A stretch of DNA of 64,000 bases from an uncultured Eubacterium sp. (GTDB lineage: Bacteria > Bacillota > Clostridia > Oscillospirales > Acutalibacteraceae), in NCBI GenBank assembly GCA_905233545.1, contig CAJOEV010000001.1, positions 1 through 64,000 on the forward strand, in the 5' to 3' direction. The notes below the pieces were generated by a model, which made no database searches, was not told the DNA's origin, and saw only the letters and a program-made list of their open reading frames with translations. Below, piece after piece: positions 1-64,000 of the stretch (position 1 is the stretch's first letter; the number at the start of each line of letters is the position of its first letter). A program made the translations under genes and the position numbers.

Positions 1-60
1 GCTTTTCCATCATCTTTCATCACCATAGTTATTATACCATATTTTCCCTCCTCAAACAAC

Positions 61-89
61 AAAAGCCCACCCTTTCGAGTGGACTTTTT
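61..89. terminator. hairpin terminator
   Basis: An A-rich run is followed by a stem (AGCCCAC paired with GTGGACT, loop CCTTTCGA) and a run of T. It could end transcription in either direction. No gene touching it is complete in the window. Confidence 0.5.
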
Positions 90-98
90 CGACAGTCT

Positions 99-134
99 GC
101 AAGGAGCAGGGAAAATCCCTGCTCCTTCAGTTTT
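99..134. terminator. strong hairpin, probable terminator
   Basis: An 11-bp perfect stem (AAGGAGCAGGG with CCCTGCTCCTT) encloses an AAAAT loop and is followed by CAGTTTT. It lies in a gene-free stretch, so which transcript it ends is unknown. Confidence 0.45.
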
Positions 135-184
135 AATAACACCAAAGAGATTCAAACGGTAAAAACCCAAAACCTAATGCAGAA

Positions 185-263
185 CATGATGTTTGCAAAT
201 AATGTGCTCTCAGGCACACATCATTGCTACAGCAACATTATTTGCGGAATGCAAACATCATTG
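185..263. repeat. long imperfect palindrome (MITE/REP-like)
   Basis: The two arms (185-204 and 236-261) are near-perfect inverted copies built on GATGTTTGC and AAATAATG, with an internal GTGC/GCAC segment in the loop. It encodes nothing. The form is that of a small non-autonomous palindromic repeat. Whether further copies exist elsewhere in the genome cannot be seen here. Confidence 0.5.
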
Positions 264-294
264 AAAAAAGACACGGTTAATTCCGTGTCTTTTT
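264..294 (-). terminator. terminator of a lost tRNA-Tyr copy
   Basis: The stem AAAGACACGG/CCGTGTCTTT with flanking A and T runs lies directly 3' of a tRNA-Tyr tail fragment (295-310). The three complete tRNA-Tyr genes each have a hairpin in the same place. The tRNA body here is gone. Confidence 0.55.
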
Positions 295-310
295 TGGTGG
301 GCAGAGGTGG
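295..310 (-). pseudogene. tRNA-Tyr 3'-end fragment
   Basis: Sixteen bases match the acceptor/T-stem tail, including CCA, of the tRNA-Tyr genes at 13923 and 22167 (GGGCAGA acceptor type). The match stops abruptly in the T arm. A terminator hairpin follows on the minus strand, as in the intact copies. Probably a relic of an older integration at this tRNA locus. Confidence 0.5.
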
Positions 311-493
311 TAACGAATTGACTTAAAAAGTCTGAAAACCGTTGCAATAACTGCATTTCTTGTTTAACCGTTATTTTGCTTTCCACCAATATTCCTCCAA
401 TATGATGGTGCAGGAAGCACTTTTTATAGCAAAAAACATATTGCATCAAAAACAAAAAAACAACCTTCTTGATTGACTCAAAAAGGCTGCTTT

Positions 494-513
494 TTGGTGG
501 AAGAGGGTGGATT
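494..513 (-). pseudogene. tRNA-Tyr 3'-end fragment
   Basis: Twenty bases equal the 3' end of the tRNA-Tyr at 762-846 (GGAAGAG acceptor type), then the match ends. A weak decayed hairpin lies on its 3' side (about 461-493). This is a second relic of the tRNA-Tyr tail. Confidence 0.5.
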
Positions 514-602
514 CTCTTCTCGCGGACAGAAGGTCCACAGGACCATCTTCCTGTTTTTATTCAGCAGCAAGTTGCACGAAAGAAAGCATACGACCAACGG
601 TG

Positions 603-696
603 CCCAAAATTTGTTTCGGCTTGGAGCGCCGACAAATTTTGACCGTTCGGCAGTTCTTATTGCTCCCTTCATCTGCCACCGGCAGCGGTCGCAAAC
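603..696 (+). repeat. 94-bp dispersed repeat, copy 1
   Basis: This block matches the reverse complement of 51973-52066 over the same length with only a few differences, mostly in one short internal stretch. It contains an internal inverted pair (AAATTTGT ... ACAAATTT). It has reading frames in several directions, but none looks like a real protein. It is a short interspersed element, here among tRNA relics. Confidence 0.75.
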
Positions 697-726
697 AAAC
701 CGTTTCGAATCCACCTATACAAAGAA

Positions 727-761
727 AAAGAACTAACAAGCATATGCCTGTTAGTTCTTTT
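727..761 (-). terminator. terminator after tRNA-Tyr
   Basis: The stem AAAGAACTAACA/TGTTAGTTCTTT around a CATATG-containing loop begins immediately after the CCA of the tRNA-Tyr at 762-846 on the minus strand and is flanked by T runs. Confidence 0.75.
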
Positions 762-846
762 TGGTGGAAGAGGGTGGATTCGAACCACCGAAGTCGTTGA
801 CGTCAGATTTACAGTCTGATCCCTTTGGCCGCTCGGGAACTCTTCC
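762..846 (-). tRNA. tRNA-Tyr(GTA), copy 1
   Basis: An 85-nt class II tRNA with a long variable arm and anticodon GTA in loop CTGTAAA. It has a GGAAGAG/CTCTTCC acceptor stem, TTCGAAT T-loop and encoded CCA. Its acceptor stem differs from that of copies 2 and 3 (GGGCAGA), while the body is almost identical. It is followed by a terminator and preceded by a tRNA-Thr tail fragment, so its original upstream promoter context may be lost. Confidence 0.9.
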
Positions 847-849
847 ATA

Positions 850-980
850 TGGAGCTGGTGAACGGACTCTCCTCTCAACTATCGAACAGTCCACCGGACT
901 GTTCTCCCAATCGGCTCACTTTTTGCGAGCCTCTTGGAGTTCGTTTCTCGTCCGTTGAGAAAGAGAATCGTAAAACCAGA
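850..980 (-). other. tRNA-Thr tail (850-869) and 111-bp hairpin insert
   Basis: Bases 850-869 repeat the last 20 nt of tRNA-Thr. The following 111 bp are unrelated to tRNA and fold: a perfect stem AACAGTCC/GGACTGTT (883-901) sits inside a looser pair CTCTCAAC/GTTGAGAAAG. A second, longer tRNA-Thr tail starts at 981. The layout looks like a small palindromic element inserted in, and duplicating, the tRNA-Thr 3' end. Confidence 0.45.
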
Positions 981-1028
981 TGGAGCTGGTGAACGGACTC
1001 GAACTCCTGACCTGCTGATTACAAATCA
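981..1028 (-). pseudogene. tRNA-Thr(TGT) 3'-part, att-like copy 1
   Basis: Forty-eight bases match the CCA end, T arm, variable region and anticodon arm of the complete tRNA-Thr at 22259-22334, with one mismatch in the T stem. Homology stops just past the anticodon, and the 5' half is missing. This is the expected attachment-site remnant at the far end of an element integrated into tRNA-Thr. Confidence 0.75.
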
Positions 1029-1150
1029 CGGCAGGTTATATAACAATGAACCACAAACCGCACCGTTGAGCCATTTTCAGCCGTTTCAATTTGAGCAAGA
1101 TTTGACCAATTATACCATATTTACGCAAGTTTTCACACGGCTTTTAATTC

Positions 1151-1172
1151 ATAAGTGGTCAATAAGTGGTCA
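1151..1172 (+). repeat. two tandem 11-bp arm-type repeats
   Basis: ATAAGTGGTCA occurs at 1151 and 1162. The 32 bases from 1141 are identical to those from 14233 at the left end of the next island. Similar triplets occur at 14243-14276 and 21943-21976. Such short phased direct repeats near a core site resemble tyrosine-recombinase arm sites. Confidence 0.55.
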
Positions 1173-1338
1173 AAATAATTGCTTCGTGTAAACCACTATT
1201 TTTATAACACTTTTATAATTCAAAAAACACATAAAAATGCTTATAATTTGCTGCATTTTTAATTTTAATGCCGGCTTTATCAACACGAATTAGTATAATC
1301 AAGATTGATACTGTCAGCAAGAAGAAAGGAATGATGAA

Positions 1339-1437
1339 ATGAAGCAAAAACAATTAAGAAAGTTATATCAATTATTCTTTGAAGCAAAGGCGGTATTTAT
1401 ATTGCTTTCAAAAATGGCTTCTTCATTTTGGGGCTAA
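1339..1437 (+). CDS. possible 32-aa remnant or small protein
   Basis: An ATG preceded by GAAAGGA opens a 32-codon frame starting MKQKQLRKLYQLFF and ending in TAA. One frame away, the sequence stays open for a further stretch containing FVIVSRLMQSVF, which would suit a membrane segment. This may be a frameshifted small membrane protein or chance. No family is recognised. Confidence 0.2.
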   Translation: MKQKQLRKLYQLFFEAKAVFILLSKMASSFWG

Positions 1438-1542
1438 CCTTCGTTATCGTATCTCGCCTTATGCAGAGTGTCTTTGTTGACAATAGCAAACAAATGTCAT
1501 TTTTTGTGCATATTTAATAACGATTTTTGTTGAAAAAACCAA

Positions 1543-1571
1543 TTGTTTTGATTGCTATGATTTGGTATACT
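1543..1571 (+). promoter_or_regulatory. sigma-A promoter for the giant surface gene
   Basis: TTGTTT and TATACT are separated by 17 bp. The inferred start lies about 40 nt before the start codon at 1617, and AAGGGG serves as ribosome site. Confidence 0.5.
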
Positions 1572-1616
1572 AATTTTAAAATCTATATTTTTTAAAGTAA
1601 GGGGTTAAAAAATACT

Positions 1617-4600
1617 ATGATTAAACTGAGACTCAATAAAAAAATATCGAAAAGGTTTATGTCGGTATTGTTGGTGGTTTCGATACTTGCCAGCTTTATT
1701 GTGCCGTTTAATATTATTTCTTCTTTTGCGGAGAGCAACGGTGAAGAAGCGGCAACCGGCAGTCATATCTATGCTTTTTTGAATTATATAGATATGAGTA
1801 AAACCTCAAACAAGCAGAATTATAATCTGGAACTCGTGTTCAAGAACGAGAATGTCAAGGACTCCAACTATTTCGCGGGTCCTTATACGGATTTTGCCGA
1901 TATCGAATATGTAACGACTACATATACCTTCGACAGCACCGGCAGACCGTCCAAGACTTGGAATTATAATCAGTGGACTCCAACGCAAACGCCGGCTGCA
2001 AACAGATTGCCGTGGCGCAATGATTCCAATAACGGAGATTATATCCGTAAAGTCACATTCAAGGACAAGATTGCACCCAAGAGTATTGCGGGCTGGTTCA
2101 GCAGCTTAAGGTATCTTGTTAAATTTGAGAACTTTGAGAACCTCGATGTTTCTCAGTGTGAGAATATGGCTTATGCGTTTTGGGGTATGAACACCGGCAC
2201 CCGTGGCGACGATATTATGGACGGTACCGATAACCTCAAAAACCAGTATTTAAAGTCTTTAGACCTGTCGAGTTGGGACACCACTAAATGTCGCAATTTT
2301 GACTGCTTCATCAATTCCGGATATCTTGAAACCCTTGATATTTCTAATTTGAGCTTTGCCGGACTTAATGACAACGTTGTGAACGTCGGCGGCTACGGAA
2401 CAGTTCAATACGATGCAAACGGAAAGAGAACGTCGGGATACCCCTCAACAACCTGTGCTGTAAAGTCAGTAAGCTGTCTTGTTTATAACTGCGCTCGTCT
2501 GCAGACCATCAAGCTGGATGGATTTGACTTTGCCGATGTAGAGTTTATGAGTAGCTTTATGGGCAGTACGGGCGTTTCAAAAATCGACTTGAGTAAAGTT
2601 AAAAATGATCCCATTCACATTACTTCATCCGAGAATATGTTCGCCAATAACAATAAACTGACGGAAATCATTTTCGGCGAGGAGGGAAACCCGTTTGAAA
2701 TCGGTACGGAGCCTATGTATCTGGGCTATCCCCGCAACGGCGGAATTGACCCGTTCAGACCGAATGATAAAAACGGCAACGGAAATTACTACGAAAACGG
2801 ATACAAGAGCAATGCGGTATGGCTCGGCGGTTTCTTAAAAGAATGTTCCATGCTCAGTACGGTTGATTTGAAATATCTGTGTATCAACGGTTTCGGTAAG
2901 AAGGCTGACGGAACGAGCTATCCTGCTAATTCTGCTGATTACGGCAAAAGCGGATTTGACCGCAACAACGCCAACCTGGGCAGCGGTTTCAGATACCAGT
3001 TCAACAACTTCTTTGCTAGCTGTTCATCGCTGGAGCGTATTGATAATCTGAAAAACCTTGGCTTTATGTCTAGCTACTCGGGCGCATGGGGTACCAGAAT
3101 GATGTTCCAGGACTGTAAAAGCCTGACCGAGATTGATTTAAGTACATATTGGGCAAACCTTGGCGGTCCGATGCAATTTACGAACTGCCACTCGCTTAAA
3201 AAGCTCGATTTGTCGAATATGGGACGGGCGATGGTTGTAACTAACTATTGGTATACCTCCGCCTATGAGATTATGAGCAAGGGCTTCCAGAGTTATTATG
3301 ACACAGATAAGACCAAGCCGAATATATTTGAGGGATGCACAGAGCTTTCGGAAGTTACTTTAAGCCCTTACTATTACGGCGCTGTTCCTCACGCCAACAG
3401 AAACACCTCCGACACAGCAAGACCTGAGTTAACCGCAGATCAAGTATTGCAATATGTACCTAACAACACTTATACATCTGTTGCAAAGGATATTCCGCCC
3501 GTTGACCCCGATGCGCTTTGGGTTAAGATTAAGGACCCTGAGGAAGGAGCCTTCCAGCTCAGCGACCTCAAGGGCAACTATTATATGAATACCGACAGAG
3601 ACAGGAATACCGCCCTTGAGTCAAATGAACTGTATCCTGTAAACGGAACTCCGCTCACAACCTTGGAGCTCTTCGGCGACTACAAACCGCACTATGCAGG
3701 AACCTGGGTTCGCGCCTCGAAGGTTGCTCTTATATCCAAGGGAGCAACCCCTGCTATGCAGACCTTTGACGGCGCAGTCGGACTCGAGGTTAACTATAAC
3801 CCCGACGATATAAAAGACCCTGTCAGACCCGGCTATGAATTCCTTGGCTGGTATGCAACCGACGAAAACGGCGTTGAGAAAAATCTTGCCGAGCAGCTTG
3901 CTGCGAATAAAGACGACGACCCCGATAACAACGAGGTAATCACTGCTTGGGCTTACTATGCAAAGTGGAAGGAGCATAAGTATAATCTTGTACTCAACGG
4001 CAACCTCGGCACAACCACTATCCACAACGAAACAACCGATAAGGATGAGACTGTTGATAGCTTTACAGCTAAAGAGAATCTGCCTTATTCAGAGTATTTT
4101 GAACTGAATAATACTATGTTTACCCGCAGCGGATATGTTCTCTCAGGCTGGAATACCCGTCCCAACGGCTCAGGCGATGAGTACGCGGCGAATGAATCCG
4201 TTGCCAGACTCTCCACCGTTGACGGCGCAACGGTTACCCTCTATGCACAGTGGCATCAACCCGATTTGATACTTCACTTCGATGCCAACTACCCTGGCGC
4301 GCCCTCCATGCCGGACAAGAACTATACACTGGCTACAGGCGAGAAGACCTATTACGGCGACCTTGCCGAGGCATCACGAAACGGCTACACCTTTGGCGGC
4401 TGGTTCACAGCGCCGGAAGGCGGAACAAAGATCGAAGCAAATATGGAGATCAACACGCAGTACGATACGCTGTATGCGCATTGGCACGAGAATCCAATCG
4501 TTACATTTAACGCAAACGGCGGATACTTCGAGACAACTACGGATTCCTCAACTACGGTCATTCGTCAGTACAAATACAACCAGAACTATGGTGTACTTCC

Positions 4601-7600
4601 AACGCCCGTCAACGACAATGCTGTACTGAGAGGCTGGTACACAAAGGACGGTACCGACGGCGACTGGGGCAACGAGATCACCTCTGCTGAAGATAACGGC
4701 GGCACGGCGATTGAGAGTGCGTCGGATAAAATAGCAACTCAAACAAAAACATACTACGCTCGCTGGGGCTATCAGCCTATATTTGAGACAAACGGCGGCG
4801 TTTATAAGACCTTTGGCAACTATCCCATCCAGGATGGCGATCAATATGTTGTGGCAAGTGATAATTATGCCGAAGAACATCCGGAAAGCACAATCCCGAC
4901 ACTCCCGACTTTCAGGGATGAAGATGGCTTCATAGGATGGTACTTCAAAGGAACCAATATCACTGAGTATCTCAAGACGCACGATACCTACACGATTGAT
5001 ATGAGCCAAGGTAATGTTGTTGAAGCATATTGGGATGTCAAAAGTGTTTATGAGGTCACCTTGCATCTGGATGGCGGCTCACTGCCAACCACCTATCTTG
5101 GCACAAAAAACGGCGTCGATTATTACAGGATAAAGGTCTATGCCGGCAACAAGATAGAGGAACTTCCTGTCCCTACAAAGGCTGTCGGAAGCACGGCATA
5201 TGAATTCCTCGGTTGGTACACAAAGGACGGAGCCGGCGGCGACTGGGGCGATAAGAAAGACTATACCTTCGTTCCTGCGGATAACTGCGATCTCTATGCC
5301 CGTTGGGCAGCAAGGGATATTACGGTTAACTTTGATGCGGGTGAAGGCACACTCTATCTGCCGTCTGACGAGACAATAATGGTTTATAACGGCGGCAGCG
5401 TCAAGTATCTGCCCGGTGCGAACCGCTCCGGCGGCTATGTTTTCGGCGGTTGGTATTCCGATCTCAATGACGAGAGCACAAAACTTACGATGTCAACTTC
5501 CATCGCAAGCGACACCACTTATCACGCAAAGTGGATTTCTGCTGAAAGTATTTATACGGAAGCCGATGATCAATTATATAAATACACGGTTAAGTGGGAT
5601 ACTTCCTCAAACGAATATGCAACCAATATGGGAGACAACCTCATCATCGCTCCCACAAACGGCAACGCTGCGCTTTCCGCCACCGTATATGTTCGCTTTG
5701 CTTTCGACAAGGTAGAGGCGTCGAAAGACAACAAGGAACTGCCCGTTGGCTCTGTAAAAATCAAGGTTCCGAAGTACGTCTTTGCGACTAAGGACGGCAC
5801 GAAGGTCGGCACCAATAATATCGCCAACGGCTTAAGCAAAACCGATACAGCCGATTGCCACTTCATTTATGACGATTCCGACCCCGATTACTATATCATA
5901 ACCAACAATGAGGTAATCGATAAGGATGCCGCATACAATGATCAGGTGTTCCAGATAGACTACAGGCTCGATCCGACGAATCTGCGAAAAATGAACGGCG
6001 GCTACACAGATGAGAACGGCTACTACGGCGGAAACTATTATACTAATACTTTCCCCGTAACCATTCAGGTGGATAGGAATACAAACGGCGATTTGACTGA
6101 TTCCCTTGATGCCGACTATCAAAAGGAACTCAGCCTTGAGGTTCACACCAAGGTCAGCGCTTCTACCTCCAAGACAAGAAGCACTGTATATTTTGAATGG
6201 CAGGAAAGTTGGGGATCCGCTCCGCAGGATGCAAACCAGTATTTCTATGTTGTCTGGGATCTCATCGCGAGTTTCGATAACAGAAACAGCCAGCAGTTTA
6301 AGTTTTCATGGAGTGAGGATACCGTTCATGACGGCTCGGTAGTTAAGATGACCTACGGTTCAGGCTATTCCTCAACAAACTATATGGGTCCGGGTACATA
6401 CCATACGACCGTTGTCACCAAACACCCTCGCAAGACGACTGATTCGGGTTGGAAGACTGTATATAACGAGGCGGTGCTGAACATCGAGACTCTCTCTGGA
6501 TATGAGCAGCAGATTCGCGTTAGCAGGGAAGACGGAGTTTACCTGATTCCTTCAGGTCCGGGGCGTTTATTTGAAAAGAAAATCTATGGCTATGATGAAG
6601 GTGCCGACCGCATCAAGAGCGGAGGCACAGAATCCATTCTCAGCCGAAGCGGCGTTGACAATCTGAAATATGAAATTGAGTATATAGAATATAGTAATAG
6701 CGATTCAGAAAAAGTTTGGCACCCAACGTCAAAGACCTACTCTGTAGCCGAGCGTGATATCGAGATTTCCGACGGTGCAAAGGGACATGGCGACGTAGTT
6801 ATGTCCTCGGTATCAGGAAACGACAGGTATAACTGGAATTGCTCGAGCAATGTTGCTCTCTCCGACGCCGACTATTCCTTTACAAATCTTGATATCTACC
6901 TCACCGAGTACGATGCGATTCAGGTTAACGGCGAATGGTCGGAACCCTATGAGCACAGTGCTATACGTGATTACGGCGATGTTGAGATTTGGATTAGAGG
7001 CGAGAATGAAAACGACTTCAGACTTTTCAGGACGCTCACGGCAGCCGATTTTAACGCGCCTGATGAAGAAAACAACGAGAAAGCGGATTACGGCGCAGCA
7101 TTAGCGAGCAATGTTACGCTGCCTGAGAGGACAGCGGGTTATAAGATTGTCCACAAGTCGAGCTTCTATTCAACAAAGATGACTGTCTGCCCGACGCTCT
7201 TCCTTCGTTCGACAAATAAGGTGTACTCTTTTGTTCAGGATAATATGCTGAAAAATGTGAACACTCTGATCAAGAATAACGCTGTACTGAGTGTTGACGG
7301 CGACACACTTGATTCAAAGCGATTGGATCAGGGCGGCGCGCAGATATGCTCCTACGAACTCAAGACGGACGAGAGTTATCTCTATGTGACCAAAAAATGT
7401 GCTGAAGACAAAACAGACAGCAGCGGAAACGATTACTATTATGTTGACAGCCAGGCTGGCACACAGGAATTCCCCGTATTGATTTCCGCTTGGGGAATTA
7501 ACCGTGCAGGATCTACCAAATTAATGCAGTCGGGCGTATTCTATGACCTCCTTCCGTACAACTTTACCGTTGATAAGAGCACGATATTCGTGCAGGGAAG

Positions 7601-10373
7601 AAAAGAAAAGAATACATCTAACTCTATGCACGCGCATTCCTATAATGCTCAGAGCACTAACAGCAACAATTTCCCGTCAAGCCTCTATTCCGTAGAGTTT
7701 GTAGAAAACTGGGAGGGCTCCGGACGCACGATGATGATAGTTACCATCACAGGTATTCCTGATAACTTGCCATCAAGTTATACTAATGCAATAAACGGCT
7801 TCAATGTTTTCTATAAGATGAAGACGGCTATGTCGAATGTCATTGCAAACGGTACGACCCAGACGAACTATGTCTCCTTCACCGATACAACGGAGAACCA
7901 GACCGTTCCCGTTTCAAGGTACGGCTCAATTTCCAGTTTGGATCAGAAGGCAATTTCCTATTATCAGAGAATAAACGACGCATATAAAGAGTTTACAGCA
8001 TATGCCAGCGATGCAACGCATTGCAAATTGCCTTCCCAGTATGTTACAGGTTTCAGCAACTCGGTTAAGACCGAAGGCGTCTTTATGATGGAAGACAAGA
8101 CAGTGGGTCTTGACTCTGATTATTCCTATAACGTAACATTCACAGACGGCGAAAGTGAAGCCGGTAATATCGTTATCTATGATGTTATAGAGCACAGTTA
8201 TAACGGTTCAAACTGCGAATGGCAGGGTACTTTCCAATCTGTTAATGTTTCCGCTATACAGAATATGGAGGCAACAAACTCGACTTCAAGCAATCCGATC
8301 TACTGTGAGCCGAAGGTCTATTACCTTGTAAAGGACGGTGAGATCACTCCCGATGATTTGGATTTAATGGGTAACCCCGAAATCTGGAGTGCTACCGTGC
8401 CTTCCGACAAGTCCACAATCAAGGCGATTGCCATCGATTGCCGAACTGCTTCAAACGGCGGAGACTTCACCCTTCCGGCAAAAAGGGCACTTTCCTTCAA
8501 TGTTGCTATGCATTCGCCGGAAACAAGCGAAGAAAATGATATCATTACCTACAACGAGGCAGTTGTAAAGGGATTAGTAGGTGGCCAGCCGAACAGCAGT
8601 AGGGCTATCACCCGCCTGACGCTGCATTACGCCGATCCTTTAATCGGCAAGAAATCGTTCCCCGAGTCGGGAAAAGATGCTGATCACCGCGCTGGCGCAG
8701 TTAACGGCAGTACGATAGATTACAGTCTTGTTATCACCAACCCCGATAAGTATGTTCCAATCCGCAACATCGTAATCGAGGATCTGCTGGATTCAAAACT
8801 TAAGGTCAACAGTATCCCCAAGGTTAGCATGGGTGACGAAACTCCGGTATCTATCAACAGTGCCGCAGGTATCACCTATAGCATTGAGCCTCAGGAAAGC
8901 ACAGGTGATAAGTTTACCGCTACGATAAGCAAACTTGATCCTGGTGAAACGATGACTATAATCGTTCCTGCTACCGTGACTGATGCGCCTAACGGCTATA
9001 CTATTGACAACACGGCTTATATTACCTCTGCAAACAGCAGAAGTCTGAATGTAAAGAGTGATACCACCTATCACTTTGTTACAAATACGCAGGCAAAAAT
9101 CAAGAAAGTCAACGTGAACGGTGACGGACTTGCCGGAGCTTCACTACAGATACTCAGCAGTGACAAGTCTCAGGTGCTGATAGATAATATCACATCCACT
9201 ACCGATGTTGTGTCGGTTGACCTTGTTCCGGGAGACTATGTACTGCACGAAGTCAGCACCCCCAACGATGAATACTACAAACTCGCAGCGGATATTCCGT
9301 TTTCCATAGATGTTGAGGGTATCAACAAGGTGGGTAACAAGTCTGTAAGTTATATCGAGATGGTTGACGAGCCTGCTTATAAGATTGTATTCCACGTGAA
9401 CCAGCCGGGTCAGGACGACGAGATATTTAAGACCTATGGACCTGCCGATCTGGAATCAGGCAAGATTAAACACTTCTATGATATTCCGAGTTTTGCCGGT
9501 GATGAGTATATATTCGCGGGCTGGTACCATGCGGACGGCTACACAGATTCTTCAGAATCAGCAACAATAGCCGCAAACTTTGAGAGCGACACATATACCA
9601 AATCTGATGATCAGAACCCCGCAGATTATCATCTCTATGCTAAGTGGATTGAGGTTGGCAAGGTAACATCACAGGATGAAGAGGATACCCACGACTACGG
9701 CGACGCCGGTATTCGCGGCTTCGGTCTTATCGGAGTTGAAATCCGCGATCCCGGAATGAATGACCCCAACTACAACAGCAATGCAAACGACACAACACCC
9801 GGAGGTATGAGATTTATCACCTCGCTGAGTGAAGAATTGCTTTCTGCTGTTGACGGACTTTCCAATCAAAAAGCTGAATACGGTTATGTTGTTGCTACTG
9901 AGGAGAATATTAAAAAATTCACCAGTAACTATAAGGTATCTGACTCCACAAAATATAAACTTCAATTTAACGGCAGAAATGTAAACGGCGTTGATACCAC
10001 AGGTCTTAACGATAAGGGCGATAGATTTGAAACGGATGAATTTGACAACAAGGTTTTGGCACGAAAAGATCTCACCGCTGAAAACGATTTTATCTATGTA
10101 ACTAATGTTAACTGTACAAAAGGCACGGGCAGCATTAAGAATGACCATCGTAATTTCAGAGACTATCGACTTTATACGCTTATTGTAACCTACGAGGGCG
10201 ATGACGCCGATAAAAAGAACCAAAAGATTGATGCCAGAGCATACCTCCGCTATACCGACGCCAACGGCAAGGAACGCATATTCTACAATAATTATAAGAA
10301 GAATTTGTACTACGGCGGATGTCTGAGCAGTTTCAATCAGGCAAAATCACTGGCAATCCAGTCCGACTTCTAA
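1617..10373 (+). CDS. giant secreted surface protein with BspA-type LRRs and Listeria-Bacteroides repeats
   Basis: A 2918-aa protein with an N-terminal signal peptide (basic start, hydrophobic core to about residue 37). Residues about 90-620 carry BspA/DUF285-type leucine-rich repeats (LDLSSWDTTKC, LDISNLSF). About 714-1306 hold seven Listeria-Bacteroides repeats (GYEFLGWYA, YAQW). Then follow large unrecognised regions, a DUF11-like segment (about 2340-2485), a SpaA/Cna-B-like prealbumin fold (about 2490-2585), another Listeria-Bacteroides repeat, and a C-terminal domain of about 230 residues. I see no LPXTG motif, SLH domain, dockerin or C-terminal membrane helix, so how it is held at the surface is unclear. 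The role is probably adhesion or binding, inferred from domains. The start follows AAGGGG. The downstream secreted protein may be cotranscribed (50-bp gap). Confidence 0.85.
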   Translation: MIKLRLNKKISKRFMSVLLVVSILASFIVPFNIISSFAESNGEEAATGSHIYAFLNYIDMSKTSNKQNYNLELVFKNENVKDSNYFAGPYTDFADIEYVTTTYTFDSTGRPSKTWNYNQWTPTQTPAANRLPWRNDSNNGDYIRKVTFKDKIAPKSIAGWFSSLRYLVKFENFENLDVSQCENMAYAFWGMNTGTRGDDIMDGTDNLKNQYLKSLDLSSWDTTKCRNFDCFINSGYLETLDISNLSFAGLNDNVVNVGGYGTVQYDANGKRTSGYPSTTCAVKSVSCLVYNCARLQTIKLDGFDFADVEFMSSFMGSTGVSKIDLSKVKNDPIHITSSENMFANNNKLTEIIFGEEGNPFEIGTEPMYLGYPRNGGIDPFRPNDKNGNGNYYENGYKSNAVWLGGFLKECSMLSTVDLKYLCINGFGKKADGTSYPANSADYGKSGFDRNNANLGSGFRYQFNNFFASCSSLERIDNLKNLGFMSSYSGAWGTRMMFQDCKSLTEIDLSTYWANLGGPMQFTNCHSLKKLDLSNMGRAMVVTNYWYTSAYEIMSKGFQSYYDTDKTKPNIFEGCTELSEVTLSPYYYGAVPHANRNTSDTARPELTADQVLQYVPNNTYTSVAKDIPPVDPDALWVKIKDPEEGAFQLSDLKGNYYMNTDRDRNTALESNELYPVNGTPLTTLELFGDYKPHYAGTWVRASKVALISKGATPAMQTFDGAVGLEVNYNPDDIKDPVRPGYEFLGWYATDENGVEKNLAEQLAANKDDDPDNNEVITAWAYYAKWKEHKYNLVLNGNLGTTTIHNETTDKDETVDSFTAKENLPYSEYFELNNTMFTRSGYVLSGWNTRPNGSGDEYAANESVARLSTVDGATVTLYAQWHQPDLILHFDANYPGAPSMPDKNYTLATGEKTYYGDLAEASRNGYTFGGWFTAPEGGTKIEANMEINTQYDTLYAHWHENPIVTFNANGGYFETTTDSSTTVIRQYKYNQNYGVLPTPVNDNAVLRGWYTKDGTDGDWGNEITSAEDNGGTAIESASDKIATQTKTYYARWGYQPIFETNGGVYKTFGNYPIQDGDQYVVASDNYAEEHPESTIPTLPTFRDEDGFIGWYFKGTNITEYLKTHDTYTIDMSQGNVVEAYWDVKSVYEVTLHLDGGSLPTTYLGTKNGVDYYRIKVYAGNKIEELPVPTKAVGSTAYEFLGWYTKDGAGGDWGDKKDYTFVPADNCDLYARWAARDITVNFDAGEGTLYLPSDETIMVYNGGSVKYLPGANRSGGYVFGGWYSDLNDESTKLTMSTSIASDTTYHAKWISAESIYTEADDQLYKYTVKWDTSSNEYATNMGDNLIIAPTNGNAALSATVYVRFAFDKVEASKDNKELPVGSVKIKVPKYVFATKDGTKVGTNNIANGLSKTDTADCHFIYDDSDPDYYIITNNEVIDKDAAYNDQVFQIDYRLDPTNLRKMNGGYTDENGYYGGNYYTNTFPVTIQVDRNTNGDLTDSLDADYQKELSLEVHTKVSASTSKTRSTVYFEWQESWGSAPQDANQYFYVVWDLIASFDNRNSQQFKFSWSEDTVHDGSVVKMTYGSGYSSTNYMGPGTYHTTVVTKHPRKTTDSGWKTVYNEAVLNIETLSGYEQQIRVSREDGVYLIPSGPGRLFEKKIYGYDEGADRIKSGGTESILSRSGVDNLKYEIEYIEYSNSDSEKVWHPTSKTYSVAERDIEISDGAKGHGDVVMSSVSGNDRYNWNCSSNVALSDADYSFTNLDIYLTEYDAIQVNGEWSEPYEHSAIRDYGDVEIWIRGENENDFRLFRTLTAADFNAPDEENNEKADYGAALASNVTLPERTAGYKIVHKSSFYSTKMTVCPTLFLRSTNKVYSFVQDNMLKNVNTLIKNNAVLSVDGDTLDSKRLDQGGAQICSYELKTDESYLYVTKKCAEDKTDSSGNDYYYVDSQAGTQEFPVLISAWGINRAGSTKLMQSGVFYDLLPYNFTVDKSTIFVQGRKEKNTSNSMHAHSYNAQSTNSNNFPSSLYSVEFVENWEGSGRTMMIVTITGIPDNLPSSYTNAINGFNVFYKMKTAMSNVIANGTTQTNYVSFTDTTENQTVPVSRYGSISSLDQKAISYYQRINDAYKEFTAYASDATHCKLPSQYVTGFSNSVKTEGVFMMEDKTVGLDSDYSYNVTFTDGESEAGNIVIYDVIEHSYNGSNCEWQGTFQSVNVSAIQNMEATNSTSSNPIYCEPKVYYLVKDGEITPDDLDLMGNPEIWSATVPSDKSTIKAIAIDCRTASNGGDFTLPAKRALSFNVAMHSPETSEENDIITYNEAVVKGLVGGQPNSSRAITRLTLHYADPLIGKKSFPESGKDADHRAGAVNGSTIDYSLVITNPDKYVPIRNIVIEDLLDSKLKVNSIPKVSMGDETPVSINSAAGITYSIEPQESTGDKFTATISKLDPGETMTIIVPATVTDAPNGYTIDNTAYITSANSRSLNVKSDTTYHFVTNTQAKIKKVNVNGDGLAGASLQILSSDKSQVLIDNITSTTDVVSVDLVPGDYVLHEVSTPNDEYYKLAADIPFSIDVEGINKVGNKSVSYIEMVDEPAYKIVFHVNQPGQDDEIFKTYGPADLESGKIKHFYDIPSFAGDEYIFAGWYHADGYTDSSESATIAANFESDTYTKSDDQNPADYHLYAKWIEVGKVTSQDEEDTHDYGDAGIRGFGLIGVEIRDPGMNDPNYNSNANDTTPGGMRFITSLSEELLSAVDGLSNQKAEYGYVVATEENIKKFTSNYKVSDSTKYKLQFNGRNVNGVDTTGLNDKGDRFETDEFDNKVLARKDLTAENDFIYVTNVNCTKGTGSIKNDHRNFRDYRLYTLIVTYEGDDADKKNQKIDARAYLRYTDANGKERIFYNNYKKNLYYGGCLSSFNQAKSLAIQSDF

Positions 10374-10423
10374 CTTAGCGGATAAAGAACGAAAACAGAA
10401 AACACAGAAAGAGAGGAATTAGA

Positions 10424-12190
10424 ATGAAAAGATTTTTAAAAAATACGCTTGCTCTCTTTCTGTGCGTACTGATGCTTTTTGGCGCGTTCACTATTACAGC
10501 GAGCGCGAAAACCATAGGCGAGTATGAGCAGGGCGACCTCGTGACCTTCGGCTGGTATCCGCAGACAAGGGTCACGAATAGCGCCATAGTCAACAAACTT
10601 AATGTTCAGTCTGCCAAGTGGAATTCATACGGCTACTATACGGGCACGGGCAGCAATACTGACGGAAATATGTTCCCATCAGATTATATGGAATATACTG
10701 ATGTGAGAGTTGACGGAAAAATGTACCGCGGTGTGCGTTTCTCGCAGTACCGCCCGTTCAATACGGGATTATTTTCTTCCGAAAACAATACCTTTCAGGA
10801 TGAAAACGGCTACAATCAACAGAACAACACGTACTGGTTTGAGTGGGAAGAACTGCAGTGGCGCGTGTTGGATACGGCATCGGGTCTTGTGATGTGCGAG
10901 ACTATCATCGACAGCCAGCCTTATAACAGTTTTCTGTACTACGGCATAGGCGCAAACGATGAAGAAGCATACTGGGGCGATGCAAACAAGGCACACTATG
11001 CAAATAACTATGAAAAAAGTTCTGTTCGTCAGTGGCTGAACAACGGCTTCTATAATACGGCTTTCTCGTCTTTGCAGCGGGAACTGATTGTTTCAACCGA
11101 GCTTGATAACAGTGCGTACAGCACGTCCTATTCAGTATACGACAGCGCTACCACAACCGATAAGATTTACTTGCTTTCCTACAGCGACGTAACGAATACT
11201 GCATACGGATTTGATTCTGAAATATATTCGTACGATACCGCGAGGCAGGCGCAGGGCAGTGACTATGCGAAGTGTCAGGGCTTGTACGTTGATGCAACGG
11301 ACGGATATTCCCGTTGGTGGCAGCGCACTGCAGGCGACCGTTCCCACTTTGCGCGCTATATCGATTACGACGGCGTTATCAACGATGATCGAACAGGTAC
11401 GGGTAACACAACCATCGGTGTTCGTCCCGCTTTAAATCTGGATTTAACATCCGATATTATTCAATCCGATGTGAGCGAGATTGGCATAATCGAGGCGCCG
11501 CACGAGCATTCATATAAGAAGGTTGTCACAGCCGCCACTGCTACCAAATGCGGATATACCACCCACACTTGTTCGGATTGCGGCGATAGTTTTATCGATT
11601 CCTACACCGCTCCCACCGGCAAAATCAGCGGCTTTAAGTGCAAAGCGAGAACGGCAGATTCCGAAACACTTATTTGGAATAAGGTGAGCACATCTACCGG
11701 CTACCAGGTGCAGATTTCCACTAAGGATGGAAAGAAATGGAATAAGACGGTAACGATTAAATCTAATAAGACCGTAACGACTACCTTCAAGAGCCTTGCG
11801 GCAGGTAATGCTTATAAGTTCCGTGCACGCTTTTATGTCAAAGCAGGGGATGGAAAAACCTATTACAGCCCGTGGAGCCAGGCGTACAGTTCGCCAACAT
11901 TACCGAATGGCACAAGCATTACCAAACTCACGTCAGCGAAAAAGGCATTTACCGCACAGTGGAAGCAGAACAAGACGGTTACAGGATATCAGCTTGAGTA
12001 TTCAACAAGCAGCAAATTCAAAAATGCTAAAACCGTAACTTTTAAGAAGAATAAAACGCTGAAAACAACTGTTAAGAAGCTTAAGGCAAATAAAAAGTAC
12101 TATGTGAGAATCAGAACTTATAAAACCATAAGCGGCGTAAAATACTATTCATCTTGGTCAAAAGCAAAAACAGTTAAAGCTAAAAAGTAG
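10424..12190 (+). CDS. secreted DUF6273 protein with two Fn3-like domains
   Basis: 588 aa. A signal peptide ends near residue 28 (TASAK). Residues about 30-345 match the DUF6273 pattern: a short GDLVTFGWYPQ opening, WRVLDTASGLVMCE, SSVRQWLN, and a WWQRTAG ... IGVRPALNLDL ending. A short Cys-pair segment (CGYTTHTCSDCGDSF) follows, then two fibronectin type III-like domains (about 405-495 and 500-585) with repeated GYQ and YY[S]xWS motifs. Gene order suggests cotranscription with the upstream surface giant, after GAGAGGAA. Binding partner unknown. The Lys-rich C-terminus could bind wall polymers, but that is inference. Confidence 0.8.
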   Translation: MKRFLKNTLALFLCVLMLFGAFTITASAKTIGEYEQGDLVTFGWYPQTRVTNSAIVNKLNVQSAKWNSYGYYTGTGSNTDGNMFPSDYMEYTDVRVDGKMYRGVRFSQYRPFNTGLFSSENNTFQDENGYNQQNNTYWFEWEELQWRVLDTASGLVMCETIIDSQPYNSFLYYGIGANDEEAYWGDANKAHYANNYEKSSVRQWLNNGFYNTAFSSLQRELIVSTELDNSAYSTSYSVYDSATTTDKIYLLSYSDVTNTAYGFDSEIYSYDTARQAQGSDYAKCQGLYVDATDGYSRWWQRTAGDRSHFARYIDYDGVINDDRTGTGNTTIGVRPALNLDLTSDIIQSDVSEIGIIEAPHEHSYKKVVTAATATKCGYTTHTCSDCGDSFIDSYTAPTGKISGFKCKARTADSETLIWNKVSTSTGYQVQISTKDGKKWNKTVTIKSNKTVTTTFKSLAAGNAYKFRARFYVKAGDGKTYYSPWSQAYSSPTLPNGTSITKLTSAKKAFTAQWKQNKTVTGYQLEYSTSSKFKNAKTVTFKKNKTLKTTVKKLKANKKYYVRIRTYKTISGVKYYSSWSKAKTVKAKK

Positions 12191-12220
12191 CCGTAGTTCA
12201 ATATTATTCATTGAAAAGTA

Positions 12221-12249
12221 TTGACAGATATTTTAAATACTGATATAAT
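12221..12249 (+). promoter_or_regulatory. consensus sigma-A promoter
   Basis: A perfect TTGACA and a perfect TATAAT are separated by exactly 17 bp, one of the strongest promoters visible. The inferred start is about 12257. The only downstream frame before a terminator is the 56-codon gene at 12310. Confidence 0.8.
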
Positions 12250-12309
12250 GTAATGCATATATGTATAAAATAATCAGTAGTAAACTGAAACGAGGGGGGA
12301 TGATTAACT

Positions 12310-12480
12310 TTGCAGAAATATTTTGAACCCGAATTTAATATTTTCAAGGTTATCACACCCGATGTAATTACCACTTCCGGCGTAGGTCCTGAGCCGAGTG
12401 ATCCCGATATTCCCCTCCGTTCCGAAAGGGACAACGCATATCTCTCCTTCGGAGATATAAGCGGCTCGATTTCTTTTTAG
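12310..12480 (+). CDS. 56-aa peptide with a PE-F-ITTSG motif
   Basis: A TTG start lies 10 nt after a strong GAGGGGGG ribosome site, and the frame ends at TAG 12480. The protein begins MQKYFEPEFNIFKV, continues DVITTSGVGPEPSDPD, and is acidic in the second half. It resembles the many small Clostridia peptides with a YxxPE, a short hydrophobic stretch, then D(V/I)ITTS; the function of these is not known to me. An ATG at 12300 gives only eight codons. A consensus promoter upstream and a terminator downstream make a self-contained, highly expressed unit. Confidence 0.6.
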   Translation: MQKYFEPEFNIFKVITPDVITTSGVGPEPSDPDIPLRSERDNAYLSFGDISGSISF

Positions 12481-12506
12481 AAAACTTATTGCATCAGGTA
12501 AATAGC

Positions 12507-12555
12507 AAAAAAAGAACACCATTTTTGAAATGATTTCAAAATGGTGTTTTTTTTA
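12507..12555. terminator. bidirectional terminator
   Basis: The stem AACACCATTTT/AAAATGGTGTT is flanked by A and T runs. It ends the 56-aa peptide gene and, from the other side, the ECF gene. Confidence 0.85.
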
Positions 12556-13296
12556 TAACGTTGTTACTGATTCTTGTTCAGAGTCTTTTTTATTCAGTCT
12601 TGACAAGCCGCACTGTATTACTGCAGCAAGCGGTGTAATAAGTAAAAGCTTCACAAAAGTCATGGGCAGATTAATCAGAATTACGCCCTGCCATATATGG
12701 CTGATATGCGGTATCAGACTGCCAAGTGCACGCGGCAGGTGAGTGCGAACAGCATCGAGCGAATCCGTATAACTTTGCAGTATTCTCTCTGAAGTGAACG
12801 AGCCGGGAAATTTATTCACCAGAATAGGATAAAGGTGAAAGCTCGTTACAAAAAACTGCACCGCTAACGCACACACGATCCCCAAAAGGGAGCAAACCGT
12901 CATTGCCTTTATCGACAAAGTATTGCTGCTGCCTTTTACTTTTTTACACAATGCACCTGTCACAATCAAATAGATGGTTTCGATTAAAAAATTTGTAAAA
13001 TCGATTATTGCGAACTGATTATAAACAGCCGTATGAATGACATTTTTGAGCAAGCATACTGCCACGCCGTAAATCGGTCCGTAAACAAAGCTGATAATAG
13101 TTTCGGGTAATGCTGAAAACTCGACGGAAAACATATTTGAAATCAGCGGAAGCTTAATGCGAAAGCAGAACAACAAAAACGATACTGCGGTAAAGAGAAG
13201 CATTACAGTTGTTCGGATAAAATACTTTTTTCGCTTTTGCTTCGGACTGAGCGGAATATCGTCAAGCTCGAGTATGTAAGGTCTTTGATTCTCCAT
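12553..13296 (-). CDS. ECF transporter S-component, RibU-like
   Basis: 247 aa with five to six hydrophobic segments. After the first helix comes FSVEFSALPETIISFVYGP, then GVAVCLLKNVIH, matching the RibU pattern in which the S-component faces the membrane with a (D/E)x2-4LP and a GPxxGxxxxxxKN motif. Such proteins bind a vitamin and work with shared EcfA/EcfT energising subunits, which are not in the window. Substrate (riboflavin by similarity) is inferred. The N-terminus is longer and more basic than usual. It is transcribed alone, away from the peptide gene. No FMN riboswitch is recognisable upstream. Confidence 0.7.
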   Translation of the reverse strand: MENQRPYILELDDIPLSPKQKRKKYFIRTTVMLLFTAVSFLLFCFRIKLPLISNMFSVEFSALPETIISFVYGPIYGVAVCLLKNVIHTAVYNQFAIIDFTNFLIETIYLIVTGALCKKVKGSSNTLSIKAMTVCSLLGIVCALAVQFFVTSFHLYPILVNKFPGSFTSERILQSYTDSLDAVRTHLPRALGSLIPHISHIWQGVILINLPMTFVKLLLITPLAAVIQCGLSRLNKKDSEQESVTTL

Positions 13297-13922
13297 ATAA
13301 AAAGTATAGTATTTAAATCTATTTCTGTCAACACCATTTTATCCTATCACTTGAAAATATTTGTAGCGTTACAATAGATGTGACAACGAAAAGTAAAAAA
13401 GAGTATAGAAAAAAGCGAATAGAATTAAAATATAATTATAAAATAATTTTGTAACGACTTATTTATTTTATTAATATATAATAATGAAAAGGCATAGTAA
13501 CCGGTGTTCTTGAATCCGGCGCAAGTCGGCTATCCGAGAATCAGCAGGTCTGCGCTTCTGAGTGTTTGCAAGGGCTTTGGGACTTCGTGATTGATTTTTT
13601 GAGCATAAATTGCCTTTGCAGAATTATTGGCGAATTTTGAAAAACCGCACGGTTAAGCCATTTTTGCGTTTTGCGTTTGCGAAAAACGCAAGAATTTTCG
13701 CCTGTAGTTTGAAAACTTCTTTTGAATAATTTTTCGAAATCAAAAAAGAAAAAGACAGATTTTTGAGCAGTTTTTGACCTGCTGATTTTTTCGAATTTAT
13801 GCCAATATTTTAATGACTTTTATCAAACATAAAACAATAATTAAAGCCGCCGAAGGTGAAACTTCGACGGCTTGTTTTGTTCTGTAAAAGTGCGAAAAAC
13901 CGCTATTTCTAGCGGTTTTTCG
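13297..13922. other. 626-bp gene-free end of island A
   Basis: No supportable gene. It contains a possible folded stretch near 13500-13540 (CCGG ... CCGGCGCAAGTCGGC) of no recognised RNA class. It also has an inverted and a direct copy of the tRNA-Thr core 12-mer (13539-13550 and 13776-13787) and a hairpin GCCGCCGAAG/CTTCGACGGC (13845-13874). The tRNA-Tyr terminator closes the region. Confidence 0.5.
13892..13922 (-). terminator. terminator after tRNA-Tyr copy 2
   Basis: The stem CGAAAAACCGCT/AGCGGTTTTTCG directly adjoins the CCA end of the tRNA-Tyr on the minus strand. Confidence 0.75.
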
Positions 13923-14007
13923 TGGTGGGCAGAGGTGGATTCGAACCACCGAAGTCGTTGACGTCAGATTTACAGTCTGATCCCTTTGGCCGCTCGGGAA
14001 TCTGCCC
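13923..14007 (-). tRNA. tRNA-Tyr(GTA), copy 2
   Basis: An 85-nt class II tRNA with anticodon GTA, long variable arm, GGGCAGA/TCTGCCC acceptor stem and encoded CCA. It lies 27 bp from the truncated tRNA-Thr at 14035. The gap contains a small hairpin (GAGCGAC/GTCGCTC) absent from copy 3. Confidence 0.92.
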
Positions 14008-14034
14008 AAGTATTGGAGCGACTATCGTCGCTCG

Positions 14035-14081
14035 TGGAGCTGGTGAACGGACTCGAACCCCTGACCTGCTGATTACAAATC
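14035..14081 (-). pseudogene. tRNA-Thr(TGT) 3'-part, att-like copy 2
   Basis: Forty-seven bases are identical to 22259-22305 of the intact tRNA-Thr. Identity breaks just past the anticodon, leaving no D arm or 5' acceptor strand. It marks the junction between the two tandem islands. Confidence 0.85.
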
Positions 14082-14407
14082 TGGGAAGTGTAAATTAGCA
14101 GATTTTCAAACGCCCTATTCAAGCCGTTTTTCGGCGTTTTACAAGAAATTATCAAGCCTTAAAAGTAAAATCAGCAGGTCAAGCCGTTATTTAGCAACGC
14201 TTTGCAACAGATTTTATGTTATTTTATAGTCGCTTTTAATTCATAAGTGGTCAATAAGTGGTCAGATAAGTGGTCAAAAATCTTAATTTGTTTTTCAAAA
14301 GAAACACCAAATTCTTATCTGAATAATACAGTACAAATAACGACACTCATATAGAGTTATTATTGTAAAAAGGCTTTGAATATGTTAATATATCATAAGG
14401 TGATTAA
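14082..14407. other. left end of island B, gene-free
   Basis: Holds an inverted core 12-mer (14169-14180), three arm-type repeats and, near 14366-14394, a promoter-like TTGTAA-17-TAATAT for the tcmP gene. No other gene is seen. Confidence 0.5.
14243..14276 (+). repeat. three tandem arm-type repeats (left)
   Basis: ATAAGTGGTCA at 14243, 14254 and 14266, with start-to-start steps of 11 and 12 bp. The triplet at the other end (21943) has steps of 12 and 11. Confidence 0.65.
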
Positions 14408-15511
14408 ATGAAGAACAAATATAACTTTGACACGGCTAAGCCACATTCAATCAAAAAGTTTGAAATGATTAGTAGTTATACTGATGCTTGGGCCAGAAAG
14501 ATACTTGGATTCCAAAAATCCGAGGGCTTAGTATATATTGATTGCATGTCAAACTGTGGATACTATTTAGATGACGATTCTAACATGGTGGAAGGTACAG
14601 CAATTAAAGTAGTTAAAGCATTAGAAAAGCTTTCTGAGAATTATCCGCAAAAAACCATAGACATCTATTTTAACGACTATGAACAGTGGAAAGTTGATTA
14701 CTTGAAAGCGGCAATCAACTCATTAGGTGTAAAAAAGGTAGAGATTCATTATTCAAACTTGGACAGTAGTGAATTCTTGAATTCGTTGAGTCTTAAGACT
14801 TTTAGCAATAAGAGCACCTTGCTAATTTATGATCCATTTAAAGCAGCCATTGACTGGGATGCTTTGCAACCATATTTAAATGGGTGGTGTGAGGTGATTA
14901 TTAACCATATGATTCACGATACTACCAGAGGAGCCAAGCAAGCTAAAAAGCAGGAAGTTATTGATCGATATGAACAAACATATAAGTGCAGTATAAATGA
15001 AATATTAAACATTTGTACTGATCGGGATAAGCTTGACAGTATTGTTATTGATATCATTGAAAAATCGGTTTCTAACAATCCGAGAGAACACTATATAGCT
15101 TCATTTCCCTTTTACAACAGAACTAAAGGACTGGTTTATAATCTCTTAATGTGCACTAGTAACATTGAGGGAATGAAACTTTATAAAAAAGTTGCTTGGA
15201 AGAACTTTGGGAATAGATCTTCAACAAAAAAAGATTTTGTTAATACTCAATTGCAGTTTTCTTTTGATGATGGGTCTATCGAAATGGAAACGGATGAACA
15301 TTGTTATAATATCACCGATATCGCTATGTATGTTTATAATAAATATCATACATCTGGAAAGGTGTTGTTAGATATTGTTTATTATGATCTTGACAGGCAT
15401 CCGATTTTCCCTACAGATGGATATAAAAATGACATCAAAAATGAATTGAAAAGCCTCTACGGAGTTTCTTTTCAGCACATTAACGGGAAACAATATGTTT
15501 TATTTAAGTGA
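14408..15511 (+). CDS. tcmP: three-Cys-motif partner protein TcmP
   Basis: 367 aa. It opens with HSIKKFEMISSYTDAWARKI, then has a methyltransferase-like Rossmann start (GLVYIDCMSNCGYY, residues about 38-51), a second-strand acidic position (IYFNDYEQ) and a later LLIYDPF strand. This order fits TcmP (TIGR04474), a family named for its frequent neighbour with three conserved cysteines, which is indeed the next gene (10-bp gap). The usual FAGPG glycine-rich loop is replaced by CMSNCG, so it is a divergent member. Enzymatic activity is unproven; SAM binding is inference. The start follows AAGGTG. First gene of the island operon. Confidence 0.75.
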   Translation: MKNKYNFDTAKPHSIKKFEMISSYTDAWARKILGFQKSEGLVYIDCMSNCGYYLDDDSNMVEGTAIKVVKALEKLSENYPQKTIDIYFNDYEQWKVDYLKAAINSLGVKKVEIHYSNLDSSEFLNSLSLKTFSNKSTLLIYDPFKAAIDWDALQPYLNGWCEVIINHMIHDTTRGAKQAKKQEVIDRYEQTYKCSINEILNICTDRDKLDSIVIDIIEKSVSNNPREHYIASFPFYNRTKGLVYNLLMCTSNIEGMKLYKKVAWKNFGNRSSTKKDFVNTQLQFSFDDGSIEMETDEHCYNITDIAMYVYNKYHTSGKVLLDIVYYDLDRHPIFPTDGYKNDIKNELKSLYGVSFQHINGKQYVLFK

Positions 15512-15520
15512 GGAAATATA

Positions 15521-16228
15521 ATGTCAACAAGCAAGATTGAATGGACAGAGGTTACGTGGAATCCTATAACCGGATGTACCAAAATATCAGATGGTTGCGC
15601 AAACTGTTATGCGGCAAATTTTGCAAGGCGTTTACAGGCAATGGGGAATGCTCGTTATCAAAATGGATTTAAACCGACAGTTCATCAAGATCTGATAGAT
15701 CTTCCAAAAAGTTGGAAAACTCCTAAAAAAGTATTTGTTAATTCTATGTCCGATTTGTTTCACGAAGATATTCCGACTGAAACGATATTAAAGATATTCA
15801 AAACAATGAATGAGTGTCCACAACATCAGTTTCAGGTTTTAACAAAAAGATCAGAGAGACTGAAAGAAATAGCACCGCAGATTAATTGGACAGATAATAT
15901 TTGGATGGGTGTGACTGTCGAGAATAATAAGTACTATTCAAGAATTGCTGATTTAAAAGAAACAGGTGCACACATAAAGTTTATTTCTGCTGAACCTTTA
16001 TTGAGTAGTTTGTCAGAAATAGATCTTGATGGTATTAACTGGCTAATTGTAGGCGGAGAATCCGGACCTCATTCTCGAGCTATGGATAAAGCTTGGGTTG
16101 ATGAATTACAACAAATAGCAAAAAAAGCGGAAGTTGCTTTTTTCTTTAAGCAATGGGGCGGATTTAATAAAAAGAAAAACGGAAAACTGTTAAACGGAAA
16201 AGTAATTCAAGAATATCCAAAGGAATAG
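15521..16228 (+). CDS. DUF5131 (phage Gp37/Gp68-type) three-Cys protein
   Basis: 235 aa. The N-terminus carries WNPITGCTKISDGCANCYA, the three-cysteine signature (Cys-x6-Cys-x2-Cys, residues about 19-29), followed by KVFVNSMSDLFHEDIP, FQVLTKRSERL, WMGVTVEN, ISAEPLL and WLIVGGESG. These are the marker motifs of DUF5131, which is related to radical-SAM proteins and widespread in phages and islands. The C-terminus has FFFKQWGG. It is tightly coupled to tcmP and to the nuclease-like gene behind it (8-bp gap), so the three probably work together. The substrate is unknown. Confidence 0.85.
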   Translation: MSTSKIEWTEVTWNPITGCTKISDGCANCYAANFARRLQAMGNARYQNGFKPTVHQDLIDLPKSWKTPKKVFVNSMSDLFHEDIPTETILKIFKTMNECPQHQFQVLTKRSERLKEIAPQINWTDNIWMGVTVENNKYYSRIADLKETGAHIKFISAEPLLSSLSEIDLDGINWLIVGGESGPHSRAMDKAWVDELQQIAKKAEVAFFFKQWGGFNKKKNGKLLNGKVIQEYPKE

Positions 16229-16236
16229 GAGAGAAT

Positions 16237-17379
16237 ATGACACACGTATTTATTGTTAATGAACAAACATTTAAAGTGCATCTTGAATACATGTTTGCTG
16301 GTACTGGTTATGGCGAAAACGAACCAGATTTTATAGGGTGTACAAAAGAATTAGATAAATCAGATAGAACAGAAAACACTTTTGTTGAAATGATAGCAGA
16401 TATTTCAAAAGTGCATCCTAATGATCGAGTTGCGTTCTATGTAACTGGATGCAAAAAGATTTTTGGCTTTTTTAAAGCCATTGAAACTCCGTTTTTCACT
16501 TCAAAAGATACAGATGATTTAATGCCTCTATTGGATAAGTATTTACCCTTGAGAATAAAGATTGTACCTGACGAAGTTTTTTCCGAGGGGATATCAGAAA
16601 TAGAAGCGTTGGATGATATTTCTGAAATTCAACACCCATATCAAATGTGCTGGAGCTTAATATATAGAAAGCTTACCGGTATGAGAGGCTGTTCTTTTGT
16701 AACGGATTATGAATATTCGCGATTGAGAAACCAAATAATCGAAAACAACGATGGTTCATTAAACTGCGATCGTTTTTCTTATGATATAGCTCAACAAAGA
16801 ATTGTACCAAGAGAAACAACAAACAACTATGTATTTGACACAACAACAGATTTAAAAATCAAAGATCGTTTGCTTGCTGTGAAAAAAGGTTCATTTGAAC
16901 GACATTTACAGGCTTACATAATCCAGAATTATGATAGTAGTGTAGAATTAAAAAATCTGTTACTGCCCCAAGAATTATTAAACTGTTGGATAGGCAACGA
17001 AGTTGTTTGTAGTGCAGGTGAACAAAGAATTGACATATTAACTGTTTCGGAAACAGAAGAAAAATTTCAAATTAGGATTATTGAATTGAAATATGGATAT
17101 CCACGAGAAGATATTATAAAAAAGCAACTAGTTTGGTACATTAAATGGGTTCAACAATATATTGTGCCCAATCTTACTGAAAAGCAAGTGGAAATAATAC
17201 CTACAGTTATTGCTGATGCATACAAAAGAAATTGCCCGGGACAAACAAATTTCAAAAATGCTTGTGACACTTTCAATGTCGACAAACCGTTAGTTAATGG
17301 CTGCGTTAGTTTAAATCCAGTAGAGTATATTAAATTTATAAAAACTGAAAATGACATTTCATTTACAAGAGTTTTTTAA
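16237..17379 (+). CDS. EVE-like domain fused to NucS/DUF91-type nuclease
   Basis: 380 aa. The N-terminal half has a PUA/EVE-like pattern: DRVAFYVTGCKKIFGFFKA near residues 67-85, then LRIKIVPDEVFSEG. The C-terminal part (about 222-340) resembles the NucS/DUF91 nuclease fold: SFERHLQAYI, IGNEVVCSAGEQRIDILT and IIELKYGY give a PD-(D/E)xK-like set (Asp of RIDIL, Glu-Leu-Lys). EVE domains bind modified bases in known cases, so a modification-sensing nuclease is plausible, but both domain calls rest on motif reading. It follows the DUF5131 gene by 8 bp with GGAGAG as ribosome site. Confidence 0.6.
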   Translation: MTHVFIVNEQTFKVHLEYMFAGTGYGENEPDFIGCTKELDKSDRTENTFVEMIADISKVHPNDRVAFYVTGCKKIFGFFKAIETPFFTSKDTDDLMPLLDKYLPLRIKIVPDEVFSEGISEIEALDDISEIQHPYQMCWSLIYRKLTGMRGCSFVTDYEYSRLRNQIIENNDGSLNCDRFSYDIAQQRIVPRETTNNYVFDTTTDLKIKDRLLAVKKGSFERHLQAYIIQNYDSSVELKNLLLPQELLNCWIGNEVVCSAGEQRIDILTVSETEEKFQIRIIELKYGYPREDIIKKQLVWYIKWVQQYIVPNLTEKQVEIIPTVIADAYKRNCPGQTNFKNACDTFNVDKPLVNGCVSLNPVEYIKFIKTENDISFTRVF

Positions 17380-17434
17380 TGCTGGATATCTGATACAAAG
17401 TATGGTATAGTAGATATAGAAAAGAGGTGATGGC

Positions 17435-18436
17435 GTGAACTATATTGGATCAAAACAATCATTAATGGGATTCTTGACAGATACCATTACCGATGTTGTA
17501 GGAACTGAAACCCAAGGCAAAGTGTTCGCTGACTTGTTTGCCGGAACGGGTGCAGTTGGCACCGAATTCAAAAGAAAAGGCTATAGAGTTATAGCTAACG
17601 ACATACAAGAATATAGTTTCGTATTAAACCGTCATCTCATTCAGAATGTTCCTCCGGTAAAAATAGAGATATTAGATTATCTTAATGAGCTTAAAGGAAC
17701 AGAAGGTTTTATATACAAAAACTACTGTGCAGGTTCAGGAAGCGGAAGACAGTACTTTACTGATGAGAACGGCAAAAAGTGCGACGCAATTAGGATTGAG
17801 TTGAATGAATTAAAGCGTTCAGGAGAAATAGATGAATCGCAATATTACTTCCTGTTAGCAAGTTTGATTAACTCAATAGACAAGTATGCAAATACCGCAT
17901 CTGTATATGGTGCGTTCCTCAAGAAAGTGAAGAAGTCCGCAGCGAAAGAGTTTGAACTCGAATTGCTTCCGATAATTGATGGTGATAAAGAGAGCAAAGC
18001 ATACAAAGATAACATCACTAATTTGATAAAGGGCATCGGTGGAGACATACTCTATATGGATCCCCCATACAACGCAAGACAGTATTGTACAAACTATCAT
18101 GTGCTTGAAACGATTGCTTTATATGACAATCCCGTACTAAGAGGAAAAACAGGACTCAGAGATTATACAGAACAAAAAAGTGCATTCTGTTCTAAGAGAA
18201 CGGTAGTTGATGCGTTTGATGAAGTTTTGAGAAATGCGGAATTCAATTACATATTCCTTAGTTACAATAATGAAGGATTGATGGATTTCAATACTATTCG
18301 TAAGACTATGGAAAAGTATGGTGAGTATCAGCAGTTCAGCACAGACTACAAAAGATTCAAGGCTGATATTGATGAAAACAGAAACTATTCAGCTGACAAA
18401 ACAACAGAATATTTACACTGCTTAATCAAAAAGTAA
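17435..18436 (+). CDS. D12-class N6-adenine methyltransferase, NlaIII-type modification enzyme
   Basis: 333 aa from a GTG start after AAGAGGTG. NYIGSKQSL at the N-terminus, FADLFAGTGAVG (SAM-binding motif I, residues about 30-41) and ILYMDPPYNARQY (catalytic DPPY) define an adenine-N6 methyltransferase of the Dam/D12 class. Length and the start resemble the CATG methylases M.NlaIII/M.HpyI. The restriction gene behind it (67 bp) resembles NlaIII, which supports a CATG specificity, still inferred. TATAGT at 17405-17410 may be its own -10 box, so the pair may be expressed apart from the upstream trio. Confidence 0.8.
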   Translation: MNYIGSKQSLMGFLTDTITDVVGTETQGKVFADLFAGTGAVGTEFKRKGYRVIANDIQEYSFVLNRHLIQNVPPVKIEILDYLNELKGTEGFIYKNYCAGSGSGRQYFTDENGKKCDAIRIELNELKRSGEIDESQYYFLLASLINSIDKYANTASVYGAFLKKVKKSAAKEFELELLPIIDGDKESKAYKDNITNLIKGIGGDILYMDPPYNARQYCTNYHVLETIALYDNPVLRGKTGLRDYTEQKSAFCSKRTVVDAFDEVLRNAEFNYIFLSYNNEGLMDFNTIRKTMEKYGEYQQFSTDYKRFKADIDENRNYSADKTTEYLHCLIKK

Positions 18437-18466
18437 CTTCTCTGTTGAGAAGTTACTTTTTTTCTG
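18433..18466 (+). terminator. terminator between methylase and restriction gene
   Basis: The stem AAGTAACTTCTC/GAGAAGTTACTT is followed by seven T and begins at the methylase stop codon. A TATAAT-like box (18468-18473) just after it suggests the endonuclease gene has its own promoter. Separate expression lets the methylase act first. Confidence 0.75.
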
Positions 18467-18503
18467 TTATAATTATCTCATCAAGTATTAAAGGTGGGAT
18501 AAT

Positions 18504-19130
18504 ATGAAACCTTTTAAAGAAGGAACGAAACCATATTTATTTGAACAATTGGCACAACCTGATGAAAACGGCATCAGCCGTTGGGTTTCAAAATCAGAGT
18601 TTGTTGGAGAATACGCAGAACTGATGTTTCAAAACGGCGCTTCCTGGTGCCGCAAAGAATCGTCTATTGCAAAGAAATATATTGTAAAATTTGACAAATC
18701 CATTACTCCCGGAAACGGTGTTGACCGAATTAAACTGGATGGATTTCGAGGCGAAGAAGAATGGATAGGTAGCCAGGCAATTCGTACTGACATTAAAAAT
18801 CATTATAGACAAAAGAGATGTGTGGTTCTTGGAACTTCCAATCCGGAAGTTGATCATAAAAACGGTTGGAAAAACGATGCCGAGGTTATGAATACTTCTT
18901 CACAGAAAATGGAAGATTTTCAGCCGTTAAGCAAAGCAGCAAATGATGCTAAAAGACAGTTCTGCAAGGAGTGCCGCAGAACGGGAATTCGCTATGATGC
19001 AAAGAAATTGGGATATCCTATTTCCTACTATTATGGCGATTCACAGCATAGAGGTGATGAAACCGGATGTGTTGGTTGCTTTTGGTATGACCCTATTGAA
19101 TTTAGAAAGCATTTAAAGAAAAAAGATTAA
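18504..19130 (+). CDS. NlaIII/IceA-like HNH restriction endonuclease
   Basis: 208 aa. The N-terminal half contains SRWVSKSEFVGEY, NGASWCRKESS and IRTDIKNHYR. The catalytic part has VDHKNGWKND, then FQPLSKAANDAKRQFCKECR, a beta-beta-alpha-metal (HNH) arrangement with paired cysteines, and ends GCVGCFWYDPIEFRK. This order agrees with my memory of NlaIII and H. pylori IceA1, CATG-cutting enzymes about this long. With the adjacent D12 methylase it forms a type II restriction-modification system. Cleavage specificity is inferred. Start after AAAGGTGG. Confidence 0.7.
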   Translation: MKPFKEGTKPYLFEQLAQPDENGISRWVSKSEFVGEYAELMFQNGASWCRKESSIAKKYIVKFDKSITPGNGVDRIKLDGFRGEEEWIGSQAIRTDIKNHYRQKRCVVLGTSNPEVDHKNGWKNDAEVMNTSSQKMEDFQPLSKAANDAKRQFCKECRRTGIRYDAKKLGYPISYYYGDSQHRGDETGCVGCFWYDPIEFRKHLKKKD

Positions 19131-19140
19131 GGATGTTAGT

Positions 19141-19932
19141 ATGGCTAAATATAATGATTTAGACATGAAAAACTGGAAAGAGTACGATGATATACTCACA
19201 GATTCATTATGGATATTTGATAAAAGAGATAAATCAGGTGTTCATAATGCAAGTTATCACGGAAATTTTGTTCCTCAAATACCAAATCAGTTATTCAGAC
19301 GCTATACCAAAAAAGGCGACTGGATTCTTGATCCCTTTTCTGGGGGCGGTACTGCTTTAATAGAAGCGCAACGTCTTGGACGAAACTCTATTGGAATAGA
19401 GCTTCAGGAAGAAATCGCTAAGCAGTCACAAGAACTGTTGCTTGAAGAAAAGAATCCTAAAACGAAGGGAAAAATAATTGTTGGAGATAGCAGAACGGTT
19501 GATTTAGAAGAAAAGCTTAAATCACTTGGTACAGATAAAGTACAGTTCATTATTTATCATCCGCCATATTGGGACATCATTAAGTTTAGTGAAAACGAAA
19601 ATGACTTGTCTAACTGCGAAACTCTGAGCGAGTTTCTTGAATCGTTCGGACAAGTCATAGACAATACATCACAGTATCTTGAGAAGAACAGATATTGCGC
19701 CGTTGTTATTGGCGACAAATACGCAAACAGTGAAATTATTCCCCTTGGATTCTATTGCCTGAATCTTTTCCAAATGCGTGGTTTTAAATTAAAAGCGATT
19801 CTTGTCAAGAACTTTGAAGAAACCAAGGGCAAAGCAAATCAAAAAGCTATCTGGCGTTATAGAGCGTTAGCGAGCGATTTCTATCTGTTCAAACACGAGT
19901 ATATTTTTGTGTTTAAGAAGATAAAAAGATAA
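19141..19932 (+). CDS. beta-class DNA methyltransferase (N4-C/N6-A)
   Basis: 263 aa. DPFSGGGTALIEAQRLG followed by NSIGIEL (residues about 62-86) is a SAM-binding motif, and IIYHPPYWDIIKFS (about 138-151) is the catalytic PPY motif, with His in the first position where SPPY or DPPY is commoner. There is no target-recognition insert of the large kind, so it is a short, possibly orphan enzyme. It starts 10 bp after the endonuclease stop and may be cotranscribed with it. It could protect against a third nuclease or serve the zinc-ribbon gene downstream. Confidence 0.8.
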   Translation: MAKYNDLDMKNWKEYDDILTDSLWIFDKRDKSGVHNASYHGNFVPQIPNQLFRRYTKKGDWILDPFSGGGTALIEAQRLGRNSIGIELQEEIAKQSQELLLEEKNPKTKGKIIVGDSRTVDLEEKLKSLGTDKVQFIIYHPPYWDIIKFSENENDLSNCETLSEFLESFGQVIDNTSQYLEKNRYCAVVIGDKYANSEIIPLGFYCLNLFQMRGFKLKAILVKNFEETKGKANQKAIWRYRALASDFYLFKHEYIFVFKKIKR

Positions 19933-20048
19933 TAAATATATTATACCAATTCAAATTCCTAATTAGTAAGAATGTAGAAAAATTTGATTTGAAGTTATGC
20001 AAGGTTTATAAAAATGTTGGTAAGAAGTTTTTAGAAAGGTTTATTATT

Positions 20049-21086
20049 ATGATAGTAAATAAAAACAAATGCCCTGTTTGCGGTAATTCTGCAGAAACAA
20101 TGGATTATGGAAACAATCATATATATGTAAACTGCAATACTTGTGGTTATTTGTATGTTCGTAATGATGATTTATATGATGAAGAACCCAAAGACAAGAA
20201 CAAACTAGCGTCATATCTTTATTATAATGGCAAACTTAAAACATATTCTAAAGAAGACGAACATTTCTTTAATATGATTACAGATGATAATGTGTACAAA
20301 GTTCATAAAAAAGCATTATATCATTGCGGAAATGTAAATAATCGTATGGTAGAATCATGGTTTCCTGATACCTTTAGCGAAAAAGTTGATATGTTTTTGT
20401 TAGGCCTTTCAAAAAGACAAAAACATATGGGTGATGTTATAGAATTATCCTTTGAAGAGGCTTTATCTGCCTGCTTTGTAAATCGGTTCAACGACAAGGA
20501 TGAACAGCTAAACCAGAAAGAATTATTAGAACAAGCAAACTATTTATTAGATTATTTAAAAAATAACAGATTAGTTGACAGCATTAATACAAGATTTCAA
20601 ATTCTTCCAGAGGGGCAGAAAAGAATTGATGAATTACAAAAACATAATATAAATAATAAAAATGTTTTTGTTTCTATGGCATTTAATGACAATACAAAAG
20701 AAACGCGAGAAGCTATTCGCAAAGGCATTATTGAAGCCGAGTTTTCTCCTGAATTTCTTGATGAAATAATACACAACAAACAAATTGTTCCGGAAATGTT
20801 TAGGCTGATCCGTGAATGTCGTTTTTTGATACTTGATATTTCGGATCCCAATTATGGTGCATATTACGAAGCAGGTTATGCATTAGGATTGGGGAAGGAA
20901 GTTATTATAACATGCAAAGCTGATGTGTTTAATGGAGATTATGGAAATTATTCTAAAGAGGAATTAAACAAATTTGAAAAGTATTTAAAACCGCATTTTG
21001 ATATTGCTCAAAAACAAATTCTTGTATGGGACAATTATGAAGATTTAACAAATAAATTGGCTGAATGGATAAAAGCTTTATTCTAA
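20049..21086 (+). CDS. zinc-ribbon protein with deoxyribosyltransferase/TIR-like C-terminal domain
   Basis: 345 aa from the ATG at 20049, which follows AGAAAGG; a longer in-frame start at 19989 lacks a ribosome site. The N-terminus has two CxxC pairs (CPVCGNS, CNTCGYLYV), a zinc ribbon. The middle is unrecognised. From about residue 205, NKNVFVSMAFND, a long helix, RFLILDISDPNYGAYYEAGYALGLGKEVI and a hydrophobic WD end fit the nucleoside 2-deoxyribosyltransferase-like fold, used in several immune proteins as a nucleotide or NAD-hydrolysing effector. The AYYEAGYALG glutamate would be catalytic. It closes a run of defence genes. Role inferred. Confidence 0.6.
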   Translation: MIVNKNKCPVCGNSAETMDYGNNHIYVNCNTCGYLYVRNDDLYDEEPKDKNKLASYLYYNGKLKTYSKEDEHFFNMITDDNVYKVHKKALYHCGNVNNRMVESWFPDTFSEKVDMFLLGLSKRQKHMGDVIELSFEEALSACFVNRFNDKDEQLNQKELLEQANYLLDYLKNNRLVDSINTRFQILPEGQKRIDELQKHNINNKNVFVSMAFNDNTKETREAIRKGIIEAEFSPEFLDEIIHNKQIVPEMFRLIRECRFLILDISDPNYGAYYEAGYALGLGKEVIITCKADVFNGDYGNYSKEELNKFEKYLKPHFDIAQKQILVWDNYEDLTNKLAEWIKALF

Positions 21087-21187
21087 GGGGAAAAGTTTTT
21101 TGAGTCTAAATAGGCTGATATAGAAAGATAACTAATAACTAATTGTTAATAATTAAATATTATACATTTGTTATTATAGCATACTTT

Positions 21188-21220
21188 AGCGCTACACGAA
21201 AGTGCAGCGCTTTATTTTTG
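21188..21220 (+). terminator. terminator before the HTH gene
   Basis: AGCGCTACAC-GAAA-GTGCAGCGCT followed by TTATTTTT. It lies inside a longer possible N-terminal extension of the next gene, which supports the later start at 21275. Confidence 0.65.
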
Positions 21221-21274
21221 TCTGGACTTTTGGATTGGTTTGTGATAGTTGTTGTGTTGCAAAGGAGTGATACA

Positions 21275-21745
21275 ATGACAACACTTGAAAATCTATACAA
21301 TGGAAACATACGCCCGTGCGAACTTGAAAAGCTTGCTGAACGGGAGGATTACAAGGCGGCATTGAAACAAGTATGCGACATTAGAGATGAATTTGAAGCA
21401 AGTCTTTCGGAGCTACAAAAATATCTATTTGATAAGTATGTAAAAGAAAGTGATGTGCTTTCGCTGATAGTAGAGGAAGAAATATTCAAAGAAGGGTTCT
21501 CTCTTGCGATGAGAATAAAAGATGAAGTGAAAGATGCCAAGGAAGTTGCGCTGTATAAAGACTTTGAAGATATGCCGCCGGAACTCACTATTCCTGAAGT
21601 AGCGAAACTATTAAGAGTATCCCCCAATCATTTATACTATATGGTAGAAAAAGATAAAACCTTCCCTGTACTACAACTAGGAAGGAAGAAACTGATACCA
21701 AAAGATGAACTCAAAGAATGGATAAAAAAGAATTGCCGAAAATAA
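21275..21745 (+). CDS. DUF6809-like N-terminus fused to excisionase-type HTH
   Basis: 156 aa from an ATG behind AAAGGAGTG. Residues 1-95 (TLENLYNGNIRPCE, ALKQVCDIRDEFEASL, FKEGFSLAMRI) follow the pattern of small DUF6809 proteins of Firmicutes. Residues about 103-153 (LTIPEVAKLLRVSPNHLYYM ... LKEWIKK) form an HTH_17/excisionase DNA-binding domain. The fusion is unusual to me. As the only DNA-binding recombination-type protein on island B, next to the right arm repeats, it is a candidate recombination directionality factor or island regulator. It could instead be a simple repressor. Confidence 0.65.
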   Translation: MTTLENLYNGNIRPCELEKLAEREDYKAALKQVCDIRDEFEASLSELQKYLFDKYVKESDVLSLIVEEEIFKEGFSLAMRIKDEVKDAKEVALYKDFEDMPPELTIPEVAKLLRVSPNHLYYMVEKDKTFPVLQLGRKKLIPKDELKEWIKKNCRK

Positions 21746-22139
21746 TATAATGCTCAAAATGTAAAATTCAACCGTTTTTGACTGGCTGAAAACCCATCAG
21801 CAGTTTATTTGACTGGCTGGCGCCGAATCAGCAGGTCAGAAAGTTTGAAAACTCTTTATTCAGGGCAAAATAACAGACAAATCATTTCAAAAAATCTATC
21901 AAAAACCTAAAAAAGAGTTAGCATTTTGAAAATATTTATTTCATAAGTGGTCAGATAAGTGGTCAATAAGTGGTCATGTGCCAAAAATGCCCCTTTTTTG
22001 ACCTGCTGATTATTTATCTATTTCAGCAGATTTAAAGGGGCGTTTTTTGGACTGATATTAGTTTTTGTGTATTTTAGAAGTGAATATCAATTTTTGCAAT
22101 CACGCTCAACAAACACAACATGTTGTGGCATAAAAACAA
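21746..22139. other. gene-free right end of island B
   Basis: Holds an inverted core 12-mer (21826-21837), the arm triplet (21943-21976), a direct core 12-mer (22000-22011) and several partial CAGCAG copies. No gene is seen. Confidence 0.55.
21943..21976 (+). repeat. three tandem arm-type repeats (right)
   Basis: ATAAGTGGTCA at 21943, 21955 and 21966, the same unit and orientation as at 14243-14276 and 1151-1172. Confidence 0.65.
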
Positions 22140-22166
22140 AGAAACCACTATAAATAGTGGTTTCAG
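22140..22166 (-). terminator. terminator after tRNA-Tyr copy 3
   Basis: The stem GAAACCACTAT/ATAGTGGTTTC lies directly after the tRNA-Tyr CCA on the minus strand. Confidence 0.75.
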
Positions 22167-22251
22167 TGGTGGGCAGAGATGGATTCGAACCATCGAAGTC
22201 GTTGACGTCAGATTTACAGTCTGATCCCTTTGGCCGCTCGGGAATCTGCCC
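22167..22251 (-). tRNA. tRNA-Tyr(GTA), copy 3
   Basis: An 85-nt class II tRNA, anticodon GTA, acceptor GGGCAGA/TCTGCCC, encoded CCA. It differs from copy 2 by a compensated T-stem pair (GATGG ... CCATC for GGTGG ... CCACC). It lies 7 bp downstream of tRNA-Thr, and the two are probably one transcript. Confidence 0.93.
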
Positions 22252-22258
22252 ATATTAT

Positions 22259-22334
22259 TGGAGCTGGTGAACGGACTCGAACCCCTGACCTGCTGATTAC
22301 AAATCAGCTGCTCTACCAACTGAGCTACACCAGC
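22259..22334 (-). tRNA. tRNA-Thr(TGT), the only complete copy
   Basis: A 76-nt cloverleaf with acceptor GCTGGTG/CACCAGC, D-loop AGTTGGTA, anticodon TGT, T-loop TTCGAGT and encoded CCA. Its 3' 47 bases are repeated at 14035 and, with one change, at 981, so it is the present insertion target. Integration keeps the gene whole because the element carries the 3' part. Confidence 0.95.
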
Positions 22335-22448
22335 GTATTTTTAACGCCCTAATAATATATCACAAGAAATATGAATAGTCAATACTTTTTTTCGAAAATC
22401 AATACATATTTTTTATTTTTGCATATGATAATCCTGAGGTGAAAAATG

Positions 22449-24249
22449 ATGTGCGGAATAGCAGGAATACTCAGTGACAGTATTGATTTAAGAGATGAGC
22501 GCGAAAGTATATGGAAAATAAGCAATTCATTGAAGATGAGAGGTCCCGATGCAAGAGGGGAGTATGTTTCAAAATCAGCTGTGCTGATTCACAGAAGGCT
22601 TGCGGTTGTTGATGTTGAGCGCGGAGCTCAGCCCATGAGCTTCGGTGCGTATACAATTGTTTATAACGGCGAGCTTTATAACACGGCTGAGGTAAGGCAC
22701 GAGCTTGAAAGTTTAGGTTATCAGTTTGAAACTGATTGCGATACAGAGGTTGTTTTGAAAGCTTTTCATATGTGGCATGAGAGGAGCGCCGAAAAGTTCA
22801 ACGGTATCTTTGCCTATGCGGTATATAATAATGAAGAAAAATCGCTCTTTTTGTGCAGGGACAGAATCGGCGTAAAGCCCCTTTATTATTCATATGTCGG
22901 CGGTACATTTGCATTTGCTTCCCGAATGGAAAGCTTGCTTTATGTTAAGGGTGTTAAGCCTGTTTGCAGCAGGGAGGGGCTGAACGAGATATTCATGCTC
23001 GGTCCTGCGAAAACAATCGGAAAAACGGTTTTCAGGGATATTAAGGAGCTTCCCCCTGCGTCGTATATGTATTTCAGGGGCGGGGATATAAGTATTCGCG
23101 AATACTGGAAACTGATTGCTCAGCCCCCAGGAGAAAACGCATTTTCTTGTTACCGACGCAATACGCCGTCAGCTTGTATCCGATGTTCCGCTTTGCACTT
23201 TCTTAAGCGGCGGGCTCGATTCTTCGATTATTTCAAAGGTTACTTCAGATTATTACAGGGATGAGGGCAGAACACTGCACACCTATTCGGTTGACTATGC
23301 CGACAACGACAGATATTTTGAAGCAAGCCGTTTTCAGCCTAACAAGGATTCCGATTATATAAATCTTATTTCTGATTATATCGGAAGCGAGCATCATAAC
23401 ATAGTTTTGAACAATGTGTCCGTTGCGGATGCGCTAATTGATGCGGCGATTGCGCGCAGCTGCCCCGGTTTTACCGATGTTGATTCATCGCTTCTGCTTT
23501 TCTGCAGGGAAGTTCAGCGAAGCAACACCGTTGCGCTTTCGGGTGAGTGCGCGGACGAAATTTTCGGCGGATATCCCTGGTATCACAGAAGTGAAATACT
23601 CTTTGAAGAAACATTCCCCTGGTCGCGCTCAACGGCTGTAAGAAGAAGCATTCTCAAAGACGGATTTCTTCCCGAGGGCGAGGAATACGCTCATTCGGCG
23701 TATCTGAACACAGTTGCAAGAGCCGATAAGCTCAGCACCGATTCAGCGCTTGAAGCAAGAATGCGCGAGATGTTTGTTCTCAACCTTGATTGGTTTATGC
23801 AGACGCTGCTTGTCAGAAAAGATGTTATGAGCATGGAATCCTCGCTTGAGGTACGCGTTCCGTTTTGCGATTGGAGAATTGTTGAATATGCATACAATAT
23901 GCCGTGGAGTATAAAATCATTCGGGGGAAGGGAAAAGGGGATTCTCCGAAAGGCGTTTGAAAACGAGCTTCCCGAGATTATTACCTGGCGCAAGAAAAGC
24001 CCCTATCCGAAAACCTTCAACCCGATTTATCTCAGCGAGGTTTGCAAAATGGCTGATTTTGTTATCAGCGATAAATCCTGTCCGCTTTATGAGATGCTGA
24101 ACACGGACGCTATTAAAGAATTAATGAAAAATCCCGAATCGATGAAAGAGCCGTGGTACGGTCAGCTTATGCGCACGCCCCAGGTTCTGGCTTACATTGT
24201 TCAGATTTATGTATGGATAAGAAAGTATAATATTGAGTTTGAATATTAA
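22449..24249 (+). pseudogene. asnB: asparagine synthetase (glutamine-hydrolysing), frameshifted
   Basis: The first frame (22449-23264) gives MCGIAGIL with the catalytic Cys2, and covers the glutaminase domain up to REYWKL. The second frame carries the synthetase half: FLVTDAIRRQLVSDVPLCTF, then the PP-loop LSGGLDSS, to about 24249. The frame changes near 23114-23135, around a run of five C (CAGCCCCCAGGAG). Joined, the product would be about 600 aa, the normal size. Either a true inactivating frameshift, an assembly or sequencing error in the C run, or an expressed split. The ATG at 22449, not the adjacent 22446, exposes Cys2. The gene diverges from the tRNA pair. Confidence 0.8.
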
Positions 24250-24365
24250 ATGTGGTATAATTGGCTAAATCGAATTATTTGCCTCGGGGCAGTATATTTA
24301 TACAGCTCCCTCGCCAAGATAATCCGATTTATCTCAATTCTACAACATTTATTAAGGGTGTAATA

Positions 24366-25127
24366 ATGAAAACTCAGGAATATATCAAAGCGATTGAAAT
24401 GCGCCATTCAAGAAGGGCGTATCAGAACAGACATCTTGATGAGGCAACAAAAAGCGTTATTAAGGAAATGGTCGAAGCGGTAAACGAGTCCACCGATTTG
24501 GATTTGATTTTCATTGACGACGCAACTCCTGCATTCAGGATTTTTCAGGGTAAGTTTTCAATGATTGCCGTTTGCGGACCCGATTCCCAGAAATCAATGG
24601 AGGATGCGGGATATTACGGCGAGAGCATTGTTTTGCAGTGCGTTTATCACGGACTTGCAACCTGCTGGGTTTCAGGCAGCTACAACGAAAACAAGGCTTA
24701 TGAGATGACAAATCTTCCGCGAAACAAGCGCCTTTACTGCGTTATTACAATAGGCTATCCCAGGGAGCGCAAAAACACTCTTGAAAAAACTATGTATAAG
24801 GCAACTCACAAGCGCAGCAAAACCTATCAGGATATGTTTGAAAGCTGTGACGAAAAGCTAAGCGAGGAATATTCATACGCAATGAAGCTCGTTGAAATGG
24901 CTCCCTCGGCAGTGAACAGACGTCCTGTTAAATTCAGATATGAAAACGGAATTCTCAGCGCCCATGTTGAAGAGCCCTATTCCGACCAGAGCATTGATTT
25001 CGGAATTGCAAAGCTCCATTTTGTTCTCGGCTGCAAAGCGAAGGGAATAAACGGTCACTGGACGGAGAACAACACCTTTGAAGAGATAAAAACCCAGAAG
25101 ATAAAATTTGAAAGAGAAGAACAATGA
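24366..25127 (+). CDS. nitroreductase-family flavoprotein
   Basis: 253 aa. MRHSRRAYQNRHLDEAT is the FMN-binding start of the family. GYYGESIVLQCVYHGLATCWVSG (about residues 81-103) and CVITIGYPRERK follow in order. A second half after YKATHKRSKTY repeats a nitroreductase-like piece (LVEMAPSAVNRRPVKF, DFGIAKLHFVLGCK). This two-part layout is typical of the Clostridial putative TM-nitroreductase group. Likely reduces a nitro or quinone compound with NAD(P)H; substrate unknown. ATG after AAGGGTGTAATA; it overlaps the GDPD gene by 4 bp. Confidence 0.8.
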   Translation: MKTQEYIKAIEMRHSRRAYQNRHLDEATKSVIKEMVEAVNESTDLDLIFIDDATPAFRIFQGKFSMIAVCGPDSQKSMEDAGYYGESIVLQCVYHGLATCWVSGSYNENKAYEMTNLPRNKRLYCVITIGYPRERKNTLEKTMYKATHKRSKTYQDMFESCDEKLSEEYSYAMKLVEMAPSAVNRRPVKFRYENGILSAHVEEPYSDQSIDFGIAKLHFVLGCKAKGINGHWTENNTFEEIKTQKIKFEREEQ

Positions 25128-25993
25128 ACAGGAAAACAGTAATCAAAACAGTAATAGCCGTGTGCACGGTGCTGAGTGCCGCTGCAATCGGAGTGGGAAT
25201 AGGATACGGACTTAAAAGTTATAATAAATACTATAAACTTGTTGATTATAAGACTGCAAAAGTGTCTGAATATATGAAGGATGACACAAAGCTGATTGCT
25301 CACAGGGGCTTCAGAGCAGTTGCGCCCGAAAATTCGCTTCCTGCATTTGAAGAAGCTGGAAAAGCAGAATTCTGGGGTGCTGAATGCGACGTTTACAGAA
25401 CGGCGGACGGCGTTTGGGTAATTCACCATGACCCGAATATTCTCCGTATGACAAACGGAAACAGGAATATTGAAAAATCGGATTACAGCGAGCTGCTGAA
25501 ATATGATTTCAATAACGGACATAATATCGAAAAATACCCCAACCTTAAAATATGCAAGGTGGAGGATTATCTCGCTGTCTGCGAAAAATACTCAATGAAA
25601 GCGGTTATTGAACTGAAGGGCAAAAACAATCTTGAGTATTTTGACGAGCTGATAAAGCTTATCGACAGCACAAGCGTTGAGCCTGTGTTTATTTCCTTCA
25701 ATGCCGACAGTCTCAGAAAAATTAAAGAGCTTAAGCCCGAAGCAAAGCTCTTTCTGGTTGTTGACGATATAAGGGATGAGCATATTCAGACTGCGCTTGA
25801 AATCGGCAATTGCGGAATTGATTTCGACGTTGACCTTGATAAAAACTACAAAAACGATTGCGAAATGATTAAAAAATGCGTTACAGCAGGACTTGATTTA
25901 GGCGTTTGGGCTTGCGATTATCCCGAAAAAATGAAGCGCGTTGTTGATTTGGGCGTTAACTTCATAACAACCGATTGCCTGACGGCATATTAA
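25124..25993 (+). CDS. membrane-anchored glycerophosphodiester phosphodiesterase
   Basis: 289 aa. One N-terminal transmembrane helix (about 5-29) is followed by a GDPD barrel: LIAHRGF, APENSLPAF, GAECDVY and WVIHHDP supply the catalytic histidines and metal-binding Glu/Asp. VIELKGKN is a further barrel strand with Glu and Lys. It hydrolyses glycerophosphodiesters to glycerol-3-phosphate and an alcohol, probably outside the membrane. It overlaps the nitroreductase gene (ATGA), so the two are cotranscribed. Confidence 0.88.
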   Translation: MNRKTVIKTVIAVCTVLSAAAIGVGIGYGLKSYNKYYKLVDYKTAKVSEYMKDDTKLIAHRGFRAVAPENSLPAFEEAGKAEFWGAECDVYRTADGVWVIHHDPNILRMTNGNRNIEKSDYSELLKYDFNNGHNIEKYPNLKICKVEDYLAVCEKYSMKAVIELKGKNNLEYFDELIKLIDSTSVEPVFISFNADSLRKIKELKPEAKLFLVVDDIRDEHIQTALEIGNCGIDFDVDLDKNYKNDCEMIKKCVTAGLDLGVWACDYPEKMKRVVDLGVNFITTDCLTAY

Positions 25994-26046
25994 AAGTTTC
26001 GAGTTTCGAGCCCCGAGTTCCGAGTTTTCGGGGCGCAAAACTGACG
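25994..26046 (+). repeat. heptad repeat array plus GC hairpin
   Basis: Imperfect 7-bp units of the form CGAGTTy run from the GDPD stop, ending TTTTCGGGGCGCAAAAC and a short GCGC tail. The same architecture recurs near 28597, 44660, 56277, 56393 and 61630. Confidence 0.55.
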
Positions 26047-26050
26047 CGCC

Positions 26051-26094
26051 AATAAAAAAGCCACAAGGATTTTCCTTGTGGCTTTGTTTTTTAT
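26051..26094. terminator. bidirectional terminator
   Basis: The stem AAAGCCACAAGGA/TCCTTGTGGCTTT with flanking A and T runs separates the convergent GDPD and CobW genes. Confidence 0.85.
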
Positions 26095-26131
26095 TGCCTG
26101 AGCGAAGTGAGTAACCGAGAACGCGCAACGA

Positions 26132-27397
26132 TTATTCAGCGATGCATTCATCAAGTGCTTTGATGATTGCTTCTTTATCCATCTTTCTGCCGATGAAAAC
26201 GATTTTGTTCACTCTGTCACCGTATACGGGGTGCCATGCAGCAGCTATGTCGGGATTCATATCAAGAATCTGCTTCTTGTCCTTCTCGGGGAAGGCGGCA
26301 ATCCAGAGTCCGTCGTCCATTGCAGTTTTCTGCTTTCCGCTCTGCTCAAAGATATAGGCGGTGTCGGGGTCCTCTTTAATCCAGAAAAGTCCCTTTGCTC
26401 TGATTACTTCTTTCGGCCACTTAGCGAAAACAAAGTTTTCAAACTTGGTTTTGCTGAAGGGCTTAACATTCTGATAAACAAATGTTGCAATTCCGTATTC
26501 CTCAGCTTCACCCTCCTCATGATGATGGTGGTGATGGTGATGATGACCGTGGTGTTCGTGCTCATCATGGTCGTGATGGTGTTCGTGATGCTCGTGTTCC
26601 TCATCATGATGGTGTTCATGTTCTTCATGCTCGTCGTGATGAGTTTCGGAGTTTTCGCCCTCCTGCTCCATAGCCTGAATCCAGCCTGCGCTTTCAAGAA
26701 TTTTTTCGTAATCGAATCTGCCTGTTGAAAGAATGTCTGCAACATCAACATTACCAAAGGTTGTTTCAATGATTTTTGCCTTGGGCTGAAGCGCTTTGAT
26801 AACGTCAAGCACATCGGCTTTTTCTTTTTCGTTTACCTCGTCAATCTTATTGAGAATAATTGTTGTGCAATATTCAATCTGCTGGATGAGAAGGTTTTCG
26901 ATATCCTCTTCGTCAAGATTTTCTTTGAGAAGGTCAGCGCCCGAGCCGAATTCGTCAGCCATACGCTTTGCGTCAACAACGGTTGTTATGTTGTCGAGAT
27001 ATGCAACACCGGGAAGCTTAACATTTTTGTCGGTTCCGTCGAGCATACAGATTGAGCCCGCAATCGGACCGGGTTCACAGATACCCGAAGCTTCAATGAG
27101 AATATAGTCAAATTTCTTTGATTTTGCAAGGTCGATAATCTGATTCATAAGGTCAACCTTGAGCGTGCAGCAGATACAGCCGTTTGAAAGGGGAACGAGG
27201 TCACCGTCAGCCTGGGTAACATTTCCTCCCTTTGCAATCAGAGAAGCGTCGATATTAACCTCGCCGATATCATTGACGATAACAGCAACCTTGTATCCTT
27301 CCTGATTTGCAAGAACGTGGTTCAAAACAGTTGTTTTTCCTGCTCCGAGATAACCCGTTATTAAAGAAACGGGAATTAATTTCTTTTTGTTAAGCAT
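26132..27397 (-). CDS. CobW/G3E GTPase, His-rich metallochaperone
   Basis: 421 aa. Walker A GYLGAGKTT (15-23), CxCC metal motif GCICC (73-77) and an NKID GTP-specificity motif (about 160) define the COG0523 family. Residues about 252-294 are a His/Asp/Glu run with more than twenty histidines, then a CobW C-terminal domain. Known members deliver zinc or other metals to client enzymes; the His run is a metal buffer. It follows rsuA by 14 bp, an unlikely functional partner, so the operon link may just be for expression. No Zur box recognised. Confidence 0.88.
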   Translation of the reverse strand: MLNKKKLIPVSLITGYLGAGKTTVLNHVLANQEGYKVAVIVNDIGEVNIDASLIAKGGNVTQADGDLVPLSNGCICCTLKVDLMNQIIDLAKSKKFDYILIEASGICEPGPIAGSICMLDGTDKNVKLPGVAYLDNITTVVDAKRMADEFGSGADLLKENLDEEDIENLLIQQIEYCTTIILNKIDEVNEKEKADVLDVIKALQPKAKIIETTFGNVDVADILSTGRFDYEKILESAGWIQAMEQEGENSETHHDEHEEHEHHHDEEHEHHEHHHDHDEHEHHGHHHHHHHHHEEGEAEEYGIATFVYQNVKPFSKTKFENFVFAKWPKEVIRAKGLFWIKEDPDTAYIFEQSGKQKTAMDDGLWIAAFPEKDKKQILDMNPDIAAAWHPVYGDRVNKIVFIGRKMDKEAIIKALDECIAE

Positions 27398-27411
27398 AGC
27401 TTGTCCTCCTG

Positions 27412-28116
27412 TTATACTTCTTTTATTAGTTTTAACTCATCCTGAGTGATATATCGGCTTTCGCCCTCTTTCAGATTTTTATCAAGGGGCAAATTGCCGA
27501 TTTTTATTCTTTTAAGCTCCAAAACCTCAAGTCCGTGCTTTTTAAACATTCTTTTTATCTGGTGATAAATGCCCTGTCTGATAACAATTTTTGCAAGCGT
27601 TTTTTCTTCGTTTTCAGTGCTCAGCTTTGCAGGCATAAGCTTTTCTTTGCCGAGCTCCATTCCGCTTTCAAAGTCTTTGATAACACTGCATTCAACAGGC
27701 TTGTCCAGAAGTGCAAGATAGGTTTTTTCAACATGCTTTTTCGGGCACAGAATACTGTGGGCAAATTCGCCGTCATTGGTTATCAGAACAAAACCCGTTG
27801 TGTCTTTATCAAGTCTGCCTGCGGGGAAGAGGTTTTTAATCTTCATATCGTCGGGCAGAAGCTCGACAACCGTTTTTTCATCCCTGTCCTCGCTTGCACA
27901 GACAAATCCCTTTGGCTTATTCATCATAATATAGACGAATTTATCCGCGCTGAGTTTTTTGCCCGAAACGGTTATTTCATCAGCTTCACTGCATTTGAAA
28001 TCAGGGGAGAAAATGGCGTTTGAATTAACAAAAACCTCGCCTTTTTTTATGAGCAGTTTTGCTTCGGAGCGTGTTGTATTCAGTTTATCGGCTATAAGTT
28101 TATCAAGTCGTGTCAT
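27412..28116 (-). CDS. rsuA: 16S rRNA pseudouridine synthase, RsuA family
   Basis: 234 aa. An N-terminal S4 domain (RLDKLIADKL ... KKGEVFVN) is followed by the catalytic GRLDKDTTGFVLITNDG, whose Asp attacks uridine, and by HVEKTYLA and IRQGIYHQIKRMF. Family members make the pseudouridine at 16S position 516. The start overlaps the end of the DUF4830 gene by 14 bp, so the two are cotranscribed. Confidence 0.88.
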   Translation of the reverse strand: MTRLDKLIADKLNTTRSEAKLLIKKGEVFVNSNAIFSPDFKCSEADEITVSGKKLSADKFVYIMMNKPKGFVCASEDRDEKTVVELLPDDMKIKNLFPAGRLDKDTTGFVLITNDGEFAHSILCPKKHVEKTYLALLDKPVECSVIKDFESGMELGKEKLMPAKLSTENEEKTLAKIVIRQGIYHQIKRMFKKHGLEVLELKRIKIGNLPLDKNLKEGESRYITQDELKLIKEV

Positions 28117-28573
28117 TTTTTTCGAGTGCTTTCAAAAAGCCGTGCTCAGCCGAAGGGTCGCATAAATCGGCGCCGATTAATACTCCGTCGGCAACGATTA
28201 AATCTGCAATAATATCATTCGACGAGCCATAGTTTGTTATGCTGTATGTATACATTGTTGCAGTTTTGCCCCTGTGGTCTTCAAGATTAAACCCCTGTTT
28301 CTTTAAAACGGAATTATAGTTGTTATATACATCGTTGAAAACCTCGGGAATGGTTATTTCCTTTTCGCTCTCAGTGCTGAATTCCCAGCCGAGCGAGGTT
28401 AAATATTCAGCCCTCTGTTCCTTTGTTGCACAGCTTATCGGCTCGGCAGAGGTCTGCTCTGCTTTCGAGGAGTGATTTGAAACAAAGGTCAGAAGAATAA
28501 CGATTATTCCCGTTATTGCAAGGATTGTGCCGAAAATTGTTTTGGGCTTTGCTTTGAATGTAAGAACGCGCAT
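28103..28573 (-). CDS. DUF4830-like membrane-anchored protein
   Basis: 156 aa. One transmembrane helix (about 13-33), a short polar linker, then a small domain with REYLTSLGWE-like wording (RAEYLTSLGWEF), IPEVFNDVYNNYN, LKKQGF and a C-terminal Asp-rich end. This pattern is DUF4830, of unknown role, common in Clostridia and predicted extracellular. First gene of the DUF4830-rsuA-cobW operon. Confidence 0.65.
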   Translation of the reverse strand: MRVLTFKAKPKTIFGTILAITGIIVILLTFVSNHSSKAEQTSAEPISCATKEQRAEYLTSLGWEFSTESEKEITIPEVFNDVYNNYNSVLKKQGFNLEDHRGKTATMYTYSITNYGSSNDIIADLIVADGVLIGADLCDPSAEHGFLKALEKNDTT

Positions 28574-28591
28574 ATATAATCACCAATTTAT

Positions 28592-28640
28592 TAGTTTCGA
28601 GTGCCGAGTTGCGAGTTCCGAGTTGTCGGGACCTGCGGTC
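28592..28640 (+). repeat. heptad repeat array
   Basis: Units resembling CGAGTTs (gagtgc-cgagttg-cgagttc-cgagttg) end in TCGGGACC and a GGTC hairpin-like piece. It lies between the PBP gene end and the DUF4830 gene start. Same family as 25994-26046. Confidence 0.5.
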
Positions 28641-28703
28641 GGCATTTTATTTATCACAGGGGATTAATGCCCCTAAAGATTATATATGCAGTTTGGTTCT
28701 TAT

Positions 28704-30086
28704 TTAGTCCACAAGCTTCTGCAATATTCTGTTTGCAATCGGTCCTGCGGTTTTGCTTCCCGAATTTCCGTTTTCAACAACAACAACGAATGCATACGGA
28801 TTGTCATCATCATCCATAAAGCCCGTAAACCATGCAATATTATGGTCTTCGTTGCTGTCTATCTGAGCGGTTCCGCTCTTGGCGCAGAGATTCAGTCCCT
28901 CATAGTTGTAGTCACCGTACTGCTCCTCAACATTATATCTCATCATACTCTTAATCTGAGAGGCGGTTTCATTGCTCATCAGAGTGATTTTGTTGGTCGG
29001 AAGGGTTATGTTGAGCGCTTTACCTGCCTGGTTAGCGAAATCGTCAACAATATTGAATGAAACAGCTTCTCCGTCATTTGCAATTGCGCTGACAATCCGA
29101 AGCATTGTTATCGGAGCAATTCTTGTTTCTCCCTGACCGATACCCGTCCAGCCGAGAAGGTCGGACGCGGAGTTTTCGAGTTCAAATTTACCGGGGAAGG
29201 CTTCAATTTCACCGCTGATTTTTATTTTCGAGCCGATTCCAAGCTCTTTTGCGGTTTCGTTGAGCTTATCCTCTCCGAGTTCTATTGCAATCTGGGCAAA
29301 AGTGGAGTTACAGCTCTTTGCGAGAGCATTTTTGAAATTGATTGAACCGCCGTGGTTTGCATTACACTTGATTTCAACACCCTTTTCGGGCTGATATGCA
29401 CCGTGGCATTCCCATGTTCTTTCATATATGTCAGGAATATTTTCAATAGCGCAGATAGCGGTTACAAGCTTAAATGTTGAGCCCGGAACATAATGCGCTG
29501 AAAGAAGGCGGTTGATATATACGCCCTCGTAGTATTCGCTTGTATCGAGATTATCGGGAACATGGTTAACATCGTACGACGGGGAGGATACGGAACATAC
29601 GATATCACCTGTTTTATAGTTAACTATTCCGATTGTTCCTTTTCTTCCGTCGAGCGCTTCATATGCGGCATTGCATATTTCGCTGTCAATAGTCAGTTTC
29701 ATATCGTTTCCTCTGCCGTAGCGCTCAATGTTATAAACGCCGAACAGAAGATTATATCCCGTTAGTTTTGAGTCAAACGCTGCCTGAACACCGGTTGAAA
29801 TAAAGTTTTTCGGGTCGCCGACAACATGGAGTGTTGATTTTCTTGTTGTCTGGCTTTCGGAATACTTTCTTTCTCCGTCAACCGTCTGTGCGAGAACCTC
29901 ACCCTTGGAGTCGGTTATTGTTCCTGCACCGATGAGCTCGCCGTTTGAATAGAGATGGCGGTTATAGCGCTTCATAGCCCAGTCGTCGCCGTTTTTAACA
30001 AAAGAAACAGTAAGAAAAACTATTCCCACAATGAAAAGTGCGGATAAAATCCAGAGGAAAATTCCTCTTCTTGTAATCATTTTCAT
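28704..30086 (-). CDS. class B penicillin-binding protein (transpeptidase)
   Basis: 460 aa, one N-terminal anchor helix. The active-site motifs are in order: STFK (about 203), SCN (about 257) and KSGT (about 402). The N-terminal part is short, as in PbpA/PBP2-type partners of SEDS proteins. It cross-links peptidoglycan in elongation or division. It overlaps the FtsW/RodA gene by 4 bp, matching the known SEDS-PBP pairing. Last gene of an FHA-SEDS-PBP operon. Confidence 0.9.
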   Translation of the reverse strand: MKMITRRGIFLWILSALFIVGIVFLTVSFVKNGDDWAMKRYNRHLYSNGELIGAGTITDSKGEVLAQTVDGERKYSESQTTRKSTLHVVGDPKNFISTGVQAAFDSKLTGYNLLFGVYNIERYGRGNDMKLTIDSEICNAAYEALDGRKGTIGIVNYKTGDIVCSVSSPSYDVNHVPDNLDTSEYYEGVYINRLLSAHYVPGSTFKLVTAICAIENIPDIYERTWECHGAYQPEKGVEIKCNANHGGSINFKNALAKSCNSTFAQIAIELGEDKLNETAKELGIGSKIKISGEIEAFPGKFELENSASDLLGWTGIGQGETRIAPITMLRIVSAIANDGEAVSFNIVDDFANQAGKALNITLPTNKITLMSNETASQIKSMMRYNVEEQYGDYNYEGLNLCAKSGTAQIDSNEDHNIAWFTGFMDDDDNPYAFVVVVENGNSGSKTAGPIANRILQKLVD

Positions 30087-31339
30087 TTCTTCTTTGCACC
30101 TCCCAGATAATTATAGGTGCGCACATCGGCTGCCTTGATAAATGCAAGAACAGCCCAGCAGCTTATCATCGAGGTTCCTCCTAGGCTGACAAATGGAATT
30201 GTAACACCCGTTAAAGGAAGAATATCGGTTATGCCGAAAATATTCAATGCACACTGGAAGAGGAGCATTCCCGCACCTGCAACCGCAGCGATTGAATAGA
30301 AGGTTGAGCGCGATGCAATTGAATTAACAAGCGCGCTTATTGCAATGCATACGAAAGAGAGAACGAGCATAATTCCGAAAATGAATCCCCATTCCTCACA
30401 GATTACGCCGAAAATACTGTCGGACACAGGCGCATAAACATAGCGGACATAGCCGTTGCCTATGCCTACTCCGAAAAGTCCGCCGCTTGCAATTCCGACA
30501 AGAACTCTTGTCTGCTGAAGTCCCTGGTCATAGGGGAATTCCCAGACATGGCGGTAAACGGCAAATCTTCGCATAACATATGATTTATATTTTAAAACGA
30601 TGGCTCCGCCCATAACTGCGGCAGCCACAGCAAGAATTATTGTTTTGATATCACCCGAGTTCATAAATGCAATTATGAGGAAGGTGATGAAGAAAATAAG
30701 CGCGGTTCCGAAGTCTTTAATAATTATCAGTGAGCCAACGCAGGCAAGTGAAAATCCGATGAATGCAAAAATATTCTTTGATGTCTGGATTTTTTCAAGC
30801 GTTGCCGCACCGACAAAGATAAATGCAATCTTAACAAGCTCGGAGGGCTGGAATGTAATACCGCCGATGGTTATCCAGTTTCTTGCGCCGTTTGTTGCCC
30901 TTGCAATAACTATGTTAACAAGGAGCAGAAGTATTGCAGCAGCTGCAGCGGGCAGACGCAGTTTCATGCATAAATCAACATTTCCCAGAAGAAATACCAT
31001 AATGATGAATACAATCAAACCTGCAAGCACCATAAAATATTGCTTATATGCCGAATCGGGAAAAACGCTTCCGATTGTAACAAGCCCGACTCCGCTCAGG
31101 AAAAATGCAATAAGTTCAAGCTCAAAGTTTCTTCTGTGAAAAATTGTATAGAAAACAATAACATAAACCCATTCGGTTGCAACAAGGCAGAGAAGTGAAA
31201 TAATTGCTTTGTTTTCAAACTCTTCTCCGCAGGAGGCGGATATAAATCCCGTAATAATCTGAAATGCCGATAAAACAATGAGCAAAAGGAAATTGTTTAC
31301 GGGTTTTATTTTGGGTGATTTTCTGTTTTTAGAACTCAT
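30083..31339 (-). CDS. FtsW/RodA/SpoVE-family glycosyltransferase
   Basis: 418 aa with about ten hydrophobic segments. NGARNWITIGGITFQPSE is the SEDS signature, and IKDFGTALIFFITF follows. Near the C-terminus GVTIPFVSLGGTSM is another hallmark. It polymerises lipid II glycan strands with the adjacent PBP. Which SEDS subtype (elongation, division or sporulation) cannot be told from the sequence. It lies 18 bp after the FHA gene. Confidence 0.9.
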   Translation of the reverse strand: MSSKNRKSPKIKPVNNFLLLIVLSAFQIITGFISASCGEEFENKAIISLLCLVATEWVYVIVFYTIFHRRNFELELIAFFLSGVGLVTIGSVFPDSAYKQYFMVLAGLIVFIIMVFLLGNVDLCMKLRLPAAAAAILLLLVNIVIARATNGARNWITIGGITFQPSELVKIAFIFVGAATLEKIQTSKNIFAFIGFSLACVGSLIIIKDFGTALIFFITFLIIAFMNSGDIKTIILAVAAAVMGGAIVLKYKSYVMRRFAVYRHVWEFPYDQGLQQTRVLVGIASGGLFGVGIGNGYVRYVYAPVSDSIFGVICEEWGFIFGIMLVLSFVCIAISALVNSIASRSTFYSIAAVAGAGMLLFQCALNIFGITDILPLTGVTIPFVSLGGTSMISCWAVLAFIKAADVRTYNYLGGAKKK

Positions 31340-31357
31340 AATAATCTCCTTTCTTCA

Positions 31358-32104
31358 TTATTTATCGTAGAAGATGAACACTTTGTCGCCAAAGGTCAGC
31401 ATATCTTCATCAAATATCAGCTGGGGCTGATTAATATATCTTCCGTTGAGCTTGGTACCGTTGTGGGAATCAAGGTCGCTTAAAGCCCAGCCCTTACTTG
31501 TTTTATGTATTCTTGCGTGGTGCGAGCTTACGGTTTCGGAATTAAGAACAATATCGCAGTCAGCTCCGCGGCCAACAAGAATATCCTGCTTTTTGATATA
31601 AACAGGGCGCTTGGTTGAAATATCAACAAGAACGCCGTATGCAACATTCGGAGCGCCTGCATTCTGTTTAGCCTGCTGTCTTATCTGGCGTTTGCTCTTT
31701 GGTGAGAGCGCTTCGTCGCATTCAAATTTTAAATCAATGGAGCCGATTGTTATTATGTCGCCGTTTTCGATTATTCTTCGGTTTTCAATCTGTTCTCCGT
31801 TAACAAGAACGCCCACTGTTCTTGCCGAGGTGTCAAAAACAACCCAATCCTTGCGTCTCTTTGCAACAACCGCATGAAAACGGCTGATTGACGGAAGCGG
31901 AAGAACAATATCGTTTGATTTAACCTTTCCTATTGAGGTTTCCCAGTGATTGATTTCGAATATTGAGCCGTCGTTCTGGTCAACAAGCCTTGCGAGAACA
32001 TGGATTCTCGGTCTGTTTCTGAAAAGAGAAACAATGCAGGTCAGCAAAATGAATGCTGCCGCAACAGGGGCTATATATCTCATTATTGAAACAACATATT
32101 CCAT
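31358..32104 (-). CDS. membrane-anchored protein with two FHA domains
   Basis: 248 aa. One N-terminal membrane helix (about 10-27). The first FHA-like domain spans about 34-135 (SIGKVKSNDIVL, ISRFHAVV, VLVNGEQI) and the second about 155-245 (ILVGRGADCDIVL, VSSHHARIH, HNGTKLNGRYI). FHA domains bind phosphothreonine, so it may tie the SEDS-PBP pair to Ser/Thr kinase signalling, as with FhaA-type proteins of actinobacteria. The first domain has degenerate spacing; the second is near canonical. First gene of the operon. Confidence 0.85.
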   Translation of the reverse strand: MEYVVSIMRYIAPVAAAFILLTCIVSLFRNRPRIHVLARLVDQNDGSIFEINHWETSIGKVKSNDIVLPLPSISRFHAVVAKRRKDWVVFDTSARTVGVLVNGEQIENRRIIENGDIITIGSIDLKFECDEALSPKSKRQIRQQAKQNAGAPNVAYGVLVDISTKRPVYIKKQDILVGRGADCDIVLNSETVSSHHARIHKTSKGWALSDLDSHNGTKLNGRYINQPQLIFDEDMLTFGDKVFIFYDK

Positions 32105-32185
32105 ATGAATGCTCCTTTTATAACATTTCTTTTATTTCTAAAACACTATAATAATATATCTCAAAAAATTAAAAAGTCAAGAGTA

Positions 32186-32214
32186 TTGAAATTAATTAAG
32201 ACTTAATATATAAT
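32186..32214 (+). promoter_or_regulatory. sigma-A promoter for galM
   Basis: TTGAAA and TATAAT spaced by 17 bp, with start near 32221 and GGAGC before the ATG at 32254. Confidence 0.7.
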
Positions 32215-32253
32215 AGTTGCGAACTAATTTCACTAAAAAAGGAGCAAAAAACC

Positions 32254-33306
32254 ATGTCGGTTGAAAAATCAGTTTTCGGCAAAATTGATGAAAACACAAC
32301 TATTTATTTATTGAAAATAACAAACGAAAGCGGAGCTTCGGTGTCGCTTATTAATCTCGGCGCAGGAATTCAGTCAATTTGCGTTCCCGATAAAAACGGA
32401 AAGATTGAGGATGTTGTTCTCGGTTTTGACAGCGTGGAGGGCTATCTAAATCCCAACTGCGGTTATCAGGGCTTTGTTGTAGGAAGATGGGCAAACCGTA
32501 TCCGTGACGGAAAATTTACTTTTGAAGGAAAAGAGTATAACACAACGATCAACCAGAAAACCTGGACTCTTCACGGCGGCGGAACATTTTCGTTCACACC
32601 TTGGGATGTTGAAGAAACAGGCGAGGACTTCGTTGTTTTCAAGCGTTTTTCACCCGATGGTGAGGACGGCTTTAACGGCAATTTCACAATGAGAGTTAAA
32701 TATACCTTTACCGAGGACAATACCCTAAGGGTTGAATATTCTGTTCTCTGTGACGAAAATACGGTTGCAAATCCGACTAATCATGTTTATTTCAATCTCA
32801 GTGCAAACCCCGAAAAAACAGTTGAGAATCACCTTCTCAGAATTGATGCGGACAAATTCACCGTGTCCGACGATGACCAGCTTATGACGGGCGAGCTTGC
32901 AGATGTTAAAGGAACAATGCTTGATTTTACATATCTTCACAAAATCGGTGAAAAAATCGACGAGCCGTTCTTCGCAGTTATTCCCGGAATAGGATATGAT
33001 AATAACTATTGTCTTAATAAGGGCGACAATGTTTTCGGATTTGCCGCAGAGCTTATTGATGAAGACAGCGGAAGAAAGCTTGAAGTGTTTACGGATTTGC
33101 CGGGTGTTCAGCTTTACACGGGTGGATGGATGGCAAAGGACAGCACAGACGGCAAAGCAAACGGCGCAGTTAAATACCGCCGGGGTGCAGCGCTTGAAAC
33201 GCAGTTCTATCCCGATTCGGTGAATATTCCCGAATTCCCCGTAAGATATGTAAAGGCTAATGAGGAATTTAAGACAGTAACCGAATTCAGATTTTCTACG
33301 ATATAA
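32254..33306 (+). CDS. galM: aldose 1-epimerase (galactose mutarotase)
   Basis: 350 aa. GFVVGRWANRIRDGKF and TWTLHGGG supply the Arg and His of the active site; PTNHVYFNLS holds the catalytic His. It interconverts alpha and beta sugars. It lies 56 bp before a GH127 arabinofuranosidase gene and probably serves the same sugar pathway. The C-terminal Glu region is LETQFYPDS. Confidence 0.9.
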   Translation: MSVEKSVFGKIDENTTIYLLKITNESGASVSLINLGAGIQSICVPDKNGKIEDVVLGFDSVEGYLNPNCGYQGFVVGRWANRIRDGKFTFEGKEYNTTINQKTWTLHGGGTFSFTPWDVEETGEDFVVFKRFSPDGEDGFNGNFTMRVKYTFTEDNTLRVEYSVLCDENTVANPTNHVYFNLSANPEKTVENHLLRIDADKFTVSDDDQLMTGELADVKGTMLDFTYLHKIGEKIDEPFFAVIPGIGYDNNYCLNKGDNVFGFAAELIDEDSGRKLEVFTDLPGVQLYTGGWMAKDSTDGKANGAVKYRRGAALETQFYPDSVNIPEFPVRYVKANEEFKTVTEFRFSTI

Positions 33307-33362
33307 ATTCATCCCTCAAGGCTGGGGCTGAATATCATTGCTGTGGCAAAGAGGATAATGAA

Positions 33363-35312
33363 ATGCATATTTCACACCGACTAATTATGGATAAAGAAAA
33401 CTTTTCAAAACATATTGAACTGAAAAACATAGAAATAAACGACCCGTTCTGGAGCAGGATAATCTCGCTTGTTCGCACCGAGGTTATTCCCTATCAGTAT
33501 GAGGCGTTTCACGACAGGATTGAGGGCGCTGAAAAAAGCTATTGCGTTTCAAATTTCAAAAAAGCGGCTAAGGCTGCCGAGGCTATTCGAGAGGGTAAAA
33601 AATTACCCATATATCCTGTTGACAAGTGGTATTACAATGAGGAAAACTCCGATGAAAACGCTTTTCACGGATGGGTTTTTCAGGACAGCGATTTTTATAA
33701 ATGGATTGAAGCGGTTGGTTTTTCACTTTCAAATCATCCCGATAATGAGCTTAAGAAAAAAGCCGAGGAGATAATTGAACTTATCTGCAATGCTCAGCTT
33801 GAAAACGGCTATATTAACACATATTATACCATCAACAATCCTTCAAAGGCGTTCACAAACATCCGCGATTTTCACGAGCTTTATTGCTTCGGACATCTGG
33901 TTGAGGGCGCTGTTGCTTACTTCAATGCAACGGGCGACAGAAAGCTTCTTGACGCGGCGTGCAGGTATGCCGATTTAATATGTGAAACCTTCGGAGGGGA
34001 TAACGGCAAAAAAAGAGCCTATCCAGGTCACGAGATAACCGAAATGGCGCTTGTTAAGTTGTATGATTTAACAGGTGAGAAAAAATATCTCGACGAGGCT
34101 AAGTTCTTTATAGATGAAAGAGGGAAGAAGCCTTGTTATTTTGATGTCGAAAGAAATCAGGAAACCGGGGAAGGCGACCATACTTATGAACAGGCACACC
34201 TCCCCGTAAGGGAGCAGAGGGAAGCAGTCGGTCATGCGGTCAGAGCTGTTTATCTCTACAGCGGAATGGCTGATATTGCGAAAAACTATAATGATGACGA
34301 GCTGTATTCTTCCTGTATCGGTCTTTGGAATAATATTGAAAACCAAAAGCTCTATATAACGGGCGGAATAGGCGCAACGGCTGACGGCGAGGCGTTTTCA
34401 TTTGATTATGATTTGCCGAATGATTTGGCGTATGCAGAAACCTGTGCTTCAATCGGGCTTGTTTTCTTTGCAAGAAGAATGGCTGAAATAAACCCCGATT
34501 CGCGTTTTCATAATGTTGCCGAAAGAGCTCTGTATAACACTATTCTTTCGGGAATGGCGGAGGACGGAAAATCATTTTTCTACTCAAATCTGCTTGAGGT
34601 TAACCCCGAAGCGTGCAAAAAGGATTCAAGAAAGCGCTATATCAGTCCCGTAAGGCAGAAATGGTTCGGCTGTGCATGCTGTCCTCCGAATCTTGCAAGA
34701 ATTATTTCATCACTCGGTGAATACTGCTTTGCTCAGAATGATGAAACAGTGTTTATTAATCAGTATGTCGGCGCAAAGGTTAAAAGCGAAAATGCGGATT
34801 TTGAAATTGTTTCATCTTACGCTGTCAACGGCAGGGTTAATATTTTTATTAATCCCCAAAAACCGATTAAGCTTGCGCTTCGTATTCCGGAATGGTGCGA
34901 CGGCTTTGAGATTTCCAATGCATACGAAATCAAGGATGGATATGCATATATAAATATTGCTGAAAAAAGTGAAATTGCTCTTGATTTCAAGCCGAAAGCA
35001 AAGCTGATTAAATGCTCAAACAGAGTCCGCGCCAATGTCGGCAAAGCGGCGCTTTCAAAAGGACCGTTTGTCTACTGTATCGAGGAGGTTGACAACGGCA
35101 AAAACCTTCAGATGCTGAGAGTCAATCCGAAAGGAAGCTTTACTGAGGATGGCGATATTATTCTTGCCGACGGATTCAGAGAAAAAGAGGACGAAAAACT
35201 CTACAGTGAATACCAAAAAGCCGATGAAACCCCGTGCAAAATAAAATTCATCCCTTATTACCGCTGGGCGAACAGGGGAGAAAATGAAATGACGGTTTAT
35301 GTCAGAATATAG
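33363..35312 (+). CDS. GH127 beta-L-arabinofuranosidase
   Basis: 649 aa. N-terminal (alpha/alpha)6 barrel and C-terminal beta-sandwich, as in HypBA1. AVGHAVRAVYLYSG, the AYAETCAS motif (Glu and Cys, about 355-362) and CCPPNLAR (about 438-446) provide the zinc ligands and the nucleophilic cysteine. It releases terminal beta-L-arabinofuranose from plant glycans. There is no signal peptide, so it acts in the cytoplasm on imported oligosaccharides. An ATG at 33390 would give a shorter start, but only the ATG at 33363 has a site (AGAGGA). Confidence 0.9.
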   Translation: MHISHRLIMDKENFSKHIELKNIEINDPFWSRIISLVRTEVIPYQYEAFHDRIEGAEKSYCVSNFKKAAKAAEAIREGKKLPIYPVDKWYYNEENSDENAFHGWVFQDSDFYKWIEAVGFSLSNHPDNELKKKAEEIIELICNAQLENGYINTYYTINNPSKAFTNIRDFHELYCFGHLVEGAVAYFNATGDRKLLDAACRYADLICETFGGDNGKKRAYPGHEITEMALVKLYDLTGEKKYLDEAKFFIDERGKKPCYFDVERNQETGEGDHTYEQAHLPVREQREAVGHAVRAVYLYSGMADIAKNYNDDELYSSCIGLWNNIENQKLYITGGIGATADGEAFSFDYDLPNDLAYAETCASIGLVFFARRMAEINPDSRFHNVAERALYNTILSGMAEDGKSFFYSNLLEVNPEACKKDSRKRYISPVRQKWFGCACCPPNLARIISSLGEYCFAQNDETVFINQYVGAKVKSENADFEIVSSYAVNGRVNIFINPQKPIKLALRIPEWCDGFEISNAYEIKDGYAYINIAEKSEIALDFKPKAKLIKCSNRVRANVGKAALSKGPFVYCIEEVDNGKNLQMLRVNPKGSFTEDGDIILADGFREKEDEKLYSEYQKADETPCKIKFIPYYRWANRGENEMTVYVRI

Positions 35313-35345
35313 ATTAAAAATATTATACCATTAAAAACTGATTGA

Positions 35346-35374
35346 AAACGGACACTAAAGCGGTGTCCGTTTAT
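35346..35374. terminator. terminator after GH127 gene
   Basis: The stem AACGGACAC/GTGTCCGTT followed by TTATT. Confidence 0.7.
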
Positions 35375-35472
35375 TGCTTATTTGAGTGGTTAAGAAGTTG
35401 ATTGAAAGAAAAACACAATGAAGCGTGAAGTCATACAGGAGAAATACAAGTGTTTTATATATTTAAACATTA

Positions 35473-35501
35473 TTGACTTGTATATAATTAGATGATAGAA
35501 T
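35473..35501 (+). promoter_or_regulatory. sigma-A promoter for the zinc-ribbon/amidase group
   Basis: TTGACT and TAGAAT with 17 bp spacing, about 50 nt before the start codon at 35551. Confidence 0.6.
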
Positions 35502-35550
35502 AAAACTAACTGATTTTGTTTTAATCAATTATTGTTGGAGGTATATTATT

Positions 35551-36198
35551 ATGAATGAGAGATTTTGTGGAAAATGCGGAGAACGTCTTGATGCCAACGG
35601 ACGCTGCCCGAACTGCGATTCATATTCAGGAGGTCAGACAGGGGGTCAGGCAGGAAGTCAGGCAGACAAAAAGAAGAATATTATTATTGTTGTTCTTGCA
35701 ATAGTGCTTGTTGCGCTTGTATGCATATTTGTAACATATGGAGTAACAAGCGGAATGTTTTCCGGTAACAAGGAAGAGGAGACAACAGTTCCTTATTCAG
35801 AAGAAGTGACCGAAACAACAACCGAAACTACAACTGAAGCTCCCGGAAAAACTGTAATCATCAGAGAGGTTCAGCCGTCAACCAAAGCAACAAAACAGCC
35901 AACATCATATATCTATGTTCATGATGATGATTATGACGACGGTTATCTCTTCCCGAGTGATACTGAGCTTATTACATATGATTATCTTGACACACTGCCC
36001 AATGATGAAATTGACTTAATCAGAAATGAAATATATGCACGCCACGGTTATATTTTCAAAAAAGCTAAGTATTATAACTATTTCATAACAAAGACCTGGT
36101 ATCATCCGACTGAGTCAAATATGTCCAATGTTGAGAAGCAGTTCAACAGTACCGAAAGAAAGAATATTGCAACATTAGTTAAATATCAGGGATTATAA
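35551..36198 (+). CDS. zinc-ribbon membrane protein with YARHG domain
   Basis: 215 aa. N-terminal CxxC pair (FCGKCG ... CPNCD), Gly/Gln-rich linker, one membrane helix (about 47-70), a Thr/Glu-rich stalk, and an extracellular YARHG domain (RNEIYARHGYIFK, about 150-210). The domain is thought to bind cell-wall components. Its stop overlaps the ATG of the amidase gene by 1 bp (TAATG), so the two are coupled and probably act on the wall. Confidence 0.85.
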   Translation: MNERFCGKCGERLDANGRCPNCDSYSGGQTGGQAGSQADKKKNIIIVVLAIVLVALVCIFVTYGVTSGMFSGNKEEETTVPYSEEVTETTTETTTEAPGKTVIIREVQPSTKATKQPTSYIYVHDDDYDDGYLFPSDTELITYDYLDTLPNDEIDLIRNEIYARHGYIFKKAKYYNYFITKTWYHPTESNMSNVEKQFNSTERKNIATLVKYQGL

Positions 36199-37151
36199 TG
36201 GGTAAAAACATGAAAAAAGTAATAACATTAGTTTTGATTTCAGTGCTGATAACAGCATTTCTTTCAGGATGCGGCAGTACTGAAAAAAATAATGATACAC
36301 AGCAAAGTACAGATACTGTTTCATCAACACAGGCAGTATCCGATGTAACTGAAAACGAAACGGTTAAAGAAACCGAAACACAGAAAGCATTGAAAACTCA
36401 GGAAACAATCAAATGGGATGAGAGCTGGGAATTTGCGGATTTCTCGATTATTCACACCGATTCCGTAACCAAGTACTATGCTCAGGAAAACAGAAAAGAT
36501 ATAACCGTTTGCGTTAATGCAGGTCATGGAACAAAGGGCGGTTCATCTAAATTTACATACTGCCATCCCGACAAAACTCCGAAGGTAACGGGCGGAAGCA
36601 CCCAGGAGGGCGCTGTTAAGGCAACCTCCGTTAACGAAGGAACAGATTTGTTTGCAGGCGTTTCCGAAGCAACTGCAAATCTCAGACTTGCAAAGATTCT
36701 CAAAAACGAACTTCTTGCCGAGGGCTATGATGTTCTGATGATAAGGGAAGAATCGGATGTTCAGCTTGACAATATTGCAAGAACGGTTTTGGCTAACAAC
36801 AATGCCGATTGCCATATTTCAATTCACTATGATGCAACTGAAAACGACAAAGGCTTATTCTATGTCGGAGTTCCCAATGTAAAAAGCTACCGCAAAATGT
36901 ATCCCGTATGCGATACATGGGAGAAAACCGAAGCGTTGGGACAGGCTATTATCAAAGCCGAGAAAGAAAGCGGGGTTAAAATCTTCTCGGACGGAAATAT
37001 GCCTCTTGACTACACTCAGACCTCATATTCAAAGGTTCCCTCAGTTGATGTTGAAGTCGGCGACAGAGCGTCCGATATATCAAAGAAAACCCATACCCAG
37101 ATTGCAAAGGGTATTGTAAAGGGTGTTGATTCATATTTCCAAAACAGATAA
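36198..37151 (+). CDS. N-acetylmuramoyl-L-alanine amidase lipoprotein (Amidase_3)
   Basis: 317 aa. A lipoprotein signal ends in LSGC (Cys about 26). The Amidase_3 domain has NAGHGTKGG (zinc His), an EATANLRLAKIL helix with Glu, DCHISIHYDA (second His) and VDVEVGD with the catalytic Glu near the C-terminus. It cleaves the amide bond between MurNAc and the stem peptide. It is translationally coupled to the YARHG gene. Confidence 0.88.
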   Translation: MGKNMKKVITLVLISVLITAFLSGCGSTEKNNDTQQSTDTVSSTQAVSDVTENETVKETETQKALKTQETIKWDESWEFADFSIIHTDSVTKYYAQENRKDITVCVNAGHGTKGGSSKFTYCHPDKTPKVTGGSTQEGAVKATSVNEGTDLFAGVSEATANLRLAKILKNELLAEGYDVLMIREESDVQLDNIARTVLANNNADCHISIHYDATENDKGLFYVGVPNVKSYRKMYPVCDTWEKTEALGQAIIKAEKESGVKIFSDGNMPLDYTQTSYSKVPSVDVEVGDRASDISKKTHTQIAKGIVKGVDSYFQNR

Positions 37152-37167
37152 TCAAAAGGAGAATCAT

Positions 37168-38055
37168 ATGTACTGTGAAAGATGCAAGACGGAATTGGAA
37201 GAAGGCGATATCTTCTGTCCGAAATGCGGTGCAAAAGTAGATTGTCAAAAAAAGGTAGCAGGGCTTTCAACTAATGCAATAATTGCTATTGCTGTTGTTT
37301 GCGCAGTTCTGGTAATTGTTATGGGAACAGTCGGTGCCTTACTGATTAAGCATAAAAAGGATTCTGATGAAGAAAACAACAAAACTGTTGTTATGGAAGA
37401 AACTTCGGAAGATGAAACCGACAGCGATTATGAATTTGAAGATGAAACCACCGAAAAAAAGACTACAAAGAAAACAACCAAAAAGAAGAAAAAAACAACA
37501 ACGCAAACAACAAGAAAAACCAAGCCGAAGAAAACAACTACTAAAAGTTCAAATCATTCCAAGTCTGATTTAAGGGATATTGCAGATGATAAAATAGGCG
37601 ATGTTGTTCGGTTTGAATACCACGATTATGATAAAAACGGCACATCCGAGGCGTTTTTTGTTTCAGCCACCGAAGATGAATACGGATACTGTGAAACGCC
37701 GTGGGAAGTATATTTTATTGATTCAAAAGGCAATATTACGCTTATGCACAAAGAGACAAAGCTGAGCTGTTATTTTGACACGGTAAAATATCTTGAAGCA
37801 AGCGATTCACACGGATTTTTCAGCAATGATAAGGGAGGCTACGGCTCGGGCTGGTGGACAGATGTTTACAGCGTAAAAAACGGCAAGCCCAAGAAACTGA
37901 GCACGGACGGATTTCAAGGCTTTAATAAGAAAAATAACGGCACTTTTTATACCACACAAAATGAATTCCTTGACGGCGGAGGCCATGAATACCCTGAATA
38001 CGAACTGATTTATGACAGTTCTGCCTGTGAATTCAGCATTGGTTCAAGATTGTAA
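37168..38055 (+). CDS. zinc-ribbon membrane protein with extracellular domain
   Basis: 295 aa from the ATG at 37168, after AAAAGGAG. Two CxxC pairs (CERCKT, CPKCGA), one membrane helix (about 32-58), a 50-residue Lys/Thr-rich stalk, then an extracellular domain with GDVVRFEYHDYDKNGTSEA, reminiscent of an EF-hand-like or VCBS calcium site. No known family recognised for the end domain. Layout matches the YARHG protein two genes upstream, suggesting shared localisation. Confidence 0.8.
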   Translation: MYCERCKTELEEGDIFCPKCGAKVDCQKKVAGLSTNAIIAIAVVCAVLVIVMGTVGALLIKHKKDSDEENNKTVVMEETSEDETDSDYEFEDETTEKKTTKKTTKKKKKTTTQTTRKTKPKKTTTKSSNHSKSDLRDIADDKIGDVVRFEYHDYDKNGTSEAFFVSATEDEYGYCETPWEVYFIDSKGNITLMHKETKLSCYFDTVKYLEASDSHGFFSNDKGGYGSGWWTDVYSVKNGKPKKLSTDGFQGFNKKNNGTFYTTQNEFLDGGGHEYPEYELIYDSSACEFSIGSRL

Positions 38056-38182
38056 TGATATTATAATTATCAAGGTAATAAGCATTGTGAATATTTCAGA
38101 GCTGAATTGGAAGGCGATATTCAGCAGGGAAAGAATACTTTTCAGAATACCCAAAACACTCTTGGTGTAAAATAATATATCT

Positions 38183-38220
38183 AAAAAAACAAGCTTGGCA
38201 AAAAGCCAAGCTTGTTTTAT
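38183..38220. terminator. bidirectional terminator
   Basis: The stem AACAAGCTTGGC/GCCAAGCTTGTT with A and T runs separates the convergent genes. Confidence 0.85.
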
Positions 38221-38221
38221 G

Positions 38222-39970
38222 TTATTTATTTTCTTCTTCTTTTGCTTTATATTTTGCTTCTTCTTCCTCTTCAAGTTTTCTGTAGGCAACCTTGCCGACA
38301 AGAGTTTTCGGAAGCTCTGTTCTGAATTCAATCTCCCTGGGCATTGCGTATTTTGAAATATTCTTTCTGCAGTGATCAAGGATTTCTTCTTTAATCTTAT
38401 CGCTCGGTTCAACACCCGGACGAAGAACAACGAAAGCCTTAACCTTGTGAATCTTGTATGGGTCGGGAATTCCGATAGCGCATGAGAGAAGAACATCGGG
38501 ATGAGCGTCTATTGTATTCTCAACCTGTGAGGGATAAACATTGATACCCGAAACGATGATGAGTCTCTTAAGTCTCTGCTTGTAGTAGATAAAACCGTCC
38601 TCATCCATTGTTCCGAGGTCGCCCGTGTGGAGCCATACATTGCCGTCGTCATGAGTTCTGAGTGTTGAAGCGGTTTCAGCCTTGTTTTTGAGATAGCCCT
38701 TCATAACAGTGGGACCGCAGATACAGATTTCACCCTCGGTACCGTAGGGAAGCTCTTTATCTGTCTGGGGGTCAACAATCTGATAGAAAACATCGGAGAA
38801 AGGAATTCCGATACTGCCCTCGCGGAAGAAATCATAGGGAGTAAGGCAGGAAGCTGTTACGCACTCTGTTGTTCCGTAGCCCTCACGAATCTGAACGGGA
38901 GCGTTATGCTCTTTAAGGAAGGTGTCAACCTTCTTTTTAAGCTCAACGGAAAGTGAGTCGCCGCCGCAGAAAACACCCTTGAGGAATGAAAGGTTTGCAC
39001 CGTCAAAGCCGTCGCAGCGAAGAAGAGCTTCAAAAAGAGTCGGAACTCCGACAATAACATTCGGCTTGTATTTCAAAACATCCCTTGCGTATGTTTTAAT
39101 TGTGAACTGGGGAATAAGAATGCAGGTCGCAGCGCAAACTAACGCAGTATGTATTCCTACACCAAGACCAAAGCCGTGAAAAAGAGGCATAACCGAAAAC
39201 ATCTTAAGATGGCTCATGGAAAAGCCTGCGTTCTGAGAAACCTGATAGCCAAGGGCATTCATATTGAGGTTTGTAAGCTCAATTCCCTTTGATGTTCCCG
39301 TTGTTCCGCCGCTGAAAAGAATAACTGCAGTGTCGTCCTTATCGGGGAATTTGTCGGGGAGCTTGCTTACGGTTTTTCCGCCGTTTAAGAAATCAGTCCA
39401 TGAAATGATATTTTCATTGTCCTTCGGAAGCGGAGCGGGCTTATCCTTAACTGTTAACGGATAGAGAAGGTTGAGCGGGAAGGGAAGCTCATCCTTAATT
39501 CTTGCAACAATAACCTTAACCGGATGGTCAACACTTTCAAGTGCTTCAAGAACCTTTTCATAAAACAAATCAAGAACAACGATTGCCTTGCTTTCTGTGT
39601 GGCTGACATAAAATGCAATTTCGCCTGCAGCCGAAAGAGGATGTATCATTGCGGGAACAGCGCTGATTCTGTTGAGCGCATAGAATGCGTCAATTCCCTG
39701 AGGAGCATTTGGCATACAAATTGTAACCATATCGCCCTCGCCAATGCCGATTGCCATAAATGCTTTTGCAACCTGGTCGATTTTGCGGAAAAACTCAGGA
39801 TATTTTGTTCCTTTACCCTGGAATTCGTACGCATTTCCGTAACCGTTGTTGTAAATATGGTTTTCATAGGCATATTTAACTGCCTCGTACATTGAGCCCT
39901 GGGGATATTCAATTGATTCGGGAATATCGTCGCCGTAGTATTTAAGCCACGGTGCATTCGGCTTGTTCAT
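38222..39970 (-). CDS. acyl-CoA synthetase (AMP-forming)
   Basis: 582 aa from the ATG at 39970, just after CAGGAGG; an earlier in-frame start at 40033 has no site. ILFSGGTTGTSKG (AMP-binding P-loop), GYGTTECV, HTGDLGTMDEDGFI and KRLIIVSGINVYPSQVE, then a C-terminal PKTLVGKVAYRKL with the adenylating lysine, are all in order. It activates a carboxylic acid, probably a medium or long fatty acid, with ATP and CoA. It has no partner gene next to it and is transcribed alone. C-terminal tail is unusually Glu/Lys-rich. Confidence 0.88.
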   Translation of the reverse strand: MNKPNAPWLKYYGDDIPESIEYPQGSMYEAVKYAYENHIYNNGYGNAYEFQGKGTKYPEFFRKIDQVAKAFMAIGIGEGDMVTICMPNAPQGIDAFYALNRISAVPAMIHPLSAAGEIAFYVSHTESKAIVVLDLFYEKVLEALESVDHPVKVIVARIKDELPFPLNLLYPLTVKDKPAPLPKDNENIISWTDFLNGGKTVSKLPDKFPDKDDTAVILFSGGTTGTSKGIELTNLNMNALGYQVSQNAGFSMSHLKMFSVMPLFHGFGLGVGIHTALVCAATCILIPQFTIKTYARDVLKYKPNVIVGVPTLFEALLRCDGFDGANLSFLKGVFCGGDSLSVELKKKVDTFLKEHNAPVQIREGYGTTECVTASCLTPYDFFREGSIGIPFSDVFYQIVDPQTDKELPYGTEGEICICGPTVMKGYLKNKAETASTLRTHDDGNVWLHTGDLGTMDEDGFIYYKQRLKRLIIVSGINVYPSQVENTIDAHPDVLLSCAIGIPDPYKIHKVKAFVVLRPGVEPSDKIKEEILDHCRKNISKYAMPREIEFRTELPKTLVGKVAYRKLEEEEEAKYKAKEEENK

Positions 39971-40163
39971 ATGTTTTCCTCCTGACAGGCATAAGCCTTT
40001 TTTATCGCTACTATTATAGCGGAGATAAAACAAAAGACAAACAAATGTCTACTAAATTTATAATTTATTAATATTTTGTCGTATAAAATTAAAAAAAGAA
40101 TGTTGATTTATTGCTTTAATGTGGTAATATAATATGCAGATTAAATATGAGAGAGGCACTTTA

Positions 40164-40844
40164 ATGAGCTATAAGATAAAAAAAGACCCGATAAATCAGA
40201 TTCCCAAAGCACAGCTCGTTTTCTGGATTATTGTCAGAATTGCGATGCTTATCTGTGCTGCATATTCGTTTATCAAGGGCGGTCACGATAATATTGTTAT
40301 GGGATGGGAGAGCATATTCTGCTGGATTTTCACTCATCTTTGGGATTTGTTCCAGATTTTAGGCAACGGAAGTTTTATTGAAGAGGTCCCTCCGATTGCC
40401 CAGACCTCGCTGAATGCAATAATCTTCGTCGGAATTGTTTTCGGCTCGTATCTCGGATTCTTCGACAGGTTTATGTGGTTTGACGAATTAATGCACATCC
40501 TTTCGGGACTTGCCTGTGCGGTTTTCGGATATGATTTTGCGGTGATAATTCAGAGAAAAAAAGGTCAGTGTGCCGTTACTCTTGCAGCGATTTTCAGCCT
40601 TATGTTTGCGCTTACGATTGCAGTCGGCTGGGAGTTTTATGAATTTCTTATGGACACACTGCACGGAACAAATCTTCAGCTTGCAAACCCGGGTGAAGAA
40701 ACTGCAATGTTTGACCTTTCAAAATACCATAATGAATACGGTTATCTCGGACTTTTCGACACAATGACCGATATGATGATGAACACAATCGGCGGTATTA
40801 TTGGAATGATTTCAATGATAATCTACAGAAAGAAGAATAAATAG
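40164..40844 (+). CDS. YjdF/DUF2238-like membrane protein
   Basis: 226 aa from ATG at 40164, after GAGAGG. Six hydrophobic segments. WFDELMHILSGLACAVFGYDF and VGWEFYEFLMDTLHGTN, then DTMTDMMMNTIGG, are the His/Asp/Glu-containing helices of the family. Function is unknown. It is monocistronic and converges with the HAD gene. Confidence 0.75.
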   Translation: MSYKIKKDPINQIPKAQLVFWIIVRIAMLICAAYSFIKGGHDNIVMGWESIFCWIFTHLWDLFQILGNGSFIEEVPPIAQTSLNAIIFVGIVFGSYLGFFDRFMWFDELMHILSGLACAVFGYDFAVIIQRKKGQCAVTLAAIFSLMFALTIAVGWEFYEFLMDTLHGTNLQLANPGEETAMFDLSKYHNEYGYLGLFDTMTDMMMNTIGGIIGMISMIIYRKKNK

Positions 40845-40856
40845 TTGATAAAAACT

Positions 40857-40890
40857 AAAATGCTCTGTCAATCAGACAGAGCATTTTTTT
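40857..40890. terminator. bidirectional terminator
   Basis: The stem AAATGCTCTGTC/GACAGAGCATTT with T run lies between two convergent genes. Confidence 0.85.
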
Positions 40891-41702
40891 AATATCTCGC
40901 ACACGCCGTTTTCATTATTGGTTTTTGCAATAATATCGGCATACTGTTTCAGTCTCGGTTCGGCGTTTTCCATAGCAACGCCTATTCCTGCAGCTTTGAG
41001 CATAAGAATATCGTTTTCTCCGTCACCAAAGGCGATGGTTTTTGAAATATCAATTCCGATATGCTCACAGATGACATTGAGCGCCATCCCTTTATCTGCA
41101 CCCTTTTCGCTGATTTCAAGAAAGCGGTCTCGGTGGGTGCAAAACTGAATATTACCGACTTTTTCAACTTCATTAATCAGTTCTTTTCTTGTTTTCTCAT
41201 CGGGACAGGTGATGAAGAATTCATCGGCGCATTTTGAAGCGTCTGAGAAGATTTTATCGTAACCCGAACAGATTTTTCTGGAAGCCAAAAAATATTCTTC
41301 AAGCGGAGTGCCTTTGAAACGGCTCATATAAAAATCAAAAATATGCTGTTCCGAATATCCTACACCGTCGCAAAACGGCTCGAAAAGGCATGGAAAGCGG
41401 CGTAAAATTTCCATTATTCGGGTTGTTTTTTCATTCGAAATAGCATTTGAATAAACACTGTTGCCGTTATTTGCGTCAATAATCTGTGCGCCGTTTGATG
41501 TGATATAGTAATCCACAATACCAAGTTCTTTAACACATTCGGGTATTCCGTGAAACGGCCTTCCCGTTATCGGAAGAATGTTTATTCCTCTTTCATGTGC
41601 ATCAAGTATTGTTTCTTTTGCGCCGTTGCATAGTGATTTGCCGTCACTCAGAAGAGTTCCGTCCAGATCAATTGCCGCAAGCTTTATGTTTTTTAAATCC
41701 AT
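40872..41702 (-). CDS. Cof-type HAD sugar-phosphate phosphatase
   Basis: 276 aa. Motif I AAIDLDGTLLSD (nucleophile Asp), motif II ITGRP, motif III Lys (DKGMA) and motif IV IAFGDGENDILML are all present, with a C2 cap between. Hydrolyses a phosphorylated metabolite. The substrate is not predictable. It is divergent from GH30 and shares the promoter region with it. Confidence 0.85.
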   Translation of the reverse strand: MDLKNIKLAAIDLDGTLLSDGKSLCNGAKETILDAHERGINILPITGRPFHGIPECVKELGIVDYYITSNGAQIIDANNGNSVYSNAISNEKTTRIMEILRRFPCLFEPFCDGVGYSEQHIFDFYMSRFKGTPLEEYFLASRKICSGYDKIFSDASKCADEFFITCPDEKTRKELINEVEKVGNIQFCTHRDRFLEISEKGADKGMALNVICEHIGIDISKTIAFGDGENDILMLKAAGIGVAMENAEPRLKQYADIIAKTNNENGVCEILKKCSV

Positions 41703-41719
41703 TTTTTTCTCCGCTTTAG

Positions 41720-41748
41720 TTGACTTTACTACTGTATAATTTTATACT
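41720..41748 (+). promoter_or_regulatory. sigma-A promoter for the GH30 gene
   Basis: TTGACT and TATACT spaced by 17 bp. Confidence 0.6.
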
Positions 41749-41799
41749 ATAAAAGGCACAATGTAAAGCTAAAATCTAAAAGTAAAGGCGGAGAACTTT

Positions 41800-43170
41800 A
41801 TGAAGATTAATCTGAAAGATGCAAAAACACTTCAAAAGCTCAGGGGATGGGGAACATCGGCTTGTTGGTGGAGCCAATACTGTTCCAACGAAGAAACCCA
41901 GAACGAAATTGCAAAGCTTCTTTACGGTGATGACGGGCTGAAGCTCAATATCTATCGCTATAATGTCGGCGGCGGTACCGATCCCGAAAACTACAGGGTA
42001 AAAGACCCCTGGAGAAGAAGCGAAAGTTTTATGCTCTATGACAGGGAAAGCGAAGAAACAAGCTGGGATTTTTCAAGGGACAAAAATGCAGTAACAATGA
42101 TGAAAAAATGCCTTGATTTGGGCAATATTGACACTCTTGTTCTCTTTGCAAATTCGCCTCATTATTCCCAAACCTCAACAGGTCAGGCGTCGGGAAGTTT
42201 GCTCTATCACACCTGCAATATTCCGAAATCAAAATATAAATCTTTCGTTGATTATTTTCTTGATGTAACCGAGCATTTTTTAAACGAAGGTTTTCCTGTT
42301 AACTACATCAGTCCGATTAACGAGCCCCAGTGGAAATGGGGGGGAAACTATGTCTGGCAGGAGGGCTGTCACTACGAAACCGAAGAGGTTATCGAAATAC
42401 TTCACCTTTTCGCTGAGGAGATAATCAGAAGAAAGCTCCCCGTTAAGCTCTATGCTCCCGAAAGCGGAGAATTCCTCGGCAAAACAGTTGAATATCTTGA
42501 AGCAATGCTTGAGGATGAAAAAATTATGGAGGTTCTCGGAGTTTTTGCATTCCATTCCTACCACAGCGACAACAGTCCCGAAATCAGATATGAATTTTTC
42601 GAGCGCCTTGCAAAACCGAATCCCGATATAAGATTTGATATGAGTGAATGGTGCGAGCTTCCTAACAAAAGCCACACAAAGAACTTCAAGGGCGCGCTCA
42701 TAACTGCAAGAATTATCGGGCAGGATATGATTTTCACAGGAAGCGAAAGCTGGACATCATGGGTTGCCGTTAACGGCATTGCACTTAAGGACGACGGCTT
42801 TGATTACAGCGATGCAATGATGAGCGCAAATCCAAATTTCACAAAGTGGTATATCAACGAAAGATACTACGGCTTTGCACATTATTCAAAATATATTCCC
42901 GTCGGCTCTTTTGCGCTTGATATCGGCTTCAGACCGACTAAGGATAATAACGATTTCAATATTTCCGCATTTAAAACTCCCGAAAACGAAACAGTTCTTG
43001 TTGTTGTTAATGAGGGAGAAAACAGAACTTTTGAAATCAGCGGAGATTTTAAGGAAACAAGAATCATTGAGTCAACGGCTGATAAGAAGCTTGATGAGAT
43101 ATACAGCGGTGATTTTACTTGCGAAATTAACAGCAAAAGCAACTCTATATTAACTATTATTCTGCGTTAA
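41800..43170 (+). CDS. GH30-like glycosidase, probable endo-beta-1,6-galactanase type
   Basis: 456 aa, (beta/alpha)8 barrel with C-terminal beta-sandwich. LRGWGTSACWWSQY and RYNVGGG at the start, acid/base Glu in ISPINEPQWKWGG (about 175) and likely nucleophile in DMSEWCE (about 282), with SWTSWVAVNG late in the barrel. The GWGTS and INEPQW motifs match GH30 subfamily 5. No signal peptide, so it would act in the cytoplasm, or secretion is non-classical. Specificity is inferred; it suits arabinogalactan breakdown with the GH127 and galM genes. Confidence 0.8.
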   Translation: MKINLKDAKTLQKLRGWGTSACWWSQYCSNEETQNEIAKLLYGDDGLKLNIYRYNVGGGTDPENYRVKDPWRRSESFMLYDRESEETSWDFSRDKNAVTMMKKCLDLGNIDTLVLFANSPHYSQTSTGQASGSLLYHTCNIPKSKYKSFVDYFLDVTEHFLNEGFPVNYISPINEPQWKWGGNYVWQEGCHYETEEVIEILHLFAEEIIRRKLPVKLYAPESGEFLGKTVEYLEAMLEDEKIMEVLGVFAFHSYHSDNSPEIRYEFFERLAKPNPDIRFDMSEWCELPNKSHTKNFKGALITARIIGQDMIFTGSESWTSWVAVNGIALKDDGFDYSDAMMSANPNFTKWYINERYYGFAHYSKYIPVGSFALDIGFRPTKDNNDFNISAFKTPENETVLVVVNEGENRTFEISGDFKETRIIESTADKKLDEIYSGDFTCEINSKSNSILTIILR

Positions 43171-43180
43171 ACAAATCCTA

Positions 43181-43208
43181 TTGACAAAGTAGGATATAAT
43201 GCTATAAT
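43181..43208 (+). promoter_or_regulatory. promoter for the metF-metH operon
   Basis: TTGACA and TATAAT spaced by 16 bp, with a second overlapping TATAAT at 43195. No SAM or B12 riboswitch fits in the 31-bp leader. Confidence 0.65.
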
Positions 43209-43238
43209 TACTAATAATATTTATTTTAGGATGATTCT

Positions 43239-44111
43239 ATGAAAATCAGCGAGATTCTGAAAAACAATGAAGTTACTGTTTCCTTCGAGGTTTTTCCTCC
43301 GAAACAGTGGGATAAAATCGAACACACAAAGGATGTTGTAAGAGAGATGAGCAAGGCTCGTCCCTCTTTTATGAGCGTTACATACGGTGCAGCAGGAACC
43401 GGGTCTGGTTTCACTCAGGAAATAGCCAATGAGATTAAGGATAACGGCGTTACTCCGCTGTCCCATTTAACCTGCCTTACTTCAACAAAGGCAAAGGTTG
43501 ATAAGGTTGTTAACGAGCTTAAAGAAAACAATATTGAAAACATATTAGCGCTCAGAGGCGATATTCCCGAAGGTTTTGTTTTTCCCGATAAGCAGTATTT
43601 CAGATATGCATATGAGCTGATTAATGAAATCAGGGAGCTTGGCGATTTTTGTATCGGCGGTGCCTGCTATCCCGAAACCCATCCCGAAAGTAAGAGTAAA
43701 GAGGATGATATAAACAATCTCAAATTCAAGGTTGAATGCGGTGCGGAATTCTTAACCAGCCAGATGTTTTTTGACAATGAAAAATTTCTTGAATTCAAAG
43801 AAAACTGCCTTGCAAAAGGAATAAATGTTCCGATTATTGCGGGAATAATGCCGATAACCAATGCAAATCAGATTAAAAGAAGTATTGAACTTTCAAATTC
43901 AAGCGTTCCGAAAAAGTTTTTCAAGATTATGGAGCGCTTCGGTGATGACCCGAACTCAATGAAGCAGGCGGGTATTGTTTATGCAACCGAGCAGATTATT
44001 GATTTAATGGCAAACGGAGTTAATAATATTCACATCTACACAATGAACAAGCCCGAGGTTTCCGCGCATATTATGAATGGACTTTCGGACATAATAAAGA
44101 ACTATGAATAA
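43239..44111 (+). CDS. metF: methylenetetrahydrofolate reductase
   Basis: 290 aa TIM barrel. VSFEVFPPKQ at the start (catalytic Glu), FMSVTYGAAG, LTCLTSTKAKV, LALRGDIP and FLTSQMFFD in order. It makes 5-methyl-THF, the donor for MetH. The next gene overlaps it by 8 bp. Methionine operon: metF, activation domain, metH, Rrf2 regulator. Confidence 0.93.
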   Translation: MKISEILKNNEVTVSFEVFPPKQWDKIEHTKDVVREMSKARPSFMSVTYGAAGTGSGFTQEIANEIKDNGVTPLSHLTCLTSTKAKVDKVVNELKENNIENILALRGDIPEGFVFPDKQYFRYAYELINEIRELGDFCIGGACYPETHPESKSKEDDINNLKFKVECGAEFLTSQMFFDNEKFLEFKENCLAKGINVPIIAGIMPITNANQIKRSIELSNSSVPKKFFKIMERFGDDPNSMKQAGIVYATEQIIDLMANGVNNIHIYTMNKPEVSAHIMNGLSDIIKNYE

Positions 44112-44661
44112 ACAGGAAGTTCTGCGCTATATGCGCACAAACAGCAAAACTGAGGACGAGGCAATTCTTTCTCTTGCAGATGAAGCGATTGAAAAAATCG
44201 AAAACGGCGTTCAAGCGAAAACGCTTTACAGGATTTTTGATTGTGAAGTTGGCGAGGATACGGTTGAGGTTAACGGCTTTGTTTTTGAAAGCAAGCGACT
44301 TGCCGAAAATCTTTCGGGCTGTAAAAGAGTTGTTGCTTTCGGTGCAACTCTCGGCGCAGAGTGTGACAGAATGATTAATCTCTCTGTTTTAAGCAATCTT
44401 TCAATGGGAATGGCGCTCCAGGCGGCTGCAGCACAGAAGATTGAAGAGGTTTGTGACTCTCTTGAAGAAGAGATAAAAACTCAGCACGGTGTTTCGCTGC
44501 GTCAAAGGTTTTCACCCGGGTATTTCGACCTTGATATAACCGAACAGAAAAAGTTTTTTGAGTTGCTTGAGCTCACAAAGAGAATCGGCATAACTCTGAC
44601 TGACACATGCGAAATGCTGCCCGGCAAGAGTGTTACGGCGTTTATTGGAATTGAGAGTTAA
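44104..44661 (+). CDS. stand-alone MetH activation-domain protein
   Basis: 185 aa. Short family with GCKRVVAFGATLGAECDRM, AAAAQKIEEVCDSLEEEI and RFSPGYFDLDITEQK near the C-terminus, as in the SAM-binding activation domain of MetH, here as a separate gene. It would remethylate oxidised cobalamin on the short MetH encoded next. Overlap with metF supports cotranscription. Confidence 0.8.
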   Translation: MNKQEVLRYMRTNSKTEDEAILSLADEAIEKIENGVQAKTLYRIFDCEVGEDTVEVNGFVFESKRLAENLSGCKRVVAFGATLGAECDRMINLSVLSNLSMGMALQAAAAQKIEEVCDSLEEEIKTQHGVSLRQRFSPGYFDLDITEQKKFFELLELTKRIGITLTDTCEMLPGKSVTAFIGIES

Positions 44662-44702
44662 GAATAGAGAATTGAGAATTTCGGGCGGGGAACCCGCACC
44701 CG
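44659..44702 (+). repeat. heptad repeat array with GC hairpin
   Basis: Units AGTTAAGAATAGAGAATTGAG lead to TTTCGGGCGGG and a CCGC end, the same architecture as at 25994. It lies between the activation-domain gene and metH, inside the operon. Confidence 0.45.
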
Positions 44703-44718
44703 ATTGCAGGTAATTAGA

Positions 44719-47037
44719 ATGATTAAATATTTTGACGGCGGAATGGGAACCATGCTCAATCTGAAAGCAGGTGAGCTTCCCGAACAACTGAATATTACCG
44801 ACCCCGAAAGAGTTTTGAAAATTCACAGGGCATATGCCGAAGCAGGTGCGGATATCATTTCCTCAAATACCTTCGGTGCAAATCCTTTGAAATACGAAAA
44901 TTATGAGGAAATTGTAAAAGCGGGTGTTGCGCTTGCAAAAAAAGCGGGCAAAAAGGTTGCGCTTGATATCGGACCGACGGGCAAGCTCTTAAAGCCCATG
45001 GGCTCCCTTGATTTTGATGATTGCCTTGAAGCATATGCAAAGGTTATCCGTGCGGGAAAAGACGGCGCCGATTTGGTTTTAATCGAAACAATGGGCGACA
45101 CATATGAAATAAAAGCAGCAGTGCTTGCCGCAAAGGAAAACTGTTCGCTTCCCGTTTTCGTTTCAATGATTTTTGATGAAAACGCAAGACTCTTAACGGG
45201 TGCGGATGTTGAAACCGCATGCGCTATGTGCGAGGGTCTCGGCGTTGATGTTATCGGCTTTAACTGCGGACTCGGACCCAAGCAGATGATTCCGCTTGTA
45301 AAAAAACTTCGTGAGTGCTGTTCTATTCCGATAACGGTCAGCCCCAATGCAGGACTTCCCGAGGCTATAAACGGTAAAACAATCTATAATGTTGACCCCG
45401 ATGAGTTCTCGGATTATATGAAGGAGATTGCCGAGCTTGGCGTTTCCTATCTCGGAGGATGCTGCGGAACAACTCCCGACCACATCAAAGCGCTTATTGA
45501 AAAAACAAGGGATATCAAAGCAAGTATCCCCGAAAAGAAGAATAAAACCGTTGTAACAAGCTATTCCCAGGCTGTTGAATTTACAAAAAAGAGCGTCATT
45601 ATCGGCGAAAGAATAAACCCGACGGGCAAGCGCCTTTTAAAGCAGGCGCTTATTGACAACGATATTGAATATATTATCCGCGAAGGTATTGCACAGAAGG
45701 ATTGCGGAGCACACATTCTTGATGTCAATGTCGGACTTCCCGAAATTGACGAAGTGAAAATGCTTAAAACCGCAGTTTCTCAGCTCCAGGCTGTTTTGCC
45801 TCTTCCGCTTCAGATAGACTCATCCGACTATGAGGCTATGGAGCAGGCGCTGAGAATATATAACGGCAAGCCAATGATTAACTCGGTCAATGCAAAGGCT
45901 GAGTCAATGGCAAAGATTTTTCCGCTCGCAAAGAAGTACGGCGGCGTTATTGTTTGTCTCTGCCTTGATGAGAGCGGAATACCCGAAACGGCACAGGGCA
46001 GGATTGCGCTTGCAGAAAAAATGATAAATGAAGCTTCGAAATACGGCATTGATAAAAAGGATTTGGTAATCGACGCGCTTACTATGACCGTTTCAACCAA
46101 TTCTCAGAATGCTGTTGAAACCTTGAAGGTTGTTGATTATGTTAAAAACACCCTCGGTGTTAATACAGTTCTCGGAGTTTCAAACATAAGCTTCGGACTG
46201 CCGAACAGGGAGCTTGTTAATTCAACTTTCTATATTCAGGCGCTTCAGTCTGGACTCAGCGGCGGAATCATTAACCCGAAATCAGCTGCAATGATGAACG
46301 CGTATTATTCTTATAATGCGCTTGCAGGACTTGATGAAAGCTGCACCGATTATATCGCCTCGGCAATTCCGACAGACGCCCAGACACCTCAGTTAATCAA
46401 TAAAATATCGCTGTTTGATGCGATTGTTAAGGGAATGAAGGAAGAAAGCGCAAAATGCGCAAAGGAGCTTCTTGAAAGAAAAAAATCTCTTGAAATAATA
46501 AATGAGTATATTATTCCTGCGCTTGACAAGGTTGGGGACGGATTCGAGAAAAACAGAGTATTCCTCCCCCAGCTTCTTATGAGCGCCGATTCCGCAAAGG
46601 CAGCTTTTGATGAAATAAAGGCGAAAATGATATCAAGCGGAAATGCCCAGGAAAAGGGCGAGAAGATAATAATAGCAACCGTTGAGGGCGATATTCACGA
46701 TATCGGAAAGAACATTGTTAAAGTGCTTTTGCAGAACTACGGCTTTGATGTTATCGACCTCGGAAAAGATGTTAAATGTGAAAAGGTTGTTGAACAAACA
46801 ATTAAAAATGATGTAAGATTTGTTGGTCTTTCAGCTCTTATGACAACAACAGTTGTCAATATGGAAAAGACCATAAAGTTACTCCATGAGCAGACAAATG
46901 CAAAGGTCTTTGTCGGCGGAGCGGTTTTAACAAGGGATTATGCAAAACGCATTGATGCCGATTATTACGCAAAGGATGCAATGGAAAGCGTTCGCATTGC
47001 ACAGGAATTTTTCAGCAAAGAAGAGGATAACAAATGA
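44719..47037 (+). CDS. metH: B12-dependent methionine synthase lacking activation domain
   Basis: 772 aa, from ATG at 44719; the upstream TTG at 44704 has no better site. Residues 1-275 are the homocysteine domain, with zinc cysteines in GFNCGLG and the GGCCGTTPDHI motif. About 295-555 is the pterin domain (GERINPTGK). About 575-772 holds the cap and B12-binding domain with DIHDIGKNIV, the cobalt-ligand histidine. The usual 330-aa activation domain is absent and encoded separately upstream. Also overlaps the Rrf2 gene by 4 bp. Confidence 0.93.
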   Translation: MIKYFDGGMGTMLNLKAGELPEQLNITDPERVLKIHRAYAEAGADIISSNTFGANPLKYENYEEIVKAGVALAKKAGKKVALDIGPTGKLLKPMGSLDFDDCLEAYAKVIRAGKDGADLVLIETMGDTYEIKAAVLAAKENCSLPVFVSMIFDENARLLTGADVETACAMCEGLGVDVIGFNCGLGPKQMIPLVKKLRECCSIPITVSPNAGLPEAINGKTIYNVDPDEFSDYMKEIAELGVSYLGGCCGTTPDHIKALIEKTRDIKASIPEKKNKTVVTSYSQAVEFTKKSVIIGERINPTGKRLLKQALIDNDIEYIIREGIAQKDCGAHILDVNVGLPEIDEVKMLKTAVSQLQAVLPLPLQIDSSDYEAMEQALRIYNGKPMINSVNAKAESMAKIFPLAKKYGGVIVCLCLDESGIPETAQGRIALAEKMINEASKYGIDKKDLVIDALTMTVSTNSQNAVETLKVVDYVKNTLGVNTVLGVSNISFGLPNRELVNSTFYIQALQSGLSGGIINPKSAAMMNAYYSYNALAGLDESCTDYIASAIPTDAQTPQLINKISLFDAIVKGMKEESAKCAKELLERKKSLEIINEYIIPALDKVGDGFEKNRVFLPQLLMSADSAKAAFDEIKAKMISSGNAQEKGEKIIIATVEGDIHDIGKNIVKVLLQNYGFDVIDLGKDVKCEKVVEQTIKNDVRFVGLSALMTTTVVNMEKTIKLLHEQTNAKVFVGGAVLTRDYAKRIDADYYAKDAMESVRIAQEFFSKEEDNK

Positions 47038-47429
47038 TAATCTCAACCAAAGGAAGATACGCAATGAGCGTTATGCTTGATTTGGCTCAGCATGACGACG
47101 GCTCATATATTTCACTTAAAGATATATCCGAGCGCCAGGAGATAAGCATGAAATATCTTGAAGCGATTGTTTCAAAGCTTTCAAAGGGCGGTTTGCTCGA
47201 CAGCGCAAGAGGAAAATCGGGCGGCTATCGGCTTAACAGAAAACCGGGCGAATATTCAGTCGGTGAGATTCTTGCCTTAACTGAAAAATCCCTTGCTCCC
47301 GTTTCCTGTGTTGAATGTGAAAAGGAATGCACAAAAGAGGGGAGCTGTCTTTCGCGCCCTATGTGGAATGAGCTCAATGAAGTAATAATGGAATTTCTTA
47401 ATTCAAAAACGCTTGATGATTTGCTGTAG
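47034..47429 (+). CDS. Rrf2-family transcriptional regulator
   Basis: 131 aa. Winged helix with MIISTKGRYAMSVMLDLAQ, SMKYLEAIVSKLSKGGLLDSARGKSGGY, and a cysteine cluster CVECEKECTKEGSC (three or four Cys) near residue 95 that could carry an Fe-S cluster, as in IscR. CymR-like members control sulfur-amino-acid genes, so its place behind metH (4-bp overlap) suggests regulation of methionine or cysteine genes. The target is inferred. Confidence 0.85.
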   Translation: MIISTKGRYAMSVMLDLAQHDDGSYISLKDISERQEISMKYLEAIVSKLSKGGLLDSARGKSGGYRLNRKPGEYSVGEILALTEKSLAPVSCVECEKECTKEGSCLSRPMWNELNEVIMEFLNSKTLDDLL

Positions 47430-47439
47430 CAATCACCTG

Positions 47440-47470
47440 AAAATCCGCAGTTATTGCGGATTTTTCTTTT
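47440..47470 (+). terminator. terminator of the metF-metH operon
   Basis: The stem AAAATCCGCA/TGCGGATTTT followed by TCTTTTT. Confidence 0.8.
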
Positions 47471-47517
47471 TGATAATGTTAAAATCAATAAATTTTCTTA
47501 ATTGTGTTAATTTTTTA

Positions 47518-47546
47518 TTGTATATTTTTAAATACTTTGATATAAT
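47518..47546 (+). promoter_or_regulatory. promoter for the GPH transporter
   Basis: TTGTAT and TATAAT spaced by 17 bp, with GGAAAGGGG before the ATG at 47579. Confidence 0.6.
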
Positions 47547-47578
47547 AAAGTGATTTATATTGGAAAGGGGTTTTCTTT

Positions 47579-49162
47579 ATGGCAAAGAAAAAAGCCGCTG
47601 TTGCACCTGAAAATATTGCACCGGCGGAAAAGAAGTACATGAAGCCATCAGAGATTGTCACCTTCGGTGTCGGTTTATTCGGCGTTGCATTGCTTTCAGG
47701 CTGGATGCCCGACTACACGATGACCTTCTTTGCAGACTTCGCATTCAAGGGCAAGGGCTTTGATTCGGCTCAGCTCGCAACGGTTGTTGCATCCGTTTTC
47801 GGTGTAGCAGGCTTTGTTGGAGCAGTTATGGAGCTTATTATCGGAATCCTTGTTGACCGAACAAGAACAAAACTCGGTAAGGTTAAGCCCTGGGTTGGCT
47901 TCGGTGCTATTCCGTTTGCAGTTATTTCAATGCTTGTATTTATGGCTCCGAATACCTCATCGTTCATGGTCGCAACCATCTGGATGTTCGTTATCTATTC
48001 GCTGTATATTGCAATTTCGTGTGCAGTTGAATCACCTGCGAACTGCTTCGGCGCACTTTGTTCACCCAACCCGAGTGAAAGGTCAAGTGCAATTTCAATC
48101 GCTTCCTTCCTTCGTTCAGTAGGCCAGTCAGGCGGTCAGGTTGTTATCATTGTTGTTCCTGCAATTATGAAGGCTATTATGGGACAGCAGCAGTATAAAA
48201 ATGCTGAGGGTCAGGGTATTGACCTTATTATTTCAACCGCTATCTGTGCGCTCGGAATGGTTATTTTCGTAATGATATTCTTTGCAAACAACAAAGAGCG
48301 TGTTCCTTACACAACCGAAAAGGTTTCTCTTATTGAGTCAATCAAGCTTGTTTTCACAAACAAGAATTTATTGATGGTTTCATTAACAAAGCTCTTCGGT
48401 TTCGGACGCGGAGTTTACGGAACAGTTTCACTTTACATTGCTGTTTATCTTCTTGGCTCAAAGGGACTCAAGCTTGCTCTTATGCTTCCCATGGGTATCG
48501 GAACAGCAGTCGGAACACTTCTTGTAAACCTTGTTTTAAAGAAGTTCTCAACAAAGAAAACATTCATTCTTTTCTGCTGCTACGGCGCTTCCTCACTTGC
48601 AATTCTTTATTTCATATCAAGAGGAATCGGCTTCAACAGCACTCTTATTGTTCCGTTCTTAATCCTCAATTTCTTCTGCGGTATTCAGCACGGTAACACA
48701 AACGTTACGCCGAATATTATGATTGCAGACTGTATTGATGAAATGGAATACAAAACAGGAAAACGCCAGGAAGGTCTTGCTTATGCGGGCTACGGTCTGT
48801 TCTCGAAGATTGCTTCCGCACTCACAAAGTGGCTTGCACCCGTTCTTGTTTACACATGGTCGGGCTATCAGTTCTCACAGAGCGCAAACGTTGCTTATGC
48901 AACCCAGACAGACCACACTCTTAACAGATTCCTTGCGATCTACACAATTATTCCTGCAGCATTCGTTGTTCTTCAGTTCGTACCCGTTCTCTTCTATGAT
49001 ATGGTTGGCGAAAAGAAGGAAAGAATAACTGCCGCACTCCTTGAAAAGAGAGCTGCAGAAGGTACTCAGGAAGAAACAGAAACACTTGCCGAAGAGGTAG
49101 CAAAGGCTGTTGAAGCACAGGCAGTTGAAGCAACCGAAGACGGCGAACAAATTTCGGAGTAA
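47579..49162 (+). CDS. GPH-family sugar:cation symporter (MFS)
   Basis: 527 aa with about twelve membrane segments. GILVDRTRTKLGKVKPWVGF is the signature loop of the glycoside-pentoside-hexuronide family, and GNTNVTPNIMIADCIDEMEYKTGKR is its second conserved loop. It imports a glycoside or oligosaccharide with Na+ or H+. A long Glu/Ala-rich cytoplasmic tail (about 490-527) is unusual. It is followed after 13 bp by a gene for a single-helix exported protein, probably cotranscribed. Confidence 0.85.
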   Translation: MAKKKAAVAPENIAPAEKKYMKPSEIVTFGVGLFGVALLSGWMPDYTMTFFADFAFKGKGFDSAQLATVVASVFGVAGFVGAVMELIIGILVDRTRTKLGKVKPWVGFGAIPFAVISMLVFMAPNTSSFMVATIWMFVIYSLYIAISCAVESPANCFGALCSPNPSERSSAISIASFLRSVGQSGGQVVIIVVPAIMKAIMGQQQYKNAEGQGIDLIISTAICALGMVIFVMIFFANNKERVPYTTEKVSLIESIKLVFTNKNLLMVSLTKLFGFGRGVYGTVSLYIAVYLLGSKGLKLALMLPMGIGTAVGTLLVNLVLKKFSTKKTFILFCCYGASSLAILYFISRGIGFNSTLIVPFLILNFFCGIQHGNTNVTPNIMIADCIDEMEYKTGKRQEGLAYAGYGLFSKIASALTKWLAPVLVYTWSGYQFSQSANVAYATQTDHTLNRFLAIYTIIPAAFVVLQFVPVLFYDMVGEKKERITAALLEKRAAEGTQEETETLAEEVAKAVEAQAVEATEDGEQISE

Positions 49163-49175
49163 GGAGGGGAAGATA

Positions 49176-50219
49176 ATGGCTAACAAAGAGAAAAAAGGCG
49201 TAAACACAGGCGTTTATGCTGTTGCAACAAGCATTATTCTTGCAGTCGTTCTTGTCATTATGACAATCTTTGCAGTTTCGACAAAGTATACTGCATTCTC
49301 CCCCGAGAAGGTTGCTCAGGAATACGTTGACGGAATTATTCAGACGGGCGACGGATATAATGCATACAAAGTAACTCTTCTTTCGAAGAACCAGAAATAC
49401 GGAAACTTCATTATTGACGCTTATATGGCTCCCTACGTTAACGACGGCGAAGACGTTAAGCAGGCTGATTTCGTAGGCACAGGCTCCAAGGAAGAGCAAA
49501 ACGCAATTGACAACGTATACAACACAATGTATTCATACTATTGCGAGCTTATCAAAACCGATACATACGACAACTACGACGCTGTTTTTGACAAGTATTT
49601 CTCAAGACTTGTTGAGGTCCGCAAGGCTGTTTACGGCGACGATTATATGAGCACGGAATTTATGTTCGGTGCATTTGAAGCAAATGTTCAGTCGTATGCA
49701 AACTATTTAACAGGTACCGAAAGAACCTTCACCCCTGACAACAAAAAAGTTTTACAGGAAGAAGAAATCGGTGCATATCAGCTTATGTTCGGCGATATTG
49801 AAAAGGTTGAAACCGAAAATATTGTTGACGGCAAAAAGCAGACAGTAACAGAGGAAAAGCCCATTTATAAGCTTACAACTGAGGTTACTTCATGCGAGGA
49901 GCTTTCAGAAGCCGACGCAAAGAAATATGTTGATGAATATGCAGCAAGAATCAAGCCAATTGCTGAAAGCGGAACAACAAAGGCTGAACAGTTCGGCTTA
50001 AAGGATGATAAAAAAGACGCAATGGTTGACGCGTTTGCAAAGCTTGACTGCGCAGGCGATATTACTTCCGTTGCAAAAGTAAAGCTTACTGTTAAAGAAC
50101 AGCACGATCAGACTGTTGCCGAGCAGGAGCTCTATGTTGTTAAAATCGGCAAGAGCTGGTATGTTGATAACACAAATATTGATACCTCAGCTCTCTACAT
50201 TTCACAGGGCGACGATTAA
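49176..50219 (+). CDS. membrane-anchored exported protein of unknown family
   Basis: 347 aa from ATG after AAGGAGGGG. One N-terminal helix (about 14-36) and a large extracytoplasmic part: YTAFSPEKVAQEYVDGIIQTGDG at its start, Tyr-rich helices in the middle, and an NTF2-like ending (VKIGKSWYVDNTNID). I recognise no family. Its coupling to the GPH transporter suggests an accessory or sugar-binding function, which is an inference. Confidence 0.7.
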   Translation: MANKEKKGVNTGVYAVATSIILAVVLVIMTIFAVSTKYTAFSPEKVAQEYVDGIIQTGDGYNAYKVTLLSKNQKYGNFIIDAYMAPYVNDGEDVKQADFVGTGSKEEQNAIDNVYNTMYSYYCELIKTDTYDNYDAVFDKYFSRLVEVRKAVYGDDYMSTEFMFGAFEANVQSYANYLTGTERTFTPDNKKVLQEEEIGAYQLMFGDIEKVETENIVDGKKQTVTEEKPIYKLTTEVTSCEELSEADAKKYVDEYAARIKPIAESGTTKAEQFGLKDDKKDAMVDAFAKLDCAGDITSVAKVKLTVKEQHDQTVAEQELYVVKIGKSWYVDNTNIDTSALYISQGDD

Positions 50220-50222
50220 ATA

Positions 50223-50264
50223 GAAAAAATGAACTGTCTTGCTTGTGCGAGACAGTTCATTTTT
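50223..50264. terminator. bidirectional terminator
   Basis: The stem AAATGAACTGTCT/AGACAGTTCATTT with T run lies between convergent genes. Confidence 0.8.
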
Positions 50265-50269
50265 AGTGG

Positions 50270-50998
50270 TCAGTGAGCAGCGGACAGTTTGATTTCTTCA
50301 CAAAAGATTTTAATAATATCAATATCCGTTTTCTCATAAATCATTCTTGCGCCGACGGTGTCTTCAAGCTCGTTGAAAACGATTTTACCGCCGTCAAAAA
50401 CAAAATCAATACCGTAGTAAAAGCCGCCGTCGAGGAGGCTTATTATTTTTTTAACAAGCTTTTCTTCATCGCTGCTCAGCGTATAAGGAATTGCTTCACC
50501 GCCGAGACAGAAATTCGAGCGGAAATCCGTTTTGCTTACGCGCAGGATTGAGGTGATGATTTTGCCGTTAATAACCCAGACTCTAAGGTCGCGTCCGAGG
50601 TCGGAAGCAGGCTTTTGGCAGACCATGTTTTCGTTGTATTCATCGGCGCTTTGGCACATAACAACGCCCGTTCCGCCGTGACCGTCTTTCGGCTTTTTAA
50701 CAAATGGAGGTATGCTGTATCTTGTCGGCAGAATTTCAATGCCGTTTTTCTCCATGAAGTCATAACAAAGCTGTTTATCGTTTGCAAGTCTTGAAAACGC
50801 GGAGGAATTATATACCTTAATGCCCCTGTTTTCAAAATACTGAGCTGTTTTGTAATCATTAGTACGGTTGATAACAAAGCTCGCGTCCCCTTTGTAATCG
50901 GGCTCTTTGAGCTGAGCGCCGAGCAGGGAAGTTATCTTTTTAACAACAAACTCGTTTCGTTTTGCTTCTTCTTTTGAATAGATTAAAATCGGATTCAT
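50270..50998 (-). CDS. ATP-grasp ligase, RimK-like (second of pair)
   Basis: 242 aa. KKPKDGHGGTGVVMCQ-like ATP-grasp core (KPKDGHGGTGVVM), MVCQKPASDLGRDLRVWVING, LRVSKTDFRSNFCLGG and GIDFVFDGGKIVFNELEDTVG give nucleotide and metal-binding residues. Such enzymes join a carboxylate to an amine. It overlaps its neighbour by 4 bp. The two are distant paralogues (27-30 kDa), so they may act as a pair on one product. Substrate unknown. Confidence 0.75.
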   Translation of the reverse strand: MNPILIYSKEEAKRNEFVVKKITSLLGAQLKEPDYKGDASFVINRTNDYKTAQYFENRGIKVYNSSAFSRLANDKQLCYDFMEKNGIEILPTRYSIPPFVKKPKDGHGGTGVVMCQSADEYNENMVCQKPASDLGRDLRVWVINGKIITSILRVSKTDFRSNFCLGGEAIPYTLSSDEEKLVKKIISLLDGGFYYGIDFVFDGGKIVFNELEDTVGARMIYEKTDIDIIKIFCEEIKLSAAH

Positions 50999-51813
50999 AA
51001 CAATTCATCAATAATATGCCCGATAATCATCGGGGAGGCGTCAATACCCGTAGTGTTCAGCAGGTTGATAATATGAGCGTTTGAATTGACCTCGCAAACA
51101 TATCCGCCCTTCAGAATATCAACTCCGCCGAAGGTCAAGCCAAGGCGCTTGCAGGCATTCTGGGCAAGGTAAATTTCACTCTGTGTCGGCTCATAGGGAA
51201 CGGCAGTTCCGCCGTTGGTTATATTTGAACGGAAATCGTTTTTGTTTGTTCTTTTCATAGCGCCGACGCATTTTCCGCCGACAACTTCAATTCGGATATC
51301 CTCGCCCTCGGAATCAGCTATAAATTCCTGAAGCAAAAAGGGTTTGCCGTTAATGTGAGAGAGGATTTCGCTTTCATTTCTGCACAGAAAAACCTGCTCT
51401 CCGAAAGAGCCGAAGCACTCTTTATAAACAAGCGGAAAACCGAGCTCCTGTGTGGCAAGGTGAACAAATTCGGTATAGTCAACCTCGGTGAAAGCAAGGG
51501 GCGCAATGATTGTTTCGGGCTGGGGAACAAAGTCCTTTAAAGCGAGATAGGTTTTTGCCTTATCGTCGCACAGCGCGATTGATGAAGCGCTGTTGAAAAC
51601 CTGAATATCCCTTTTTTCAAGCAGGCGCGCAGTGTTGACATCCTTATCCCAGAAAAGAACGAAATCAGGCTTTTCATCCGAAAAAATCAGCTCCTGATTT
51701 GTTTTGATTTCCATATCAACGCCGAGCTTTTTTGCACTTTTGATTATGTGACTGTGAAGCTCATCAAATTTTTCACTTTTTAGAAAGTGATTAATTGCTA
51801 AAAATGCTTTCAT
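50995..51813 (-). CDS. ATP-grasp ligase, RimK-like (first of pair)
   Basis: 272 aa. FPLVYKECFGSFGEQVFLCR, LLQEFIADSEGEDIRIEVVGG, NDFRSNITNGGTAVPYEP and FGGVDILKGGYVCEVNSNAH give the family's order. DIRIEVVGG and EVNSN carry the Mg ligands. First gene of a two-gene operon with a consensus promoter at 51843-51871. Likely alpha-L-glutamate ligase-type activity; partner substrate not evident. Confidence 0.8.
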   Translation of the reverse strand: MKAFLAINHFLKSEKFDELHSHIIKSAKKLGVDMEIKTNQELIFSDEKPDFVLFWDKDVNTARLLEKRDIQVFNSASSIALCDDKAKTYLALKDFVPQPETIIAPLAFTEVDYTEFVHLATQELGFPLVYKECFGSFGEQVFLCRNESEILSHINGKPFLLQEFIADSEGEDIRIEVVGGKCVGAMKRTNKNDFRSNITNGGTAVPYEPTQSEIYLAQNACKRLGLTFGGVDILKGGYVCEVNSNAHIINLLNTTGIDASPMIIGHIIDELL

Positions 51814-51842
51814 TTGCTCACATCCTTATTTTTTATACTGAT

Positions 51843-51871
51843 ATTATACCTTAGCATATTGCATTTTTCAA
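51843..51871 (-). promoter_or_regulatory. promoter for the ATP-grasp pair
   Basis: On the minus strand TTGAAA and TATAAT are spaced by 17 bp. Confidence 0.7.
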
Positions 51872-51931
51872 TGAAGTATTGTAAAATAACTAATTGGGTA
51901 ATAAATCTATTATTAATAGGAGAATATTAAA

Positions 51932-52000
51932 ATGGTAAGAGCTATTGTAGGAGCCAATTGGGGCGATGGCTCGTTTGCGACCGCTGCCGGTGGCAGATGA
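51932..52000 (+). pseudogene. duplicated purA 5' end, 22-codon remnant
   Basis: The first 35 bases from the ATG repeat exactly the start of the intact purA at 52131. The frame then runs into the 94-bp dispersed repeat and stops at TGA 51998. It keeps a full ribosome site (AATAGGAG). It would make a 22-aa peptide starting MVRAIVGANWGD. It looks like the original purA start, separated from the gene by a repeat insertion that duplicated the start. Confidence 0.75.
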
Positions 52001-52066
52001 AGGGAGCAATAAGAGCTTCGTAGCGGTCAAAATTTGTCGGCGCTCCAAGCCGAAACAAATTTTGGG
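51973..52066 (-). repeat. 94-bp dispersed repeat, copy 2
   Basis: Reverse complement of 603-696 with few changes, same length. It lies between the two purA starts. Beyond it, GGGAGTCGCCCG occurs twice in tandem (52064-52090). Confidence 0.8.
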
Positions 52067-52130
52067 AGTCGCCCGGCGGGGAGTCGCCCGTCGATAATAT
52101 ACAGTATTCAATAACAGAGGAGATATAAAT

Positions 52131-53408
52131 ATGGTAAGAGCTATTGTAGGAGCCAATTGGGGCGACGAAGGAAAAGGCAAAATAACCGATATGTTTGCCG
52201 AGCAGAGCGATATTGTTATTCGCTTTCAGGGCGGTGCAAACGCAGGTCACACAATTATCAATGAACACGGAAGATTTGCGCTTCATCTTATGCCGTCGGG
52301 TGTTTGCTATGAGCACACAACCTGCATTATCGGCAACGGTGTTGCGCTTGATATCAATAAATTTATCAACGAGCTTGAGCAGGTTAAGAAGGCAGGACTC
52401 AATCCGAAGCTTCTTGTTTCGGAAAGAGCACAGATTTTAATGCCCTATCACATCAAGCTTGATGAATACGAGGAAGAACGCCTCGGCAAGAATGCATTCG
52501 GCTCAACAAAAAGCGGTATTGCACCGTTTTTCTCGGATAAATTTTCGAAAATCGGAATTCAGGTCAATGAGCTTTTTGATGATGAAACATTAAGAGCAAA
52601 GCTCAGCAACATCTGCACTCTTAAAAACCTTGCGCTTGAGCATATCTATCACAAGCCACTTCTTGATGAAGAGGAACTTTATAAAACCTGTATGGAATAT
52701 AAAGAGAAGATTGCACCCTATGTTTGCGACACTCATAAATATCTTGCAGACGCGATTAAGGACGGCAAAAACATTCTTCTTGAAGGTCAGCTCGGAACAC
52801 TTAAGGACCCCGATTTCGGAATCTATCCGATGGTAACATCTTCTTCAACTCTTGCGGGCTACGGCGCAGTCGGCGCAGGCATTCCGCCCCATAAGATTGA
52901 GGACATTGTTGTTGTAACAAAGGCATATTCTTCCGCAGTCGGTGCAGGCGAATTTGTTTCCGAAATCTTCGGCGACGAGGCTCAGGAGCTTCGTATTCAC
53001 GGCGGCGACAAGGGCGAATTCGGTGCAACAACGGGCAGACCGAGAAGAGTCGGCTGGTTTGACTGCGTTGCTTCAAAGTACGGAATAGACTGCCAGGGCG
53101 CAACCCAGGTTGTTATGACAGCGCTTGACTGTCTTTCATATCTTGAGGAAATCAAGGTTTGCGTTGCATATGATATCGACGGAAAAATCACCAAGGATTT
53201 CCCCGTAACTCCCGAGCTTAAAAAGGCTAAGCCCGTTCTTAAAACCTTTAAGGGCTGGCACTGCGATATAAGAGGAATAAAGAATTACGACGAGCTTCCC
53301 AAGGAAACAAGGGACTATGTTGAGTTCATCGAAAAGGAAATGGGCTGCAATATAACAATGGTTTCAAACGGACCGGAAAGAGAAGCTATTATTTACAGAA
53401 ATAAATAA
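52131..53408 (+). CDS. purA: adenylosuccinate synthetase
   Basis: 425 aa. GANWGDEGKGKITDM (GTP/IMP P-loop), GGANAGHTI with the catalytic His, NKFI, an EGQLGTL loop, and TTGRPRRVGWFD in the expected order. It joins IMP and aspartate in AMP synthesis. A strong site AGAGGAG precedes it. Its 5' end is duplicated upstream (51932), so expression now relies on a transcript reading through the inserted repeat or on a new promoter in it. Confidence 0.95.
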   Translation: MVRAIVGANWGDEGKGKITDMFAEQSDIVIRFQGGANAGHTIINEHGRFALHLMPSGVCYEHTTCIIGNGVALDINKFINELEQVKKAGLNPKLLVSERAQILMPYHIKLDEYEEERLGKNAFGSTKSGIAPFFSDKFSKIGIQVNELFDDETLRAKLSNICTLKNLALEHIYHKPLLDEEELYKTCMEYKEKIAPYVCDTHKYLADAIKDGKNILLEGQLGTLKDPDFGIYPMVTSSSTLAGYGAVGAGIPPHKIEDIVVVTKAYSSAVGAGEFVSEIFGDEAQELRIHGGDKGEFGATTGRPRRVGWFDCVASKYGIDCQGATQVVMTALDCLSYLEEIKVCVAYDIDGKITKDFPVTPELKKAKPVLKTFKGWHCDIRGIKNYDELPKETRDYVEFIEKEMGCNITMVSNGPEREAIIYRNK

Positions 53409-53411
53409 AAA

Positions 53412-53441
53412 CAAAAGGTTGCCGTACGGCAACCTTTTTAA
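53412..53441 (+). terminator. terminator of purA
   Basis: The stem AAAAGGTTGCCG/CGGCAACCTTTT, followed by TAATC. Confidence 0.8.
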
Positions 53442-53466
53442 TCTTTCAGGGGGCTTTTGCCCCTTT

Positions 53467-55443
53467 TTATATTTTGTTTCCGACTGTGTAGCCATCATAA
53501 ACCGCATTTGGAATAATTCCTCCGCCGTTTGAATCACCGATATTATATATTTCATCAATTTCTCCCTTCAGAGAATCGAAAAGCTCTGTTTTCGGACGGT
53601 TTCCGATTGCGGTTACAATGCTGTCTGCCTTTACTGAATCAAGAATGCCGTCTTTATTCCTGTAATAAACCTCATCGGGAGTGATTTTTTCAACCCTGCA
53701 GTTTGTGAGAATATTAACACCTCTGTGCTTTAAGTGACCGACAAGTATGGTTTGCGCGGTTTTTCCGGTGTTTCCTGCAAGGGTTTCCATAAGCTCGATT
53801 ATTGCAACCTTTTTGCCTTGTTTGCAAAGCAGTTCAGCTGTTTCACAGCCTATTGAGCCGCCGCCGATAACAACAACGTTTTTGCCTGTTTTGCAGCCGC
53901 TTAAAACATCGTTTGCGTTAATCGCTCTGTCTGCTCCATCCATTTTCAAAACGGAGGGAATAACTCCCGTTGCACAAACAACCGCATCGGGATTCATAAC
54001 AAGAATATCCTGTTTTGTTATTCTTTTTCCGAGATGAACATTAACGCCTGTCAAATCAAGCTGTCTTTCAAGATAGGGCTTTAAAAGTCCGAGATGCTGT
54101 TTAAACGGAGGCTTGCAGGCAAGATTCATCTGGCCGCCGATTTCGTTTGCCTCATCATAAATATCAACCTCGTGACCTCTTATGGCAGCAATTCTTGCAG
54201 CTTCAACTCCTGCAACACCTGCGCCGATAACAACAACGTGCTTCTTTTTTTCAGCAGGCTTAATGCTGTAGTCATTATCTCCTCTTGCAAGAACGGCGTT
54301 GCCCGAGCAGATTGCTCTGCCGCCGTGCTGAAGCTGTTGGTCTATGCAGTGACCGCAGCCGATGCAGGGGCGGATTTCATCCTCTCTGCCCTCGGCTATC
54401 AAATTGACGAGGTCGGGCTGAACAAGAAGGGCGTGACCGAGGAAAATGAAATCGCATTTTCCGCTTGCAAGCGCCTTTTCGGCTGCTTCGGGATTCTGAG
54501 CCCTTCCTCCTGCGATATATGGAATAGTTTTCTTTTTACCAGTTTCAAGAAAAACGCCAAGTTTCATTATCTGTGAAAGGGGAACTGCCATACAATCGGG
54601 ATATGCGGATTCGGGCTTTTCGTTTTTGCCTGCTTCGCCCGACCATTTTCCTGCAAGAATTTCGATTGCGTCAACGCCCTCCTGCTGAAATCTTTTGCAG
54701 AAATATATTCCGTCCGGAATTGTTATTCCGCCGTCCTTGCCCTGCTCAACAACGGAAAGCTTGATAATTATTGCAAAATCCTTTCCGCAGAGCTCGCGGA
54801 TTCTTTTAACGATATTAAGATGAAAGCGCATGCGGTTTTCACGGCTTCCTCCGTATTCATCCGTTCTGATATTTGCTGTTGAAGAAAGAAATTGCTGACC
54901 GAGATAGTAGCCGACACAGTGAATTTCAACGCCGTCGAATCCCGCTTTTTTTGCGCGCAGAGCCGCCTGAGCATATTTTTCTTCAATTGCTTTTATTTCA
55001 TCAATTTCAAGTGCTCTCGGGGTTTCGTTTTCAAGCCCCATCATAAAGGAATAGGGCATTGCAACAGCGCTTGGGCCAACGGGCTGAGCGCCGATAATCT
55101 TTCTTCTTGCGCCCCTTCCGGTGTGGGAAATCTGCAAAAAAGCTTTTGCGCCGCCTTCGTGGATAACTCCTGCAAGTTCGGTCATACCCGGTATGTATTT
55201 ATCGTCGTCGATAATCAGCATTCCATTTGTATTTAAGCCAAGAGGAGAATCAACGCATGTAACTTCAACAATAACCGCGCCGACACCGCCCTTTGCTCTT
55301 TCGGAATAGTGATTCAAAACCGCCTTGTTGACAAAGCCGTTATCGGATTGGCTCATTCCCATAGCAGCCATAACAGTTCTGTTTTTCAGTTCAACGCTGC
55401 CGATTTTTGCAGGGGATAAGAGATTTTTATATTTCTGATTCAT
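53467..55443 (-). CDS. Fe-S flavoenzyme, old-yellow-enzyme/2,4-dienoyl-CoA reductase family
   Basis: 658 aa. N-terminal OYE barrel (about 1-340: RTVMAAMGMSQ, QISHTGRGA, DGVEIHCVGYYLGQQFLS), a 4Fe-4S site CIGCGHCIDQQL (about 344-355), then FAD and NADH-binding Rossmann folds (VVIGAGVAGVEAARIAA and VVIGGGSIGCETAELL). Same layout as bile-acid enzymes BaiCD/BaiH and enoate reductase. Reduces a conjugated double bond; substrate not clear. Monocistronic, with a palindromic site at 55460-55473 just before its start. Confidence 0.88.
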   Translation of the reverse strand: MNQKYKNLLSPAKIGSVELKNRTVMAAMGMSQSDNGFVNKAVLNHYSERAKGGVGAVIVEVTCVDSPLGLNTNGMLIIDDDKYIPGMTELAGVIHEGGAKAFLQISHTGRGARRKIIGAQPVGPSAVAMPYSFMMGLENETPRALEIDEIKAIEEKYAQAALRAKKAGFDGVEIHCVGYYLGQQFLSSTANIRTDEYGGSRENRMRFHLNIVKRIRELCGKDFAIIIKLSVVEQGKDGGITIPDGIYFCKRFQQEGVDAIEILAGKWSGEAGKNEKPESAYPDCMAVPLSQIMKLGVFLETGKKKTIPYIAGGRAQNPEAAEKALASGKCDFIFLGHALLVQPDLVNLIAEGREDEIRPCIGCGHCIDQQLQHGGRAICSGNAVLARGDNDYSIKPAEKKKHVVVIGAGVAGVEAARIAAIRGHEVDIYDEANEIGGQMNLACKPPFKQHLGLLKPYLERQLDLTGVNVHLGKRITKQDILVMNPDAVVCATGVIPSVLKMDGADRAINANDVLSGCKTGKNVVVIGGGSIGCETAELLCKQGKKVAIIELMETLAGNTGKTAQTILVGHLKHRGVNILTNCRVEKITPDEVYYRNKDGILDSVKADSIVTAIGNRPKTELFDSLKGEIDEIYNIGDSNGGGIIPNAVYDGYTVGNKI

Positions 55444-55459
55444 AACAGCACCTCTTCCA

Positions 55460-55473
55460 TATACATATGTATA
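55460..55473. promoter_or_regulatory. 14-bp palindrome, candidate operator
   Basis: TATACATATGTATA is a perfect palindrome, 17 bp before the flavoenzyme start codon. It could bind a repressor. No regulator is encoded next to it. Confidence 0.35.
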
Positions 55474-55536
55474 ATTATATTATAAACCATTAAAGAAAAC
55501 AAGGGGAGTTCAGCAAAAACTCTGTAATTTACGGTA

Positions 55537-55565
55537 TTGAAAAAACGGGGAATAAAAGCTATAAT
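55537..55565 (+). promoter_or_regulatory. promoter for the 140-aa membrane protein
   Basis: TTGAAA and TATAAT spaced by 17 bp. Confidence 0.65.
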
Positions 55566-55595
55566 ATAAGTGAAAATAGATTAGGAGGAAAAATT

Positions 55596-56018
55596 ATGGA
55601 CAGCAACGCTCCAAAAAAAGATGATAATGTTAAATCAAAGATTAAGAATGTTGCAGCAAAGGTAAGCGAATACGGAATCTATCCGAAAACTGCTTCGGCA
55701 TTGATGAAATTCCCGTATTTCATTATTGTTGTAATTCTTTACTGCGGTTTGTCTTTTGCATTTGATATCTGGCATCCGCTTTGGATTATTTTTATAACAA
55801 TTCCGATTTACTACAGAATTGTAACCGCCTGCAAGGCTAAAACAAAGAAAGCGTTTTTACAGCTTCTTCCAATCCCCGAAATATGCGTTTCGCTCTATCT
55901 TATTATAAGCTTTGCAACGGGCGCATGGAAAGCAACATGGCTTCTTCTTTTAGTCATTCCGCTTTATTATTGGTACGTTTCGGTTTTTGTTAAATCGGAA
56001 AAATCAGAAAATGAATAA
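55596..56018 (+). CDS. small membrane protein of unknown function
   Basis: 140 aa. Lys-rich N-terminus (about 35 residues) followed by four hydrophobic stretches (FPYFIIVVILYCGLSFAFDIW, PLWIIFITIPIYYR, SLYLIISFATGAW, LLLLVIPLYYWY). The first and second halves of this region resemble each other (W-x-P/T-W then IPxYY), suggesting an internal duplication. No family recognised. It follows GGAGGA. Confidence 0.7.
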   Translation: MDSNAPKKDDNVKSKIKNVAAKVSEYGIYPKTASALMKFPYFIIVVILYCGLSFAFDIWHPLWIIFITIPIYYRIVTACKAKTKKAFLQLLPIPEICVSLYLIISFATGAWKATWLLLLVIPLYYWYVSVFVKSEKSENE

Positions 56019-56021
56019 TCA

Positions 56022-56054
56022 TTGAAAAACCTGTTCCTTGTGAATAGGTTTTTT
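56022..56054 (+). terminator. terminator
   Basis: The stem AAAAACCT/AGGTTTTT ends the membrane protein gene. Confidence 0.65.
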
Positions 56055-56090
56055 TATTGCATAGTTTCGGGCGTGTCGGGAGACGCGCCC

Positions 56091-56142
56091 CTACAAAATG
56101 CGTTTTGGCGAACAATTGTAGGGGAGGCTCTCCCGAGCCTCC
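56091..56142 (+). repeat. GTAGGGG palindromic repeat, copy 1
   Basis: TACAAAATGCGTTTTGGCG, then GTAGGGGAGGCTC-TCCC-GAGCCTCC hairpin. Copy 2 at 56219-56272 is nearly identical. Confidence 0.65.
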
Positions 56143-56218
56143 TGTTGCGATAACACTTCCGTTACAACACCGCATAAATGAAACGAACACTTCTCTGTGG
56201 GTCATTTGTAAATGACAC

Positions 56219-56272
56219 CTACACAAAATGCGTTTTGGCGAACAATCGTAGGGGAGGCTCTCCCGAGCCTCC
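56219..56272 (+). repeat. GTAGGGG palindromic repeat, copy 2
   Basis: Same flank and stem as copy 1 with one substitution and a 2-bp difference. It runs straight into a heptad array. Confidence 0.65.
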
Positions 56273-56425
56273 CGAGAAATTACGAGTTACGAATTACGAA
56301 TTTCGGGGCGCAAAAATGCGCCAAAAGCAGTGCCGGAAGGGGCGATTCACGAATCGCCCGTGTGGAATGCCTTTCGGTAACATCACGGAACACGATACAC
56401 GAATCACGAACCACGAATTTCACCG
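56273..56425 (+). repeat. heptad arrays and third palindrome
   Basis: ACGAGTTACGAATTACGAAT units precede TTTCGGGGCGCAAAA (56277-56322). A third palindrome, GGGGCGATTC-A-CGAATCGCCCG, lies at 56339-56361 with a different stem. A second array of CACGAATCACGAACCACGAA units follows (56393-56420). Confidence 0.55.
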
Positions 56426-56488
56426 CAGATTTCGACAAAATATGATAGACGATATATTGTACTATTAATGTTGAAAGGAGGTGAGGAT

Positions 56489-56653
56489 ATGGATTATAAC
56501 ACGCTTCTTGAAACGGTTGCAAAGGAATATAAAACAACTCCTCAGGAGGTTGAAAAAGAAATGAAAAATGCAATAAATGCCGCAGGATACGACCTTCCTC
56601 CACAGTTGTTTATTGCCCTCTGCACCGCAAAAGCAATGGACGATATATTGTAA
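56489..56653 (+). CDS. 54-aa helical protein, Spo0A C-terminal-like
   Basis: From the ATG at 56489 behind AAAGGAGGTGAGG. Sequence MDYNTLLETVAKEYKTTPQEVEKEMKNAINAAG has the TPxxVEREMxxAI-type helix of sporulation Spo0A output domains and of small Clostridia proteins of that shape. It lacks a receiver domain and the recognition helix looks short. Too small to assign a function. It follows the repeat region and precedes an HTH gene. Confidence 0.55.
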   Translation: MDYNTLLETVAKEYKTTPQEVEKEMKNAINAAGYDLPPQLFIALCTAKAMDDIL

Positions 56654-56723
56654 CATTTTATTATATATAGTCTATCGATTCCCATTGAAATTGTTATGAT
56701 TGATTTTGATGGGAGTGATTTTT

Positions 56724-56966
56724 TTGAATATGGCAGAAGCAACAAAGCAAAGAATTCTTGAGCTTTGTTATGAAAGAAATATAACCCCTTGCAAGCTTGC
56801 AACTCTTTCGGGTATACCGTACACAACGGTTAAATCAATTATTTATAACCAAAGCCACAACCCCGGCGTTGTAACAATCAAAAAGATTTGCGACGGTCTC
56901 GAAATTTCGATAACCGAATTCTTCGACACCGAAACTTTCAGAAACCTGGAACAAGAGATAAAATGA
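56724..56966 (+). CDS. XRE-family HTH regulator
   Basis: 80 aa. TKQRILELCYERNITPCKLATLSGIPYTTVKSIIYNQSHNPGVVTIKKICDGLEISITEFF is a typical helix-turn-helix of the XRE class. The TTG start at 56724 sits 8 bp after GGGAG; an ATG two codons on (56730) is the alternative. There is no partner gene. It may control the defence genes downstream, which is inference. Confidence 0.8.
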   Translation: MNMAEATKQRILELCYERNITPCKLATLSGIPYTTVKSIIYNQSHNPGVVTIKKICDGLEISITEFFDTETFRNLEQEIK

Positions 56967-56967
56967 A

Positions 56968-57000
56968 AAAACGACTATCCATATGATAGTCGTTTTTTCA
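56968..57000 (+). terminator. terminator of the HTH gene
   Basis: The stem AAAACGACTATC/GATAGTCGTTTT, followed by T and CATT. Confidence 0.8.
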
Positions 57001-57174
57001 TTATTGTCATTTTCTCTATTTTGAACAAAAAAACATTAAACCGATTTTTTACACACAAAGTTTATTTGAAAAAATGTTAAATAAATTAAACATTTTATTA
57101 CAAAACGGTAACAGCAGCTGTGCATCTTGCACAAATGTTCGAATTGGGAGAACAAAGGTGAATAAAAGTAAAGG

Positions 57175-57202
57175 TTGACAAACTGAATAAAATCAATATA
57201 AT
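57175..57202 (+). promoter_or_regulatory. consensus promoter
   Basis: Perfect TTGACA and TATAAT with 16 bp spacing. It starts a transcript at about 57209 into a hairpin region; no gene follows within 250 bp. Confidence 0.75.
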
Positions 57203-57208
57203 GTATTC

Positions 57209-57320
57209 TGCGGATTAACTCTTCTGAAAAAAACACGATATATAGTGTTTTTTTAAGAGCTTGTTCGCAATTGTTTTGATGATATCGTCATGAAATGCAC
57301 CGAGTGGTCAGCTCGGTGCG
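57209..57320 (+). ncRNA. possible small RNA or leader
   Basis: From the inferred start, CTCTTCTG and AAAAAACAC pair with GTGTTTTTTTAAGAG, making a stem-loop with a U run within it (57220-57258), then GCACCGAG/CTCGGTGC. Either a very short terminated RNA or a structured leader for the 39-aa gene and TIR module downstream. No Rfam class recognised. Confidence 0.3.
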
Positions 57321-57467
57321 TGCAGAGCAACAAAAGCAAACACTGCAATTGTTACCGATACAAGACAATAATAGCATAACGAAATGGTATTTGCAATATG
57401 ATATTGTTGCTCGGAAAGGTTAAATCGCACATAATGGCGATGTTAAATATTTTGGAAGTGATCAAAA

Positions 57468-57587
57468 ATGGCTAAAACATCATCAAGTAAACGTGGCGTT
57501 CAGCATAAAAAGATTGTTCCCGTAAAGGGATATAAAAAGTCTGACGGCACAAGAGTTAGAGGGTATAGAAGATCAACCCCTAACTAA
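57468..57587 (+). CDS. 39-aa basic protein
   Basis: ATG at 57468 after GGAAGTG, stop TAA 57585-57587. MAKTSSSKRGVQHKK, then VKGYKKSDGTRVRGYRRSTPN: about one third Lys/Arg. The GYxRSDGTxVRGYxR pattern occurs in small basic proteins and protein ends from phages and islands; the function is unknown to me. It is the first gene ahead of the TIR gene (69-bp gap) and may bind nucleic acid. Confidence 0.6.
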   Translation: MAKTSSSKRGVQHKKIVPVKGYKKSDGTRVRGYRRSTPN

Positions 57588-57655
57588 AAAGTGGACAGGG
57601 CGAGGAAACTCGCCCTAATCCATAGAATTATCAAGTTAGCTTGGAGGAAAATCTA

Positions 57656-58354
57656 ATGGGTAAAAAAATATTTATTTCCTATAAATACGGCGACAGTGAT
57701 GTGGATAACACATATGGACCTGATGGTACACAAACGTATACCGTTAGAGATTATGTAACCATTATCCAAAATGCTTTAAATGATAAAACTGATAATATTT
57801 ATAAAGGCGAATCTGATGGAGAAGATTTATCTAAACTCTCAAATGATACTATTTGGGAAAAACTTAAAAACCGAATATATGATAGTACATTAACAATAAT
57901 AATGGTATCCAAGGGCATGAGAGAACAGGGAATTGAAGAAAAATATCAATGGATACCTCAAGAAATATCATATTCACTAAAGGAAATGAAAAGAAAAAAT
58001 AAAAATGGTGACCTTATAACAAGTAGAACAAACGCGCTTCTTGCTGTGATTCTTCCCGATAAAAATGGAGATTATAGCTACTTTGTAACCGATAAGAATT
58101 GTTGCGAAGCAGGTTGTAGATGTTTCAATTCTTATTCGAATAGTATATTTTCAATTATGGCAAGTAATTTGTTTAACATTATTAGTTTCGAAGAAGAAAA
58201 ATGTGGTTATGGTCGAGTTTTATATAAAGGGGAATGCAATTATATGAAATGCGTTAAATGGGATGAGTTTAAAGATAACATGGAACAATATATAGAGGAA
58301 GCCTACAAGATTCAAAGTAACCAGGAAGACTACGATATTCATAAGGAGGTTTAA
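57656..58354 (+). CDS. TIR-like (MTH538/ThsB-type) defence protein
   Basis: 232 aa from ATG after CTTGGAGG. KKIFISYKYGDSDV at the start and DSTLTIIMVSKGMREQ with WIPQEISYSLKEM and ALLAVILPDKNGDY follow the TIR-like DUF1863 pattern. Family members sense infection and make or break NAD-derived signals (as ThsB in Thoeris) or act as effectors. The C-terminal 90 residues, with several Cys, are less familiar. The next gene starts 4 bp downstream and encodes a membrane protein, so the pair may be a two-gene immune unit. No ThsA partner is present. Confidence 0.75.
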   Translation: MGKKIFISYKYGDSDVDNTYGPDGTQTYTVRDYVTIIQNALNDKTDNIYKGESDGEDLSKLSNDTIWEKLKNRIYDSTLTIIMVSKGMREQGIEEKYQWIPQEISYSLKEMKRKNKNGDLITSRTNALLAVILPDKNGDYSYFVTDKNCCEAGCRCFNSYSNSIFSIMASNLFNIISFEEEKCGYGRVLYKGECNYMKCVKWDEFKDNMEQYIEEAYKIQSNQEDYDIHKEV

Positions 58355-58358
58355 TATT

Positions 58359-58766
58359 GTGAGTGAAAAAGTTGAACACTTGAAAATGATTGAGATAATT
58401 ATTGAGAGAATGGGTAAAAACTCTTTTTCTATGAAAGGTTGGGCGACAACTCTTGTTACAGGGGTGTTTGCTTTAGCCGCTAAAGAGTCAAACCCTTTGT
58501 TCTTTTTAATGGCTTATCTTCCAATAATTGCTTTTTGGTTATTGGATTCTTACTATTTGCAGCGCGAACGTTTGTTTAAGTCGTTATACGATAGCGTAAG
58601 AATAATGAATGAATCGGAGATAAATTTTAGTATGGACATAAGTCCGTATAAAGATGCAAGTATTAATAAATATCGACACTGTTTAATTTCTTTATCGGAG
58701 GCGATATACATACCACTTGCACTATCGCCGATACTAGTTATCATTATTACGAATATTTTAATGTAA
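58359..58766 (+). CDS. small membrane protein partner of TIR gene
   Basis: 135 aa from GTG at 58359 after AAGGAGG. It has KGWATTLVTGVFALAAKES and FLMAYLPIIAFWLLDSYYLQRERLFK, then a polar stretch and LSEAIYIPLALSPILVIIITNIL: two or three membrane helices with a WxLDxYYL motif shared by unnamed proteins found next to TIR-like genes. Likely a pore-type effector or anchor that the TIR signal acts on; this is inference. Confidence 0.65.
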   Translation: MSEKVEHLKMIEIIIERMGKNSFSMKGWATTLVTGVFALAAKESNPLFFLMAYLPIIAFWLLDSYYLQRERLFKSLYDSVRIMNESEINFSMDISPYKDASINKYRHCLISLSEAIYIPLALSPILVIIITNILM

Positions 58767-58769
58767 TAG

Positions 58770-58804
58770 TATAAGCCTCGGTTCTGCCGAGGCTTATACT
58801 ATTT
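58770..58804. terminator. terminator of the TIR module
   Basis: The stem ATAAGCCTCGG/CCGAGGCTTAT with a TTCTG loop. Confidence 0.75.
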
Positions 58805-58883
58805 ATTGATTTGTTATGAATTTGCAAAATAGGTGCTGTAATAATTACTAGTTCAGATTAAGCTTATTATGTGTTGAAACATG

Positions 58884-59489
58884 TTATTCAAGCGCTTCGA
58901 AATTCATATAAAACTTATCATTAAAACAAGAATAGCTATATTTTTTGCCTTTATTTATGACTTCGCCAGTGTCACGAATTTTCAATGTGGTTTTTTGATT
59001 GTCAGTTATTTGATATGTATCAAGTGTTGTATCATCAAAAAGAGAGACATCTTTAGTGTTGAAAATGTAAAAATGGCATATCTTCCCTATTTTTGAAGGA
59101 AAAACAGCAATCCAAACATAAAACACAGTATCGCCCATATCGTATCTAATTTTAGGGTGAAAACTGAAATTCTTTTCGTTAGCTTTTTTTGTTGGGATAC
59201 CTTCGGACGTTTTAACCTGTAAGTGTCTTGTTATAACATTTAATTCGGTTTTCTTGCATGAGTTGCACAAATTGGTAACACATTTTCTGTTTTGACCTTT
59301 GTAACTATCATATCTAATATACTGTTCTGAATATTTTTTACATTCAGGGCACCAATATTTTGTTATTGTAAAATCAATTCCTTCATCAATATATGCCCTA
59401 TGGACTTGCCATCCGAGTTCATGCAAGCGCATTGATAATTGCATTTCACCATATAGTCCAATAACTAATTTCTTTACATCATCTTCCAT
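58884..59489 (-). CDS. PD-(D/E)xK-type restriction endonuclease, DUF4365-like
   Basis: 201 aa from the ATG at 59489, 10 nt after GGAG; a TTG at 59498 would add three residues. KLVIGLYGEMQLSMRLHELGW, DEGIDFTITKYWCPECKK, CVTNLCNSCKK (two CxxC zinc pairs) and HLQVKTSEG give Glu, Asp and QxK of the nuclease core. It overlaps the methyltransferase gene by 11 bp, so it is probably the restriction enzyme of a type II pair. Specificity unknown. The zinc insert is unusual. Confidence 0.65.
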   Translation of the reverse strand: MEDDVKKLVIGLYGEMQLSMRLHELGWQVHRAYIDEGIDFTITKYWCPECKKYSEQYIRYDSYKGQNRKCVTNLCNSCKKTELNVITRHLQVKTSEGIPTKKANEKNFSFHPKIRYDMGDTVFYVWIAVFPSKIGKICHFYIFNTKDVSLFDDTTLDTYQITDNQKTTLKIRDTGEVINKGKKYSYSCFNDKFYMNFEALE

Positions 59490-60726
59490 TATAATCAAAC
59501 TCCGATATATTTTTATTAATAACTTTATTTCTTATGTTAGCGCAACTGCTTTCTCTAAATTCACTTTTATTTAGTTCTATGCCCAGTCCAATTCGGTCAC
59601 TTTGTGCAGCAGCGATAACAGAAGTAAAGCTTCCTCCAAATGGATCTAAAACAATTTCTCCAGGATACGAAAACATTTTTACAGCAAAGTCAGGTATTTC
59701 TATGGGGAAAGGTGCGGTATGTCCCAAAGTGTTCTCTCCTTTAGAATTTATTTTAATTACTGGTGATATTTTAACAATATCTCGACGCCATTTTGATATT
59801 AACTCTGAATCAATAACTAAATCTTCTGATTGGTGGTTTTGTGTAATAATTGATTTTAGAGAAAATCGTTTTCCTCTGTTTGATTTACTTCGTTTAAAGC
59901 AATCAAGGTTTTTGCATTCCCAGCTTTTTACACCAATTTCAGAATAAGCGTTTCCGTTTACATTTAACGAACCACATATAGGACAAGGGTATCTATAATT
60001 ATCAACTCTGTGTTTATGGAACACAAAAATATGTTCATAACAATTTACTGGATATTGATAAAATGGGTAAGGTTTGTCACCGTTTTTTTGTCTTTGACTC
60101 TGAACTTCACCTTTATCCCAAATAAAATCATCAACAAAAGTAAATCCTTCTTCTTCAAATATTTTTGTAAAATAAGCACCTAAAGGAATTCTTCTTTTGC
60201 CCCAAACTGATTTTGTGCTTAGATTATCGTTATCAAAAATATCTCCAACATTGAATACAAATACTCTATGATTATCTAACACTCTATAACATTCTCTAAT
60301 TATTTCTCGCATATTATCAAGATAATCATTTAAGTTATTCCAGTGAGAATAATCTCTGGCGTTATAATAGGGTGGCGATGTTACCATAAGTCCAACAGAT
60401 TCAGATTTCATGTTTTTTAAAACAGATAAGCAATCTCCCCAAATCAGTTTAATTCCATCGTCCTTGGAATCTATAAAACTTGATAATCTGTTGTTTTTTG
60501 TGTTTTTTGAAGTTTCATTTTGATAAATGTTTTTAATAAAATAAATGTATTCTTTCACCCACTTGTCAATAGCTCTTTCAACAGATAAATTCTGCATTTT
60601 TATGTCATCAACTTTGTTTTTCAAAACACCTATTTGTTCCGGGGAAAAGGTTTCATTTAAATATTTATTAGCAGATGTTAATATATTATCTAAATAATCT
60701 GACGTTGTCATCTGTTCAGTATTCAT
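59479..60726 (-). CDS. DNA methyltransferase (N4-C/N6-A, beta class)
   Basis: 415 aa. A helical N-terminal 100 residues is followed by GLMVTSPPYYNARDYSHW (catalytic SPPY), RECYRVLDNHRVFVFNVGDIF, a zinc-like insert CPICGSLN ... CKNLDC (about 248-277), and EIVLDPFGGSFTSVIAAAQSDRIGLGIELN near the C-terminus (SAM motif I). The catalytic motif precedes the SAM motif, the beta order. It protects host DNA from the overlapping nuclease. Start after GAGGAA. Confidence 0.85.
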   Translation of the reverse strand: MNTEQMTTSDYLDNILTSANKYLNETFSPEQIGVLKNKVDDIKMQNLSVERAIDKWVKEYIYFIKNIYQNETSKNTKNNRLSSFIDSKDDGIKLIWGDCLSVLKNMKSESVGLMVTSPPYYNARDYSHWNNLNDYLDNMREIIRECYRVLDNHRVFVFNVGDIFDNDNLSTKSVWGKRRIPLGAYFTKIFEEEGFTFVDDFIWDKGEVQSQRQKNGDKPYPFYQYPVNCYEHIFVFHKHRVDNYRYPCPICGSLNVNGNAYSEIGVKSWECKNLDCFKRSKSNRGKRFSLKSIITQNHQSEDLVIDSELISKWRRDIVKISPVIKINSKGENTLGHTAPFPIEIPDFAVKMFSYPGEIVLDPFGGSFTSVIAAAQSDRIGLGIELNKSEFRESSCANIRNKVINKNISEFDYNGR

Positions 60727-60888
60727 TATTCTTCCTCGTTATCTAATACTAAAAATATAATACCATAACTAAAAATATTTTACAATACTAAATGCTTTTA
60801 TAAAAGATATTTGTTCATATTGCTTTTTTATAGGGAGTATTCTTGTGCAGTGCTTTATAAACATTAATAAAAACAATGATTAAAGCAC

Positions 60889-60928
60889 CACGGATTCGAT
60901 GTCCGCGGTGCTTTTCTTTAATCAAAGT
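60889..60928. terminator. bidirectional terminator
   Basis: The stem AAAGCACCRCGGA type (AAAGCACCACGGA/TCCGCGGTGCTTT) with flanking A and T lies between the two minus-strand genes and the methyltransferase promoter side. Confidence 0.7.
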
Positions 60929-60964
60929 ATTAATCTGGCGTCTTTATGCGCTTTTTAACCAGTC

Positions 60965-61609
60965 TTAGTATCCTAAGTCCTCGTTTACGATGATAACTTT
61001 TATCCTGTCCTTATGTCTTTGTTTTGCCGAAACAACATAGCTGCAGCAGATTCTTGAATCGCCTGCACAGCCGTCGCACATATATGGGTCGTCCTTTGTT
61101 AGCGAAACGCATTTGTCAAGCTTTGCACAGGGGGAATCGAGGTTCAGCCTTCTGCAGTTTGGCGGAGCGGCTTTTTCTTTAACTCTTTTAATTGCGGAGT
61201 TGATGTCGGGAACAATTTTGTTCTTGCCGACAACCATAATAACCTGGCGCGGACCGTATACAATGCTTGCAACGCGGTTTGAATTGCCGTCAACGTTATA
61301 AAGCTCGCCACGCTCGGTTACTGCGTTTGATGAGCAAAAATATGTGTCGCATCCAAAGGCTCTGAGATATGCCTCGCGCACTGCTTCGCCCTGAAGCCCC
61401 GTTCTGTCGATAAAATCATAATCGCCGTTTGCAATAAGGCTGAAAACTCCGCACTCTTTAAGTGATTCGCTTCCGCCGTTTGAAACGCTTTCGCCCTTGT
61501 TGATAAGGCTTTCAATAATCGGCAAAACCTCTTCCTTTGTTTCGCAGTAGAAGGGCTTCATGCCGTTTTTTTCAAGATTTTTCATTGTTTTTTCGATGTA
61601 TTGTTCCAT
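60965..61609 (-). CDS. LUD-domain protein (LutC-like)
   Basis: 214 aa. GESVSNGGSESLKECG, CDTYFCSSNAVTERGELYNVDGNSNRVA and IVYGPRQVIMVVGKNKIV are the LUD motifs, followed by a Cys-rich tail (CRRLNLDSPCAKLDKC ... CDGCAGDSRICC) probably holding an Fe-S or zinc site. LUD proteins serve in lactate or pyruvate oxidation, but this stand-alone, Cys-tailed form is common in Clostridia without LutAB. Function inferred. Confidence 0.8.
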   Translation of the reverse strand: MEQYIEKTMKNLEKNGMKPFYCETKEEVLPIIESLINKGESVSNGGSESLKECGVFSLIANGDYDFIDRTGLQGEAVREAYLRAFGCDTYFCSSNAVTERGELYNVDGNSNRVASIVYGPRQVIMVVGKNKIVPDINSAIKRVKEKAAPPNCRRLNLDSPCAKLDKCVSLTKDDPYMCDGCAGDSRICCSYVVSAKQRHKDRIKVIIVNEDLGY

Positions 61610-61626
61610 AGTGTTTTCCTTTCTTT

Positions 61627-61687
61627 AGGTGTTAGGTTTTAGGTTGTTTCACGGCCCACGGACCACGAGCCACGGACCACGGACTAC
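61627..61687 (-). repeat. heptad-like array at the yifB end
   Basis: Units near CCACGGA (ACGGCCCACGGACCACGAGCC) follow a TTAGG-based run. Degenerate member of the heptad family. It lies between the LUD gene and yifB stop. Confidence 0.4.
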
Positions 61688-63207
61688 CTCCAGTATTTCC
61701 TATCCAGGCTTCTGTACTGAATTGCTTCCGCAATGTGGGGGAGTTCGATTTTTTCGCTTCCCTCAAGGTCGGCGATTGTTCGTGCGATTCTAAGAATTTT
61801 ATCGTATGCTCTGGGTGAAAGTCCAAGCGCGTCAAAGCTCTTTTTGAGCAGCGCCTCTGCGTCCTCGCTGAGTATGCAGTATTCCCTTGTTGCCCTCGGG
61901 GTCATTTTTGCATTGCAGGTTATGTTTTTTCCTTTGAATCTTTCGTTCTGAACAGCGCGTGCCTTGTTGACTCTCTTCTGAATCTCGGCGCTTGTTTCTT
62001 CCTTCTGTTTGCTTGAAAGGGTTTCGTATTCAATGCTCTGAACTTCAATATGTATGTCCATTCTGTCGAGCAGGGGACCCGAAATCTTGTCCTTATATCT
62101 CTTTTTTGCCGCCTCCGAGCAGGTGCAGGGCTTTGAGGGATGTCCCGCAAATCCGCAGGGGCAGGGATTCATTGCGGCGATTGCCATAATGTTTGAGGGA
62201 TATGTGATTGTTCCCGTTGCCCTTGTTATTGTAACCTTGTTATCCTCAAGCGGTTGACGAAGGGATTCCTTTGCCCTTCTGTCGAACTCGGGAAACTCGT
62301 CAAGGAACAAAACGCCGTTGTGGGCAAGGCTGATTTCACCCGGTTTCGGGCTTGTTCCGCCTCCTGTTAAGCCCTGGGCTGAAACAGTATGGTGCGGTGA
62401 GCGGAAGGGTCGCTGAGAAATTAGCCTTCTGTCTTTGCCAAGCTCGCCTGCAACCGAATAAATTTTTGTTGTTTCAATCTTTTCTTCCATTGTCATTTCG
62501 GGAAGAATTGTCGGCAGTCTTTTTGCGAGCATTGATTTACCCGTTCCGGGGGGACCCACCATTAAGCAGTTATGTCCTCCTGCAGCGGCAATTTCAAGCG
62601 CGCGCTTTGCATTCTGCTGTCCCTTGACCTCCGAAAAATCAACATCGCTTTCAAAGAGCTCCTCGTCTTCAAGCTTTTTGAATGCAGGAGGAATTAGCTT
62701 TTTGCCCGAAAGGTGGTCGATAACCTCTTTTATGTTTTTTGCAGGAAGAACGTCTATGCCCTCAACAACCGAGCCTTCACGCTCATTATCGAAGGGAATG
62801 AAAACTGCGCCGACTCCGTTTTCCTTCGCCTGAAGCACCATCGGAAGAATGCCGTTTGTGCTCCTGATTTCCCCGTCAAGCGAAAGCTCGCCGATGAATG
62901 AATAGTCATCAATATTTGCTTTAATCTGGGAGCTTGCTTTAAGAACGGCGATAAGAATCGGAAGGTCGTAAAACGAGCCCTCTTTTTTGATGTCCGCAGG
63001 CGCGATATTAACGGTTATTCTGGATATGGGAAATTCATAACGGCAGTTTTTGATTGAGGCGCGGACTCGGTCACGGCTTTCCTTAACCGCAGCGTCGGGC
63101 AGACCGACAACATCAAAGCGCGGAAGTCCCGAGCTTAAATCCGCTTCAACTGTTACATCGAAGGTGTTCAGACCCATAATTCCCTGTGTTTTAACTTTTG
63201 CAAACAT
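61684..63207 (-). CDS. comM: YifB/ComM-type AAA+ ATPase
   Basis: 507 aa from the ATG at 63207, the usual start MFAKVKTQGIMGL; ATGs at 63213 and 63246 would add extra residues. An N-terminal Lon-like ChlI fold (GLNTFDVTVEADLSSGLPRFDVVGLP), then Walker A MVGPPGTGKSMLAKRLP, Walker B VLFLDEFPEF and zinc-type CPCGFAGHPSKPCTC. Known ComM is a helicase promoting branch migration in natural transformation. The context is neutral. Confidence 0.9.
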   Translation of the reverse strand: MFAKVKTQGIMGLNTFDVTVEADLSSGLPRFDVVGLPDAAVKESRDRVRASIKNCRYEFPISRITVNIAPADIKKEGSFYDLPILIAVLKASSQIKANIDDYSFIGELSLDGEIRSTNGILPMVLQAKENGVGAVFIPFDNEREGSVVEGIDVLPAKNIKEVIDHLSGKKLIPPAFKKLEDEELFESDVDFSEVKGQQNAKRALEIAAAGGHNCLMVGPPGTGKSMLAKRLPTILPEMTMEEKIETTKIYSVAGELGKDRRLISQRPFRSPHHTVSAQGLTGGGTSPKPGEISLAHNGVLFLDEFPEFDRRAKESLRQPLEDNKVTITRATGTITYPSNIMAIAAMNPCPCGFAGHPSKPCTCSEAAKKRYKDKISGPLLDRMDIHIEVQSIEYETLSSKQKEETSAEIQKRVNKARAVQNERFKGKNITCNAKMTPRATREYCILSEDAEALLKKSFDALGLSPRAYDKILRIARTIADLEGSEKIELPHIAEAIQYRSLDRKYWR

Positions 63208-63266
63208 ATTCATCACCAAAATAAGTAATTTGTTTCTAAAATTCATTATACATTAAAACAGAAATA

Positions 63267-63295
63267 TTGACAACAGAAAATAATAATATTAAAAT
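63267..63295 (+). promoter_or_regulatory. promoter for the phosphohexomutase
   Basis: TTGACA and TAAAAT with 17 bp spacing, then AAAAGGAG before the ATG at 63338. Confidence 0.6.
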
Positions 63296-63337
63296 AGAAG
63301 ATGACAAAACCCCAACACTATCAAAAGGAGAAATATT

Positions 63338-64000
63338 ATGGATATTAACGCTTTGTATAATGAGTGGCTTGAAAAAGCAACGGGCGACCCTGATTTAAAG
63401 GCTGAGCTTGAAAGCATTAAGGGCAACGACGATGAGATTATGGACAGATTCTATCGCTCCCTTGAATTCGGAACAGCAGGACTGCGCGGAGTTATCGGCG
63501 CAGGAACAAACAGAATGAATATCTACACCGTCGGAAGAGCAACCCAGGGACTTGCTGATTTCCTCAACAAGAACTATGAAAATCCCTCTGTTGCAATCGG
63601 CTACGATTCAAGAATAAAGAGCGATTATTTCAGCAAAGAGGCTGCTTCGGTTCTTGCAGCAAACGGAATTAAGGTTTATATCTATGATGAACTCGAGCCG
63701 ACTCCCTGCCTCTCTTTTGCAATCCGTCATTTCAAAACCTCAAGCGGAATTATCTTAACCGCTTCGCACAACCCCGCAAAGTATAACGGATATAAATGCT
63801 ACAACCCCAAGGGATATCAGATGACCGACGAAGAGGCAGCTGAAACATATGACTTCATCCAGAAGGTTGACTATTTCACTGGTATTAAGAAAACAGACTT
63901 TGATGAGGCTGTTAAAAACGGAACTATTGAATACATCGGTCAGGATGTTATCGACGTATTTCTTGACGAAGTTCAGAAGCAGTGCGTTAATCCCGAACTT
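63338..64000 (+). CDS. phospho-sugar mutase (phosphoglucomutase/phosphomannomutase), partial
   Basis: The first 221 codons of a gene that runs off the window. EFGTAGLRGVIGAGTNRMN, SVAIGYDSR, and TASHNPAKYNGYKCYN with the phosphoserine give the alpha-D-phosphohexomutase family. It interconverts hexose 1- and 6-phosphates. Full length in the family would be about 570 aa. Confidence 0.9.
   Translation, partial: MDINALYNEWLEKATGDPDLKAELESIKGNDDEIMDRFYRSLEFGTAGLRGVIGAGTNRMNIYTVGRATQGLADFLNKNYENPSVAIGYDSRIKSDYFSKEAASVLAANGIKVYIYDELEPTPCLSFAIRHFKTSSGIILTASHNPAKYNGYKCYNPKGYQMTDEEAAETYDFIQKVDYFTGIKKTDFDEAVKNGTIEYIGQDVIDVFLDEVQKQCVNPEL

What the first reader, a model, noticed from the sequence alone, without database searches (positions are those of the whole stretch)
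14408..17379. TcmP, DUF5131 and an EVE/NucS-like nuclease as a possible uncharacterised defence system
Three genes spaced 8-10 bp apart: a methyltransferase-like TcmP with a divergent SAM loop, its known neighbour with three cysteines (radical-SAM-like), and a protein that reads as a modified-base-binding domain plus a PD-(D/E)xK nuclease. The set suggests writing a modification and reading or cutting by it. The TcmP/DUF5131 pairing is established from family naming; the third partner and the idea of a modify-and-sense system are inference.
Basis: partly seen in the sequence, partly recalled or inferred. Interest (0 to 1): 0.78.

Follow-up and report, generated by a model that had tools for sequence, protein, structure and literature searches.

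The report
EVE-domain nuclease of a restriction operon
The third gene does encode a modified-base-reader-type domain joined to a DNA-cutting-type domain, but it belongs with the restriction-modification genes downstream rather than with the two genes upstream, and it looks like an undescribed kind of restriction enzyme.

Summary
The three ORFs are real and correctly placed. The domain reading holds: the third protein (16237-17379, "EVEn") models at pLDDT 90.5 with an EVE fold, and carries PD-(D/E)xK motifs with a weak NucS match. TcmP and DUF5131 are as described.
The trio is not a recurrent unit. Among 46 other loci with an EVEn ORF, TcmP or DUF5131 lies near in 0, while an N6_N4-type DNA methyltransferase (relative of window 19141-19932) lies within four genes in 43. 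In 19 other DUF5131 loci, EVEn was found in 0. Nucleotide homology to locus L037 spans 16227-16309 and 17374-19933: the shared module starts 10 bp before EVEn.
Best reading: EVEn is the endonuclease of a type II-like restriction-modification module. It stands with one methyltransferase in 18 loci, and with a D12 methyltransferase and an ICEA nuclease as well in 17 and in the window. A distant version sits where R.DpnII sits in related loci. TcmP+DUF5131 is a separate pair, already in PADLOC as PDC-M30/M41. Cutting and specificity are untested.

The parts
16237..17379 (+). Third gene ('EVEn'): EVE domain (residues about 1-170) + NucS-like PD-(D/E)xK nuclease (about 206-330); proposed restriction endonuclease
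   Evidence: AF2 pLDDT 90.5 and Foldseek; profile hits to PH1033, MJECL36 and weakly NucS; invariant E221, Q225, D266, E283-L-K285, Q297 in 39 sequences
17435..18436 (+). D12-class adenine DNA methyltransferase
   Evidence: PF02086 167 bits; PADLOC MTase_II 356 bits; near EVEn in 23 of 46 other loci
18504..19130 (+). ICEA (IceA-type) restriction nuclease
   Evidence: PF05315 234.5 bits; near EVEn in 20 of 46 other loci
19141..19932 (+). N6_N4-type DNA methyltransferase with HPPY motif ('N4MT'), the main conserved partner of EVEn; methylated base unknown
   Evidence: PF01555 82.6 bits; PADLOC MTase_II 388.6 bits; within 4 genes of EVEn in 43 of 46 other loci; motifs
16227..19933 (+). Extent of the restriction module as shared with locus L037 (interior of the EVEn gene diverged)
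   Evidence: blastn blocks 16227-16309 (82%) and 17374-19933 (79%)
14408..15511 (+). TcmP, methyltransferase-fold protein with degenerate SAM loop; separate pair with DUF5131
   Evidence: TIGR04474 above cut-off; fold; alignment A3
15521..16228 (+). DUF5131 (phage Gp37/Gp68), radical-SAM-like three-Cys protein
   Evidence: PF07505 314 bits; radical SAM mobile pair protein A 94 bits, below that family's cut-off of 355; invariant Cys
19989..21086 (+). Zn-ribbon + nucleoside deoxyribosyltransferase/TIR-like protein; island cargo, no link to EVEn shown
   Evidence: weak Pfam/PADLOC hits only; profile hit only in the window
21143..21745 (+). DUF6809 + excisionase-type helix-turn-helix protein at the island's end
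   Evidence: PF20648 55.7 bits, PF12728 46 bits, TIGR01764 37.4 bits
14035..14081 (.). 47-bp copy of the tRNA-Thr 3' part: left end of the island
   Evidence: identical to 22259-22305
22259..22305 (.). Same 47 bp inside the intact tRNA-Thr gene: right end of the island

Best explanation
The third gene is the restriction endonuclease of a type II-like restriction-modification module (16227-19933), not a partner of TcmP/DUF5131. The N6_N4-type methyltransferase, joined in this lineage by a D12 adenine methyltransferase, marks the host's sites. The EVE-nuclease, and beside it the ICEA nuclease, cut DNA that lacks the mark. Inferred step: the EVE domain is the target-reading part; it flips a base at the target, the NucS-like domain cuts, and methylation by the neighbouring enzymes blocks this. 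For the four-gene form CATG is the first sequence to try, since I recall IceA1/NlaIII and their D12-class methyltransferases as CATG enzymes; no call tested it. TcmP+DUF5131 is an independent candidate pair carried on the same tRNA-Thr island. Shown: EVE fold, conserved nuclease motifs, gene linkage, module boundary, exchange of nucleases around a more stable methyltransferase core. Inferred: that it cuts, what it reads, and that methylation protects.
For: N4MT lies within four genes in 43 of 46 other EVEn loci; of the three exceptions L007 lies on a 3.8-kb contig, L012 is cut at the contig end and L049 keeps a 59-aa EVEn piece beside a D12 gene. 18 of 46 loci hold N4MT + EVEn without D12 or ICEA. 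Only 7 of these 18 have 3 kb or more on both sides; 91 neighbours from the 18 loci matched none of seven seeds (other D12, other N4MT, distant EVE-nuclease, DpnII, ICEA, other nuclease). The 48 neighbours in the 7 loci are largely housekeeping genes such as FtsK, gyrase and glycine cleavage enzyme, with one type IIG restriction enzyme; both lists show 25 families only. In 24 same-strand N4MT-EVEn neighbours 12 overlap by 4 bp and 4 by 1 bp, starts chosen mechanically. Five loci have D12+N4MT+EVEn without ICEA; one has D12+ICEA+N4MT without EVEn (L096). A distant EVE-like/NucS-like protein (hhalign probability 86.5, E 4.6e-6, 299 columns) lies in the order D12 - nuclease - N4MT in L163 and L167 (identical proteins, one genus) and behind D12 at a contig end in L162. 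In 12 loci with N4MT's nearest other clade, D12, R.DpnII and N4MT come in that order in 11, directly adjacent in 8 (DpnII checked by Pfam in 2). Module boundary at 16227.
Against: No biochemical data. EVE-PD(D/E)xK fusions are described as putative modification-dependent (type IV) enzymes (PMC7641849 section 9), and the EVE domain of VcaM4I reads 5mC/5hmC (PMC7897488 passages). EVEn divergence follows N4MT only loosely (distance r 0.43 over 37 loci) against 0.84 for N4MT with D12 over 21 loci, and EVEn is 42% identical to L037 over 209 residues where the other three proteins are 89-92%: it behaves like an exchangeable part. One set (L096) lacks it. 11 of the 18 two-gene loci are cut short on a side, so some may have held more genes. 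The 8-bp gap to DUF5131 leaves co-transcription with the upstream pair possible, and against L008 the homology block begins at 16212, inside the end of DUF5131. The loci are not independent: L008, L010 and L011 are near copies, L029, L040 and L046 share flanking genes.
Confidence: 0.72

Rival explanations
1. Type IV stacking: EVEn is a modification-dependent nuclease that destroys phage DNA with modified bases, kept next to an ordinary restriction system so that unmodified and modified phages are both covered; the methyltransferases protect only against ICEA or other nucleases.
For: EVE-PD(D/E)xK fusions are predicted type IV (PMC7641849); VcaM4I is one by experiment (PMC7897488 passages); EVE/YTH structures lead the Foldseek list; EVEn diverges faster than the methyltransferases.
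Against: 18 of 46 loci have N4MT + EVEn and no ICEA or D12; in the 7 with good context the only other restriction enzyme seen among 48 neighbours is one type IIG protein; 4-bp overlap of N4MT and EVEn in 12 of 24; a distant version sits in the R.DpnII slot.
Confidence: 0.18
2. One reading: TcmP and DUF5131 write a DNA modification that EVEn reads or cuts by.
For: 8-9 bp spacing and one strand in the window; EVE is a base-modification reader fold.
Against: EVEn near TcmP/DUF5131 in 0 of 46 other EVEn loci and in 0 of 19 other DUF5131 loci, 14 of which have a TcmP-like gene next to DUF5131; shared module starts between DUF5131 and EVEn in L037 and L004.
Confidence: 0.05
3. EVEn is a safety or quality device of the restriction module: its EVE domain reads the module's own methyl mark and the nuclease acts only on wrongly or half methylated DNA.
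For: YTH domains that bind N6-methyladenine are among the fold matches, and m6A is the product expected of a D12 enzyme; linkage to methyltransferases is near constant.
Against: In the two-gene loci with good context no dedicated second nuclease was recognised.
Confidence: 0.05

Closest known systems
DpnII-type restriction-modification (D12 methyltransferase, second methyltransferase, R.DpnII)
   Same: Methyltransferases of the same two classes with a nuclease gene among them; N4MT's nearest other clade in the sampled family genomes (31-39% identity) is the second methyltransferase in 11 of 12 loci; in L163/L167 the EVE-nuclease holds the R.DpnII place.
   Different: The nuclease is an EVE + NucS-like protein with no DpnII family hit; 18 loci show a single methyltransferase gene.
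EVE-PD(D/E)xK and EVE-HNH (VcaM4I) modification-dependent endonucleases; EVE proteins beside other restriction systems
   Same: EVE reader + nuclease in one chain; fold match to VcaM4I 6yex (E 0.014). Stand-alone EVE proteins are reported beside type I systems and beside a SWI2/SNF2-nuclease with a COG1743 methyltransferase, with the guess that the mark is one EVE does not bind (PMC7641849 passages).
   Different: The fusions are predicted or shown to need modified DNA. Here the fusion itself sits near a type II-like methyltransferase in 43 of 46 loci, a pairing I did not meet in the parts of the papers I saw.
IceA1/NlaIII restriction-modification
   Same: ICEA family nuclease (PF05315) beside a D12 methyltransferase. 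IceA1 is related to the NlaIII nuclease; PMC3261200 prints its site as CTAG in the text and cites a paper titled CATG-recognizing (passages); CATG is also my recollection.
   Different: A second methyltransferase and the EVE-nuclease are added; two ICEA subfamilies occur with similar methyltransferases.
PADLOC PDC-M30 / PDC-M41 (TcmP + DUF5131)
   Same: The upstream pair matches these models.
   Different: The window's TcmP is a weak match (42.7 bits); no EVEn was found in 19 other DUF5131 loci.

Membership tests
EVE domain (PUA superfamily) | EVE fold | tested here: met
   Foldseek best hit PH1033 E 1.1e-4, then PSPTO5229 and THYN1 at 0.0018
EVE domain (PUA superfamily) | Sequence profile | tested here: met
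   Family profile finds PH1033 E 1.4e-4, MJECL36 0.0033. Pfam EVE itself is not hit by the window protein and only below cut-off by relative L030
EVE domain (PUA superfamily) | Pocket that binds a modified base | not testable with these tools
   VcaM4I pocket residues seen in passages of PMC7897488; no residue-level structural alignment was available
PD-(D/E)xK nuclease | D ... ExK and following Q | tested here: met
   D266, E283-L-K285, Q297 invariant in 39
NucS-like nuclease | Similarity to NucS/EndoMS | tested here: inconclusive
   NucS 2vld E 0.024, EndoMS 0.55; NucS_C hits below cut-off in relatives
Type II restriction-modification system | Nuclease gene beside its methyltransferase gene | tested here: met
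   43 of 46 loci within four genes
Type II restriction-modification system | Cuts a defined unmethylated sequence, blocked by the cognate methyltransferase | not testable with these tools
   needs enzyme assay
Type IV (modification-dependent) restriction | No cognate methyltransferase | tested here: not met
   that the linked methyltransferase is cognate is inference
Type IV (modification-dependent) restriction | Cleavage needs modified DNA | not testable with these tools
   needs enzyme assay
TcmP (TIGR04474) | Profile score over cut-off | tested here: met
   87.3 vs 53 bits
TcmP (TIGR04474) | Next to a three-Cys DUF5131 protein | tested here: met
   9 bp upstream of it; 14 of 19 other DUF5131 loci, with a profile built from 11 of them
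PDC-M30/PDC-M41 | A and B components present | tested here: met
   PDC-M30A 42.7 bits; PDC-M41B 380 and PDC-M30B 369 bits; PADLOC's own system rules not run
DpnII system | R.DpnII family nuclease | tested here: not met
   no PF04556 hit in the eight window proteins scanned
   0 of 46 and 0 of 19

The most novel reading that the evidence does not exclude
A restriction enzyme whose specificity is set by an EVE domain that tells the module's own methyl mark from both bare and otherwise modified DNA, so that one nuclease covers the ground of type II and type IV restriction; the EVE domain would then read self methylation and hold the nuclease back.
Probability: 0.15. Interest if true: 0.75.

Novelty: new variant of a known kind. 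Interest (0 to 1): 0.45.

Why it matters
EVE domains are studied as readers of modified bases in type IV enzymes. Here an EVE-nuclease is tied to a type II-like methyltransferase across bacteria and one contig labelled archaeal, in a distant version in the place of an ordinary restriction enzyme. That makes a direct test possible: does a modified-base reader fold serve to see unmodified DNA, or to see self? The window protein has no hit in Pfam, NCBIfam or PADLOC, and L021's none in PADLOC, so annotation may leave it unnamed and its methyltransferase an orphan. It also removes a wrong lead: TcmP/DUF5131 need not be tested with this gene.

Tried and rejected
Trio as a system: rejected by neighbourhood counts from both sides. 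EVEn on plasmids or phages: no tblastn match (E 0.01) in 72,556 plasmid or 50,697 phage records; two scans of viral contigs gave 5 and 53 pattern stretches but no relatives. The 754-aa gene upstream in L096 is a KAP NTPase; large neighbours in L015, L006, L009 and L029 are housekeeping-type genes. A further nuclease family in L004 and L007 hits a PADLOC type II nuclease model. Specificity through site avoidance in the host genome could not be done. TcmP and DUF5131 profiles against the PDB gave nothing useful. D12 and ICEA searches of the PDB and plasmids gave no named specificity in the rows shown. Four weak matches in other phylum genomes were not pursued: L159-L161 show no N4MT, D12 or ICEA profile hit; L168 was compared only with L163's proteins, no hit.

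Rows dropped before counting: L001-L003, which repeat the window, L012 and L014; L050, with no EVEn ORF left, is the one of 47 not in the 46. Within the 46, EVEn is split in L037, L040 and L046, cut at contig ends in L012, L045 and L047, and a 59-aa piece in L049. For the distance comparison L010, L011 and L014 were dropped too. The D12 profile missed the L163-type D12, hence the extra seeds. One DUF5131 locus (L144) has a weak N4MT-profile hit of 100 aa (E about 1e-6).

Literature: searches were seen as listings. One search found 393 papers, of which 30 were listed, these 30 for other meanings of TCMP. Of PMC7641849 section 9 and passages were read; of PMC7897488, PMC12707154, PMC3261200 and PMC10855318 passages only. 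No paper on an EVE nuclease with a type II-like methyltransferase showed in the listings; the library is open-access only.
Full report
What is there. The three ORFs stand as described, intact, with gaps of 9 and 8 bp. The same-strand run goes on: a D12 adenine methyltransferase (17435-18436), an ICEA nuclease (18504-19130), an N6_N4-type methyltransferase (19141-19932), a Zn-ribbon/deoxyribosyltransferase-like protein and a DUF6809/helix-turn-helix protein. All lie between two copies of a 47-bp piece of tRNA-Thr (14035-14081 and 22259-22305), with a tRNA-Tyr copy at each end, in DNA of mostly 30-38% GC against about 36-48% to the left and 41-47% to the right.

The third protein. No family library hits it. 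An alignment of 39 sequences (A2) gives a model with pLDDT 90.5 and pTM 0.90. Foldseek's best match, and the only one below E 0.001, is the EVE protein PH1033 (1.1e-4); PSPTO5229, THYN1, YTH domains and the EVE-HNH enzyme VcaM4I follow, and PaqCI and SfsA appear too (which part matches is not shown). The profile finds PH1033 (E 1.4e-4) and MJECL36 (0.0033) over the EVE part, and NucS (0.024) and EndoMS (0.55) over the other part, the last two weak. E221, Q225, D266, E283-L-K285 and Q297 are invariant.

Its neighbours elsewhere. One scan of the species-genome collection gave 47 loci. With iterated profiles, 46 of the 47 keep an EVEn ORF (some split or cut; see Tried and rejected). N4MT lies within four genes in 43 of 46, D12 in 23, ICEA in 20, TcmP or DUF5131 in 0. 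The sets are: N4MT+EVEn 18; all four 17; D12+N4MT+EVEn 5; ICEA+N4MT+EVEn 3; EVEn alone 2 (L007 on a 3.8-kb contig, L012 cut); D12+EVEn piece 1. Record titles name Clostridia, Bacteroidales, Ignavibacteria, Spirochaetaceae, Anaerolineaceae, a Rodentibacter, a Candidatus Altarchaeum and others. Some are near copies (L008, L010, L011) or share flanks (L029, L040, L046). In 24 same-strand N4MT-EVEn pairs, 12 overlap by 4 bp.

Control on the two-gene form. 7 of the 18 N4MT+EVEn loci have 3 kb or more on both sides; none of 91 neighbours from the 18 loci matches seeds for other D12 or N4MT enzymes, the distant EVE-nuclease, DpnII, ICEA or the L004 nuclease. Pfam on the 48 neighbours of the 7 good loci shows mainly housekeeping families (25 of 58 families listed); PADLOC shows one type IIG restriction enzyme and no stand-alone type II nuclease model among the 25 of 51 families listed.

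From the other side. 20 of 398 phylum genomes have a close DUF5131, the window's included. In the other 19, a TcmP-like gene is next to it in 14 (profile built from 11 of these), EVEn in 0. A Hymenobacter plasmid carries an annotated tcmP and Gp37/Gp68 gene with no EVEn named among its listed neighbours. Within the family sample EVEn is in 3 of 300 genomes, the window's included.

Module boundary. Against L037 the window is alike at nucleotide level over 16227-16309 and 17374-19933; against L004 and L005 a block begins at 16237, against L008 at 16212, just inside DUF5131's end. The shared unit starts at or very near EVEn's start, so TcmP and nearly all of DUF5131 are outside it. In L037 the D12, ICEA and N4MT proteins are 89-92% identical to the window's, but EVEn is 42% over 209 residues and split into two ORFs. 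EVEn is thus the fast or exchanged part. N4MT and D12 distances agree best (r 0.84, 21 loci); EVEn with N4MT r 0.43 (37 loci), with D12 0.66 (21 loci); in all six comparisons 0 of 500 relabellings reached the value.

Nucleases swap around steadier methyltransferases. L096 has D12-ICEA-N4MT with no EVEn. L009, L015, L022, L028 and L033 have no ICEA. ICEA comes in two forms: the window's and L004's share 39% over 77 residues, while D12 and N4MT of the same loci share 73% and 85%. L004 carries a further REase_II-model protein right after N4MT. This is what one expects if the methyltransferases guard a site that several nucleases can cut; it is inference.

The DpnII parallel. N4MT's nearest other clade in the family genomes (11 genomes, 31-39% identity) and one plasmid relative make 12 loci; D12, R.DpnII and N4MT come in that order in 11, directly adjacent in 8 and with an ORF between in 3 (L051, L102, L104); L098 has no R.DpnII found (Pfam DpnII tested and met in L100 and L105). 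A profile search of 398 phylum genomes gave 9 with a match, the window's included. G496 has a broken EVEn next to N4MT and D12 (L158). G303 and G350, one genus with identical proteins, have D12 - 385-aa EVE-like/NucS-like protein - N4MT, and G674 has D12 - 388-aa homologue at a contig end. The other four (G372, G464, G485, G513) match in the nuclease part. The 385-aa family matches A2 over 299 columns (probability 86.5, E 4.6e-6). So in those loci an EVE-type nuclease takes the place of the DpnII endonuclease. DpnA as a single-strand methylase of the DpnII system is known to me from memory and from a title in the reference list of PMC12707154.

Mechanism. Most likely EVEn cuts DNA lacking the marks of N4MT/D12, with the EVE domain as recognition part. 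Linkage and anatomy are shown; cutting, target and protection are not. That the EVE domain of VcaM4I flips and reads modified cytosine (PMC7897488) and that EVE-PD(D/E)xK proteins are predicted type IV enzymes (PMC7641849) speak for the main rival. The two-gene form speaks against it, with the limits given above. The same review guesses, for stand-alone EVE proteins beside other restriction systems, that the methyltransferase makes a mark which EVE does not bind; that fits either reading.

TcmP and DUF5131. TcmP is a Rossmann methyltransferase-like protein (model pLDDT 76.6; matches include RlmJ) with a degenerate SAM loop. DUF5131 has C-x6-C-x2-C invariant and resembles radical SAM mobile pair protein A below that family's cut-off. 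PADLOC models both as PDC-M30/M41. In a P. aeruginosa panel PDC-M30 was predicted in 32 strains, 68.8% of them phage-resistant (PMC10855318, passages). What they do remains open.

Noticed in passing
14035-14081, 22259-22305; 13917-14008, 22161-22252: An island of about 8.2 kb flanked by a 47-bp exact repeat of tRNA-Thr and by two tRNA-Tyr copies (96%), with no tyrosine recombinase inside; a search of the genome found three, on other contigs.
   Followed up: partly
14254-14280 and 21943-21969: 27-bp repeats (96% alike) built of ATAAGTGGTCA units near both island ends; they could be integrase or excisionase arm sites.
   Followed up: no
19989-21086: Zn-ribbon protein whose C-terminal half weakly resembles nucleoside deoxyribosyltransferase, DUF4062 and a TIR effector model; possible separate effector.
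   Followed up: no
L163:4428-7245, L167, L162: D12 - EVE-like/NucS-like nuclease (385-388 aa, no PADLOC hit) - N4MT: a second, distant family of the same layout.
   Followed up: partly
L004:4377-5123, L007:1359-2144 and 3264-3806: A protein family matching a PADLOC type II nuclease model (PDLC03458, tested for two of three copies) directly beside N4MT or EVEn; L007 has one copy on each side of EVEn.
   Followed up: partly
L096:5738-8002: A KAP NTPase gene stands upstream of D12-ICEA-N4MT, where EVEn stands in L004 and L008.
   Followed up: no
two-gene loci L019-L047: In 16 of the 18 two-gene loci N4MT is 358-396 aa long, with roughly 95-130 extra N-terminal residues absent in the four-gene form; no Pfam hit in L021's, and the PADLOC model PDLC03351 covers part of it.
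   Followed up: partly
1617-10373: A 2918-aa ORF that reads like a repeat-rich surface protein precedes the island (not searched).
   Followed up: no
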